NCBI GenBank assembly: GCA_030674185.1
Contig: JAPXFY010000021.1
Span: 74,377,169 to 74,441,168 of the forward strand
DNA length: 64,000 nt
Reading direction: 5' to 3'
DNA from: Monoplex corrugatus
Taxonomy: Eukaryota > Mollusca > Gastropoda > Littorinimorpha > Ranellidae
Shown: positions 1-64,000 of the stretch, piece by piece
Layout: each line of letters starts with the position of its first letter
Position numbering within the stretch: the stretch's first letter is position 1
The notes under the pieces: generated by a model
The model's database searches: none
What the model was told of the DNA's origin: nothing
What the model saw: the letters and a program-made list of their open reading frames with translations, nothing else
Program-made: the position numbers and the translations under genes

Positions 1-99
1 GCACAAAGATTTGAAAAACATATTGTGGAAGGAATAGGGGAAAGGGGGTATTGAGAATCTCTTCTTTGATGATGATTTTCAGCCTAGTTTTTATTGGCA

Positions 100-392
100 C
101 ACCCACAAACACAAAGGCATTGCTAACTGAACAAATCCTACATGTTTAAAGGAAGCACATCCACAAACACAAAGGTATTGCTAACTGAACAACTCCTACC
201 TGTTTAAAAGAAGCACACCCACAAACACAAAGGCATTGCTAACTGAACAACTCCTACCCGTTTAAAGGAGGCACACCCACAAACACAAAGGCATTGCTAA
301 CTGAACAACTCCTACATGTTTAAAGGAAGCACACCCATAAACACAAAGGCATTGCTAACTGAACAGCTCCTACCCGTTTAAAAGAAGCATTA
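100..392. repeat. 58-bp tandem repeat
   Basis: Five copies of a unit with CACCCACAAACACAAAGGCA and TTGCTAACTGAACAACTCC. Confidence 0.9.
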
Positions 393-774
393 ACTTATCA
401 TACTCAAGATGGTTTGGTGACTGAATCTCACGTTTTGAGCAATACTCCATGACGCATTTTTATAGAAGTTTGATTTTTTTTCTTTCTCAGAGATATTATA
501 GTTTACGTTTTCATCAAAGTATTATAGATATTACACGTATTAGTTCGTATATTTCTGTATCGTTCAGAGACATTGTATTACAACACGTCTGTTTTTAACA
601 TGTGTTATCGGTCATTATATTTACAAGTGTTGTGTAGTTTTTGACCACATACTATGTCATCAGTGGGCCTGCCTGTTTTTACTGTATATACACGCAATGC
701 ACAAATGTATGTGTGTTAAAAACCTTGATTTCTTACAGCGTCTGACGAGAAGCAAGTCATGTGGTATAGAGAAA
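393..774. other. Unique AT-rich sequence
   Basis: About 380 bp between two arrays. There is no open frame of note and no recognisable element. Confidence 0.5.
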
Positions 775-1175
775 GACTGGGGGAGTGTTCAGTGTCCTGT
801 CACCCACACAGTATTGTGAGAAAGACAGGGGAGGGTTCAGTGTCCTGTCACCCACACAGTATTGTGAGAAAGACTGGGGGAGTGTTCAGTGTCCTGTCAC
901 CCACACAGTATTGTGAGAAAGACAGGGGGAGGGTTCAGTGTCCTGTCACCCACACAGTATTGTGAGAAAGACAGGGGAGGGGGAGGATTCAGTGTCCTGT
1001 CACCCACACAGTATAATGAGAAGGGGGAGGGTTCAGTGTCCTGTCACCCACACAGTATTGTGAGAAAGACAGGGGAGGGGGAGGGTTCAGTGTCCTGTCA
1101 CCCACACAGTATTGTGAGAAAGACAGGGGAGGGTTCAGTGTCCTGTCACCCACACTGTATTGTGATAAGGATCTG
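775..1175. repeat. About 48-bp minisatellite
   Basis: Eight copies of a unit with TCAGTGTCCTGTCACCCACA and CAGTATTGTGAGAAAGAC, with a variable-length GA/GGG linker. Reading frames across it are shadows. Confidence 0.9.
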
Positions 1176-1263
1176 GATGACACCAGTTTAATTCCTTGGT
1201 CTTCAGTGGAAAGAATTCATCTCTCCGTGAATGTGAGCAACCTTATGTTGTTAAAAAAAAATC

Positions 1264-2240
1264 AGTATATATATGGGTCAGCAGATCTGTGTATGTATGG
1301 GTCAGCAGATCTGTGTATGTATGGGTCAGCAGATCTGTGTGTGTATGGGTCAGCAAATGTATGTATGTATGGGTCAGCAAATGTGTGTATGTATGGGTCA
1401 GCAGATCTGTGTATGTATGGGTCAGCAGATCTGTGTATGTATGGGTCAGCAGATCTGTGTATGTATGGGTCAGCAGATCTGTGTATGTATGGGTCAGCAG
1501 ATCTGTGTATGTATGGGTCAGCAAATGTGTGTATGTATGGGTCAGCAAATGTATGTATGGGTCAGCAAATGTATGTATGTATGGGTCAGCAGATCTGTGT
1601 ATGTATGGGTCAGCAAATGTATGTATGTATGGGTCAGCAAATGTGTGTATGTATTGGTCAGCAGATCTGTGTATGTATGGGTCAGCAGATCTGTGTATGT
1701 ATGGGTCAGCAAATGTATGTATGTATGGGTCAGCAAATGTGTGTATGTATGGGTCAGCAGATCTGTGTATGTATGGGTCAGCAAATGTATGTATGTATGG
1801 GTCAGCAAATGTGTGTATGTATGGGTCAGCAGATCTGTGTATGTATGGGTCAGCAAATGTATGTATGGGTCAGCAAATGTGTATGTATGGATCAGCAGAT
1901 GTGTGTATGTATGGGTCAGCAGATGTGTGTATGGGTCAGCAGATGTGTGTATGGGTCAGCAGATGTGTGTATGTATGGGTCAGCAAATGTATGTATGGGT
2001 CAGCAAATGTATGTATGGGTCAGCAGATCTGTATGGGTCAGCAAATGTGTATGTATGGGTCTGCAGATCTGTATGGGTCAGCAGATCTGTGTATGTATGG
2101 GTCAGCAGATCTGTATGTATGGGTCAGCAAATGTGTGTATGTATGGGTCAGTAAATGTGTATGTATGGGTCAGCAAATGTGTGTATGTATGGGTCAGTAA
2201 ATGTGTATGTATGGGTCAGCAAATGTGTGTATGTATGGGT
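1264..2240. repeat. 24-bp minisatellite
   Basis: About 40 copies of GTATGTATGGGTCAGCAGAT-type units (20-24 bp), mixing AGATCTGT, AAATGTGT and AAATGTAT variants. Between about 1610 and 1850 a three-unit order recurs, giving a 72-bp higher-order repeat. Long frames on both strands are shadows. Confidence 0.93.
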
Positions 2241-2439
2241 CACGTATGGAATTGCCCAAATGTGATGAATGGCTCTTGAACAAACTCCTCACATGCTGGT
2301 CCAGATCAAGTTGAGGTCTGTCTTATCCCATTGACATTGGGCCCAAGGATCATCGGACAGTCTACATCTTTCTATAAAGCAGTTAGTTGTCCATACGGCT
2401 CTAGTGTGTCCAGCAGCATCACCCTCTGTTCGCCGACAG

Positions 2440-3083
2440 CCTACATGCCAGCCTATGCAGCCTATGCATCTACATGCCAGCCTACTGCACCTATGCCAGT
2501 TCATGACAGCCTACATGCCAGCCTACATGCCAGCCTACATGCAGTCCATGCCATCACATGCAGCTACATGCCAGTCTACATGACAGCCTACATGCAGCCA
2601 CATGCAGCTACATGCCAGCCTGCATGCCAGTCTACATGCAGCCTACATGCCAGCCTACATGCAGTCTACATGCCAGCCTACATGCCAGCCTACATGCAGC
2701 CTACATGCCAGCCTACATGCCAGCTACATGCCAGCCTACATGCCAGTCTACATGACAGCCTACATGCCAGCCTACATGCCAGCCTACATGCCAGCCTACA
2801 TGCCAGTCTACATGCCAGCCTACATGCCAGTCTACATGCCAGCACCTACATGCCAGCCTACATGCCAGCCTGCATGCCAGTCTACATGCCAGCCTACATG
2901 CACCAGTCTACATGCCAGCCTACATGCCAGTCTACATGCCAGTCTACATGCCAGCCTACATGCACAAGCCTACATGACAGCCTACATGACAGTCTCCTAC
3001 ATGCCAGTCTACATGCCAACAACCTACATGACAGCCTACATGACAACCTACATGCCAGCCTACATGACAGCCTACATGCCAAA
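2440..3083. repeat. 12-bp minisatellite
   Basis: About 50 copies of CCTACATGCCAG and variants (GTCTACATGCCA, CATGACAG). As 12 is a multiple of 3, open frames of up to 276 codons appear; they are not genes. Confidence 0.93.
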
Positions 3084-3169
3084 GCCTTACCTTGCAATGA
3101 TTGTGTCCACACTACTGTCAGATTTCACTGTGTGGTTCCAGTCTTTGTCACCAACACGTAAACAGAAAA

Positions 3170-4050
3170 ACTAAGTGTTTCTCAACCTTCAAACGGCACC
3201 TGAAAACCCACCTCTTTCAAACTCATCTAACCTGAAGAGCCTTAGTTTGCAAGTCTGTCATCAGACTAATTTCTCATGCCTGTATAATAGCGTTTTGTAT
3301 AAGGGCCTATAGAGCGAGGTGTGTGCGTGCGTGCATGTGTGTGTGTGTGTGTGTGCATGAGTGAGCATGTGTGTGTGTCAGTGTATGTATACAGCTGAGG
3401 AGGGGATAGGGGAGAAATTGAGTAGGAAAGAGACTGAAATACTTTAAGAAATTTCTTAATCTTTATTTGTATGTAAATTGTGATATATGATATGCGAATA
3501 GTTTATAATTTGTGAGGTAATTTTGATTGTCAAGATGTTAATGCTGTAATACTGAAGTTATGTTTTTCCTGTATATGAATTACAATTTTTCTGTGTTTTT
3601 ATCTTCATTCAAAATATTGATCATAATCTTATGTACAACTATTGCATGCACAAACACACACACACACACACGCATGCAAACATAGCACACGCACACAGAC
3701 ATTTTTACATACACACACGCGCACAGCAACGCACACACACACGTACGCACACACACACACGCAGCAATATATAAACACAGTGTGCCTCTTTATTCATATG
3801 AAAAATCTGTTGTTTTTTTTATTACATAAGTCAGTGTTTAAATTTCAATATTCTGTGGTTTCTTATGTGTCTTCTTACTTGTATAGCTTTAATGTTAGTT
3901 GTTATCTTATTGTGTATGTAATTGTGAACATTTTTTATCACCATTTGCCTTTTTTGCGAAATGTAAAGCGCTGGTGAGCATGTTTTTATATGGAATATGC
4001 GCTATACAAATAAACATTATTATTACTATTATTATCATTATCGTTATTAT
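3170..4050 (+). mobile_element. L2-like LINE 3' end, 5'-truncated
   Basis: Begins with a relic reading STFKRHLKTHLFQTHLT and a stop, matching the extreme C-terminus of the L2-like ORF at 12.7-13.2 kb. About 800 bp of 3' untranslated sequence with GT and CA microsatellites follows, then a GCGCTATACAAATAAA tail and ATTATTATT repeats. The left boundary with the 12-bp array is approximate. Confidence 0.65.
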
Positions 4051-4072
4051 TAAACACACTCAACACTGCGTA

Positions 4073-4195
4073 CTAGCTGGTTGGGACGGAAAATCCCATC
4101 ACCATTTTTGGAATTGCTGATGGGAGTTGAACCGACAACCTTCCAGTCAGTAATTTATTGTGCGAACCACTGTGCCACTTAACATGATGATTTAC
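4073..4195 (-). mobile_element. tRNA-derived SINE, truncated
   Basis: On the minus strand it reads GGCACAGTGGTTCGCAC (A-box-like), CTGACTGGAAGGTTG and GGTTCAACTCC (B box), then TGGGATTTTCC. The order and sequence match the SINE at 61.45 kb. The A box has decayed and the 3' part is lost. Confidence 0.65.
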
Positions 4196-4364
4196 AGCTG
4201 TCTCTTTATTGCTGGGTGTACTTCGTGTCTGTGGGGCCCATTGAGCTTTCCCATTCCAAATGGACTGCACAGGTACTGGCCCCACTCGGGATAAACTGCA
4301 TGTGACCTTCAGTCAACCCTGCCGTTCATGGCTACCTGACCCTGTTCACGGTTGGGTAAAGGGA

Positions 4365-4552
4365 GAGAAGACTGGCATCAAGAAATAGTTGACATCTTTA
4401 TCTGCCTTCCTTACACACTGACATCAAGAAATAGTTGACATCTTTATCTGCCTTCCTTACACACTGACATCAAGAAATAGTTGACATCTTTATCTGCCTT
4501 CCTTACACACTGACATCAAGAAATAGTTGACATCTTTATCTGCCTTCCTTAC
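4365..4552. repeat. 46-bp tandem repeat
   Basis: Four copies of a unit with CATCAAGAAATAGTTGACAT and CTTTATCTGCCTTCCTTACA, followed at about 4596-4611 by a poly-C run. Confidence 0.9.
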
Positions 4553-4798
4553 AAAGTCATGGTATGCTATGGGGAAACCTTTGTTACCATTACCACCCCC
4601 CCCCCCCCCCCATTCTATGCATATTTTCAGTGGGCCTTTTTTTTTTGGTTTTAGAGTTGGTTTTGGATCGCAATGATATTAGTGTTGATGCCATTATACT
4701 GTTGTAACCTTTGTCATTTAAGATCTTTAGATTGAGAGTCATTAGGATCGATGTATTTTTAGTCATCAAAATGCACGTGAAAATTCATGTAAACAGTG

Positions 4799-5065
4799 TC
4801 AATGATTGGTGACTTGTGGAAATATGAATACTCAGCTTGTACGGCCACCAAAGATGCACTGTGCAACACAATGATTGGTGACTTGTGGAAACAAGAATAC
4901 TCAGCTTGTACGGCCACCAAAGATGCACTGTGCAACACAATGATTGGTGACTTGTGGAAACATGAATACTCAGCTTGCACGGCCACCAAAGACGCACTGG
5001 GCAACTATTGTGGAAACATGAATACTCAGCTTGCACGGCCACCAAAGACGCACTGGGCAACTATT
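4799..5065. repeat. 69-bp tandem repeat
   Basis: Three full and one shortened copy of a unit with AATGATTGGTGACTTGTGGA and CTCAGCTTGTACGGCCACC. The unit is a multiple of 3, so frames on both strands stay open. Confidence 0.88.
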
Positions 5066-5189
5066 CTTTTAATATAGTGGAGTGTGGTCAGCTCGCCTAA
5101 CAGCTCGAGTTCTCTATGCTCCTCAAAAAAAAATTCGATCATGTGTAACGCTTGGTGATTCTAAACGAATTTGAAGAATACCAGTTGTG

Positions 5190-6534
5190 CTGAACAAGAG
5201 TGATAATTTATGGTAGGAATAAGATACCCGTTGTGCTAAACTAGAGTGATAATTTATGATAGGAATAAGATACCAGTTGTGCTAAACTAGAGTAATAATT
5301 TATGGTAGTAATAAGATACCCGTTGTGCTAAACTAGTGATAATTTATGGTAGGAATAAGATACCAGTTGTGCTAAACAAGATTGATAATTTATGGTAGGA
5401 ATAAGATACCAGTTGTGCTAAACAAGAGTGATAATTTATGGTAGGAATAAGATACCAGTTGTGCTAAACAAGAGTGATAATTTATGGTAGGAATAATAAT
5501 AATAATAATAATAAATGGTTATTTATGAGCGCTTTCCACTTGCACAAAGCGCTTTACAACAACAATAAAAGTAAAACAAACACACGAACTCACAGACACA
5601 CACCAACACACACACAAACACGCACAGACACACACACACAAACCACCAGTTGTGCTAAACTAGAGTGATAATTTATGGTAGGAATAAGATACCAGTTGTG
5701 CTAAACAAGAGTGATAATTTATGGTAGTAATAAGATACCAGTTGTGCTAAACTAGAGTGATAATTTATGGTAGTAATAAGATACCAGTTGTGGTAAACAA
5801 GAGTGATAATTTATGGTAGAATAAGATACCAGTTGTGGTAAACAAGAGTGATAATTTATGGTAGGAATAAGATACCAGTTGTGCTAAACTAGAGTGATAA
5901 TTTATGGTAGTAATAAGATACCCGTTGTGCTAAACGTAGAGTGATAATTTATGGTAGGAATAAGATACCAGTTGTGCTAAACAGATTGATAATTTATGGT
6001 AGGAATAAGATACCAGTAGTGCTAAACAAGATTGATAATTTATGGTAGGAATAAGATACCAGTTGTGCTAAACTAGAGTGATAATTTATGGTAGTAATAA
6101 GATACCAGTTGTGCTAAACTAGAGTGATAATTTATGGTAGAATAAGATACCAGTTGTGCTAAACTAGAGTGATAATTTATGGTAGGAATAAGATACCAGT
6201 TGTGTTAAACAAGTGATAATTTATGGTAGGAATAAGATACCAGTTGTGCTAAACAATGATGTGATAATTTTAATGGTTAGGAATAAGATACCAGTTGTGC
6301 TAAACTAGAGTGATAATTTATGGTAGTAATAAGATACCCGTTGTGCTAAAGTAGAGTGATAATTTATGGTAGGAATAAGATACCAGTTGTGCTAAACAAG
6401 ATTGATAATTTATGGTAGGAATAAGATACCAGTAGTGCTAAACAAGATTGATAATTTATGGTAGGAATAAGATACCAGTAGTGCTAAACTAGAGTGATAA
6501 TTTATGGTAGGAATAAGATACCCGTTGTGCTAAA
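5190..6534. repeat. 46-bp minisatellite, left part
   Basis: Tandem unit containing GATAATTTATGGTAGGAATA and AGATACCAGTTGTGCTAAAC. Variants are G/T in TAGGAATA, CCAG/CCCG and CAAGAG/CTAGAG. Many units are 42-46 bp through small deletions. The array is interrupted at 5492-5644 by a LINE/SINE tail and at 6535 by the Tc1 element. Confidence 0.93.
5492..5644 (-). mobile_element. L2-like LINE or SINE 3' tail with CA-rich flank, inserted in the satellite
   Basis: On the minus strand it reads a GCGCTTT-containing tail ending in ATTATTATTATT repeats, like the tails at 4.0, 13.5 and 15.2 kb. A CA-rich stretch follows on the plus strand before the satellite resumes. It is short and 5'-truncated. Confidence 0.55.
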
Positions 6535-8029
6535 CTACACTACGCACAAAAAGTTAAGGATCACTTGCACAAAAATTCATAACTTTCAAAATAAGAAAGC
6601 CAATGCGTTGAAGTTTGGCAAACATTTAATTCCATGCTTTAGTGATAACGATACACAATTGCCTTCAATTTCGAGCAATCGTTTGGTGTGTACATTTGAT
6701 CAAAGTGGGTACGTATCGAAATTTGATTTCCCAAAGTCATTGAAATCACAAGACAGGGCATTCTGATGCTCCCAAAAATTCAGTAATGCGTGTAACCGCC
6801 ATGGCTGTTCTGGCACTCGACGCGAGTCCTCATCGAGTTGACCAGGTTGGTGAAGATCCTCTGTGGAAGCGCCTACCACTCAGCCTGCAGCATCTGGTAG
6901 AGGTGTTGGGCATCCCTGGGAGGGGGGTGGTTGCTCCTCACTTTGCGATCCAGCTCATCCCAGAGGTTCTCAATCGGGTTGAGATCGGGACTGCATGCTG
7001 GCCACTCCATTCTGTTGACTCCAGACTGCTGCAGGAAGTCGTTGACCACCCTTGCCCTGTGGGGGCGAGCGTTGTCATCCTGGTAGACAGCCGTCGGTCC
7101 CATCTGCTGCAGTGTAGGCACAGCCAGCGGTCGAAGGATCTCATCCCGGTATCGGAGGCCAGTCAGGTTACTCTGTACATGATACAAGGGTGTTCTGTGG
7201 TGAAGGCTGAAGGCCCCCCAGACCATTACAGAACCTCCACCAAAGGCCACCTTTTCTTGGACAGTGGTGTCAATAAAGCGTTGCCCTGGGCGCCTCCAGA
7301 CCCTCAGTCGGCCGTCGTTGTGGTTCATGGTGAAGCATGATTCATCACTGAACAGGACCTGGGACCATTGCTGACGTGTCCACCTCACGTGACGTCTGCA
7401 AAGCGCGGCGTGCTGCCCTATGGGCTGGAGTTAAGCGGGTACAGTGGTGGACGATGAACAGAGTTAAGAGCCCATAAGGCCCGTATGTCTGCTGTGTATG
7501 TTATGTAGTAGACCACTCAACTGCCTCGAATGATGCTGGATAGATAGCCTGTTCTTGTCTGCAAGGCTGTCGTTCATGAGACGATCTTACGTGGTTTGTC
7601 TATCATTGGTCGACCAGATACGCGTTTTCATGAACCTCCAGTGGCTGTGAATTTGAATCATCTCAATGCTGAGATGGAAATGAGTCGCCTGCACTTGTCG
7701 CTTGAAACACCATCTTGGAACATGAACAGCTCGTCCATCAAATACTGCGCTCAACTCGTGGTGTGCATTTGATCAGGCTACTACTGGTGGAACCTTATAA
7801 AGCCAAGCATAGGACAGCATTCTGCACACATAAAAGCATCGACTCAATGTTTCCATCTGGCTTGTCAATGTTTCAGCAGAAGCCAAAACAAGATTCCATA
7901 ATTTTGCAATTTGCATTTTCCGTTTGCGGCAAGTCAGTAGTAGAGAATCCCTCAATTTTCGCATATAAACATCGCCATTCGCTGAACAAGATTATAAAAT
8001 TGCTGATGTAGAATAAATACAGTAGCGTA
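6535..8029 (-). mobile_element. Tc1/mariner-type DNA transposon inserted in the 46-bp satellite
   Basis: About 1.5 kb of unrelated sequence interrupts the 46-bp array; the satellite unit breaks after CTAAAC on the left and resumes near ACTAGAG on the right, at a TA-containing position. It carries a Tc1-type transposase relic on the minus strand. I could not align convincing terminal inverted repeats, so both ends are approximate. Confidence 0.75.
6780..7400 (-). pseudogene. Tc1-type transposase, C-terminal two thirds, broken
   Basis: The frame reads RRHVRWTRQQW, then VLFSDESCF (first catalytic Asp), YQDDNARPHRARVV (second Asp) and DLNPIENLWDEL (Glu). There are 34 residues between the second Asp and the Glu, the DD34E signature of Tc1. 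A TAG at 6873-6875 interrupts the C-terminus, after which the same frame continues to SHGGYTHY and a natural TGA at 6780-6782. The N-terminal DNA-binding part (GRPMIDKPRK near 7.6 kb) is in other frames with several stops, so the gene is dead. Confidence 0.9.
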
Positions 8030-10290
8030 ACTAGAGTTATACCACTTTTTCATAGTAGGATCATAATACTATTGTGCTAGTTAGATGATAATTTATGGTA
8101 GTGAATAAGATACCAGTTGTGCTAAACTAGAGTGATAATTTATGGTAGTAATAAGATACCCGTTGTGCTAAACTAGTGAAAATTTATGGTAGTAATAAGA
8201 TACCCATTGTGCTAAACTAGAGTGATAATTTATGGTAGTAATAATACACCAGTTGTGCTAAACTAGAGTGGTAATTTATGGTAGTAATAAGATACCCGTT
8301 GTGCTAAACAAGTGATAATTTATGGTAGTAATAAGATACCCATTGTGCTAAACTAGAGTGATAATTTATGGTAGTAATAAGATACCATTTGTGCTAAACT
8401 AAGTGATAATTTATGGCAGGAATAAGATACCAGTTGTGCTAAACTAGTGATAATTTATGGTAGGAATAAGATACCAGTTGTGCTAAACAAGAGTGATAAT
8501 TTATGGTAGTAATAAGATACCAGTTGTGCTAAACAAGATTGATAATTCATGGTAGGAATAAGATACCGGTAGTGCTAAACAAGTGATAATTTGTGATAGT
8601 AATAAGGTACCAGTTGTGCTAAACAAGATTGATAATTTATGGTAGGAATAAGATACCAGTTGTGCTAAACAAGAGTGATAATTTATGGTAGTAATAAGAT
8701 ACCCGTTGTGCTAAGCTAGAGTGATAATTTATGGTAGTAATAAGATACCAGTTGTGCTAAACAAGAGTGATAATTTATGGTAGGAATAAGATACCAGTTG
8801 TGCTAAACAAGATTGATAATTTATGGTAGTAATAAGATACCAGTTGTGCTAAACAAGATTGATAATTTATGGTAGTAATAAGATACAAGTTGTGCTAAAC
8901 TAGAGTGATAATTTATGGTAGGAATAAGATACCCGTTGTGCTAAACTAGAGTGATAATTTATGGTAGTAATAAGATACCCGTTGTGCTAAACTAGAGTGA
9001 TAATTTATAGGTAGTAATAAGATACCAATTGTGCTAAACAAGAGTGATAATTTATGGTAGGAATAAGATACCAGTTGTGCTAAACTAGTGATAATTTATG
9101 GTAGTAATAAGATACCAGTTGTGCTAAACTAAAGTGATAATTTATGGTGGGAATAAGATACCAGTTGTGCTAAACAAGATGGTAATTTATGGTAGGAATA
9201 AGATAGTTGTGCTAAACAAGATTGATAATTTATGGTAGGAATAAGATACCCGTTGTGCTAAACTAGAGTGATAATGTATGGTAGGAATAAGATACCCGTT
9301 GTGCTAAACTAGAGTGATAATGTATGATAGTAATAAGATACCCATTGTGATAAACTAGATTGATAATTTATGGTAGTAATAAGATACCAGTTGTGCTAAA
9401 CTAGAGTGATAATTTATGGTAGGAATAAGATACCCGTTGTGCTAAAGTAGAGTGATAATTTATGGTAGGAATAAGATACCCGTTGTGCTAAAGTAGAGTG
9501 ATAATTTATGGTAGGAATAAGATACCAGTTGTGCTAAAGTAGAGTGATAATTTATGGTAGGAATAAGATACCAGTTGTGCTGAACAAGATTGATAATTTA
9601 TGGTAGGAATAAGACACCAGTTGTGCTAAACTAGAGTGATAATTTATGGTAGGAATAAGATATCCGTTGTGCTAAACAAGAGTGATAATTTATGGTAGGA
9701 ATAAGATACCAGTTGTGCTAAACTAGAGTGATAATTTATGGTAGTAATAAGATACCCGTTGTGCTAAACAAGAGTGATAATTTATGGTAGGAATAAGATA
9801 CCAGTTGTGCTAAACTAGAGTGATAATTTATGGTAGTAATAAGATACCCGTTGTGCTAAACAAGATAGATATTTATGATAGTAATAAGATACCAGTTGTG
9901 CTAAACTAGTGATAATTTATGGTAGTAATAAGATACCCGTTGTGTTAAACTAGTGATAATTTATGGTAGTAATAAGATACCGGTAGTGCTAAACTAGATT
10001 GATAATTTATGGTAGTAATAAGATACCGGTAGTGTTAAACAAGATTGATAATTTATGGTAGTAATAAGATACCGGTAGTGTTAAACAAGAGTGATAATTT
10101 ATGGTAGTAATAAGATACCGGTAGTGCTAAACAAGAGTGATAATTTATGGTAGTAATAAGATACCGGTAGTGTTAAACAAGAGTGATAATTTATGGTAGT
10201 AATAAGATACTGGTTGTGCTAAACAAGATTTATGATCGTAATATGATACCAGAGCGCTAAACAAGAAAGATTGATAATTTATGGTTGTTG
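8030..10290. repeat. 46-bp minisatellite, right part
   Basis: Continuation of the 46-bp array after the Tc1 insertion, about 50 units, with degraded units at both edges (8030-8100 and 10220-10290). With the left part the array is about 75 units. Confidence 0.93.
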
Positions 10291-11234
10291 TAAGAGACAA
10301 AGAGGACCAATTTGACATCATCATCATTGTATGTTAACAGTTTACACTTATTTCAGGCATAATCAATGTCTATACTGCAGTGCTGCTATGGTTTCTCCCA
10401 AGACCCAGTGTACGTAGGGCCTACTTATAACCATGTGTGCCTCCATCCCCGTCTATCTTTGAGTCAGCCAAAGTGTGTATATGTGTGTGTGTGTACATGT
10501 GCGTTTGCTCCTTACAAACTGTTTACAGTCCAAACCTTCACTGTATTAACTATACATTTCGTTCTGTACTCGCTTTCTCATAGCAAATTAAAATGAAACT
10601 GGACAGCGCACACACACACATGGTTGCACAGACTGATGCTAGGCTGCAATAAATGTTTATTTTTATCAAGAATTTCACAGAAAGCAAATGGTGTGAACAG
10701 TGTGTCACCAACATGCTGGTGCACCAGTATTCTGTAAAGTCAAGGAATGCAAGTTTTAAGCAAGGATTCAAAGAAACACAATCTGTTAACTCCAGCAAGC
10801 ACAAGACAAGGCAACTCCATGCATGCCAAGACTAACATCAACTCTGGAGGAACAAGTCTAGACAAGAGTGAAGATCGTTTCCTGACCTTGACATTAACAG
10901 CAAGGTTATCTTTTACCTTCAAGGTGTACAGGCTGAAGACTGGTGGCAACTCCAACCAGTGAACCCAGAAGATAAAACCATTTCTTCACAGTCTACGATA
11001 AACATTTTACACTGCTGTTACAGGCGTTGGTAAAAGTGGTTTTCTTCTTTTCTTCAGGCATTTTTATCATGGACAAAACAAAAAACAAAAATCAGGGATA
11101 AATATCTGACATACTGTCACATCAGTTCAAACACACACACACACACACCCGCCTCCAGTGTGTCATCTATCTCACCTCACCAAACCCATCCACTGCATGA
11201 AAACCTTTTCCACAGTTGGGGCTTTGGACTCCCA
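10291..11234. other. Unique sequence between arrays
   Basis: Contains short open frames on both strands (for example 10550-10804 minus and 10747-10962 plus) with no recognisable motif or splice context. A short GT run lies near 10480 and a CA run near 11135. No gene is called. Confidence 0.45.
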
Positions 11235-12135
11235 CATCCTATCCACCAGCTGCAGAAACTCAACCCTTCCACTCCCACATCCTATCCACCAGCTGCACAA
11301 ACTTAACCCTTTCACTCCACACCCTATCCACCAGCTGCACAAACTCAACCCTTCCACTCCCACATCCTATCCACCAGCTGCACAAACTCAACCCTTCCAC
11401 TCCCACATCCTATCCACCAGCTGCACAAACTTAACCCTTTCACTCCCACACCCTATCCACCAGCTGCACAAACTCAACCCTTCCACTCCCACATCCTATC
11501 CACCAGCTGCACAAACTCAACCCTTCCACTCCCACATCCTATCCACCAGCTGCACAAACTCAACCCTTCCACTCCCACACCCTATCCACCAGCTGCACAA
11601 ACTCAACCCTTCCACTCCCACATCCTATCCACCAGCTGCACAAACTTAACCCTTTCACTCCCACACCCTATCCACCAGCTGCACAAACTCAACCCTTCCA
11701 CTCCCACACCCTATCCACCAGCTGCACAAACTCAATCCTTTCACTCCCACACCCTATCCACCAACTGCACAAACTCAACTCTTCCACTCCCACACCCTAT
11801 TGACCAGCTGCACAAACTTAACCCTTTCACTCCCACACCCTATCCACCAACTGCACAAACTCAATCCTTTCACTCCCACACCCTATCCACCAACTGCACA
11901 AACTCAACTCTTCCACTCCCACACCCTATTGACCAGCTGCACAAACTTAACCCTTTCACTCCCACACCCTATCCACCAGCTGCACAACTTAACCCTTTCA
12001 CTCCCACACCCTATCCACCAGCTGCACAAACTTAACCCTTTCACTCCCACACCCTATCCACCAGCTGCACAAACTGAACTCTTCCACTCCCACACCCTAT
12101 CAACCAGCTGCACAAACTTAACCCTTTCACTGAAC
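11235..12135. repeat. 43-bp minisatellite related to the foldback element arm
   Basis: About 21 copies of a unit with CACCCTATCCACCAGCTGC and AACCCTTTCACTCC. Variants alternate CACATCC/CACACCC and TTTCAC/TTCCAC, with some units carrying ACCAACTGC or TTGACCAGC. The unit is close to one arm of the hairpin elements at 35.7 kb and 21.8 kb. Open frames across it are array shadows. Confidence 0.9.
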
Positions 12136-12449
12136 TGAGTGAATCCAAGAACTGTTACAGGCAATGCACCCTCCTTGCTTGGTGCAGTTTAGTGGCATGA
12201 ACAACATGGCAGGTAGTAACCAGGCAGTGTTTGCCTTTTACTGTGAACTGTAAATTCATCTTGTGCTGTTCTGGTTTTTAAACTTACAAAGAGGAGTTGC
12301 TGAACTGTCATTTTGTTCACGCATACGACATTTAACAGCTCTGCACATTCAATGTCACCACATACAGATGCTATTTCTGAGCGTTTCCTTTATTTAGTGG
12401 TACTATAGGCTTACGTCAAGACTGATGGTGGTAACAACATATCTATGTT
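12136..12449. other. Unique sequence
   Basis: Non-repetitive DNA between the 43-bp array and the split dispersed repeat; nothing recognisable on either strand. Confidence 0.5.
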
Positions 12450-12752
12450 AGTGTTAGTGTTGCTTAAAGCTACTTGACTACACAGAGTAGTGTATCAGGG
12501 CTAAATTCAAACAGTACACATACCTCACATAAAATTCTATATACAAAAAAAAATCAAAAGGAAAATTAAGTACACATATCAATGCAGTGCTTTGCACATA
12601 CATATATAATGTGAAGATACGTCTCCATGCATTTACCAGTCCGTCCAATTTATCACCAGGGGACTTAGAAAAACACCTGAATACAAATGTAAGTATATCT
12701 AAATAACAACGGGCTTAAATTACCCGAAATTGCTTCTGCACATTACATATCC

Positions 12753-13543
12753 ATTGATTACTGCAACTCTCTCTTAGCTGGCATCCCCAAAAACCTTTTA
12801 GACAGACTTCAAAAGATTCAGAACAACGCTGCACGTCTCATCTTTAAATCCTCTAAGTTTGACCATGTCACTCCTCTCTTCCGCACTCTGCACTGGCTGC
12901 CTGTCTCTGACAGAATAGATTACAAGCTTGCTACTCTTTCCTTTTCGATTGTTTTGAACACTGCGCCAGAATACCTATCCTCGCTTCTTGACATCTACAC
13001 ACCATCCCGTCAGTTGCGTTCTTCTGCAGACACACGACTCTTTCGCATCCCCCGCATTCGAACAAAAACATACGGACAACGAGCATTCTCCTATCAAGCA
13101 CCCCAAACATGGAACAACATCCCCAACATCCTTAGGCACTCAGACACAATCACCTCATTCAAATCTGGCCTCAAAACACATCTGTATAGAAAAATGTGAA
13201 AAAAGTTTCTGTCTTTAAAATATTGTTTGGGCTGTTGCGTTTGTGCGCATGATTCGTGTATTATATAATGTGCATTGTGGGTGTGGTTGTTTGTGTATTT
13301 TGGATAACTTGTGATGTAATATCTATTATTGTCTGTCCGATGGGCAACTATTGGTTAGATTTGATAGACATGTTTCTGTTTGTGTTGATGTCATTGTAAT
13401 TATAGTAGACTTGATTGATATGTATGTATAACTGCTAATGTTGAAGTGGCGAATAGGGGTGGTAAAGATAGGGTGAATTGTAAAGCGCTTGGAGCAGAGT
13501 TCTCTGGATCTTGCGCTTATAAGTACTCATTATTATTATTATT
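12753..13543 (+). mobile_element. L2-like LINE, 5'-truncated, with target-site duplication
   Basis: A 791-bp fragment ending in a GCGCTT(A/G) tail and TATTATTATTATT. It is flanked by ATATCC at 12747-12752 and 13544-13549. On both sides the flanks are halves of a dispersed repeat that is continuous at 62.1-62.7 kb, so the boundaries are precise. This shows a retroposed insertion into an older repeat. Confidence 0.85.
12756..13199 (+). CDS. C-terminal part of L2/CR1-like LINE ORF2 (147 residues, open)
   Basis: Open from the truncation point to a TGA. It reads DYCNSLLAGIPKNLLDRLQ, then HVTPLFRTLHWLPVSDRIDY, YTPSRQLRSSADTRL, FSYQAPQTWNNIPN and SFKSGLKTHLYRK. These are the familiar conserved segments downstream of the reverse transcriptase in L2/CR1-type elements. 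No stop or frameshift is seen, so the insertion is fairly young, but it lacks the endonuclease and reverse transcriptase and has no start codon of its own. Confidence 0.85.
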   Translation, partial: DYCNSLLAGIPKNLLDRLQKIQNNAARLIFKSSKFDHVTPLFRTLHWLPVSDRIDYKLATLSFSIVLNTAPEYLSSLLDIYTPSRQLRSSADTRLFRIPRIRTKTYGQRAFSYQAPQTWNNIPNILRHSDTITSFKSGLKTHLYRKM

Positions 13544-13857
13544 ATATCCTTAGAGGCACAAGTGCACATAATACATGTGCCCAATTATCAATCTTAAAGT
13601 GTGTAAGACTAGCTAACACACACAAATGGACAAGGCAGAAAATGATAGGAAGAAACGACATAGCAAAGGAACAAAGCAGAAACAAAGTGTGGAGAATAAA
13701 AAAAAAATCCTAGTAGGGGCCTACAGAATTCCCAAGTGGGGATACTATTTATACAAAAGATCCCTCAGCAAAAAAAACCACCACACACATCACCCACCTA
13801 GTCAAAAAACAGGAACCAATGTCAACAGGTTAACTGAAACAGTTAAGCTTTGAGCCT

Positions 13858-14556
13858 TGGGACAACATAGGGTGGGACAACATAGGGTGAAACAACATGG
13901 TGGGACAACATAGGGTGGACAACATAGGGTGAGACAACATAGGGTGAGACAACATAGGGTGGGACAACATAGGGTGGGACAACATAGGGTGGGACAACAT
14001 AGGGTGGGACAACATAGGGTGAGACAACATAGGGTGAGACAACATAGGGTGGGACAACATAGGGTGGACAAATAGGGTGAGACAACATAGGGTGAGACAA
14101 CATAGGATGAGACCACATAGGGTGGACAAATAGGTGAACAACATAGGGTGAGACAACATAGGGTGAGACAACATAGGGTGAGACAACATAGGGTGAGACA
14201 ACATAGGGTGGACAACATAGGGTGGGACAACATAGGGTGGGACAACATAGGGTGGGACAACATAGGGTGGGACAACATAGGGTGGACAACATAGGGTGAG
14301 ACAACATAGGGGCAATAGGGAGACAACATAGGGTGGGACAACATAGGGTGGGACAACATAGGGTGAGACAACATAGGGTGGGACAACATAGGGTGGGACA
14401 ACATAGGGTGGGACAACATAGGGTGGGACAACATAGGGTGAGACAACATAGGGTGGGACAACATAGGGTGGGACAATACAGGTTGGGACAATACAGGTTG
14501 GGACAACATAGGGTGAGACAACATAGGGTGGGACAATACAGGTTGGGACAACATAG
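13858..14556. repeat. 15-bp minisatellite
   Basis: About 46 copies of GACAACATAGGGTGG with GTGAG/GTGGG and TACAGGTT variants. Three minus-strand frames stay open across it because 15 is a multiple of 3. It is G-rich on the plus strand but lacks the TTAGGG telomere motif. Confidence 0.93.
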
Positions 14557-15109
14557 GATTCATGGAAGACGAAATCTATTACCCAGACCACAAGACCTCA
14601 TGTACTCAGTAAACATCGGTTTTGCTACAGAAAATGTATCATGTGTCCCAGTTTTCACAGCCTTAAGCTTTTATCAGCGATGTGTATAAGTCTAAAATGT
14701 TTCAAGTTTTTAAAGTGTCCAATTTCTCAAAAGCATATCCTGAAATATAGTAAGTTTAACTGGCAACTATTGTCTACTGGTGCCTGCATGTTTGTGTGTT
14801 CAGGTGTACTTCATCTTCTACATAAAGGGCAGCAACAACCATGCCACCCACTTCTATTTAAAAAAAAAAAAATCCAATCTTTCCCTGTCTGCCACACAAA
14901 CAGCAAAGAAGACATTTATCATGCATATATCAGAAAGTAGTTACTGTCACTATGAGTGTACATGGTCTGGTTTTAACTGAACACAGATGGCTACAACAGT
15001 CAGGACATCCAACTTATGGAAAAGTCCCAGTTCAATCCTGCCTGGACACCACTTGATGGGTGAAGAATGGAGATTTTCCATCGTTTTTATTCTTTCTCCC
15101 CATTTATAG

Positions 15110-15110
<1 letters not shown>
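14557..15110. other. Unique sequence
   Basis: Short frames only. CCCAGTTCAATCCTGCCTGG near 15028 is faintly B-box-like but no SINE body is recognisable. No gene is called. Confidence 0.4.
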
Positions 15111-15170
<60 letters not shown>

Positions 15171-15183
15171 GGTGCGTGTGTGT
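15111..15183. repeat. TG dinucleotide microsatellite
   Basis: About 70 bp of nearly pure TG, directly before an L2-like tail. Confidence 0.95.
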
Positions 15184-15262
15184 GCGTTTTAGCGCTTAGA
15201 TTTGATTTTATCAAGATTTTGCGCTATATAAATATTGTAATTATTTATTATTATTACTTGAT
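15184..15262 (+). mobile_element. L2-like LINE or SINE 3' tail
   Basis: A short tail with TTTGCGCTATATAAATATTG followed by TTATTATTATTA, like those at 4.0 and 13.5 kb. It is preceded by a long TG microsatellite. No coding part remains. Confidence 0.5.
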
Positions 15263-15292
15263 TCCCAGTCTCCCAGGTCAACATACATACAG

Positions 15293-16383
15293 ACTGATGG
15301 TATCTCAACCCCCCTTTACAAGTATACACACGCACAACACTTCACTGCAAACCAAGTACTGGTGGTAACTAAACACATACATCAACCCCCCTTTACAAGT
15401 ATACACACGCACAACACTTCATTGCAAACCAAGTACTGGTGGTAACTAAACACATACATCAACCCCCCTTTACAAGTATACACACGCACAACACTTCACT
15501 GCAAACCAAGTACTGGTGGTAACTAAACACATACATCAACCCCCCTTTACAAGTATACACACGCACAACACTTCACTGCAAACCAAGTACTGGTGGTAAC
15601 TAAACACACACATCAATCCCCCTTTACAAGTATACACACGCACAACACTTCACTGCAAACCAAGTACTGGTGGTAACTAAACACACACATCAACCCCCCT
15701 TTACAAGTATACACACGCACAACACTTCACTGCAAACCAAGTACTGGTGGTAACTAAACACATACATCAACCCCCCTTTACAAGTATACACACGCACAAC
15801 ACTTCACTGCAAACCAAGTACTGGTGGTAACTAAACACACACATCAACCCCCCTTTACAAGTATACACACGCACAACACTTCACTGCAAACCAAGTACTG
15901 GTGGTAACTAAACACACACATCAACCCCCCTTTACAAGTATACACACGCACAACACTTCACTGCAAACCAAGTACTGGTGGTAACTAAACACATACATCA
16001 ACCCCCCTTTACAAGTATACACACGCACAACACTTCACTGCAAACCAAGTACTGGTGGTAACTAAACACATACATCAACCCCCCTTTACAAGTATACACA
16101 CGCACAACACTTCATTGCAAACCAAGTACTGGTGGTAACTAAACACATACATCAACCCCCCTTTACAAGTATACACACGCACAACACTTCATTGCAAACC
16201 AAGTACTGGTGGTAACTAAACACATACATCAACCCCCCTTTACAAGTATACACACGCACAACACTTCACTGCAAACCAAGTACTGGTGGTAACTAAACAC
16301 ATACATCAACCCCCCTTTACAAGTATACACACGCACAACACTTCACTGCAAACCAAGTACTGGTGGTAACTAAACACACACAA
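15293..16383. repeat. 77-bp minisatellite, very homogeneous
   Basis: About 14 copies of a unit with CAACCCCCCTTTACAAGTAT, ACACACGCACAACACTTCAC and ACTGGTGGTAACTAAACAC. Units differ at only a few positions (ATACAT/ACACAT, CACTGC/CATTGC), which suggests recent expansion or efficient homogenisation. Confidence 0.95.
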
Positions 16384-17370
16384 AATATAAATGCACACCC
16401 TCTTGAAACGGTGTACGCAGACCACACAACACCATGCCAGCACAGCGTGGGCTAAATAACATGTATACATCCATCTAACAACAAGAAAAAGATCAAGTAA
16501 ACGACATCTTTTTCCTTGCTAGCACACAATTCAGCACATCTGAGGCTATCTGCCCGCCTGAAAATATTTTCCTTTTTAAATAGCGCAAATGGCAGTCAAT
16601 GTCCGAGCTATTTTGATAAATGGTGGCAAAAACACTCGCAAAAGATGGCAATACCAAACGCTCGCACATGCACAAAAAAAAAAAAACACTCACAAAGGAA
16701 TGAAATAACCAAACCTTTTCCCTTCCTCTCCTCCCTGTCTTGCACTGAAGTTTGCAATGCACATGTATGCAGGGACACGCACACAGTCAGCATCTTGTGC
16801 GTTCTGCTATACTGATCTATCTGATCCATTCTTCAAGTGAACACTATCTCCACTGGACACGCACACAGTCAGCATCTTGTGCGTTCTGCTATATTAATCT
16901 ATCTGATCCATTCTTCAAGTGAACACTATCTCCATTTGTCCCAACAGCCATTCTGCTCTCCACCATTTAATTTTAATACACCTTTGTTGAACTTCTGTCT
17001 TCTTGGTGTTTTCGCAATCCAATGTAAGCACAACAAATGATGCAAACTAAAGCAAACTGCATTATCTCGTTCTGCAAGACGGTGACTTTCCCCATTTACA
17101 TGGAAGACAGTTTGAGAATAAAGAAAACAAAAGGCAATTTCACACTTTGACAATGTTTCTCTCATCACGGAAAGAAGTGGAAATCTGCCAATATTTGGAC
17201 AGTTCACATGCATAAATATGTACAATACATGGTGTGCTTAAGACTGCTCTCAAGGTTACAAAAATATGTACAATACATGTTATGCTTGAAAGCAGCTCTC
17301 AAAATTTTCTGACCAGAACAGCTTGGTTCGAAAACTGAAATTTCTCTTTCTTTATTCTGTGATGTCACTG
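16384..17370. other. Unique sequence with an 82-bp duplication
   Basis: An 82-bp segment (GGACACGCACACAGTCAGCA and following) occurs twice at about 16771-16934. Open frames on both strands are short and unrecognised. No gene is called. Confidence 0.5.
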
Positions 17371-17373
<3 letters not shown>

Positions 17374-17411
<38 letters not shown>

Positions 17412-17412
17412 T

Positions 17413-17446
<34 letters not shown>

Positions 17447-17460
17447 GTGTGTGAGTGTTA
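17374..17460. repeat. GT dinucleotide microsatellite
   Basis: About 85 bp of GT with a few GA and TA interruptions. Confidence 0.95.
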
Positions 17461-17554
17461 TGAGGGAGGAACCCAACCCCAACCAACCATATCAACAAGT
17501 TACGTAAAGAATGACCAGGATCTCCACAGTTTCACCTATATCTTTTCTTGCACC

Positions 17555-17665
17555 TGCCAGTAGTAACCCTTTGATTCCCTCCCCTATTCCATCAGCTGCA
17601 AAAACAACCAACCCTCTGACTCCCTCACCCTGTCCACCAGCTGCTGGAAGCTGGTGGTTAGTGTG
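17555..17665. repeat. Foldback-related fragment
   Basis: Two left-arm-like segments (AACCCTTTGATTCCCTC and CACCCTGTCCACCAGCTGC) followed by GGAAGCTGGTGG. It resembles the 35.7-kb hairpin but lacks a long right arm. Confidence 0.5.
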
Positions 17666-18107
17666 GAGGAGCACAAGGTTTGGGATCTATCTATTAGTTT
17701 TATGTCAACATAGGCCTACTACCACTTAGGCTTCAGAGACTTAACCTTACTGCTAACCCCTGACTCTCTGATCTGATGTCAAGTTACATGTCACTATGGA
17801 GTTCCTATGCACATGATGTAGTTTAGAACACTGACCTTGACCACAAGTTAATTCAACCATCACTATAAGAACTTTTGACAATGTTTAGTCTTAAAACAAA
17901 TGAAAAAGTCACATTTGCTTCATTCAAGGCAGCTGTATCAGTATCACATGTTATGTACATTATGGTAGAATAAATTTTTTTTACAAAAGCCAAAAACTTA
18001 CTTTGCCATAGATGATTTGTGTAATGATACGATTGTTTCTAGCTGACGGCCACTGCATGTCACAGAGACGTAGTGTACTGCACATGGCTGACACACTTAC
18101 TGCTGGT

Positions 18108-18332
18108 ATCACCGCTTACAGCTCTGTGTCAACACACACACCAAGTGGACAAGGATAAAACCAGGGCCTATCATCCTAAACTAGGTCATACAGCTCTGTG
18201 TCAACACACACACCAAGTGGACAAGGATAAAACCAGGGCCTATCATCCTAAACTAGGTCATACAGCTCTGTGTCAACACACACCAAGTGGACAAGGATAA
18301 AACCAGGGCCTATCATCCTAAACTAGGTCATA
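18108..18332. repeat. About 72-bp tandem repeat
   Basis: Three copies of a unit with CAGCTCTGTGTCAACACACA and CCAAGTGGACAAGGATAAAA; the third lacks 2 bp. The 440 bp before it (17666-18107) are unique with no gene seen. Confidence 0.88.
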
Positions 18333-18475
18333 CAGGGAATCAGATGGTAAAGATAAGGGCAGGTCCCTCTCCAAAGATGCTATGTATCTCACTGCTCTCA
18401 CTGGTTGCGTCCCTACTGCACTTGGCTAAGGCCCAATACATGACAGCGCACTAAGCAATGATACTACTGCATGAC

Positions 18476-18752
18476 TGTTAAAAAGCACACATCGATAGAT
18501 GCTCTCTCTCACATGTTAAAAAGCACACATCGATGGATGCTCTCTCTCTCACATGTTAAAAAGCACACATCGATAGATGCTCTCTCTCTCTCTCTCACAT
18601 GTTAAAAAGCACACATCGATAGATGCTCTCTCTCACATGTTAAAAAGCACACATCGATAGATGCTCTCTCTCTCACATGTTAAAAAGCACACATCGATGG
18701 ATGCTCTCTCACATGTTAAAAAGCACACATCGATGGATGCTCTCTCTCGCAC
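18476..18752. repeat. 34-42-bp tandem repeat with CT microsatellite
   Basis: Seven copies of GTTAAAAAGCACACATCGAT plus a GATGCTCTCTCTC tail whose CT count varies. Confidence 0.9.
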
Positions 18753-20600
18753 ACACAGGTCTGGCTATCCACCACTGTGACACACTTCTTTGCCGTTTCA
18801 AAAACTTTCAGAATCCCCATCTCAAAATTACAGTTTGATAAATGGGGGGACTACTCGTGCATCTGCATTCAAATATGTCGGGTGCAAAGACACACACAGT
18901 AGGATTATCGCTCAGTAGGCCTTTGCACTAGGGTATCCCTCTATAAAGCTTTTTTGAAGACAGGTCCCTCTCCTTAGACGGTCAATACCTCACTCCTCTC
19001 AACCCAGCTTTGTGAGGTGGACCCCATTCCCTTACCTTGCTGATTATACCTTCCCTTACCCTCACACCATCAGGAACCCGTTCAAAACTAGCTACACTGC
19101 AGTCTTTATGCGCATATCAAGTTCCTACAAAGCAATTTACACCAAACTTGTGCAGTCAGACTGGAAGGTGGGAGCTCAACCACTATACACAAAAAAAGGT
19201 GTCGGATAGTGGAAATAATGCTTCCCTAGTTAGTTTTCAGCAACATGAACTTGGCGACACAACCACTGTATCATTAGATTTGGAGGCTTTGGCACATCTG
19301 AAGCAGCCACTCTCTTGTAAACGCCATTTTAGAGGCAGTGGCATACGTGTGAGATATCCACTCTTTCCTACACATTCTGTGTAGGCAAATTATCCACATC
19401 TTTCCCTCAAGATTTAGACATGCTGTGAGGTTACTTTCACACTACAGTGTAAAAAAAGTGATCAGTCTGCTGAAATGACACCAATCTACATTGTTAAGCT
19501 TTTGATACTTTTTTCACTGCTGCACACTGGTTTTTGGACAGCAGTGCACAAATGCATGCTGTTTATGTAAAATTAGACAACTCCAGAAAAAGTATGTTTT
19601 AAACTGTGATAACTAGAGGACCTCACCACCAATCTGGCTCGTATCGGAAAGAACCAAGCGAAAAGTTTGTCACCCAGGTTGACAGCACTTGCCTATAGTT
19701 GTCCGACAATGTGTCAACGGGACATTAACCAAAGGGAGATGTTGAGTGGTACCCCACACAAAAACCAAGACTGACCAGACCAGCTGAATGACCCATCCAC
19801 TAGCTGACAACTTAACTCTATGCCCAAGGCTGAAAGCAGAGAAGCCGATGTGTAAAGGCTGAGCAAGTCGGGGATATGCTGGATCACTGGGTGGTGGCTC
19901 AAGTCCCTTTGGTTTGGACAAGGAAACTTCAGTGCCTGCTGCCTTGTGGACAGCCCCTTGTCCTGACAGGATGCTGCTCTGGTCCCACACTTGTGGGTCC
20001 ACTGAAGAGACCCACTCTCAAGAATTATCTTGTCAGAAATCTTAGTTGCTGATCAGTCTTTTTTTGCCTGGATAATTTCCAATACTGCAGGCACACAGAG
20101 AACCTGGCAATGAGCACCATGAACATGATCCTCACTTGTCTTCATCCCATAGGGGGATATTACTGACTAAGTAATTGTAGCTCAATGACCGAGACCTGAG
20201 GTGTGGTCTTGGTCTTGAAGTACTAACTCATGATGGTTAAAGACCAAGCCTGCAAGAGGTGGGCAGCGATGCAAAACATACCATCTGTACTGTCAAGATT
20301 GTCTACATTTGTGAATGGTACAGGTAGTCATGTCTAGTAGACTGTGCAAAGCCTGCACCATGCTTCTGTCTCTGCAAACTACTATATTACATGTGTATGT
20401 AAGTATGACAGTTGATGAAAACGGCAAAAAGGTGATAGAACTTGACATGACATATCAAACAGGAAAAAATGATTCTATTACACACAACACTACACATTTA
20501 ACAATCTTATGGCAGTATGTCAGAAATTGTCCCTGGTCAAAAAAAAAAAACTGCATTGGTTAATAAATACACAGGAAGGACACAGCTGGAGGACAAGGAG
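18753..20600. other. Unique sequence, 1.8 kb
   Basis: Holds modest open frames on both strands (for example 19037-19384 plus and 19670-20002 minus) without recognisable domains or flanking splice sites that build a gene. Possibly decayed transposon sequence; I cannot assign it. Confidence 0.4.
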
Positions 20601-21262
20601 GAGGAGGAAGAAGGAAAAAAAGACAAACATACCACAAATACACACAAGTCAAAATACAAATAAAAGACAAACATACCACAAATACACACAAGTCAAAATA
20701 AAAGAAACATACCACACATACACACAAGCCAAAATAAAAATAAAAGACAAACATACCACACATACACACAAGCCAAAATAAAAGACAAGCATACCACACA
20801 AGCCAAAATAAAAGACAAACATACCACACAAGCCAAAATAAAAGACAAACATACCACACATACACACAAGCCAAAATAAAAATAAAAGACAAACATACCC
20901 CACATACAAGCCAAAATAAAAATAAAAGACAAACATACCACAAATACACACAAGCCAAAATAAAAGAAACATACACACAAGCCAAAAAAAAAAAAGACAA
21001 ACATACCACACATACACACAAGCCAAAAAAAAAAGACAAACATACCACACATACACACAAGCCAAAATAAAAATAAGACAAACATACCACACATACACAC
21101 AAGCCAAAATAAAAATAAAAGACAAACATATCACACATACACACAAGCCAAAATAAAAATAAAAGAAACATACCACAAATACACACAAGCCAAAATAAAA
21201 GACACAAACATACCACACAAGTCAAAAAACAAACAAAAAACATAGCACACATACACATAAGC
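20601..21262. repeat. Compound minisatellite of about 20-38-bp units
   Basis: Tandem units with AAAGACAAACATACCACACA and TACACACAAGCCAAAATAAA in variable combinations. Minus-strand frames rich in Phe, Leu, Cys and Val look membrane-like, but they are readings of the array. Confidence 0.9.
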
Positions 21263-23985
21263 CAAAATAATCTCATTTTCTCAGCATCTTGAGACACACG
21301 TTAAGTGTTAAGTGAACAGGTCATCAATGACAATGGTTTCAATTGCGTACAGTTATACTTATTTGCCTTGTATTTTGACCAAGAGCCCTTTAGAAACGGT
21401 CCAAAAGTTTTTGCTGATAAACGCCAGCTCAAATTGGATAGGGCATTGTGTGACACAACCCTGGAACAGCAGTCTGTGTATTTCATATCTATATGCACAC
21501 AACTTACACTGGAACAGTAGAACACACACACACACACACAAAAAAAAGCAGGAATAAAATTTGTTGATCTTATGATAAAGCCATTTACACACACACACAC
21601 AGTGGCAAATACATATGAAAAGAACAACAACAAAAACATGCGAGCACACACATCACACAAAACAGGAGAAAGACAGGAGAGGAACGACACACATGAAGTA
21701 TTCTGCAGCCATTAAATAAAGTTTACTATCTTATATCTCCCTCATTTCTCCCATTCATAATATTCTCTACTAACCACACACACACACACAAACTATTTCA
21801 CAGGGGGAAAGGGAAGCTATGTACAGTGTTTTAACTCTTTCACTCCCTCAACCTACCCCCAACCTCCCACAGGAAGCTGGTTGAATAGTTTGAGGGAGTG
21901 AAAAGGTTACCATCTATGTCAACAGACCAGACCCTCTGACTATATGTCCATAGTCGGCAGGCAACACTTCATCTTTCATATCATACCATTCACAGACCAG
22001 ATCCTCTGACTATATGTCCATAGTCTGGCAGGCAATACTCTTCATCTTTCATATAATACCATTCATCAAGTTTGAACACATTCCCACCATTTGACTGAAC
22101 ATATGACCGCTTATATTATCAACGCATAAAAAAGAAAAAGAAAAAAGAGGCAGCACAATGGTTGATGATGTCAGTCTGTACAGTATAAATACACATGTCT
22201 GCTGGGCTGTTCCTATCTTCCACTTCAGATGAAAATGTTCAGATTCATTTTACAAAACTGCAATAAATGAGAAAACTTCTACATCAACTCAAACAAAACA
22301 TTTCTGCTGTCCTGGAAAACAGATTTGGGCAATAGTACACCAATGTTGGAGAAATGGCACGACCAGAAAGGACTCACCAATCAAACTGAATGGACGTGAG
22401 CGATACTACAGCAATCTATGAAGTGACCACTTCATTTACAGTAACTGCACAACGTGAAACAATTTCCTGAGACAGAAAAGATTTAAAGCCATCTGAAGTG
22501 ATCTGGAGAAAGCCACACCAGTATGGTGAAACATTATTTGTGACTGCCATTGTGACAACTATTGACCAGGAACTGATTCTGCTGTATCTGCTGAATAGAG
22601 GTGACTCACCAGAATCAACATCACTTTTCTTCCTGGTAAATTTACAGCGCCTTTTTGTTCACTTTAAAAAGGATGGTCTACTGGGCGTTCACACCGGCTG
22701 TCTTTGACTGGTGGTCAGGTGGTATAAACACTTGTTGTCGACAGGTTTGAGCGTTTTATTTGTTTTTATTCTTACACTGACTAAAATGCTCGCCGTTTAT
22801 TTTTTAAGCCTACTATTGTCACGGCGTAAAACTTAACGATCTGTTAGTGTGTCAAACGCAATAAGCACATCCGACGTGGACAGTTTGAGGTATGCAGATC
22901 AAACTGTTATTGTTATGTCTGTCCAGCGGCAGTTGGTTGTCCACAATTTCCAATGCCTTTCTGAATATAATATCATAAAGCGTCATTTTCAGTGACCACA
23001 CGTGACCACCTGTCAAAGGTGACCAACAGACATGGAACCACCCTTTCAACAAGCCATTTATTCCAATAAATGTAGCAGACTAGACTGAAATTCTACCAAA
23101 GAAAAAAATCGGTTTTGATTCTAGAATACCTTCTGTTCAAAACATGCAGTTGTTCAGCTTAAAGTTACTGATCAATTGGGCAGACATTTTGATTGCATAT
23201 TCTGTCCATATAGACAGCAGCATTTACCGGGCTGCTGTATCTTCTTACACACTTCATTGACACATTGGCATACCTCATGCAATACATATTATATGTGTTG
23301 ACTGCATACTCACTGATCTACTAGACTTGAAGGTTTCACAAAACATAACAAATTCAGTTAAATATATCTGTCATGCATTAAAACACTACTTCCTAAAACA
23401 TTGCTAAAAGTTCCTGCAAATATACCAACCTTTTTTTTCTTCTTCTTATAAGACTATAAACTGCTCTGCAATATATCTCTAAAACAATGCCATATAAAAC
23501 TCCTCAATAAAATGGACACTTCTAAAACTTGATAAAAGCTATATCATCCAGACACTTCTACGACCTGACAAAACTTACTATATCCTTCCAAGACGACACA
23601 AAGCTTTGGTCACTGTATCCTTCCAAGACGACACAAAGCTTTGGTCTTTTTTAAAGACCCGTAAACCTTGGACACCATGCACCTTCAGTCAGGATCTATT
23701 ATAAAAGCCCACGAAATAGCCAGCAGCACACGAGATGTAGATGAAGAGACTGCCCACAGCATCCAGCCTGCACTCAAAAGCCATGGCTGGCAGTGTCTGT
23801 TGCTAACACAAATCTTTACGTGTGTGTGGAAGGGATCCCCCCCCCCCCTTGAAGTGTCCATTTGTTCCACAAAGTCACGTGACGTCAGTCTCCCTAACTG
23901 CTGCGGCTGTGACTTTTCTCCGCCTCTTCACTGAACAATTCTTCATTGCTCAAGTGTGGGACCTGTTCCACGCTGTGAAACATGC
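21263..23985. other. Mostly unique sequence, 2.7 kb
   Basis: Contains CA microsatellites near 21520, 21590 and 21780, the small foldback at 21833, a duplicated segment of about 72 bp at 21925-22062, a 40-bp duplication near 23575-23645 and poly-C near 23837. No exon of a recognisable gene was found on either strand. Confidence 0.4.
21833..21908. repeat. Foldback element, imperfect copy
   Basis: The arm AACTCTTTCACTCCCTCAA at 21833-21851 pairs with TTGAGGGAGTGAAAAGGTT at 21890-21908 with two mismatches. The spacer includes GGAAGCTGG, shared with the spacers of the 17.6-kb and 35.7-kb relatives. Confidence 0.6.
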
Positions 23986-25463
23986 TGCACACACACATAG
24001 TGACCATAAGTGACTGTGGTGTTATTTTATCTAAACTTACCTACATGTACACACACACACACACACACATAGTGACCATAAGTGACTGTGGTGTTATGTT
24101 ATCTAAACTTACCTACATATACACACACACAACATAGTGACCATAAGTGACTGTGGTGTTATGTTATCTAAACCACCTACATGTACACACACACACATAG
24201 TGACCATAAGTGACTGTGGTGTTATGCTATCTAAACTCCCTACGTGTACATACACACACATATATATACACACACACACTACACTGGTGACCAACACAGT
24301 GACTGATATTACCAAAACTCATGTACACACACACACACACACTGGTGACCATAAGTGACTGATATTACCAAAACTCATGTACACACACACACACTGGTGA
24401 CCATAAGTGACTGATATTACCAAAACTCATGTACACACACACACACTGGTGACCATAAGTGACTGATATTACCAAAACTCATGTACACACACACACACAC
24501 TGGTGACCAAAGTGACTGATATTACCAAAACTCATGTACACACACACACACACTGGTGACCACAAGTGACTGATATTACCAAAACTCATGTACACACACA
24601 CACACACTGGTGACCACAAGTGACTGATATTACCAAAACTCATGTACACACACACACACACTGGTGACCAAAGTGACTGATATTACCAAAACTCATGTAC
24701 ACACACACACACTGGTGACCACAAGTGACTGATATTACCAAAACTCATGTACACGCATACACACACACTGGTGACCACAAGTGACTGATATTACCAAAAC
24801 TCATGTACACACACACACACTGGTGATCACAAGTGACTGATATTACCAAAACTCATGTACACACACACACACACACACACTGGTGACCACAAGTGACTGA
24901 TATTACCAAAACTCATGTACACACACACACACACACACACTGGTGACCATAAGTGACTGATATTACCAAAACTCATGTACACACACACACACCTGGTGAC
25001 CATAAGTGACTGATATTACCAAAACTCATGTACACACCACAACACACACACACACACACTGGTGACCATAAGTGACTGATATTACCAAAACTCATGTACA
25101 CACACACACACACTGGTGACCATAAGTGACTGATATTACCAAAACTCATGTACACACACACACACTGGTGACCATAAGTGAGTGATATTACCAAAACTCA
25201 TGTACACACACACACACACACACACACACTGGTGACCACAAGTGACTGATATTACCAAAACTCATGTACACACACACACACACTGGTGACCATAAGTGAC
25301 TGATATTACCAAAACTCATGTACACACACACACACACACTGGTGACCACAAGTGAGTGATATTACCAAAACTCATGTACACACACACACACACACTGGTG
25401 ACCATAAGTGACTGATATTACCAAAACTCGTGCACGCACACATACACACTGGTGACCATAAGT
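23986..25463. repeat. About 55-bp minisatellite with embedded CA microsatellite
   Basis: About 26 units. The first four read AGTGACTGTGGTGTTAT and CTAAACTTACCTACATG; the rest read AGTGACTGATATTACCAAAA and CTCATGTACACACAC, all sharing CTGGTGACCATAAGTGACTG or its relative. CA length differs between units, giving 45-65 bp. Confidence 0.92.
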
Positions 25464-26310
25464 TAGCAATGCCGCATGAAAAATTGAAATTGAGTTTTGA
25501 GTTAAAAGATTTATATTGTTTTGAGGATACTGTTCTGAGTAAAAAGCAGTTTAATTTTTTCAAATCGGACCAATACTTGTTCACGAGATATTCCAATTTA
25601 AAGCGTCAAAAATTTCTTAAATTTTGATAGCATGCTTTAGAGGGACAAAGAAGAAGCGTGGGACCAGCTGTCACAGAACAAACCCATCAAATGGCATGGT
25701 ATGCTGATTTTGCTGGAAATGACATTCATTTTGTAATTGTGACAGACAGACATGATCAAATGTCATGAAATTAGATAGTTGATGTATTTATGTATGCCGA
25801 ATTGAATGAAACCATTATCATAACTCTGTATCGAGCCATTTTTGTCTTATTACAGGGAACATGTATTTGGCATGTTTTATCAGCTTTTCATTAATAATTG
25901 CCCATATTGTATTAATAAGTTAAAATAACAGACAAAAATGAAGCTAGAAACAAAACAAGGATATATAATCATTTCATGAAATAGATGTAAAATCATTTTG
26001 CTCATCTTTCAAGTGTCTTAATACTGCAAATTAAACAAAAAAGTCATGACTCACTACTTCGGGAATCTTATGAATAATATCTAATATTTCATCAGTTTCT
26101 GTACATATAAAAGGAAATCTGAGAATCAATGACTTCTGAAATCACTTCAATTATTGAAATATTAAAATTACTGCATGCTTTTATGCTGCAGTCTATCCAA
26201 AAATATCATCCGATCAAAATTATACTAAAAACTAAACACACACAAGCACACACACATACATACACACAGAGGAAAACATCACAGACAAGATTTTTGTACA
26301 TTACATTTGG
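25464..26310. mobile_element. Partial copy of the TIR element (left end only)
   Basis: Begins TAGCAATGCCGC directly after a satellite unit and follows the left 840 bp of the 48.5-kb element with scattered substitutions and small indels, ending after a CA-rich tract and an ACAGACAAGATTT segment. No matching right terminal repeat was found nearby, so it is truncated or one-ended. Confidence 0.7.
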
Positions 26311-26845
26311 GTCAGAAATTTCCAAAGGAAAGAAAAATCAGTCAACAAAGCTTTCTTCCCATGTTGAAGTAGCAGTTTACTGTTCACGCAGTTCACTTAT
26401 GACAATGTCACATCTTATGACGTTCACGATGTGTGAAATATTCTTCACTCTCTGCACAGAGTCAGATGACTGGCCACTGGCATGCTTGAAGATCTGATCA
26501 GAAATTCTGCTGATGGACTTCCTCTAAAGGATTTCTGTGCTGAGAAAGCTGCCACCAAATGGACTACTTTTTCTCACTGGCCAATGAAGCTCCAATACAC
26601 CGATAAGGTCAGACAGCCTAGACCCAATTTATAAAGATGAAGACGTAAACTGAACAGGTTGTGCCCGAGACCAAGACTTGACTTGTTTAGTTTGGTCATT
26701 TTTCCTTTCTCATCACAAATTATCTCGTGGCTTGTTTAGTTTTTTCTTTTTCTTTTTTTAATTTTCATCAAAATTCTCTTTGGTTTTCTATTACACTATA
26801 CTTATACTTCTACGTTCACTGGAAAATAAAATGTGCAGTTATCCA
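26311..26845. other. Unique sequence
   Basis: Between the partial TIR element and the 35-bp satellite. There are no convincing open frames. Confidence 0.45.
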
Positions 26846-29800
26846 TTGCTGTCCTCATTTTTCCCCTGTAAAAATCAATCCACTGTCTTCATTTTCCCCT
26901 GTAAAAATCAATCCACTGTCTTCATTTTACCCTGTAAAAATCAATCCACTGTCTTCATTTTACCCTGTAAAAATCAATCCACTGTCTTCAGTTTTACCCT
27001 GTAAAAATCAATCTACTGTCTTCATTTTCCCCTGTAAAAATCAATCCACTGTCTTCAGTTTTACCCTGTAAAAATCAATCCACTGTCTTCAGTTTTACCC
27101 TGTAAAAATCAATCTACTGTCTTCATTTTCCCCTGTAAAAATCAATCCACTGTCTTCAGTTTTACCCTGTAAAAATCAATCTACTGTCTTCATTTTACCC
27201 TGTAAAAATCAATCCACTGTCTTCAGTTTTTCCCTGTAAAAATCAATTCACTGTCTTCATTTTACCCTGTAAAAATCAATCACTGTCTTCATTACCCTGT
27301 AAAAATCAATCCACTGTCTTCATTTTCCCCTGTAAAAATCAATCCACTGTCTTCAGTTTTACCTGTAAAAATCAATCTACTGTCTTCATTTTTACCTTGT
27401 AAAAATCAATCACTGTCTTCAGTTTTCCCCTGTAAAAATCAATCACTGTCTTCAGTTTTACCCTGTAAAAATCAATCCACTGTCTCAGTTTACCCTGTAA
27501 AAATCAATCCACTGTCTTCAGTTTTACCCTGTAAAAATCAATCACTGTCTTCATTTTACCCTGTAAAAATCAATCTACTGTCTTCAGTTTTACCCTGTAA
27601 AAATCAATCCACTGTCTTCATTTTACCCTGTAAAAATCAATCTACTGTCTTCAGTTTTACCCTGTAAAAATCAATCACTGTCTTCATTTTACCCTGTAAA
27701 AATCAATCCACTGTCTTCAGTTTTACCCTGTAAAAATCAATCCACTGTCTTCAGTTTTACCCTGTAAAAATCAATTTCTGTCTTCATTTTACCTGTAAAA
27801 ATCAATCACTGTCTTCAGTTTTACCCTGTAAAAATCAATCACTGTCTTCAGTTTTACCCTGTAAAAATCAATCCTACTGTCTTCAGTTTTACCCTGTAAA
27901 AATCAATCTACTGTCTTCAGTTTTTACCCTGTAAAAATCAATCTACTGTCTTCAGTTTTACCCTGTAAAAATTAATCCACTGTCTTCATTTACCCTGTAA
28001 AAATCAATCCACTTCCGTACTTATTCATTCTGTCATTAGTCCTGTAAATCATACTGTCTCATTTTACCTGTAAAAATCAATCCACTGTCTTCATTTTCCC
28101 TGTAAAAATCAATCCTGTCTTCAGTTTTACCCTGTAAAAATCAATCACGTCTTTTACCCTGTAAAAATCAATCCACTGTCTTAGTTTTCCCTGTAAAAAT
28201 CATCGTCTATTTCCCAAAAATCAATCCACTGTCTTCAGTTTCCTGTAAAAATCAACGTTCAGTTTTACCCTGTAAAATAACTTCTTCATTTTCCCTGTAA
28301 AATAACTTTTCATTTACCTTAAAACATTCTTCCTGTATTACTTTCATTTCCTGTAAATACTTATCATTCCTGTAATTTCTGTAATTTCCCTGTATCATTA
28401 CCTCATTCCTGTCTTTTTACCCTGTAAAATCACTGTCTCATTACCCTGTAAAATCATCTGTCTTCATTTACCCTGTAAAAATCATCTAGTTTTACCCTGT
28501 AAAAATCAATCTGTCTTCATTTCCCTGTAAAATCAATCTTCTTTCCTTAATACCTAATCAGTTTTACCTGTAAAAATTAATCCCTGTCTTCATTTCCTGT
28601 AAAATCAATCTGTCTCAGTTTTACCCTGTAAAAATCAATCTTGTCTTCAGTTTTACCCTGTAAAAATCTACTGTCTTCAGTTTTACCCTGTAAAAATCAA
28701 TCCACTGTCTTCAGTTTACCCTGTAAAAATCAATCTACTGTCTTCAGTTTACCCTGTAAAAATCAATCTACTGTCTTCAGTTTTACCCTGTAAAAATCAA
28801 TCTACTGTCTTCAGTTTTACCCTGTAAAAATCAATTGCTGTCTTCAGTTTTACCCTGTAAAAATCAATCCACTGTCTTCAGTTTTACCCTGTAAAAATCA
28901 ATTTGCTGTCTTCAGTTTTACCCTGTAAAAATCAATTTGCTGTCTTCAGTTTTACCCTGTAAAAATCAATTTGCTGTCTTCAGTTTTACCCTGTAAAAAT
29001 CAATCTCACTGTCTTCAGTTTTACCCTGTAAAAATCAATCCACTGTCTTCATTTTCCCCTGTAAAAATCAATCTACTGTCTTCATTTTACCCTGTAAAAA
29101 TCAATCCGCGTCTTCAGTTTTACCCTGTAAAAATCAATCCACTGTCTTCAGTTTTACCCTGTAAAAATCAATCTACTGTCTTCATTTTCCCCCTGTAAAA
29201 ATCAATCCGTTGTCCTCATTTTCCCCTGTAAAAATCAATTTGCTGTCTTCAGTTTTCCCCTGTAAAAATCAATTTGCTGTCTTCAGTTTTCCCCTGTAAA
29301 AATCAATCCGCTGTCCTCATTTTCCCCCTGTAAAAATCAATTTGCTGTCTTCAGTTTTCCCCTGTAAAAATCAATCCGCTGTCCTCATTTTCCCCCTGTA
29401 AAAATCAATTTGCTGTCTTCAGTTTTCCCCTGTAAAAATCAATCCGCTGTCCTCATTTTCCCCTGTAAAAATCAATTTGCTGTCCTCATTTTCCCCTGTA
29501 AAAACCAATTTGCTGTCCTCATTTTCCCCCTGTAAAAATCAATCCGCTGTCCTCATTTTCCCCCTGTAAAAATCAATCCGCTGTCCTCATTTTCCCCCTG
29601 TAAAAATCAATTTGCTGTCTTCAGTTTTCCCCTGTAAAAATCAATCCGCTGTCCTCATTTTCCCCCTGTAAAAATCAATCCGCTGTCCTCATTTTCCCCC
29701 TGTAAAAATCAATCCGCTGTCCTCATTTTCCCCCTGTAAAAATCAATCCGCTGTCCTCATTTTCCCCCTGTAAAAATCAATCCGCTGTCCTCATTTTCCC

Positions 29801-29994
29801 CCTGTAAAAACCAATTTGCTGTCCTCATTTTTCCCTGATGTCCTCATTTTTTATCTATAAAAATCAATCTGCTGTCCTCGTTTTCCCCCTATAAATATCA
29901 ATTTGCTGTCCTCGTTTTCCCCCTATAAAAATCAATCTGCTGTCCTCGTTTTCCCCCTATAAATATCAATTTGCTGTCCTCATTTCCCCCCTAT
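26846..29994. repeat. 35-bp minisatellite with distinct domains
   Basis: About 85 units of CCCTGTAAAAATCAATCCAC plus TGTCTTCAGTTTTA. From 26.85 to 29.2 kb the CTGTCTTCA type dominates; from 29.2 to 29.82 kb the CCGCTGTCCTCATTTTCCCC type; from 29.85 to 29.99 kb a CCCCCTATAAA type. Between about 28.01 and 28.56 kb the units are badly eroded by small deletions. Confidence 0.93.
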
Positions 29995-30637
29995 AAAAAT
30001 CAGTCCGCTGTCCTCATTTTCCATCTATACAAGTAAAATCTCATAGCAGCACTTTGCTGTTATGTGGCTTGACTTGCATTTTCACAGATAACTGGCCAGT
30101 AAACATTTTCAATTAACAGCAAAACGTGACTTTCAGGGCTAGGGAGGCCATTTTCTTTTTTCCCCCAGCGATCATACTGAAATATTTTTTGCGTACTACC
30201 ACACACACACACACACACAAAAAAACCCATACAAAATAGGCAAAAATTGAACGGCTACACAGGTTGCGTTTTAAAGCGTGCAGTCCATGTGTACATGACT
30301 ACAGCATTATTCCATGTATAAATGGCTACAGTTTTACTTCTGACAATCATATTCCGCAAAAGCAGTTAAAACCAATTAAAAATTCATGAACTTGTATCAG
30401 CAGCCAAGCACCATCACAACACAAACAGATGCGTGAAGTGTCCGCATCCTGGTGCCGCCAAAACTCCATTCAGTTAAAGCGCACACAAAAACCCACAGCA
30501 ACATAGGACTTGTCCCCCCAAAATTCAAAGTTAAACAAGTACAGCACCAAATTCCACCGATAAATCCGATGTAACCAGGGAGAAAACAGTGAAGTGATGG
30601 TGGCATAGGACAGACAGACCTGATCCACTAGTAGTAG
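29995..30637 (-). other. Non-repetitive stretch downstream of cyclin B3; possible 3' untranslated region
   Basis: About 640 bp between the candidate stop codon and the 35-bp satellite. It contains a short CA run near 30200 and no convincing open frame. I saw no AATAAA or ATTAAA on the minus strand, so the transcript end is unresolved. Confidence 0.3.
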
Positions 30638-30665
30638 CTATGTTCTGTTGTATTCAAAGAAAAGT
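30638..30665 (-). CDS. CCNB3: Candidate last coding exon of cyclin B3
   Basis: A proposed short terminal exon. A good polypyrimidine tract and TGTAG acceptor lie just above 30665. In the required phase the exon completes a Gln codon, then reads LFFEYNRT and a TAG stop at 30638-30640. Cyclin B3 proteins usually continue after KYKH with a hydrophobic residue and FFE, so LFFE fits, but the usual AK-I-P tail is missing. The implied intron is only 189 nt. An alternative with a similar CFFE motif can be drawn near 10.77 kb but would need a 20-kb intron. I found no clear AATAAA in the next 600 bp. Confidence 0.4.
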
Positions 30666-30728
30666 CTACAGAAAAACAATCAGACAAGACAACAACAGAC
30701 TATTTCAATGGCCACTGTTACATTTTCA

Positions 30729-30890
30729 GTTTCACACAGTGGCATATATCAACAAACCGAGAGGTGTACTTACTGGTGTTTGTATTTATCCCGGATGGTG
30801 GTGAGGTTGGTTTCACACAGTGGCATATATCAACAAACCGAGAGGTGTACTTACTGGTGTTTGTATTTATCCCGGGTGGTGGTGAGGTTG
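30729..30890. repeat. 81-bp direct duplication spanning an exon end and its splice donor
   Basis: Two nearly identical 81-bp copies, 30729-30809 and 30810-30890, differing at one position in the GGRTGGTGG segment. On the minus strand each copy carries 37 nt of coding exon end, the GTAAGT donor and 44 nt of intron. The gene therefore has two identical-looking 5' splice sites 81 nt apart. Using the distal one would read CAG TAA, an immediate stop. Confidence 0.9.
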
Positions 30891-30984
30891 GTGTATCGCT
30901 CAGAAGAAAACGCGTTGTTCATATCCAAGATGAGAGGTTTCAAATTGGTCAGCGTGTATCTGTGTAGTACTCCAGGGTGGGAGT
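30855..30984 (-). CDS. CCNB3: Cyclin B3 exon with apparent 1-nt deletion, C-terminal fold
   Basis: A 130-nt exon with a TTTGCAG acceptor and a CCA/GTAAGT consensus donor. It starts TPTLEYYT, the universal motif of the cyclin C-terminal fold, but that frame hits TGA after four more codons. The expected continuation LTNLKPLILDMN is in the next frame, so one base appears to be missing near 30960-30961. With it, the exon would be 131 nt and leave in phase 2. It ends TNLTTTRDKYKH. The last 37 nt and the donor are duplicated 81 bp downstream. The lesion may be an assembly error in a hard-to-sequence locus or a real inactivating mutation. Confidence 0.85.
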
Positions 30985-31021
30985 CTGCAAACAAAGTATG
31001 TTTTGGGAACTCTTCACATCT

Positions 31022-34000
31022 TTTAAGTTACCTGGGCTATAACTGCATTGTTAATTCTATTACTTGGGCTATAACAACACTTAATTCTATCATTTGGGCT
31101 ATATGTATAATTGCACTGTTAATTCTATTACTTGGGCTATAACAACACTTAATTCTATCATTTGGGCTATATGTATAATTGCACTGTTAATTCTATACTT
31201 GGGCTATAACAACACTGTTACTTTTATCACTTGGGCTATGACAACACTTAATTCGTAACAGTTAATTCTATCACCTGGGCTATAACTGCACTGTTAATTC
31301 TATCACTTGGGCTATAACAACACTTCTATCACTTGGGCTATAACACTTCTATCACTTAGGCTATAACACTGTTACTTCTATCACTTAGGCTATAACACTG
31401 TTACTTCTATCACTTAGGCTATAACACTATTACTTCTATCATTTGGGCTATAACACTTCTATCACTTGGGCTTAACAACACTGTTACTTCTATCATTTGG
31501 GCTATAACACTTCTATCACTTGGGCTTAACAACACTGTTACTTCTATCATTTGGGCTATAACACTTCTATCACTTGGGCTTAACAACACTGTTACTTCTA
31601 TCATTTGGGCTATAACACTTCTATCACTTGGGCTTAACAACACTGTTACTTCTATCATTTGGGCTATAACACTTCTATCACTTGGGCTTAACAACACTGT
31701 TACTTCTATCACTTGGGCTATAACACTTCTATCACTTGGGCTTAACAACACTGTTACTTCTATCACTTGGGCTATAACACTTCTATCACTTGGGCTTAAC
31801 AACACTGTTACTTCTATCATTTGGGCTATAACACTTCTATCACTTGGGCTATAACACTTCTATCACTTGGGCTTAACAACACTTACTTCTATCACTTGGA
31901 CTATAACACATACTTTATTCTATCACTTGGGCTATAACACTTCTATCACTTGGGCTATAACACTTCTATCACTTGGGCTATAACACTTCTATCACTTGGG
32001 CTAACAACACTTCTATCACTTGGGCTAAAACACACTGTGTTACTTCTATCACTTGGGCTATAACATTCTTCTATCACTTGGGCTATAACCACTGTTACTT
32101 CTATCACTTGGGCTATAAACACTGTTACTTCTATCACTTGGGCTATAACACTTCTATCACTTGGGCTTAATAACACTGTTACTTCTATCACTTGGGCTAT
32201 AACACTTCTATCACTTGGGCTATAACAACTGTACTTCTATCACTTGGGCTATAACAACACTGTTACTTCTATCACTTGGGCTATAACACTTCTATCACTT
32301 GGGCTATAACAACACTGTTACTTCTATCACTTGGGCTATAACAACACTTACTTCTATCACTTGGGCTATAAACACTTCTATCACTTGGGCTATAACACAC
32401 ACTTGTTACTATCTATCACTTGGGCTATAACAACACTTCTATCACTATACTGGCTATAACAACACTTCTATCACTTGGGCTATAACACTTCTATCACTTG
32501 GGCTATAACACACTTACTTCTATCACTTGGCTATAAACACTTCTATCACTTGGGCTATAACAAACTTTAAATCTATCACTGGGCTATAACAACTATGTTA
32601 CATTCTATCACTTGGGCTTATAACAACATTTTACTCTATCACCTGGGCTATAACAACATTGTTACTTCTATCACCTGGGCTATAACAACACTGTTACTTC
32701 TATCACTGGGCTATAACAACACTGTTACTTTATCACCTGGGTTATAACAACATTGTTACTTCTATCACCTGGGTTATAACAACATTGTTACTTCTATCAC
32801 CTGGGCTATAACAACATTGTTACTTCTATCAACCTGGGCTATAACAACATGTTACTTCTATCACCTGGGTATAACAACATTGTTACTTCTATCACTTGGG
32901 CTATAACAACATTGTTACTTCTATCACCTGGGCTATAACAACATTGTTACTTCTATCACCTGGGCTATAACAACACTGTTACTTCTATCACCTGGGCTAT
33001 AACAACACTGTTACTTCTATCACTTGGGCTATAACAACACTGTTACTTCTATCACTTGGGCTATAACAACACTGTTACTTCTATCACTTGGGCTATAACA
33101 ACACTGTTACTTCTATCACTTGGGCTATAACAACACTGTTACTTCTATCACTTGGGCTATAACAACACTGTTACTTCTATCACTGGGCTATAACAACACT
33201 GTTACTTCTATCACTGGGCTATAACAACACTGTTACTTCTATCACTGGGTCTATAACAACACTGTTATTATACACCTTGGGCTATAACAACACTGTTACT
33301 TCTATCACTGGGCTTAACAACACATGTTTACTTCTATCACTTGGGCTATAACAACACTGTTACTTCTATCACTTGGGCTATAACAACACTGTTACTTCTA
33401 TCACTTGGGCTATAACAACATGTTACTTCTATCACCTGGGCTATAACAACACTGTTACTTCTATCACTTGGGCTATAACAACATGTTACTTCTATCACTG
33501 GGTTATAACAACACTGTTACTTCTATCACTTGGGCTATAACAACATTGTTACTTCTATCACCTGGGTTATAACAACACTGTTACTTCTATCACCTGGGCT
33601 ATAACAACATGTTACTTCTATCACTTGGGCTATAACAACACTGTTACTTCTATCACTGGGCTATAACAACATGTTACTTCTATCACTTGGGCTATAACAA
33701 CACTGTTACTTCTATCACCTGGGCTATAACAACATGTTACTTCTATCACTTGGGCTATAACAACATGTTACTTCTATCACTGGGTTATAACAACATTGTT
33801 ACTTCTATCACTTGGGCTATAACAACACTGTTACTTCTATCACCTGGGCTATAACAACATGTTACTTCTATCACTTGGGCTATAACAACATTGTTACTTC
33901 TATCACTGGGCTATAACAACATTGTTACTTCTATCACTTGGGCTATAACAACATTGTTACTTCTATCACCTGGGTTATAACAACACTGTTACTTCTATCA

Positions 34001-34660
34001 CCTGGGCTATAACAACAATGTTACTTCTATCACTTGGGCTATAACAACACTGTTACTTCTATCACCTTGGGCTATAACAACTTGTTACTTCTATCACTTG
34101 GGCTATAACAACACTGTTATTCTATCACTGGGCTATAACAACATTGTTACTTCTATCACCTGGGCTATAACAACACTGTTACTTCTATCACTTGGGCTAT
34201 AACAACATTGTTACTTCTATCACTGGGCTATAACAACACATGTTACTTCTATCACCTGGGCTATAACAACATTGTTACTTCTATCACCTGGGCTTATAAC
34301 AACATGTTACTTCTATCACCTGGGTTAATAAAACACTGTTACTTCTATCACTTGGGCTATAAAGTTACTTCTATCACCTGGGCTTATAACAACACTGTTA
34401 CTTCTATCACTTGGGCTATAACAACACTGTTACTTCTATCACTTGGGCTATAACAACACTGTTACTTCTATCACCTTGGGCTATAACAACATGTTACTTC
34501 TATCACTTGGGCTATAACAACACTGTTACTTCTATCACTTGGGCTATAACAACAATGTTACTTCTATCACTGGGCTATAACAACACTGTTTAATTCTATC
34601 ACTTGGGCTATAACAACACTGTTACTTCTATCACTTGGGCTATAACTAGCACTGTGAATT
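31022..34660. repeat. 31-32-bp minisatellite in the cyclin B3 intron
   Basis: About 115 units of CACTTGGGCTATAACAACAC plus TGTTACTTCTAT, with short 22-bp forms (CACTTGGGCTATAACACTTC). At 31439-31820 a 54-bp dimer of one short and one long unit repeats seven times. It fills most of the intron between the exons at 35404 and 30984. Confidence 0.95.
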
Positions 34661-34839
34661 CTATTGGTGTCAACAATGAAAGTCAAGTGAATAAGGAGTC
34701 ATTACCTGTGGATCTGAGTGGTGACACTGAGTCAGTAATGTAAGTATGTATAGACACTGGGAATATTCCTGTCTTCATTGGGTTTTGGTTACAAAATGTA
34801 TCATTTTCATGCTTCATGTTATAAATGTTGCCTGAGAAC

Positions 34840-35400
34840 ATGTTACATTGTGTGTCTTGTAAAACACCAGCAAGTGGTTCACCCCTGTGTACATGTTACA
34901 TTGTGTGTCTTGTAAAACACCAGCAAGTGGTTCACCCCTTGTACATGTTACACTGTGTCTTGTAAAACACCAGCAAGTGGTTCACCCCTGTGTACATGTT
35001 ACACTGTGTGTCTTGTAAAACACCAGCAAGTGGTTCACCCCTGTGTACATGTTACACTGTGTCTTGTAAAACACTAGCAAGTGGTTCACCCCTGTGTACA
35101 TGTTACATTGTGTGTCTTGTAAACCACCAGCAAGTGGATCACCCCTATGTACATGTTACACTGTGTGTCTTGTAAAACACCAGCAAGTGGTTCACCCCTG
35201 TGTACATGTTACACCGTGTCTTGTAAAACACCAGCAAGTGGATCACCCCTGTGTACATGTTACACTGTGTCTTGTAAAACACCAGCAAGTGGTTCACCCC
35301 TGTGTACATGTTACACCGTGTCTTGTAAACCACCAGCAAGTGGATCACCCCTGTGTACATGTTACACTGTGTCTTGTAAAACACCAGCAAGTGGATCACA
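34840..35400. repeat. 51-53-bp minisatellite abutting a cyclin B3 splice donor
   Basis: About ten copies of a unit containing GTACATGTTACACTGTGTC and CACCAGCAAGTGG. The last copy runs to within about four bases of the exon at 35404. Unit length varies by a 2-bp TG in the GTGTGTC segment. It reads open in several frames on both strands, which is an array effect. Confidence 0.9.
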
Positions 35401-35403
35401 TAC

Positions 35404-35553
35404 CCATCCTTCCTCACTGCACATCTTCCTGGCAATGTACAGACAGGCGGCAGCCAGCATGCTCTCCCGATGAAAGACAAACTTGTATTCCATCAGACTC
35501 AGCTCTAGCATGAAGCGTGCCACGTACAATGTCTTCACCTCCGACTTCCCACA
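35404..35553 (-). CDS. CCNB3: Cyclin B3 exon, core of the C-terminal cyclin fold
   Basis: A 150-nt, 50-codon exon in phase 0/0, with a TTTCAG acceptor and a TGG/GTATGT donor. It encodes VKTLYVARFMLELSLMEYKF and then SMLAAACLYIARKM, the conserved helices of the cyclin C-terminal domain (the L-A-x-x-x-x-E-L-S-L-M-x-Y and AAA-x-x-L-A motifs). It ends in EEGW, which joins to TPTLEYY in the next exon. The intron beyond its donor becomes a 51-53-bp minisatellite almost at once. A perfect 38-bp hairpin lies about 130 bp upstream of its acceptor. Confidence 0.93.
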
Positions 35554-35629
35554 CTGAAATACAGAAATACATTATATTTTATATTTATATTCAGACTGCA
35601 CTCTTATCAGCAACTTATTGTGCTTAACC

Positions 35630-35815
35630 CTTTGACCCCCGCACCCTGTCCACCAGCATCCTGTGTTGCCAGCCATGCTAGCAAAGCAAAAACTGAACCC
35701 TTTGATTCTCTCACCCTATCCACCAGCCTGCAGGAAGCTAGTGGATAGGGTGAGAGAATCAAAGGGTTCAGTTTTTGCAGTTGGTGGATAGGGTGTGGGA
35801 GTGAAAGGGTTAAAC
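35630..35815. repeat. Foldback (hairpin) element with perfect 38-bp arms
   Basis: Arms 35686-35723 and 35741-35778 are perfect reverse complements with a 17-nt spacer. The arms contain the motif ACCCTATCCAC, and flanking partial copies carry the TTAACCCTTTGA-type end. It lies in the cyclin B3 intron about 130 bp upstream of the acceptor at 35554. Related sequence occurs at 17.56 kb and 21.83 kb and makes up the unit of the 43-bp array at 11.2-12.1 kb. This fits a small foldback-type non-autonomous transposon. Confidence 0.75.
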
Positions 35816-36059
35816 ACAAATACGTGTACAAAATATATTAACCCATTTCAACCAACACCCACCTTATCATGCCTGTGGGAAAAGTCGTCTGGAAATGATA
35901 CGTATCTGACTTTGATTTCATCTCGTTAGGAGTAGGCTGGTCACGCAACGTGATAGGCATCAAAAACATCCACATATACAGTAGTATACAGTATGTCAAT
36001 CATACATATTCCATAAGTGACTCACGTTCATCACATGTCCATATGTTATGTTCACTACA
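35816..36059. other. Short unique spacer
   Basis: Intron DNA between the hairpin element and the 35-bp array, with nothing recognisable. Confidence 0.4.
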
Positions 36060-36500
36060 CATCATCCACATCAGATTTATCACATTCAGTATACACATCC
36101 ACATCAGATTTATCACATTCTATATACACATCATCCACATCAGATTTATCACATTCTATACACACATCATCCACATCAGATTTATCACATTCTATACACA
36201 CATCATCCACATCAGATTTATCACATTCAGTATACACATCATCCACACAATATCACATTCTATATACACATATCAATCATTTCACATTCTATATACACAT
36301 CATCCACATCAGATTTATCACATTCTATATACACATCATCCACATCAGATTTATCACATTCTATATACACATCATCCACATCAGATTTATCACATTCAGT
36401 ATACACACCATCCACATCAGATAATTTAATCACATTCTATATACACATCATCCACAAAATTTATCACATTCAGTATACACATCATCCACATCAGATTTAT
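36060..36500. repeat. 35-bp minisatellite
   Basis: About 12 units with ATCATCCACATCAGATTTAT and CACATTCTATATACAC. Frames across it on both strands are shadows. Confidence 0.9.
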
Positions 36501-36589
36501 TTCATATACACAACAGTCCTCCATTATGACACCGGAAAAATCCCCAAGATAAAAGTCAAAATCAATTTTCATTGCTGTTCCAAAGAAAA

Positions 36590-37880
36590 CAAGGGCTACA
36601 GAATGCGAACTCTTTCGCACAATCAGCTTGATGAGTCAGATAACAAGAATCCTATTAAGAAGAATCAAAAGAGAACTAGCAGAAGAACAGTGTGGATTTG
36701 TAGAAGGGAAAGGAACTAATAATGCCATATACAACCTAAGAATTACCACAGAGACTGACAGAGGTCAATTGAGTTGAATAAGAATGTTATATTCATGCTT
36801 TGTTGATTATACCAAGGCTTTCAATCAGGTAAGACACGAAGAATTGATCAAATCAACTAGAAAGACTCAATACTGATGGAAAAGATCTACGAATAATCAG
36901 AAATATGTATTGGGAACAAACAGCAGCAATGAGAATAGAAAACATATAAGCTCTTTCCAAAAATATCAAACGAGGACTCAGGCAAGGTTGTGTTCTGTCA
37001 CCAGATCTGTTTTCACTTTACAGCGTAAACATGTCATGATGAGAAACCTAAAAGTAAAAGAATGCCTTGGATTAAAGGTTGGAGGACAAACGATAAAGAA
37101 CATTTGATATGCAGATGACACCGTGCTTATTACAGAAAATGAAAGGGACCTACAAAACCTTGTGAATATGATTGAAATAGAAAGTAAAGGGCTGGAGCTA
37201 AATAGCAGGAAGACTGAAGTCACGGTGATCAGTAAAAAACACAAAATCTCCTCATGCAAAATAACAGCAAATGGCACAACCTTGAGACAGGTTGATAAGT
37301 TTAAATATCTGGGAATGATCGTCTCACCAGATGGCAGATGCACATCAGAAATAGCCAGCAGAATCGGCCAAGCCAAAACAGCATTCAAGAAGATGAAAAG
37401 CATTCTTACCAAGAAATGCCTGTCAATTAACATCAGGGAGAGAGTCCTTGAATGTTATATAGAACTGATAATGTTATGCAGTTGTGAGGCGTGGACAGTC
37501 ATCAAGCAATGCCGAAACAAGATTGAGGCAGCCGAGATGTGGTTTCTATGAAAGATGTTGAGAGTTCCATGGACAGCAAAGAAAACAAACGACAGTCTGG
37601 ATGGAGGCAGACACAAGATCATTCATAAGGAAGATTAAGAAAGACAGGCAACATCTGTAAGCCATTTTATGAGGAAAGGGGAATTGGAGCACCTCGTCAC
37701 AACAGGAAAGCTGGAGCGAAAGAGGACCAAGTAGACCGTGGGAAAAAATATTGGATGGACTTGCAGGCTGAGGACAAAGAGGGTGGAAGATGTGCTTGCG
37801 GCAACAAGTGATAGATGCATATGGAGGGCCATGATCACCAACGCCATGTGACAGGGCACTTAATGATGGTACTGGAGCAA
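36590..37880 (+). mobile_element. LINE fragment with broken reverse transcriptase ORF
   Basis: Frames in succession read EEQCGFVEGKGTNNAIYNL, CFVDYTKAFNQV, a Y-A-D-D catalytic motif near 37110 (YADDTVLI), KTEVTVISK, YLGMIVSPDGRCTSE and AAEMWFL near 37540. These are reverse transcriptase domains 2 to 7 and the downstream region of a non-LTR retrotransposon. Several frameshifts and stops break it, so it is inactive. It lies in the cyclin B3 intron in antisense orientation. The element ends near a GATGGTAC tail. Confidence 0.85.
37123..37551 (+). pseudogene. Reverse transcriptase C-terminal segment, longest open piece
   Basis: A 142-residue open stretch downstream of the YADD motif, with VSPDGRCTSEIASRIGQAK and the downstream EAWTV and IEAAEMWFL segments. 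It is out of register with upstream and downstream parts of the same LINE. Confidence 0.75.
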
Positions 37881-38509
37881 AATCACTTTTCCCTAAAAAT
37901 ATACAAAGCATCCAGGGGGCTAGGCCATCTAGCAAGGCCAAGGTACACCTTGTGGGATTGCCCCCTGAAAATGAAGACAAGCAATTTTGGCCAGGGAAAA
38001 AGCCTCTCCTTGATGATATAAAACCCATGTCCTAATACATCAAATACATATTAACATGGCATAAATGAAATCAGTTTATATATCACTGTACTAATCATAA
38101 CAGTGGAGCACATGCACCTTGACAATACCAACAGAAAGCCCCCACTCTCCATAACTTTGGCCATAATACCCAGCACCACAAATACAGCACACAAACACTG
38201 GTATGGTCCATTTGTGTCCCCAGTTTGGCTCATCATGTCTGTTTATCATAAAATGTCTACCATACACTATTTACTTCACCTTTGGCACATTTCTCAGAGC
38301 CTGCCTTTTGTAATGTTAAAATCTCTTGTCTGAAATGTTCCATGACTTTTCTCTCACCAAGCAAGATTGATCTGTTCCCTCCGAAAATGTTCAGACCTTT
38401 TCTTTTCCCCCTTTTATTTCTGGAGAGAGGATTAGAGAGAAGCACAGACAGCGGGGTCTAAGATACCTACCTGGATTTTTGAACACCGGAAACACAAGTC
38501 TGAAAAATT
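37881..38509. other. Intron sequence between two LINE fragments
   Basis: No repeats or open frames that I recognise; possibly LINE 3' untranslated sequence. Confidence 0.35.
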
Positions 38510-39845
38510 ATGTAGAAGTAGTAGACTTCAGTTTGTAAACAAGGTAATTGATGACTGGGTCCGAATGGATCATGCAATGCATGGACAGCCCCCATTTGAA
38601 GAAATGACCGTCAATTGGCCTGTCCCAAGAGTGGTGAGGCATTGGTGCTCTGGGTCCCATCCGCACCCTCGTGGTGGTGTTATTTTTTGATACTCGATTA
38701 TCTTTCAAACACATCAGCTCCGCTGTGTATGACAGAAGATCTGACCTGTCGGCGTCACCAGGTTTGGTGTTGGCCACTGCACACTTTGTCACCACCATCT
38801 CCCTCCAGGCCGCCCTGTCTTGACTTTTGTGGACAATTTCTTGAATATTTAGGCCACTGATGCTGGTTATGTTCTCAATGTATGAGCTTGGAGGTTTGCC
38901 TTTCTTCCTTTCTGCCACTGTTTTTCCTTGAAAGATGGTTGCCATGAGGTCTGTGTTCTTCCTGTGTCACACATGGCCAATGTATTTTAATCTTCTCTTG
39001 TTCACGTCTGCTAGTAGTTTTCTGGTGGTATCAAGTTCTTCCAGGACACTTTCATTAGTTCTTCTATCTGTCCATATGACACATAGTAGTCTTCAATAAA
39101 ACCACATCTCAGCTGTCTCAATTCTTCTGCAATCAGTTTTTGTCAGAGTCCAGGCTTCGCAGCCATAAATCATGACTGGCCAGATCAAGCGTTCTAAAAG
39201 TCTAACTCTCAGGCCAGGTGGTATGCCTGTCTTTCCAGATGATGTTGAGTTTGACAATTTTTAGCTTTGCCATTCCAATTCTTATTTTGATGTCTTTGGA
39301 GCAGATTCCATCAGTTTTTACAGAACCAAGATATTTTAACTCCTTAACATTTTCTACAGGAGCTTTGTTAATTAAGATGCCATGATTGTTGTCAGAGTCT
39401 TTGCTTTTCATATGTAGCACGTTTGTTTTCTTGGCGCTCAAGTCTAAGCCAGCCCTTTTGCCTGCTGCATCTACCCCGTATAGAATTCCTTTTATGGTGG
39501 TAATGTCTGCTAGCAGCGTAGTATCATCAGCATAGCACAGGTTTGTAGGATTTTCCCCTCCCATCTTTATGCCCATGCCTTCTGTATCAGCATCTCTGAC
39601 TTGTAGATGTTAAAGACACAAGGTGATAGGATACAACCTTATCTTAACTCCTGTGTGGATGTTGAAGAATTCACATTTCTGATTGTTCCATCTAAATGTA
39701 ACCTTTTGGTCTTTATATAATGAAGCAATCGATGCAATGAGGTGTTTAGGGAAGCCCATTTTCACCATTGTGTTGAACAGATGGAGATAAATGACGCTGT
39801 CAAATATTTGTCACAGAAGATATCCGGGGTGCTAACAGCCTAACA
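38510..39845 (-). mobile_element. Second LINE fragment, opposite orientation, broken
   Basis: On the minus strand it reads LFNTMVKMGFPKHLIASIA near 39.8 kb, LCYADDTTLLADI near 39.53 kb (catalytic Y-A-D-D), VLHMKSK, LKYLGSVKTDG, CEAWTLTKTDCRRIE and a C-terminal tail through about 38.7 kb. The overall domain order matches the element at 36.6-37.9 kb and may be the same clade. Stops and frameshifts are frequent. Confidence 0.82.
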
Positions 39846-40144
39846 ACTTCATTTACACAAGAAAACAATTTATACATGAAAACTTTACCAACAATTTTAC
39901 ATCAGAAATTCAAGAAAGCTCCAAGAATTCTCAGTGTTACATACAACACAGTGGTTTTAAAGAAGCCACAGCTGGCATTTACGACATCAGACAACACCAT
40001 ATAAGGCACTGGTGGGGCACGATCACCGACACCACCTAACGCTTAATAAGAGGTCAAGTAGCACTAACTAAAGAGGCACATCTGGATAAAGGCAAACTGC
40101 CCTGTTGTCTGTGTTGTTTCCATGGATATCCATGGATTTGTGGG
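39846..40144. other. Short unique intron spacer
   Basis: Nothing recognisable apart from a GGGGCACGATCACCGACACC segment that resembles the LINE 3' ends at 37.8 and 60.2 kb. Confidence 0.35.
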
Positions 40145-42597
40145 TATGTACCATGGCTGCTAACACTGTACAGTGTGGTCACACAACATGTTCATGTACC
40201 ATGGCTGCTAACACTGTACAGTGTTGGTCACACATGTTCATGTACCATGGCTACATAACACTGTACAGTGTTGGTCACACAACATGTACCATGGCTACAC
40301 AACACTGTACAGTGTGGGTCACACATGTTCATGTACCATGGCTACACAACACTGTACAGTGTGGGTCACACAACATGTACCATGGCTACACAACACTGTA
40401 CAGTGTTGGTCACACAACACGTACCATGGCTACACAACACTGTACAGTGTGGGTCACACATGTTCATGTACCATGGCTACACAACACTGTACAGTGTGGG
40501 TCACACAACATGTACCATGGCTACACAACACTGTACAGTGTGGGTCCACAACATGTTCATGTACCATGGCTACACAACACTGTACAGTGTTGGTCACACA
40601 TGTTCATGTACCATGGCTACACAACACTGTACAGTGTTGGTCACACAACATGTTCACTACCATGGCTACACAACACTGTACAGTGTTGGTCACACATGTT
40701 CATGTACCATGGCTACATAACACTGTACAGTGTGGGTCACACATGTTCATTACCATGGCTACATAACACTGTACAGTGTGGGTCACACAACATGTTCACA
40801 TACCATGGCTACACAACACTGTACAGTGTGGGTCACACATGTTCATGTACCATGGCTACACAACACTGTACAGTGTGGGTCACACAACATGTTCACATAC
40901 CATGGCTACACAACACTGTACAGTGTGGGTCACACATGTTCATGTACCATGGCTACACAACACTGTACAGTGTGGGTCACACATGTTCACGTACCATGGC
41001 TACATAACACTGTACAGTGTGGGTCACACATGTTCACGTACCATGGCTTAACTAATAACACTGTACAGTGTGGGTCACACATGTTCATGTACCATGGCTA
41101 CACAACACTGTACAGTGTGGGTCACACATGTTCACGTACCATGGCTACACAACACTGTACAGTGTGGGTCACACAACATGTTCACATACCATGGCTACAT
41201 AACACTGTACAGTGTGGGTCACACATGTTCATGTACCATGGCTACACAACACTGTACAGTGTGGGTCACACATGTTCATGTACCATGGCTACATAACACT
41301 GTACAGTGTGGGTCACACAACATGTTCAATACCATGGCTACATAACACTGTACAGTGTGGGTCAACACACATGTTCATGTACCATGGCTACACAACACTG
41401 TACAGTGTGGGTCACACAACATGTTCACATACCCTGGCTACATAACACTGTACAGTGTGGGTCACACAACATGTTCACATTACCATGGCTACACAACACT
41501 GTACAGTGTGGGTCACACAACATGTTAATGTACCATGGCTACAAACACTGTACAGTGTGGGTCACACAACATGTTCACATTACCATGGCTACACAACACT
41601 GTACAGTGTGGGTCACACAACATGTTCATGTACCATGGCTACACAACACTGTACAGTGTGGGTCACACATGTTCATGTACCATGGCTACACAACACTGTA
41701 CAGTGTGGGTCACACAACATGTTCATGTACCATGGCTACACAACACTGTACAGTGTGGGTCACACAACATGTTCACGTACCATGGCTACACAACACTGTA
41801 CAGTGTGGGTCACACAACATGTTAATGTACCATGGCTATATAACACTGTACAGTGTGGGTCACACAACTTGTTCATGTACCATGGCTACATAACACTGTA
41901 CAGTGTGGGTCACACAACATGTTAATGTACCATGGCTACACAACACTGTACAGTGTGGGTCACACAACATGTTAATGTACCATGGCTACACAACACTGTA
42001 CAGTGTGGGTCACACAACATGTTAATGTACCATGGCTACATAACACTGTACAGTGTGGGTCACACAACATGTTCATGTACCATGGCTACACAACACTGTA
42101 CAGTGTGGGTCACACATGTACCATGGCTATATAACACTGTACAGTGTGGGTCACACATGTTCATGTACCATGGCTACACAACACTGTACAGTGTGGGTCA
42201 CACATGTTCACGTACCATGGCTACACAACACTGTACAGTGTGGGTCACACATGTTCATGTACCATGGCTACACAACACTGTACAGTGTGGGTCACACAAC
42301 ATGTTCACGTACCATGGCTACACAACACTGTACAGTGTGGGTCACACAACATGTTCACATACCATGGCTACATAACACTGTACAGTGTGGGTCACACATG
42401 TTCATGTATCATGGCTACATAACACTGTACAGTGTGGGTCACACAACATGCATGTTCATGTACCATGGCTACATAACACTGTACAGTGTGGGTCACACAT
42501 GTTCATGTACCATGGCTACACAACACTGTACAGTGTGGGTCACACAACATGTTCATGTACCATGGCTACATAACACTGTACAGTGTGGGTCACAACT
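40145..42597. repeat. About 47-bp minisatellite with a 14-bp palindrome in every unit
   Basis: About 52 units with TACCATGGCTACACAACACT, GTACAGTGTGGGTCACACA and ATGTTCATG. Each unit contains the palindrome ACACTGTACAGTGT or its core CACTGTACAGTG, plus CCATGG. Unit length alternates mainly through presence or absence of ACA in CACACAACATG. Frames reading HGYTTLYSVGHT on the plus strand are array readings. Confidence 0.95.
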
Positions 42598-42847
42598 TGC
42601 ATGTTCAGCCAACCATCAAATCCACATTAGGGCTACACACTGTTAAAAAACAAGTGTAATTAAAAGGACAACAGTGAAAACCAAGCACTTTTCTCATATG
42701 TACATACGTTCGCACAAGATGAAATCTTCACATTCACAACACAAAAACGCACCAATTTCACCACACATCATCTACCTACATCGGTTATTTATCCCAATTT
42801 CAATTGTGTACTGTCTACTGAGCAGATAGAAATGTTAGCGTACTGAC
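42598..42847. other. Intron DNA just downstream of the exon at 42848
   Basis: About 250 bp between the 47-bp array and the cyclin exon; no motif recognised. Confidence 0.4.
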
Positions 42848-43003
42848 CCTGGCATAGCGACGCAAGAAGCGGTAGGAGATTGGACGTCCCAGGTCAAAGT
42901 CGACCCTCTTGAACAGCTCCCTCTCCATAGCCTCAAACTGGACACGGTCGTAGGCATGGTCACAGATGTAGGTGAAGTCATCTATGGCAGGTGCAACACG
43001 CTC
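42848..43003 (-). CDS. CCNB3: Cyclin B3 exon, end of N-terminal fold and linker to C-terminal fold
   Basis: A 156-nt, 52-codon exon in phase 0/0, with an acceptor CCTAACAG/GAG and donor AGG/GTCAGT. It encodes ERVAPAIDDFTYICDHAY, the usual helix 4 segment of cyclin B3, and DFDLGRPISYRFLRRYAR, the start of the second cyclin fold. The first 25 nt of the exon and the last 25 nt of the preceding intron form the unit of a tandem array running up to about 43797, so about 15 further copies of this same acceptor lie upstream in the intron. Only the copy at 43003 continues into the rest of the exon. Confidence 0.93.
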
Positions 43004-43797
43004 CTGTTAGGACAGGTTATCACCATTACATCTATGGCAGGTGCAACACGCTCCTGTTAGGACAGGTTATCACCATTACATCTATGGCAGGTGCAACACG
43101 CTCCTGTTAGGACAGGTTATCACCATTACATCTATGGCAGGTGCAACACGCTCCTGTTAGGACAGGTTATCACCATTACATCTATGGCAGGCACAACACG
43201 CTCCTGTTAGGACAGGTTATCACCATTACATCTATGGCAGGTGCAACACGCTCCTGTTACTGTGTTAGGACAGGTTATCACCATTACATCTATGGCAGGT
43301 GCAACACGCTCCTGTTAGGACAGGTTATCACCATTACATCTATGGCAGGTGCAACACGCTCCTGTTAGGACAGGTTATCACCATTACATCTATGGCAGGT
43401 GCAACACGCTCCTGTTAGGACAGGTTATCACCATTACATCTATGGCAGGCACAACACGCTCCTGTTAGGACAGGTTATCACCATTACATCTATGGCAGGT
43501 GCAACACGCTCCTGTTACTGTGTTAGGACAGGTTATCACCATTACATCTATGGCAGGTGCAACACGCTCCTGTTAGGACAGGTTATCACCATTACATCTA
43601 TGGCAGGTGCAACACGCTCCTGTTAGGACAGGTTATCACCATTACATCTACGGCAGGTGCAACACACTCCTGTTAGGACAGGTTATCACCATTACATCTA
43701 TGGCAGGCACAACACGCTCCTGTTAGGACAGGTTATCACCATTACATCTATGGCAGGTGCAACACGCTCCTGTTAGGACAGGTTATCACCATTACCA
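42983..43797. repeat. 50-bp tandem array that duplicates the cyclin B3 splice acceptor
   Basis: About 16 copies of a 50-bp unit (two are 58 bp through an 8-bp insertion). On the minus strand each unit is 25 nt of intron end, with a branch-point-like TGATAAC and the acceptor CCTAACAG, followed by the first 25 nt of the coding exon. The copy nearest 42983 continues into the real exon; the others lie in the intron. A 258-bp block (four 50-bp units plus one 58-bp unit) is itself duplicated at 43141-43398 and 43399-43656. Confidence 0.93.
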
Positions 43798-44109
43798 CAG
43801 GCAGCACTCCCTCCCAAAAACATCACATCATGATCACTACTCTATACAATAACAGACCTGTATACGCTAAAAAAAATAATTCCTGGAGTAATAAGGAGGC
43901 CAAAAATCAGCAATATGAAATAAAAATCAGTAATCTGGGCACTAACGTAGCTACCCAAAAACAATCGTCACTCACGCACTCAGTAACTGAATACATCACC
44001 CATGACAACATGAATCAGATGCACACATTTTGTCTACACAGTAATACACAACCACGTCTACATGCAACAATGCTCTCTTGTATGCCGGATTCTTTCCCAT
44101 GGCTCCCTG

Positions 44110-44672
44110 CAGGACAGTGTTAATTACTGTACAGACAGGGCAAGACAGCACCCAGCAGGACAGTCTTAATCACTGTACAGATAGGGCAAGACAGCACCCA
44201 GTGCAAATTACTGTACAGACAGGGCAAGACAGCACCCAGTGTAAATTACTGTACAGACAGCACCCAGTGTAAATTACTGTACAGACAGCACCCAGTGTAA
44301 ATTACTGTACAGACAGCACCCAGTGTAAATTACTGTACAGACAGGGAAGACAGCACCCAGTGTAAATTACTGTACAGACAGGGCAAGACAGCACCCAGTG
44401 TAAATCACTGTACAGACAGGGCAAGACAGCACCCAGTGTAAATTACTGTACAGACAGGGCAAGACAGCACCCAGTGTAAATTTCTGTACAGACAGGGCAA
44501 GACAGCACCCAGTGTAAATTACTGTACAGACAGGGCAAGACAGCACCCAGTGTAAATTACTGTACAGACAGGGCAAGACAGCACCCAGTGTAAATTTCTG
44601 TACAGACAGCACCCAGTGTAAATTACTGTACAGACAGCACCCAGTGTAAATTTCTGTACAGACAGGGCAAGA
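44110..44672. repeat. 38-bp minisatellite
   Basis: About 16 units with AGACAGCACCCAGTGTAAAT and TACTGTACAGACAGGGCA; short units lack the GGGCAAGACAG part. The preceding 300 bp (43800-44109) are unique intron with no gene seen. Confidence 0.9.
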
Positions 44673-45169
44673 CAGCCTGCATATAAACCCAACATGATGA
44701 GGTCTTGAGGTTCTACCTAACTTACAGGTTCTATGTAATATCAATCCTCAAAGTTTGCAGTCTGGACTATCAGCCTGTGTCTTGTTTCAAATATTTTACC
44801 AGCCAAAATACATGTCCCGCCACACAATAGGAAAGTGCTGCTAGAGATTTTACTTGCATACATGTATACCAACTGATTAGAATTGTTGGGAGTGGGGGTG
44901 GAGCGAACTCTGGTATAGTCTGTTAATTTCATTTATCTTCATGAATTAGGTTCAGACTGTCTGGCCTCCAGGTGTATTGCAACCTCCTTGGCCTGTGACA
45001 TTTCTCATACAGATTGTGCATGTCAAAATAAACTACTACTTCCATTTGGGATGAAAGCTTCATTTACTCCCTGACAACTTGTTTTTCTTCCCAGCAGAAA
45101 TTTCTGACCCAAGGGCTGTAGCTTTTGGGCACTAATCACAGTGACACGTGGTTTTGTAACAGGAAGTTT
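44673..45169. other. Unique intron sequence
   Basis: Non-repetitive; only short open frames on the minus strand, no domains. Confidence 0.4.
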
Positions 45170-45390
45170 GTTATCATTGCTTAAAGCCCAGCTGACTGCA
45201 CACACTTATCAGGGCTATAAAAAAAACTCAAAAAAGTACATCATACCTCACTGCATGGGGTGAGGGGGGGGGGGGTGTAAAACACTATCACCACCACCAA
45301 GAACCTGGAAAAGAAAATTCAGTATGCATATTAACGCATTCGCACAAGTGATCTAAGGATATGCTCCTGGCATCGATTCTTATGTTCAGT
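45170..45390. repeat. Dispersed repeat, 5' fragment
   Basis: Shares GCTTAAAGCCCAGCTGACTG and TATCAGGGCTATAA with the start of the 62-kb copy, then GAAAATTCAGTATGCATATT. It is interrupted by a poly-G run near 45266-45276 and lies within 50 bp of the donor side of the cyclin-box exon. Confidence 0.5.
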
Positions 45391-45437
45391 TTGAATGGCA
45401 AGGAGTAGAAACAAACTTCACACTGCAAAAATCTTAC

Positions 45438-45671
45438 ATCATATTTCGCAGCCAGATAGAGAGCAGCAGCTCCCACCAACTGCACATTTTCACGTGGCAA
45501 GTCTGGCATTGCGGCCATGTATGTGTCCATCAGCTTGACGGCCAGGTACAGGGTCTCATGGTTAAGCTCAAAGTTCTCCTGCACTTCCACCATCCAGTCC
45601 ACCAGCACTGCACGCATCCTCTGGTTCACATTGGGCTGGTTGGACATGTAGGGGTTCAGCATGAACTTCAC
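45438..45671 (-). CDS. CCNB3: Cyclin B3 exon encoding most of the N-terminal cyclin fold
   Basis: A 234-nt, 78-codon exon in phase 0/0, with a GTCGCAG acceptor and a GAT/GTAAGA donor. It contains MRAVLVDWMVEVQENF, the MRAIL-type helix-1 motif that contacts the cyclin-dependent kinase, followed by ELNHETLYLAVKLMD, which is characteristic of cyclin B3 as opposed to A or B1/B2. It ends LVGAAALYLAAKYD, helix 3 of the fold. The conserved Arg, Asp-Trp and Lys of the cyclin box are present. The product would activate Cdk1 (or Cdk2) in mitosis and meiosis. This is the strongest evidence for the gene's identity. Confidence 0.95.
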
Positions 45672-45989
45672 CTGCGACAAGTCACAGCAAAGTTTTGTTT
45701 GGTTTGCTTGCTTGATGTTGCTAAACTGTGTTCAATAAACAACTGTGTGTCACTGGCACCAACTGGCAAGGACAGCAAGGCTGTTGTTGTTGCTCATCAT
45801 CTGTTCTTTTTTCATTTTCAAGCTTGGTCATGCCTGAAACTGTATCTAAGGCACGTTCATTTTAGTCTGGATCCACTATGTGTGTGTGCTGTTCTGGCTC
45901 ACACTCTTAATAATGTTAAGTCTGCACACTCTGGTGCACGGGGAGATAAAAACTACAGGATTTATTGAAAATGTACTTTAGGCAAAATG

Positions 45990-46150
45990 GACCAGTCAGA
46001 GTAGTCAGACAGACAAATTAAAAAGAGGGAACACAAAGAAAAGCAACAGAAGCAAACATTGCGGGGAAAAAGGAAATTTCTAACACAATTTCACAAGATG
46101 GGAATACTATTACTGTACTGAAACATTCCTTGGCATCTTCAAGAGGAGCA
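45990..46150. repeat. Dispersed repeat, 3' fragment
   Basis: Shares AGGAAATTTCTAACACAATT and GATGGGAATACTATTACTG with the end of the 62-kb and 52-kb copies. It lies on the other side of the cyclin-box exon from the 45.17-kb fragment and is probably an independent truncated copy. Confidence 0.5.
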
Positions 46151-46916
46151 AGCTGTCAACAACATTGGTACCATGTTGCACAATGTCTCAGGTTCAACTG
46201 TTAATGACAAACTCAACTATTCTCCCCAAAAAAGTACTTGGTTCATTATTATCTCAGGTGGCTGAAATATATTATTACATGTAGAATGGCAGGGTTTGTA
46301 GCAAAGACAATGATAATATCAAGTGCAACAGATGTCATTTTCCCCACTTCATCCAATTGCTGTTTTCTTTTTGTTTAAATACAAAACCACATTCTGTTTG
46401 TAAATAAGCAAGAGCTAAATTCTAAACTTGCTCAAATCCAAACCCTTATATGGATAGTAATCAACAAGTTAACTATCTTCAGCACAGATTCATCAAACAA
46501 TTTACCACTGTTAGTTCTGATCAACTGTATTGTTTTGACTTGATATACTACTAGGACCAAAATGTGACCCAAATGAGCCATAAATCATCAGGCAGACTCC
46601 TAAAGCCGGGGCAACATGTTATTTGTAGACAATGCCCAAATGGGAGGGAGGTGGCAGGGATCCTATGAAACTAAACTGACACCACCTGAATGCTTGGAGC
46701 ACCGAGATGGACAGCAGCAAATAGGTCTGTTCTTTATGTTCAAGCTGGGATTGAACTTGAGTAGAAACACCAGATCTCAAGTCCTCAGCTCTATCAAAAG
46801 ACCTTGTCTGCATTAAAGTCTCTACCACCTCACGGTCATTTCCCCAACAAAGGATTATAGGATTACCATTATCCTACCTTTCTCATCTCTCACATCCTTT
46901 TCTTAAGACCCGCCCT
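46151..46916. other. Unique intron sequence
   Basis: Contains a segment near 46730-46800 (CTGGGATTGAACTTGAGTAG) with weak B-box character and short frames on both strands. No element or exon could be assigned. Confidence 0.35.
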
Positions 46917-47080
46917 GTGCCATTACTTCTACCGAGTGGTGGCCTAAGGGATAACGTAAGCTAGACCCGAGTAGGGTCAGACTCCCAGTTGGACAGGGTT
47001 TACATTCCACTCTGCGACTCCTGAACGGTGGTATAGGTGCTAGTCTTTTCAGTTGAGACTGATCAAGGTTCTATCATTAT
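46917..47080 (+). mobile_element. Possible degenerate tRNA-derived SINE
   Basis: CGAGTGGTGGCCTAAGGGA resembles an A box and GGGTTTACATTCC a degenerate B box, spaced as in tRNA-derived SINEs, followed by ATTATTATTGG. The similarity is weak. Confidence 0.35.
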
Positions 47081-47125
47081 TATTGGTGTTAAAAACTCAC
47101 ATGGCTGCTTGAAACCATGTCAGAG

Positions 47126-48503
47126 CTACAGTACACCCATCTCAAATAAGCCATCTAAACACATCAACGACCCTACACCCATCTCAAACAAGCCATCTAA
47201 ACACATCAACGACCCTACACCCATCTCAAACAAGTCATCTAAACACATCAACGACCCTACACCCATCTCAAACAAGTCATCTAAACACATCAACCACCCT
47301 ACACCCATCTCAAACAAGTCATCTAAACACATCAACGACCCTACACCCATCTCAAACAAGCCATCTAAACACATCAAGACCCTACACCCATCTCAAATAA
47401 GCCATTAAACACATCAACGACCCTACACCCATCTCAAACAAGCCATCTAAACACATCAACCACCCTACACCCATCTCAAATAAGCCATCTAAACACATCA
47501 ACGACCCTACACCCATCTCAAATAAGCCATCTAAACACATCAACGACCCTACACCCATCTCAAACAAGCCATCTAAACACATCAACGACCCTACACCCAT
47601 CTCAAATAAGCCATCTAAACATCAACGACCCTACACCCATCTCAAACAAGCCATCTAAACATCAACGACCCTACACCCATCTCAAACAAGCCATCTAAAC
47701 ACATCAACGACCCTACACCCATCTCAAACAAGCCATCTAAACACATCAACGACCCTACACCCATCTCAAACAAGCCATCTAAACACATCAACGACCCTAC
47801 ACCCATCTCAAACAAGCCATCTAAACACATCAACGACCCTACACCCATCTCAAATAAGCCATCTAAACACAACGACCCTACACCCATCTCAAATAAGCCA
47901 TCTAAACACATCAACGACCCTACACCCATCTCAAACAAGCCATCTAAACATCAACGACCCTACACCCATCTCAAACAAGCCATCTAAACACATCAACCAC
48001 CCTACACCCATCTCAAATAAGCCATCTAAACATCAACGACCCTACACCCATCTCAAATAAGCCATCTAAACACATCAACGACCCTACACCCATCTCAAAC
48101 AAGCCATCTAAACATCAACGACCCTACACCCATCTCAAACAAGCCATCTAAACACATCAACCACCCTACACCCATCTCAAACAAGCCATCTAAACACATC
48201 AACGACCCTACACCCATCTCAAACAAGCCATCTAAACATCAACGACCCTACACCCATCTCAAACAAACCATCTAAACACATCAACGACCCTACACCCATC
48301 TCAAATAAGCCATCTAAACACATCAACGACCCTACACCCATCTCAAACAAGCCATCTAAACATCAACGACCCTACACCCATCTCAAACAAGCCATCTAAA
48401 CACATCAACGACCCTACACCCATCTCAAACAAGCCATCTAAACACATCAACCACCCTACACCCATCTCAAACAAGCCATCTAAACACATCAACGACCCTA
48501 CAC
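47126..48503. repeat. 42-bp minisatellite, left part
   Basis: About 33 copies of a 42-bp unit with ACACCCATCTCAAACAAGCC, then ATCTAAACACATCAACGACC. Some units lack a 4-bp ACAC or vary CGACC/CCACC and AACAAG/AATAAG. Because 42 is a multiple of 3, all frames without a stop stay open; on the minus strand it reads a 14-residue repeat with GVGSLMCLDGLFE. It is interrupted by the TIR element. Confidence 0.93.
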
Positions 48504-49345
48504 TAGCAATGCCGCACGAAAAATTGAAATTGGGTTTTGAGTTTTAAAATTTATATGGTTTTGAAGATATTGTTATTCTGAGTAAAAAGCAGTTTAAATT
48601 TTTCAAATCGGACTAATAGTTCATGAGATATTCCAATTTGAAGCGTCAAAAATTTCTTAAATTTTGGTACCATGTTTTAGTGGGACAAAGAAGGACAAGT
48701 GTCACAGAACAAACTCATCAAATGGCATGGTATGCTGATTTTGCTGGAAATGACATTTATTTTGTAATTGTGAGAGACAGACCGGATCAAAAGTCATGAA
48801 ATTTTGGTCGTTGATGTATTTTGGCGTGCCGAATTGAATAAAACCATTATTGGAACTCTGTGACGAGCCATTTTTGTCTTATTACAGGAAACATGTGATA
48901 TTTTGGATGTTTTATCAGTGTTTCATTAATAATTGCCCATATTGTATTAATAACAGACAAAAATGAAGCTAGAAACAAAACAATCATTTCAAGAGATAGA
49001 TATAAAATCATTTTGCTCATCGTTCAAGTGTCTTATTACTGCAAATTAAACCAAAAAAGTCACGACTCGCTACTTCAGTAGTCTTATGAATAACTTTTAA
49101 TATTTCATCAGTTTCTGTACATATAAAAGGACATCTGAGAATCAATGACTTCTGGAATCACTTAAATAATTGAAATATTAAAAATTACTGCATGCTTTTA
49201 TGCTGCAATCCTTCCAAAAATATCATCCGATCAAAATTCTACTAAAAACTAAACACACACACATACACATGCACACACACATAACACACATACACATACA
49301 GAGAAAAACATAACAGACAAGATTTATGTACGTTACATTTGATTT

Positions 49346-50130
49346 TTATTTTATACATCAGTCTTTAAAAAATAGACTAAACTGTCTGTGGATGAGTCAA
49401 GTCCCCGAACACTTAGCACAGCCAGCGTCCAAAGAAAACTTCAGGAAGGATATGGGACCACTCACCATTCAGGAACAGGTCACTTAACTCCTACAATAGA
49501 GAAATATATGAATTTCTGCATAATATATACTATTCATTGAGAGATTGGAAAGGAAAGGAAACCATAATGCATAGTCTTCACAATAACATTACTTTAACAT
49601 TAAGCCCAAACTCGCGACTTTGATTTTTAGCATATTACTGTAAAAATCCACCAAAGCAGAGCAATCCTGCTAAGTATTTCCAGTGTACTCTTGCCCTTTA
49701 ATACAAATCAATAACAACAGGCTACTATTAAATAAGATGCAATCTTCCCTTTAAAACAAATTAATGACAATGGGCCTATCCTTTTCAGATATTGACTACA
49801 AATTGAAACAACTACATAAGCTAATGGATGGCCTACTTTACAAATAATACAACTCATAGCCTTCTATTCAGTTTCAAAACCTAAATGAAGAATATTATAA
49901 CAATGAACAGAAGATTTTGTTTTGTGACATTCTAAATCTCTGTGTGTGTTAGTGTGTGTGCGCGTTGTCAGAGAGAGAGAGAGACTCAGACTCAGAGAGA
50001 GAGTGTGTTGTCAGAGAGAGAGAGATGGAGAGAGAGAGAGACAGAGAAAGAGAGAGAGGATCATGCCTGTTAACAACTTGGATATGAATGTATTGTGGCC
50101 TATTTACTTTATTTATTCATTTCTTGTTCT

Positions 50131-50175
<45 letters not shown>

Positions 50176-50260
50176 CATGTCAAGGAAAGTACAATAACTT
50201 GCACAGAATTGTTTGTTGATTTGAAAAAAAAAATATTTAGACTTATTCATTCATTCATTT

Positions 50261-50291
<31 letters not shown>

Positions 50292-50300
50292 TTGGGGAGG
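49346..50300. other. Interior of the TIR element: AT-rich DNA and GA microsatellites
   Basis: This part is not shared with the copy at 25.46 kb. It holds an AT-rich stretch with no usable open frame, then GA/AG microsatellites at about 49970-50060, 50132-50170 and 50264-50291 that encode Arg-Glu runs in every reading. No gene is seen. Confidence 0.5.
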
Positions 50301-51060
50301 CGGGTATGCGCACCCCTCTGTTTGGGCAAACCCATTTTCCACGGCCCGGCGAAGCACGTCGAGCACATAGTATTTTTAGTAGTAAGCTCGCCCGTCGTGG
50401 GGTGAGCAGATCTACACTGCGACATACAAATAGCATGATCTCGGGGAGGAAATGGTTGACGAATCTAGCTTCGGCTGACAACTCCGAATCGAGTTCAAAC
50501 GCAGTTGTCCTTTTCTTCAAAAATACAGTGTCACAGATAAAACAGAACTTGATCTGTTGATTGCTAGATCTAGTCTTTGTCCGACAACGTAAAACATGCC
50601 GAGCTGAAACTTGTACAGCGTTCTGTTACGCCGGTAGTAGGCCTATGGCGTCGGCACATTCCGACGTTGTTTTGCTACTGATCTGGAACAGATCCTCATG
50701 TAAAAAGTTGCCGTACGGCCGTATTTTACTTCAAATTGATTTCATATTACACCTGCATATAGAAAAAAGTATGCAAAATCGAATCCCGCCGACGAGAAGT
50801 TCCAAAAATGGCGACTTGCCTGCAAACTTTTCCGATGAAAAAAAGCAAAACTTTGGAAGCGTCGATCTCGGTTCGAAACTGGCACACATAGCTCTCGTCG
50901 GGATATATCATTTTGTTACATTGATTCTCATTGGCTGCAAAATTACAATGTGATTGGTTCACAAATATAGCCGTACCGACCGAAATAGTGAAGCACACCA
51001 AACAAACTTCGATTCTAAACGCATACCATATCCGCGATTACGCCCGAAACGCGGATTTTC
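50300..51060 (-). promoter_or_regulatory. CpG-rich block with paired CCAAT boxes (candidate promoter)
   Basis: Conspicuously richer in CpG than its surroundings, with motifs such as CCGTACGGCCG and CGCCGACGAG. On the minus strand CCAAT occurs twice 23 bp apart (about 50934-50961), followed by TTTCGAAC and a GCCATTTTT motif. These are seen directly; promoter function is inference. It lies inside the TIR element and upstream of the cyclin-box exon at 45671, in the sense orientation of cyclin B3. Confidence 0.3.
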
Positions 51061-51298
51061 GACTTTCTCATCAAATAACTAATTCCATTTTCGCTGTAAG
51101 TACATAAAATGGCAATCATTCAAATCTTTATTCATTTCTGATTCATATAAGAAAAAAAATAAGGATGAAACACCGCTTAAAGAGGCAGTAATACTTGATT
51201 GAACTGAAGACCCCCTAGTTTTGCGGCCGGCCCCCGTTTTTGCCCAGTTTTTGGTACCACAAATTTGACGTCGCGTTTCGGTTCGCACGGCATTGCTA

Positions 51299-52178
51299 CC
51301 TACACCCATCTCAAATAAGCCATCTAAACACAACGACCCTACACCCATCTCAAACAAGTCATCTAAACACATCAACGACCCTACACCCATCTCAAACAAG
51401 CCATCTAAACACATCAACGACCCTACACCCATCTCAAATAAGCCATCTAAACATCAACGACCCTACACCCATCTCAAACAAACCATCTAAACACATCAAC
51501 GACCCTACACCCATCTCAAACAAGCCATCTAAACACAACGACCCTACACCCATCTCAAATAACTTTAATAAGCCATCTAAACACATCAACCATCCTACAC
51601 CCATCTCAAACAAGCCATCTAAACACATCAACGACCCTACACCCATCTCAAACAAGCCATCTAAACACATCAACCACCCTACACCCATCTCAAACAAGCC
51701 ATCTAAACACATCAACCACCCTACACCCATCTCAAACAAGCCATCTAAACACATCAACCACCCTACACCCATCTCAAACAAGCCATCTAAACACATCAAC
51801 GACCCTACACCCATCTCAAACAAGCCATCTAAACACATCAACGACCCTACACCCATCTCAAACAAGCCATCTAAACACATCAACGACCCTACACCCATCT
51901 CAAACAAGCCATCTAAACACATCAACGACCCTACACCCATCTCAAACAAGCCATCTAAACACATCAACGACCCTACACCCATCTCAAATAAGCCATCTAA
52001 ACACATCAACGACCCTACACCCATCTCAAACAAGCCATCTAAACACATCAACGACCCTACACCCATCTCAAATAAGCCATCTAAACACATCAACGACCCT
52101 ACACCCATCTCAAATAAGCCATCTAAACAACGACCCTACACCCATCTCAAACAAGCCATCTAAACACAACGACCCTAG
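51299..52178. repeat. 42-bp minisatellite, right part
   Basis: About 21 further copies of the same unit as at 47.1-48.5 kb, resuming exactly at the target duplication of the TIR element. One unit holds a small insertion (AACTTTAAT near 51560). Confidence 0.93.
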
Positions 52179-52184
52179 GGGAAA

Positions 52185-52645
52185 ATTGTAAAAGAAACTT
52201 AAGTAAGCATATTGCATTCATGCAGATAATCAAAGGATATGACTGGCACTGGTCACTCAGTCAAATTTAACACCAGGGACATTAAGAAAAATCAAACCTG
52301 AATACAAATGCCAAAGTGTAACTGAGCAAACAAAACATATAAAAACTGGTCTATAGTACCAAAACAATGCCCCCTAAGCAGCTCACGTCCTTAGAACTAC
52401 AAATGCAATTAATATACATACCCAGCTGACTGAAGAATGTTAAGGCTTTATAAAAACACACAGGTAAATGAACCACCAAGGGAGAAAATGGCAGCAGAAC
52501 AGATGACAGGAAGCAAAGCTGAAACAGTGAGAGAAAAGAGGAAATTTCTACACAAATTTTCCAGAAGGTAGGGGGATACTATCTGTACTGAAACAGTCTC
52601 CAGAAGGTAGGGGGATACTATCTGTACTGAAACAGTCTCCAGAAG
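52185..52645. repeat. Dispersed repeat, partial copy, with 39-bp internal duplication
   Basis: Starts directly at the end of the 42-bp satellite and shares CCTGAATACAAAT and the GGGGGATACTAT end with the 62-kb copy. A 39-bp segment (AGAAGGTAGGGGGATAC and following) is present twice at about 52563-52640. Confidence 0.55.
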
Positions 52646-52979
52646 ATTTGTGTACAACATTCACTCAGGCTTAGTCAATGAAAAAAAAGTGATGGAAACC
52701 AGTTGTCCCTGGCAAAACATGTGGAAATCTACTGTGACATGTACACAAAACTTCAAACAAAAATCTCCACTCATTCACACAAACTAAAACCAAACCCAAA
52801 CCACCACTGCACCACAAAAAGGTAGGGGGGAAGAAACAAAGAAAACCTGAACAACAAACAAAAACCCCCAACATAAAAGCAACTACACAATGGTGGCACC
52901 GTATTATGATGCCAAACTGATCAAACCCAATCTACTAACAGATGTAATAGAACCAAACATGTACACATGTCTCACCGAC
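52646..52979. other. Unique intron sequence next to the exon at 52980
   Basis: An A-rich and C-rich stretch on the plus strand with no open frame of note. Confidence 0.4.
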
Positions 52980-53081
52980 CTCCCTCTCCTTGTAGTACTC
53001 AAAGATATCGTACGCGTACAAGGGCTCAAAATGCAATTCCGTTTCAATGTCGCCATCTATATCATCCACACCTTCTGGCAC
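52980..53081 (-). CDS. CCNB3: Cyclin B3 exon leading into the cyclin box
   Basis: A 102-nt, 34-codon exon in phase 0/0 with a CCAG acceptor. The donor is the non-consensus GAG/GTCGGT; a better-looking GTGAGA lies 4 nt further but breaks the frame. It encodes an acidic stretch followed by YAYDIFEYYKERE, the conserved segment just before the first cyclin fold, equivalent to the P-Y-x-x-D-I-x-x-Y/H-x-R-E region of mitotic cyclins. Joined to the next exon it reads YKERE-VKFMLNPYM, as expected for cyclin B3. The intron that follows is 7.3 kb and contains the 42-bp satellite and the 2.8-kb inverted-repeat element. Confidence 0.88.
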
Positions 53082-53180
53082 CTGGAAAACAGCAATACAG
53101 AATTTCACTAGGATTACAGCTTTCTTCATATACTACTTTCCATATTTTTTGGAAAGAATAAGCATGTGCTGCATGCATTG

Positions 53181-53183
<3 letters not shown>

Positions 53184-53233
<50 letters not shown>

Positions 53234-53245
53234 CGCGCGCGCGCA
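53184..53245. repeat. TG/GC microsatellite
   Basis: A TG run of about 40 bp followed by GCGCGCGCGCGC, a classic Z-DNA-forming type of sequence. It lies in the intron upstream (gene sense) of the exon at 53081. Confidence 0.9.
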
Positions 53246-53504
53246 AGACAGATCAACTCAACTTTTTCTCAAAGAGTATCTGCACTCAGAATAAATTCCA
53301 TATATGCAAAATGCAAACACCGCAGATGCCATGCATACAAAAAAAAAATATTCAGAGTGTTCATAACCTTATATATGCTGGTAGGGTCTTTAAAAAAAGG
53401 GGGTCCCTGGCATGAATGATGATCTGATACATTGATGAAAACTGCAAAAAAATTCAGAGCATTCAACTTGTTTTTCAGCATTGTATCAAACCACTGCATC
53501 ATTT

Positions 53505-55645
53505 CTGCTCAACTTCGATTGAGCCTTCGAGCAAATAAAAAGAAATCTGGCAACACTACTCTATATGACTGGTCAAATCTGAACGACAACCCTGAAATTC
53601 GTAACATCTTCATAACAAGGGTGAGAAATAGATTTGCTGCCCTACAAGATACAGTCTCAGCAAAGACTGCTAACATGACATACAACCACTTTGAAATGGC
53701 TTGTAAAGAAACAGCTGCAGACATTATCGCGCTGAAACCCAAAGTAAAAAAACACAAAACTCCATGGGTAAATGAAGAAATCTGTCAAAAACGCAAGCAA
53801 CTGAAAGAAGCTGCATAAATAAAAGACTCAACCATCCACTGAGAACATCTTTTACCTCAACAATGCTCGTGCTGCTCTCATCGAGGCCTATGAAACAGAG
53901 CAAACCAACTACCTACAAAGCAAGATCGACCAGATCAGAAATGCTGTCAGCAACAAAAAGTCTGCTGTTGCCTGGAAGACCGTGAACGAAATAAGTGGTA
54001 GAAAAAGCTGTAACAGAGCTGAGCTAAAAGCATCTAGCTAAGAAGAGTGAGTACAACTGTGGCAACAACATTTCCAAGACCTACTCAGGAAACCTCCAGA
54101 CATCTCTGAAGAAGAAATAACTCCAGTCTTCACGGAGGAGCTGAATATCAAGAAAGGACTGTTTACGTTGGACGAACTACTGATAGCAGTGAAAAGCATT
54201 CAGTGTGGAAAAGCATGCGGACTCTATGAGAAACCAGCGGAAGTATGGAAAATAGAAGAATTTCATCAGATATTGCTGGAATGCTGCAACAACGTTTATA
54301 ACCAAGACCCAATAAACAAATAGACTAAAGGATGCCTGCTTCCTTTCCCCAAGAAAGGTGATCTCGGAATCACAAAGAACTACCGTGGAATCACAATACA
54401 TGCAATTTCTGCAAAGATCTACAACCTAATGCTGGAGATAGATCCAGTTCTGAGGAAAAACCAAAACGTGTTTTGCCAAAACAGATCGACATCAGGACAA
54501 ATACTCACCTTCAGACGTATATTGGAAGGCATAAAAACCAAAAACCTCCCAGCTGCTCTCCTATTAATCAACTTTTCCAAAGCTTTTGATTCGATCCACT
54601 GAAGAAAGATGAAGGAGGTTCTAACTGCATATGGACTACCTAAGGAAACAGCAGACGCCATCATGATGCTGTATCAGAATACCCGCTGTACGGTTTGCTC
54701 CCCCGACTGAGACACAGACTTCTTCGACATCACTGCTGGAGTCCTTCAAGGAGATACGCTTGCCCCTTACATTTTCATCATCTGTCTCGTAGTCGATTAT
54801 GTGCTGAGGAAAGCAGTGGATAAGAACAAAAAACTTGGCTTTACCCTCACAGAACAGAAGAGCAGACGCCACCCTGCGGTAAAGATAACTGATGCGGATT
54901 ACACTGATGACCTGGCTGTTCTCACAGACCTAAAGGACGCAACATCTCTCCTTCACAATGTCGAAAGAACAGCAATGGAGATTGGGCTCCACCTCAATGC
55001 GAACAAAACAGTTCATCTGTCTGAACCAAGACGCATCAGAAGGTATGAGAAGCCTCAATGGAGATATGATCAAACAATTCAAGACTTTAAATACCTTGGC
55101 AGCTACATTGACTCCACAGAACAAGACGTCAACACCAGACTCGGAAATGCCTGAGGTGCACTAAATCAACTGGACAAAATCTGGGAATCCAATCTACAAA
55201 ACAATCTGAAAAGGAACGTCTTCCAAGCAACAGTAGAGTCCGTTCTTACATATGGCTCAATCTCTTGGACCCTAACAACGACAATGGAGAGGAAGATTGA
55301 TGGAGCATACACACGAATGCTGCGTGCAGCCCTGAACAAATCCTGCAGAGAACATCCAACTAACAAAGAGTTATATGGTAAGATCCCACCAATCTGTAAA
55401 TCAATACGTCAAAGACTGCGCTTCGCGGGACACTGCTGGCATAGCAAAGAAGAACTGGTGGGGGATGTTCTACTATGGAGACCCAGCTACAGCAAAGACC
55501 AGGACGTCCAAAGAAGACCATCAACCAACTGATCAATGATACGGGCTGTCAGTATGATGAATTACCTACTGCAATGTCTGACAGAGAAGGATGGAAGAAA
55601 CGTGTCATGGATAGTCGAGCAAGCTTGACATGATGATGATGATGA
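53505..55645 (+). mobile_element. RTE-like LINE, 5'-truncated, with TGA-repeat tail
   Basis: Starts within the region between endonuclease and reverse transcriptase (YDWSNLNDNPEIRN, VRNRFAALQD). It then carries reverse transcriptase motifs in order: ITKNYRGITIHAISAKIYN, LLINFSKAFDSI, GVLQGDTLAPYIFIICL, then YTDDLAVL in place of the usual YADD/FADD, and YLGSYIDSTEQDVNTRLG. It ends ACATGATGATGATGATG, a trinucleotide tail of the kind seen on RTE elements. Several in-frame stops (near 53818, 54040, 54600, 54708 and 55153) make it inactive. Confidence 0.85.
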
Positions 55646-56194
55646 AAACACTTTTTTGGCCGAAAAGATCCGTTTTGGGATTTTTTTTTTCAATTCATCA
55701 TTACTATCTTTTTATAATCGAAGGCAACAATTCACCTCTGCTTCATTTTAGTAGTCACCAAAAATTCAAGTAATGAGAACCAATTTTTTTTTTTTTTTTT
55801 AAAAACCTTGAAAAAAAAAGTTATTTTTTAAAGCCTGTACGAACCCCGACATATGTTAGCTTGGGTTTGCCACATGTTTGCTACGCAATTAAATTGTAAT
55901 TCAAGTGGATTATGCATGCAATGATACGTCACTAAATCATTTCACCATTTAGTGCATCTCCTGTTTTGATTTTCTACATGGTCTGGACAATTTTGTCCGT
56001 TTTCATGAAATGCAAATAAATGATTAAAAAGAAAGTCAGGAGCTCTGCCTATCAAGCTGTCAAGCCACAAGTTATGTTTTGTATTTTTTACCTATACACC
56101 AAAACAACAGCAAACAGTAAAGTTATCTCTTGACTCTGTGGTGGTCAAGGACCAAAGGGTAGAAATGTCAACTTCTCTCTGATCTGAAGCCAGC
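55646..56194. other. Unique AT-rich intron sequence
   Basis: Contains T and A homopolymers near 55683 and 55785-55830; no coding potential seen. Confidence 0.45.
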
Positions 56195-56902
56195 ATTATG
56201 AGGGTGGTGCTCATCTCCCTCCTTCACTGCCATTCCTTTTCAAACTCACAGAAGCCAGCATTATGAGGGTGGTGCTCATCTCCCTCCCTCACTGCCATTC
56301 CTTTTCAAACTCACAGAAGCCAGCATTATGAGGGTGGTGCTCATCCCCTCCTTCACTGCCATTCCTTTTCAAACTCACAGAAGCCAGCATTATGAGGGGG
56401 TGCTCATCTCCCCTCCTTCACTGCCATTCCTTTTCAAACTCACAGAAGCCAGCATTATGAGGGTGGTGCTCATCTCCCCTCCTTCACTGCCATTCCTTTT
56501 CAAACTCACAGAAGCCAGCATTATGAGGGTGGTGCTCATCTCCCTCCTTCACTGCCATTCCTTTTCAAACTCACAGAAGCCAGCATTATGAGGGTGGTGC
56601 TCATCTCCCTCCTTCACTGCCATTCCTTTTCAAACTCACAGAAGCCAGCATTATGAGGGTGGTGCTCATCTCCCTCCTTCACTGCCATTCCTTTTCAAAC
56701 TCACAGAAGCCAGCATTATGAGGGTGGTGCTCATCTCCCTCCTTCACTGCCATTCCTTTTCAAACTCACAGAAGCCAGCATTATGAGGGTGGTGCTCATC
56801 TCCCTCCTTCACTGCCATTCCTTTTCAAACTCACAGAAGCCAGCATTATGAGGGTGGTGCTCATCTCCCCTCCTTCACTGCCATTCCTTTTCAAACTCAC
56901 AG
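56195..56902. repeat. About 64-bp minisatellite
   Basis: Eleven copies of AGCCAGCATTATGAGGGTGG, TGCTCATCTCCCTCCTTCAC and TGCCATTCCTTTTCAAACTC. Units are nearly identical, with one-base indels in the CCCTCC and GGGGG segments. Confidence 0.93.
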
Positions 56903-57073
56903 TAACATCAGGCACCCAATTCATGGTTGTATGAACTAGGGCCACACGCATTTTCTTCTTTATTTGAATCTATGCAGTCCAACTGGAAGTGCAAGGTGGG
57001 AGCTGTACTGTTACACTAAGCGGGCCTCTCCCACTGAAACAACCCATCACACCATAAACTCCAATACACTGAC

Positions 57074-57158
57074 CTCTGGTTTCATCGCCTGATTGGCCGT
57101 GGAGCTCTCCAGAACGCTCCCATCCAGTGACATACGCGAAGAATCCCGTTCCACCATG
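57074..57158 (-). CDS. CCNB3: Cyclin B3 exon, linker between N-terminus and cyclin box
   Basis: An 85-nt exon with a TTTCAG acceptor and a GAG/GTCAGT donor. It completes the split Ser codon from the previous exon, then encodes 28 residues beginning MVERDSSRMS and ending NQAMKPE. It is acidic and Ser-rich and contains no known domain. The phases fit exactly on both sides (2 in, 0 out). The following intron of about 4 kb holds a tandem array at 56.2-56.9 kb and a LINE at 53.5-55.6 kb. The preceding intron holds an RTE-like LINE. Confidence 0.7.
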
Positions 57159-57319
57159 CTGAAACACACACACCAACACAAGTTCCATATTACCCATCAA
57201 TTAATAGTCAATACTAAAAGAAAACTGTTTTGTTTTCCCTCTAGTGTCAAGTATTTTCCTAATCTCCAAGCGCACAATGGAGAACACAGACTGTGACAGG
57301 ACAGCACCTATTTGGCTAG

Positions 57320-60110
57320 GGGCTGCCCAGCTTAGATGGGGGTAGCAGAATGCATCCCTGGCAAAGAACCCTTGTCCTCCTTGGCGACTTCCAATGCCAG
57401 AGTGGTTGCTGATCATAACCCTTGGCCTTCCTCCTGCCTTGAACATTTCAGAGTTGGCAAAATCAATGAAAATGGGCAGCGCCTCATGGAGCTTTGTTCC
57501 TATCATGGCCTCTTCTTGACAATTCTTACATCCAGACAAAGCCTCAACAGTGTCCTGGGGACATTCTCAATCAAAACATTGGCATCTCTGGACATCTGGA
57601 CATGGTCATCAAGTTTGTGCTTCTCACCCGCACATACCATAATGCTTACCACTCACTAGTGTTACAAGATCAGGCTACAACCTAAGAAGCTCCACTATAG
57701 CAAACAATAGGGGAAGCCTCGTATCAACACCTCCAAGATTCAATACCCAAAGAAACTTGAATTTGCCAAGTCTCTAATGCTCTATCCAGACCAACCACTC
57801 AATCTGCCTTTGAAAAATGGGACCCCTTTAGGAGACCATTCAGAAAACTACCCTAGCTACCTCTGAAGAAAAAGACCTCCAAGAACAGACTGGTTTGAAA
57901 CCAAGTCCAGTGAGATAACCCTGTTACTGACTTAAAGTGTGCTGCCTTTGCTGAATACAAGCATTCACCAACACAAATCCCTGCAAGCACTCGGCGCTGT
58001 CAGGAGCAAAGTGCAGCCGACACTACGATGTGCCGATGAATACTGTCAACTTGACATCCAGATTGCAGCAGCTACAGGCAACATAGGTATGTACGAGGGT
58101 ATCTAGAAATTCTTGGTCCAAAACAGAGCAGAACAGCCCCCCTCAGATCCACCAAAGGCAAACAGATGGAGAGATGGGTGGAACACTACTCAGAGCTATA
58201 CTCTAAAACTCTGTTGCCACCTCAGCCTTCTGTGCCCATCATGGAGGTGCCAGATGCTTAACGCTACAAGAATTTCACAAAGCAATTGGCAGCTTGGCCT
58301 GTGGGACCTGGCACCTGGTAATGATGGCATCCCCCCAGACCTCATCAAGCACTGAAAGAACACCCTCCTGCAACCCTTATGTCCTCTGTCAGTGCTGGAG
58401 AGGAGCAGCACAAGACATGGGACTTAGGAGATACCAAGATCATCGCCCTCTAAAAAACGAGGGAGACAGAAGCAACTGCAACAACTACAGGGACATTTCT
58501 CTACTGAACATCTAGGCAAACTGTATACCTGAGATGCGTTAGCGCGTTTCTAAAAGCTAGCTGAGTGCACCCCACCCCACCCCACCCAAGTCCCAGCATG
58601 GCTTCTAATCAGAATGCTCCACAGTGGACATGATTTTTTCCTTTGTCAACTATAGGAGAAACGCAGAGAACAGCAAAAGCCTCTCCACACTGCCTTCGTC
58701 GACCTCATCAAGGCCTTTGCCCTGGTCAGCAGGGATGGATTATTCAACATTCTCCTGAAAACAGGATGCCCCCCAAACAATGTAAAGGCAACAACTCCAG
58801 TGCCTCACAGACACGATTTTCCCAAGCCTGCAAAGACTTTGGTCTGACCATCAGCCTGAAAAAGACAAACATGCTGAGCGAAGATGGACATTTCACTGTC
58901 ATCACCATCAATAACTATGAACTTGTTGTCTACCAGTTCACATACCTTAGGTCCATCATCAGCAACATGTCTTTCGATACCAAGGTCAACAAAGGCATTG
59001 GTATGGCCGCAGCAACTCAGGCTGACTAACTGCTCACATCTGGGAGAACCCAAAGCTGACAACTCCGACCAACGGCATCATCAGCACCTACTGAATGGCA
59101 GCAAAACATAAACACTCTACTGATGCAACAAAACATCACACTCTACTGAATGGCAACAAAACATCAACACTCTACTGAATGACAGCAAACATCAACACTC
59201 TACTGAATGGCAACAAAACATCAACACTCTACGAATGACAGCAAACATCAGCACTCTACTGAATGGCAACAAAACATCAACACTCTACTGAATGACAGCA
59301 AAACATCAGCACTCTACTGAATGACAGCAAAACATCAGCACTCTACTGAATGACAGCAAAACATCAGCACTCTACTGAATGGCAGCAAAACATCAGCACT
59401 CTACTGAATGACAGCAAAACATCAACACTCTACTGAATGACAGCAAAACATCAGCACTCTACTGAATGACAGCAAAACATCAACACTCTACTGAATGGCA
59501 GCAAAACATCAGCACATGCCAAACAAGAGTGAAAGCTGAACAGCTTTCACTTGCAATGCCTCCACCACATCCTCGGAATCAAACGGAACAACAAATATCA
59601 AATGCCCAGGTCCTAAGCATGTGCTGGTCTCCCTACCATACACACTGCTCTGACAATGCAGGCTGTGCTGGCTTGGCCATGTGCACCGAAATGGACATAT
59701 CCCAAAGGACACCCTTTATGGTGAACTAGTCTCCAGCAAGAGATCTGTTGGTCTCCCCCAGCTAGGATACAAAGACGTCTGCAAGCACGATATGAAAGCT
59801 CTGGACATCAGCATAAAGAGCTGGGAAAACACAGCAGGCGACCGCAACAGATGGCGCAGTGTGCTCCAGAAACAACTCGGGTTGGGGCAAAAGATCCAGA
59901 CCTAAGCTGAGGAAAAGAGAGCCAGGCGGAAAGCAAACAACTGAAGGCAACCCTATGACCAGTATCCATACATGCATCTAATGTCCAGAGACTGCCATTC
60001 CCACATCGGCCTGACCAGTCACAGCCCATGCTAGCTCCATAGACATGGACTTGACATAACACTAGGGCGCATCATCCAGTCAACACTGACTGATGCTGGC
60101 TTATTACTAC
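57320..60110 (+). mobile_element. RTE-like LINE with endonuclease and RT remnants, interrupted by a minisatellite
   Basis: Endonuclease remnants include LLGDF, then NENGQRLMELCSYHGL near 57.47 kb. Reverse transcriptase remnants include LAPGNDGIPPDLIKH near 58.31 kb and AFVDLIKAFALVSRDGL near 58.69 kb. The C-terminal part reads LGHVHRNGHIPKDTLYGEL and GLPQLGYKDVCKHDMKALDI near 59.68-59.8 kb. The RT core is largely deleted and frames are broken throughout. A 29-bp minisatellite fills 59088-59515. Confidence 0.85.
59088..59515. repeat. 29-bp minisatellite that arose inside an RTE-like LINE
   Basis: About 15 copies of a unit with AACATCAGCACTCTACTGAA and TGGCAGC (variants GACAGC, TCAACAC). The first unit merges with LINE sequence ATCATCAGCACCTACTGAAT, which corresponds to the conserved ISTLLYGS segment of RTE reverse transcriptases. 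LINE coding sequence resumes after the array. Confidence 0.85.
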
Positions 60111-60154
60111 TAGCGTTAACATTTTGCTTCATCTATTAAGTGTTTTTCATCAAC

Positions 60155-60395
60155 ACTTTATCTACAGATTACTTTTAGAAACATCAAGACAATCATCACC
60201 ATCAGGTGCCTTGCTACATGGCATTGGCGATCATGGCCTTCCATCTGTTTCTATCTCTTGTTGCCACAAGCACCTCTTCACCCTCTGTCTTCAGCCACTC
60301 TGCAAGTCCGTCCAATATCTTCTCCCTGGGTCTACCTGCTGCTCTCTTTCCCTCCAGCTTTCCTCCCTAAATTCTTTCCTTTTGTTTAACAATAA
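60155..60395 (-). mobile_element. LINE 3' end fragment, same family as the 36.6-kb element
   Basis: On the minus strand it carries GCTGGAGGGAAAGAG, ATATTGGACGGACTTGCAG and AAGGCCATGATCGCCAA, each closely matched in order at 37.70-37.85 kb. It contains only the extreme C-terminus and a GATGGTGATGAT tail. Confidence 0.7.
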
Positions 60396-60733
60396 ATGAA
60401 AGAAAGATTATATAGAGAAAAAGTAAATGAAACAGATATACTAGATCAGAAAACTGACAGCAAAATTTCATTAACACATTTCCCCCCTAAAGTCATTCCC
60501 GTTTTGCCACACTGGAAAAAAGTCTGATAAAAATGAAACAGGTTAACAGGGTTGAAAAAAATTTGTAATAACAATGCCCTACCCTTTTTCCAGAAATGTT
60601 AAAGACTGACAAGCTATCACATTTTCTTAACACCTTTTTTGGGTGGTATAAGGATTATCTAAAACGAGCATTGCTGGTCACCAAGCCCAGTAAAAACCAT
60701 CCTATCCAACACCTTTTGCCTGCCCACACCTAC
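60396..60733. other. Unique intron sequence next to the exon at 60734
   Basis: AT-rich, with no open frame or repeat recognised. Confidence 0.4.
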
Positions 60734-61080
60734 CTTTCGTCCGTCATAATGGATATTTCCATTTCACTTGACGCAGCAGCCTCTTGGGAAGACGCGACCT
60801 GCGATTCCTGAGAAGAGAGGACATGTTTCTGGCTAGATGTCTCATGCTCAACTGCAACTGCTCCCTTCTTTTTCACGGCCTTCTTCCCCGCTACATCTTT
60901 GGCCTTGCCAGCAGTCACCTGGGAGGCAGTGGTGGTGGTGGTGGCTGCAGCTTTTTTAGTCTTGGAAGCCTGGGTAGATACTGTTGTCTTGGCTTGAGGG
61001 ACATTCAGCTTGGACTGCAAAGGCTGTCGCACCTTCTTTCCCACCCCTTTCTTGTCATCAGCGTCTTTCTTCTTGTCAGC
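60734..61080 (-). CDS. CCNB3: Cyclin B3 exon, Lys/Ala/Ser-rich N-terminal region
   Basis: A 347-nt exon, open throughout, with AG at 61081-61082 and a consensus AG/GTAGGT donor at its end. It encodes about 115 residues beginning ADKKKDADDKK, then a Lys-rich stretch, a Thr run and a Ser/Gln/Glu-rich tail ending MTDER. This is the disordered N-terminal region of a mitotic cyclin, poorly conserved between species. It enters in phase 0 from the D-box exon and leaves in phase 2 (last codon split AG/C). Part of the exon also reads open on the plus strand, which is a shadow. Assignment rests on splice phase and position between well-recognised cyclin exons. Confidence 0.75.
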
Positions 61081-61446
61081 CTACACAGACAGCAATGTAT
61101 GATCAAACCAAAATACAGCCACTCATTGTTTGTGCTGTCTGCATAGATACCAATTCAGTAATTCAATTAACTGTCCAATTTGGGATCAACGTTTTACAAC
61201 GACCACCACCACATTTTATAAACACAAGGAAAACTATAATGGCAATACCGTTTGGTCTGTTCACTTTTTAATAACTGCCAGAATATACACAAAATATTGT
61301 ATCACTTACTAAACAAGATTTTTTTTTCAGTGTCGCATGAAGTTTGCGATATATTATCAATTTCTCTGTACCAGTAATGTGTAAATACCCAGCGCTCAAT
61401 CCCAATTTTCACAACTTGATAATGAGCAAGTCAAAAATGACAAGCT
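61081..61446. other. Unique intron sequence upstream (gene sense) of the exon at 61080
   Basis: AT-rich with a poly-T run near 61318-61328. No exon or element recognised. Confidence 0.4.
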
Positions 61447-61790
61447 AACCAGTTGCCATGGTGTAGTGGTTAGCGCAACAGACTACTGACTGGAAGGTTG
61501 TGGGTTCGAATCCCCATCAGTTCCTTCAAAAATCATCGTGGGATTTTTCGGCTCTAATGGGCTCATTGGGAATGCTGGGACCACACAGTCGAGTCTCATC
61601 CGCTTCACGGATGCGTCATTGAGGGTGTTGCTCAAATCTTCTGACCAGCACCACAGGTGTCTCTCAGGCCTGGTTGACGCCAGAATATATTATGAAGCGT
61701 GGAGTGCAGCCCTGTCAGTGATGTCACACAGTCTCGATCCTAGACAGAACTCCATAGCATCATGATTATCATCCTCATCAACATCATCAC
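61447..61790 (+). mobile_element. tRNA-derived SINE with A and B boxes
   Basis: A tRNA-like head with TGGTGTAGTGGTTAGCGC (A box), CTGACTGGAAGG and GGTTCGAATCC (a perfect RNA polymerase III B box), followed by a tRNA-unrelated body with TGGGATTTTTCGG. It ends in an ATC-rich stretch. The head does not fold into a complete tRNA with a discriminator base and acceptor stem that I can see, so it is a SINE, not a tRNA gene. It lies in the intron between the D-box exon and the next exon. Confidence 0.75.
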
Positions 61791-62059
61791 ATTATAAAGG
61801 CTGTGCCAGCTTCTGCAGCCATTGGATTGGCATGGAGAATGGGATAAAAAAAAAAGAAAAAAAGTGAACACAAAGGTAACCTCCCTGAATGTGATGATCC
61901 TTAAAAAAAAAAAAAAAAAAAAAAAAAATAGAGACAAGCTATAAATTTTGATGAAAATGTATTTTTTCAATTTCTCTGGAAGACGAATTTATAAGAGATA
62001 ATGTCAAACTCAGAGTCTGTCACATTACTGTGTTTGAAGAGAGCATAACGCATTGTTAA
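61791..62059. other. Intron sequence with poly-A tracts
   Basis: Poly-A runs near 61850 and 61903-61928, possibly the remnant tail of a retroposed element. Nothing else recognised. Confidence 0.4.
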
Positions 62060-62690
62060 TGTTATTGTTATTTTTGCTTAAAGCCCAACCAACTGCATAA
62101 ACTGTAAAGCCATATCAGGGCAATAACCATTTCAAAACATACAGTGATACACAATACTTCTACAGGAAAAAAACAAGAACAAGAAACTTAAGTACACATA
62201 TCAATGCATTGGGCACATATTATTAATAATCCACGGAAATGCCCCTGGTGCTGACCACTCCGTCCAATTTATCGCACAGGGGATTTAAACATACCTGAAT
62301 ACAAATTTAAACATAAGGACACTAAAACGTATAAAAATGGGCATAAATTACCTAAAATTGCTTCCACATCTCATATCCCTAGATCCAAAAATGCACTTAA
62401 TACATGTAGCCAATTATCAATTCCAAGAGAAAGTATATATTGTAAGACTTTATCTACCACATACAGGTGAATGGACCAGCAAAGCAGAAACAAAGATGGA
62501 AACAAATGACAAAGAACAAGAGACAGTGACAGGAAAGAGGAAATGTCAAGCACAGAATTTCCACAAGATGGGGATATTACTTATACTAAAAGAGCCCCCA
62601 GCATCCCCATGGAGGGTAGAGCATAATCATTTGCCCAAGACTAGTTTTATAAGAACAGTGCCCATTTCAGTATCTTCCCCAACTGTATAA
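62060..62690. repeat. Dispersed repeat, most complete copy
   Basis: About 630 bp with GCTTAAAGCCCAACCAACTG near one end and GATGGGGATATTACTTATAC near the other. Partial relatives lie at 12.45, 45.17, 45.99 and 52.19 kb. It contains no conserved open frame. It lies in the intron just downstream of the D-box exon. Confidence 0.65.
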
Positions 62691-62866
62691 GGTAAGCAAG
62701 GTCAGCTGGTAAACATAGAAAACCATGATTGAAATGTACAGATGATGTAGAATAATATTTCAAAAATCATACTTCCACAGAGACATAATGCAATAACATC
62801 ACTAAAACTAAAATAAGGTCTAGAGACATCTGACAGTGAAACATGATCAATACATTAAAGTCTTAC

Positions 62867-62953
62867 ATTGGTCAAGTCACCAAATACAGATCGTGGGGGT
62901 CGGGTGGCATCTTCCTTCACACCTTTCCTGCTCTGAGCTGCAGCAGTGCGGTC
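62867..62953 (-). CDS. CCNB3: Cyclin B3 exon with destruction box (most 5' exon recognised)
   Basis: An 87-nt exon bounded by AG at 62954-62955 and a GTAAGA donor just below 62867. It translates to 29 residues ending in RSVFGDLTN, the destruction box that targets mitotic cyclins to the anaphase-promoting complex. Cyclin B3 proteins typically carry Phe where cyclins A and B1/B2 have Leu in this motif, which fits here. The rest is basic and low in complexity, as usual for cyclin N-termini. It splices in phase 0 to the exon at 61080. There is no Met before the acceptor, so the start codon lies in an exon further right that I could not identify, possibly beyond the window. Confidence 0.8.
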
Positions 62954-64000
62954 CTGTCAACAGTAAGTTACATCATTAATTACTTACAGTATACCAAAAT
63001 CATTTGAAAACAAAATATAAACCATCACCTTTCTAAATTCAAATTTGCACAAAATGATCCTTTTATGTGGTGCTACTACTAGTACTAATGTTATAAAAAG
63101 AAGTTCATGCTGTGCCAAGTGTCCATCAAAAAATGCTGCATCCACTCTAGAAGCACAAGAGGAATAGGAATTAGGATGGACAGCTGAGGGGCAAGAGCAT
63201 GTCAAATTTTTATCCAAACTGCAATGCCAGGCGTCTCCATCCTTTTTACCTTTCTACCCTTCTTGAACCTGTCCAAGAAAACTATGGCAGAGTAGTCATC
63301 AACATTCTGTCAGATCCAGTCAGCTCTCTTTGTCTCTATCGGGCTGTGCCGTCCTGCGAGACTTCCAGCCACCCCTGCAGCCTGAAGAACAGTGCCACAT
63401 GACTTAAAAAATCCCTTTCTGCCTTAGGCAGTCAACTGCACAATCCCAACCTGTGACAAGTACAACTTTATGACCTGTCTACAATGAGGGAGGTAAAAGG
63501 AAAACCAAAGAGTTTAGATAGAAAAACGAAAAACCATCTTCCAGGAGTACAGATACTGGCACATCTATAGGTCAGCCCACATAACCACTGCTAACCTACT
63601 TATATCAAAATAAAGAAAAATAAGATACCGCAAAAGAATTTAAAAAATAGATCATGACAGACTCGGAGAAAAGAATTGACTGTGACAACATAAAAATACA
63701 CATAACTAAATGTGTGTGTGTGTTATTACTGTTTAAAAAACAATAAAAGCTACAGCAACAATTGAACAAATACAAATTCATTTTATTTTAAGAATAACAT
63801 TAAAGCACACAGGAGCCTACATAAAAGCAAAAAATACTTTAAAAGAACACTAATTATTTAGTACATGATAAAGCTATTTCACCTGTAAGTGTAACATTAT
63901 AAATGTATTACTTATGCCTGTTATGATTAAAACAGTTGTTTTCCAGACTTGCATAAATGATAAAATACACAAGCACATTTGTATTGTTACACTTACAGTA
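62954..64000. other. Sequence upstream (gene sense) of the D-box exon
   Basis: Expected to hold an intron and perhaps the first exon of cyclin B3, but I could not find a Met-initiated exon in the right phase. An open frame at 63199-63402 on the plus strand is unrecognised. The last 400 bp are very AT-rich. Confidence 0.4.

Follow-up and report, generated by a model that had tools for sequence, protein, structure and literature searches.

The window analysed here, a 64-kb stretch of DNA, carries on its minus strand a cyclin B3 gene, of which nine exons were delimited by tblastn with related proteins and by splice phase. The same exon search found no start codon for cyclin B3 within the window. 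The gene consists of the following features.

23897..62953, minus strand: cyclin B3 gene, extent found (tblastn with relatives, splice sites and phases, Pfam)
62953-62867, minus strand: exon 1 (E1)
61080-60734, minus strand: exon 2 (E2)
57158-57074, minus strand: exon 3 (E3)
53081-52980, minus strand: exon 4 (E4)
45438..45671, minus strand: exon 5, with donor GAT|GTAAGA, paired with the array described below
43004..45437, minus strand: intron 5, 2434 nt with the last acceptor, containing 15 upstream acceptors
42848..43003, minus strand: exon 6, 156 nt, beginning and ending in phase 0 (identified by its open frame and its similarity to related proteins)
35553-35404, minus strand: exon 7 (E7)
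30855..30984, minus strand: exon 8, with a one-base frame break
23984-23897, minus strand: exon 9 (E9)

Exon sizes across the gene range from 85 to 347 nt, and exon 6 is flanked by introns of 2434 and 7294 nt. An earlier reading of the DNA from its letters alone (the sequence-only reading) had placed an exon at 43003 and given the intron as 45438-43003. More exactly, exon 6 runs from 43003 to 42848 and the preceding exon ends at 45438.

The joined exons 4-7 encode the Pfam domains Cyclin_N (5.7e-43) and Cyclin_C (1.9e-15), and the top named database matches, among those listed, are cyclin-B3-like proteins. The best of the listed matches is a cyclin-B3-like protein of the neogastropod Babylonia areolata, 71% identical across 96% of the region used as query. 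Judged by its domains and named matches, the gene is cyclin B3, as the sequence-only reading had called it. In a protein tree of the window protein and 28 relatives chosen out of 186, the cyclin B3 of the window pairs with Babylonia with a support of 99/93; the gene is likely that of a sea snail. Entries named Branchiostoma were absent from the 120 matches listed of 1272 and from the 120 listed of 1605, many of the entries being nameless. A lancelet origin of the window is ruled out by the position in the tree together with the lack of Branchiostoma among the listed matches.

A 50-bp array over the exon 6 acceptor

The end of intron 5 and the start of exon 6 lie within a tandem array, with the following features.

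42979..43795, minus strand: splice-junction minisatellite, 16 copies of the exon 6 3' splice site (Tandem Repeats Finder, unit split, acceptor list, unit variants)
43769, 43719, 43669, 43619, 43569, 43511, 43461, 43411, minus strand: acceptors, first exon base
43361, 43311, 43253, 43203, 43153, 43103, 43053, 43003 (terminal), minus strand: acceptors, first exon base, continued

Tandem Repeats Finder (TRF) places the array at 42979-43795, with a period of 50, 16.0 copies and 93% matches, and gives a second period of 258 bp (3.0 copies, 99%), which is a higher-order repeat. In the direction of transcription each unit opens with the first 25 nt of the exon, GAGCGTGTTGCACCTGCCATAGATG, and closes with the last 25 nt of the intron, TAATGGTGATAACCTGTCCTAACAG, and this split is exact. 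The sequence-only reading had described an array of about 16 acceptor copies, built of units half intron and half exon, and both parts of that description are confirmed. Exon 6 proper is preceded by 15 full units, of which 13 measure 50 bp and two 58 bp, which gives 16 acceptors for this exon, 15 upstream and one terminal, with AG|G at all 16 unit junctions.

The exonic half of the repeat unit corresponds to the first 25 nt of exon 6, and these 25 positions match exon 6 fully in 11 of the 15 upstream units. The 25 nt preceding the AG|G junction are the same in 14 of the 16 acceptors, the exceptions (43511 and 43253) being those that come after an 8-nt insertion. Since the 50 nt centred on the exon 6 acceptor junction recur in 13 further copies with at least 40/50 matches, the array is not due to chance. 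The unit variants are ordered along the array: a TG pair occurs in units 2, 7 and 12, units 5 and 10 carry the 8-nt insertion, and unit 3 is unique. Units 2-6 differ from units 7-11 at only 2 of 258 sites. Growth of the array was apparently recent and proceeded block by block, and the two 258-bp blocks with two site differences would lend indirect support to length instability.

Exon 6 codon 4 (42992-42994), which lies in the repeated part, encodes Ala, where the relatives have a nearly invariant Pro; its equivalent in the upstream units encodes Ala in 12 of 15 and Val in the other three. By eye, branch-point candidates resembling the TNAY-like consensus are seen at about -23 and -14 in each unit. 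Folding of a single unit is close to that of shuffled sequences, both as RNA (z -0.09, 92/200 shuffles as good) and as DNA (z -0.91, 29/200 as good).

Coding outcome of the sixteen acceptors

Splice sites were scored with an approximate weight matrix. A score of 6.91, which lies between the extremes for the nine acceptors of the gene (2.16 to 10.86), is shared by 14 of the 16 array acceptors, and the two that follow the 8-nt insertion, 43511 and 43253, score 0.27. The proposal that every upstream acceptor is equally good is thus correct for 13 of the 15, which score as the terminal one does, and fails for the other two. Among 150 AGs scored across intron 5 and exon 6, seven others, all of them in intron 5, outscore the array acceptors. 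The top-scoring AG of intron 5 is at 45304 (13.6), 133 nt past the exon 5 donor. Splice-site strength was rejected as the selector of the last acceptor, because the terminal site equals 13 others and is exceeded by seven further AGs. RNA structure was also rejected as the selector, the 953-nt RNA of array plus exon having a z of -1.23, with 2/20 shuffles as good.

When the upstream acceptors were modelled singly with the authentic donor, a premature stop resulted in 15/15 cases, and the reading frame is kept by one acceptor out of 16, the terminal one. In 13 of these cases translation ends at the TAG of ATAGATG in the following unit, where the sequence-only reading had predicted the stop; acceptors 43569 and 43311 depart from that prediction, as they read through a 58-bp unit with the frame shifted and meet a stop 11 codons further on. 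The premature stops sit 134 to 850 nt ahead of the exon end, and mRNAs that use the upstream acceptors would therefore decay by the usual distance rule for nonsense-mediated decay. The exon measures 156 nt with the terminal acceptor and 206 to 922 nt with the upstream ones, and acceptors 43053 to 43203 give exons of 206 to 356 nt, which is about the range of the gene's own exons. The dilemma posed by the sequence-only reading, that either the last site is chosen or transcripts are lost, was soundly put.

Tandem repeats at the other junctions

A second junction of the gene is also duplicated.

30731..30892, minus strand: 81-bp unit in two copies over the exon 8 donor (TRF, splice sites, unit comparison)

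The exon 8 donor, CCA|GTAAGT, is present in both copies of this unit, and the copies differ by one mismatch. Past the first donor, the frame of the conserved part of the exon runs straight into a TAA, so that at exon 8, as at exon 6, only the choice that keeps the exon minimal avoids a stop. The conserved Ile of most relatives is retained in the intronic copy, and the exonic copy encodes Thr in its place. The one-base frame break of exon 8 lies near 30960, flanked on either side by sequence that matches relatives, and is possibly an allele, decay or an assembly error.

Counting tandem repeats with a period of 10 or more (TRF), we found that they cover 42.75% of the window (1-64000), mostly with units of 20-100 bp, and 44.5% of the cyclin B3 intron sequence, with 63 of the 1379 exon nucleotides. 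Two of the 17 splice junctions, the exon 6 acceptor and the exon 8 donor, lie inside such repeats (binomial 0.0046). When the set of junctions was slid along the gene in 50-nt steps, two or fewer fell in repeats in 1.4% of placements, with a mean of 7.3. Likewise, a copy with at least 40/50 matches elsewhere in the window exists for 41% of 400 random positions, against 2/17 junctions. Repeats are thus kept out of the junctions, with exons 6 and 8 as exceptions, which would be expected if selection removed most junction duplications as usually harmful.

Two further arrays come close to junctions: that at 34831-35399 ends 4 nt short of the exon 7 donor, and that at 23988-24262 comes within 3 nt of the exon 9 acceptor, providing the GT-rich tract ahead of it. 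The window also contains transposon remains, with a DDE_3 transposase domain above the Pfam cut-off at 6873-7427 (minus strand), and reverse transcriptase pieces, two above the cut-off at 37108-37548 and 54711-55151 (both plus strand) and two below it at 39205-39609 (minus strand) and 54324-54599 (plus strand).

Comparison with known junction repeats

The closest known systems are the 'mirage' minisatellites of lancelets, described in the globins BflGb6 and BflGb9, in Adh3 and in TnC, with similar repeats in PGBD5; in the cited sections of these reports splicing is not disturbed, and length instability is noted (PMC3087553, PMC3902484). As excerpted there, mirages are, like the exon 6 array, short tandem repeats lying across the border of an intron and an exon, with units carrying AG/GT signals. 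BflGb6 repeats the intron end plus the exon start, exactly as the exon 6 array does, and BflGb9 duplicates the exon end, as is seen here at exon 8. The 50-bp unit falls within the range of the Adh3 mirage (10-72 bp). The structural marks of a mirage are found here: the unit spans the exon-intron boundary and its copies carry splice signals (AG|G in 16/16, and GTAAGT of exon 8 in 2/2). The exon 6 array is thus a mirage in the structural definition, with more copies than the cited lancelet examples and outside the chordates. It has 16 acceptors, against six and three units in the BflGb6 haplotypes, its host is by the protein tree a gastropod and not a lancelet, and its growth in higher-order blocks can be seen.

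In humans, variable internal tandem repeats at exon-intron boundaries accounted for 27 intron changes after manual inspection, with units averaging 30 bp in four copies, located in recent segmental duplications, and often with alternative transcripts, according to the passages available from that study (PMC2812944). These are, like the exon 6 array, minisatellites at boundaries that change the available splice choices. The duplicated-site experiments of Reed and Maniatis (1986), as summarised in part in PMC9225289, also set two or more near-equal 3' sites in competition for one donor; here the array is natural, numbers 16 sites and has one that is coding-competent. Intron gain by tandem genomic duplication (PMC4974935, PMC3443670) is alike in that small duplications move splice signals, but in the extracts of those papers a new intron arises by duplication of a piece of exon containing AGGT, whereas here an existing junction is multiplied. 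As an explanation of the array it was rejected, since no new intron is needed for the frame and the duplication lies within the end of an existing intron. A worm study of intronic minisatellites, to judge from its excerpt, concerns other repeats. In the open-licence literature, the lancelet papers and the human boundary-repeat study were the direct precedents found for tandem repeats at splice junctions; no mollusc case came up there, and a search aimed at decoy or arrayed acceptors gave no result.

Predicted selection of the terminal acceptor

The reading we favour, which we consider moderately likely, is that of a splice-junction minisatellite whose last copy, the only one to keep the frame, is predicted to be the normal choice of the spliceosome, the upstream copies being weak decoys bound for decay. 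The array may have arisen by a small tandem duplication over the intron-exon border, followed by unequal exchange in blocks. Because the introns on both sides are long, exon 6 is probably recognised across itself, that is, by exon definition. Exon definition is reported to replace intron definition around an intron length of 200-250 nt, which both flanking introns far exceed, and the splice sites closest across the exon to be preferred, in the cited portions of PMC9225289. The acceptor nearest the exon 6 donor yields the smallest exon and is the one closest to the purine-rich tract of exon 6. The longest purine run of exon 6, GGAGAGGGAG, is in the exon body, and two joined units hold only AGGAG; the smaller exon and this run would together favour the last acceptor. 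The 15 upstream copies would then act as weak decoys, their transcripts, with a premature stop, being cleared by nonsense-mediated decay.

The selection may be incomplete. The decoy exons of 206 to 356 nt resemble the exons of the gene, so that exon size alone cannot exclude acceptors 43053 to 43203. For 3' sites in long-intron genes, the preference for the upstream site is described in human data as only 'significantly reduced', with no reversal shown in the part of the article cited (PMC9225289). A duplication of an intron end plus exon start in BRCA1 gave an mRNA containing the duplicated part, not quantified in the text seen in excerpt (PMC11839443), and 66% of the human repeat-driven intron changes had support for a repeat-retaining transcript, again from a partial text (PMC2812944). 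In view of the reduced but not reversed 3' bias, the BRCA1 case and the human boundary-repeat transcripts, some leakage to upstream acceptors is plausible, mostly to the nearest decoys. On the side of the terminal acceptor, the relatives lack an insert at the exon 5/6 junction in 9/9 aligned cases, and a loose pattern for an insert-free junction fits 179 of 186 relative proteins. The constrained core of the exon, the lancelet arrays reported to leave splicing undisturbed, the exon-minimal choice at exon 8 and the scarcity of repeats at the junctions also speak for it.

Alternative explanations

The sequence-only reading had suggested that the array acts as a leaky rheostat, in which the destroyed share of transcripts rises with copy number and array length sets the output of cyclin B3. 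The equal scores of 13/15 upstream acceptors (approximate matrix) and the stops lying 134 nt or more ahead of the exon end in 15/15 would permit this, and it is consistent with the alternative transcripts that often accompany human boundary repeats (PMC2812944) and with intronic repeats that affect splicing in ABCA7 and TERT, all as given in partial sources. The lancelet precedents, however, are reported in the cited extracts to splice normally (PMC3087553, PMC3902484), and the strong under-representation of repeats at the other junctions of the gene suggests a cost rather than a use. We regard the rheostat as doubtful, the loss of a variable share of transcripts as unsupported, and a tuning of cyclin output by copy number as possible but likewise unsupported. 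A bolder extension, distinctly less likely still, is a heritable, length-unstable splicing dial. Array length would set how large a share of transcripts is lost to decay and would also set a series of isoforms carrying in-frame inserts of 10 residues, the first eight codons evolving in step with the repeat and not with the remainder of the gene; this draws on the fact that in each unit a full acceptor is followed after 30 nt by a donor-like site. Two GT sites per unit would close exons of 24 nt (donor 2.79) or 30 nt (donor 4.65), and each unit could then be an in-frame microexon adding 8 or 10 residues (for example ERVAPAIDVM) to the cyclin box. All 30 modelled single inclusions (15 units with two donors) stay open, and the donor ATG|GTGATA, at 4.65, comes near the weakest of the authentic cyclin B3 donors, which score 5.0 to 9.9 (approximate matrix). 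We nevertheless consider microexons very improbable: the other donor reaches only 2.79, the second donor of a unit is only 20 nt from the next acceptor, so that splicing would have to pass over one unit or more, and the nine aligned relatives have no insert there, though relatives need not carry the array.

Alternatively, the locus might be decaying or redundant, such that the array is tolerated because splicing no longer matters. This would fit the frame break of exon 8, its exonic Thr against the conserved Ile kept in the intronic copy, and an end branch in the tree longer than that of the sister (0.72 vs 0.27). Against it, eight of the nine exons are open and in phase, exon 8 being the exception, all 16 sites of the eight introns are GT or AG, and the single-base break may be a consensus error. 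In columns that are nearly invariant among 27 relatives, the window protein departs at 8/89 positions, no more than its neogastropod relatives (Babylonia 10/93, P0122 6/93), the other relatives having 0 to 10 departures. We think a non-functional copy improbable and take the gene to be functional, the break in exon 8 being possibly a consensus error. That assembly produced the array, or its number of copies, has some precedent, as tandem repeats give assembly errors (PMC6868369) and one lancelet array was misassembled in a draft (PMC3087553), both from excerpts. The ordered unit variants and the presence of TRF arrays throughout the window speak against such an artefact, to which we give very little credence, and even with a shorter array the junction would stay duplicated.

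Implications

With 16 near-identical acceptors, of which the last alone is usable for the protein, the exon 6 array amounts to an extreme natural duplicated splice-site experiment. It could gauge how strongly exon definition decides among identical 3' sites, for which the human data give a reduced bias only. Were it confirmed, junction arrays of the lancelet type would be known from molluscs as well, and it would mean that coding sequence at the exon start has been drawn into repeat homogenisation, with the change of a nearly invariant Pro to Ala.
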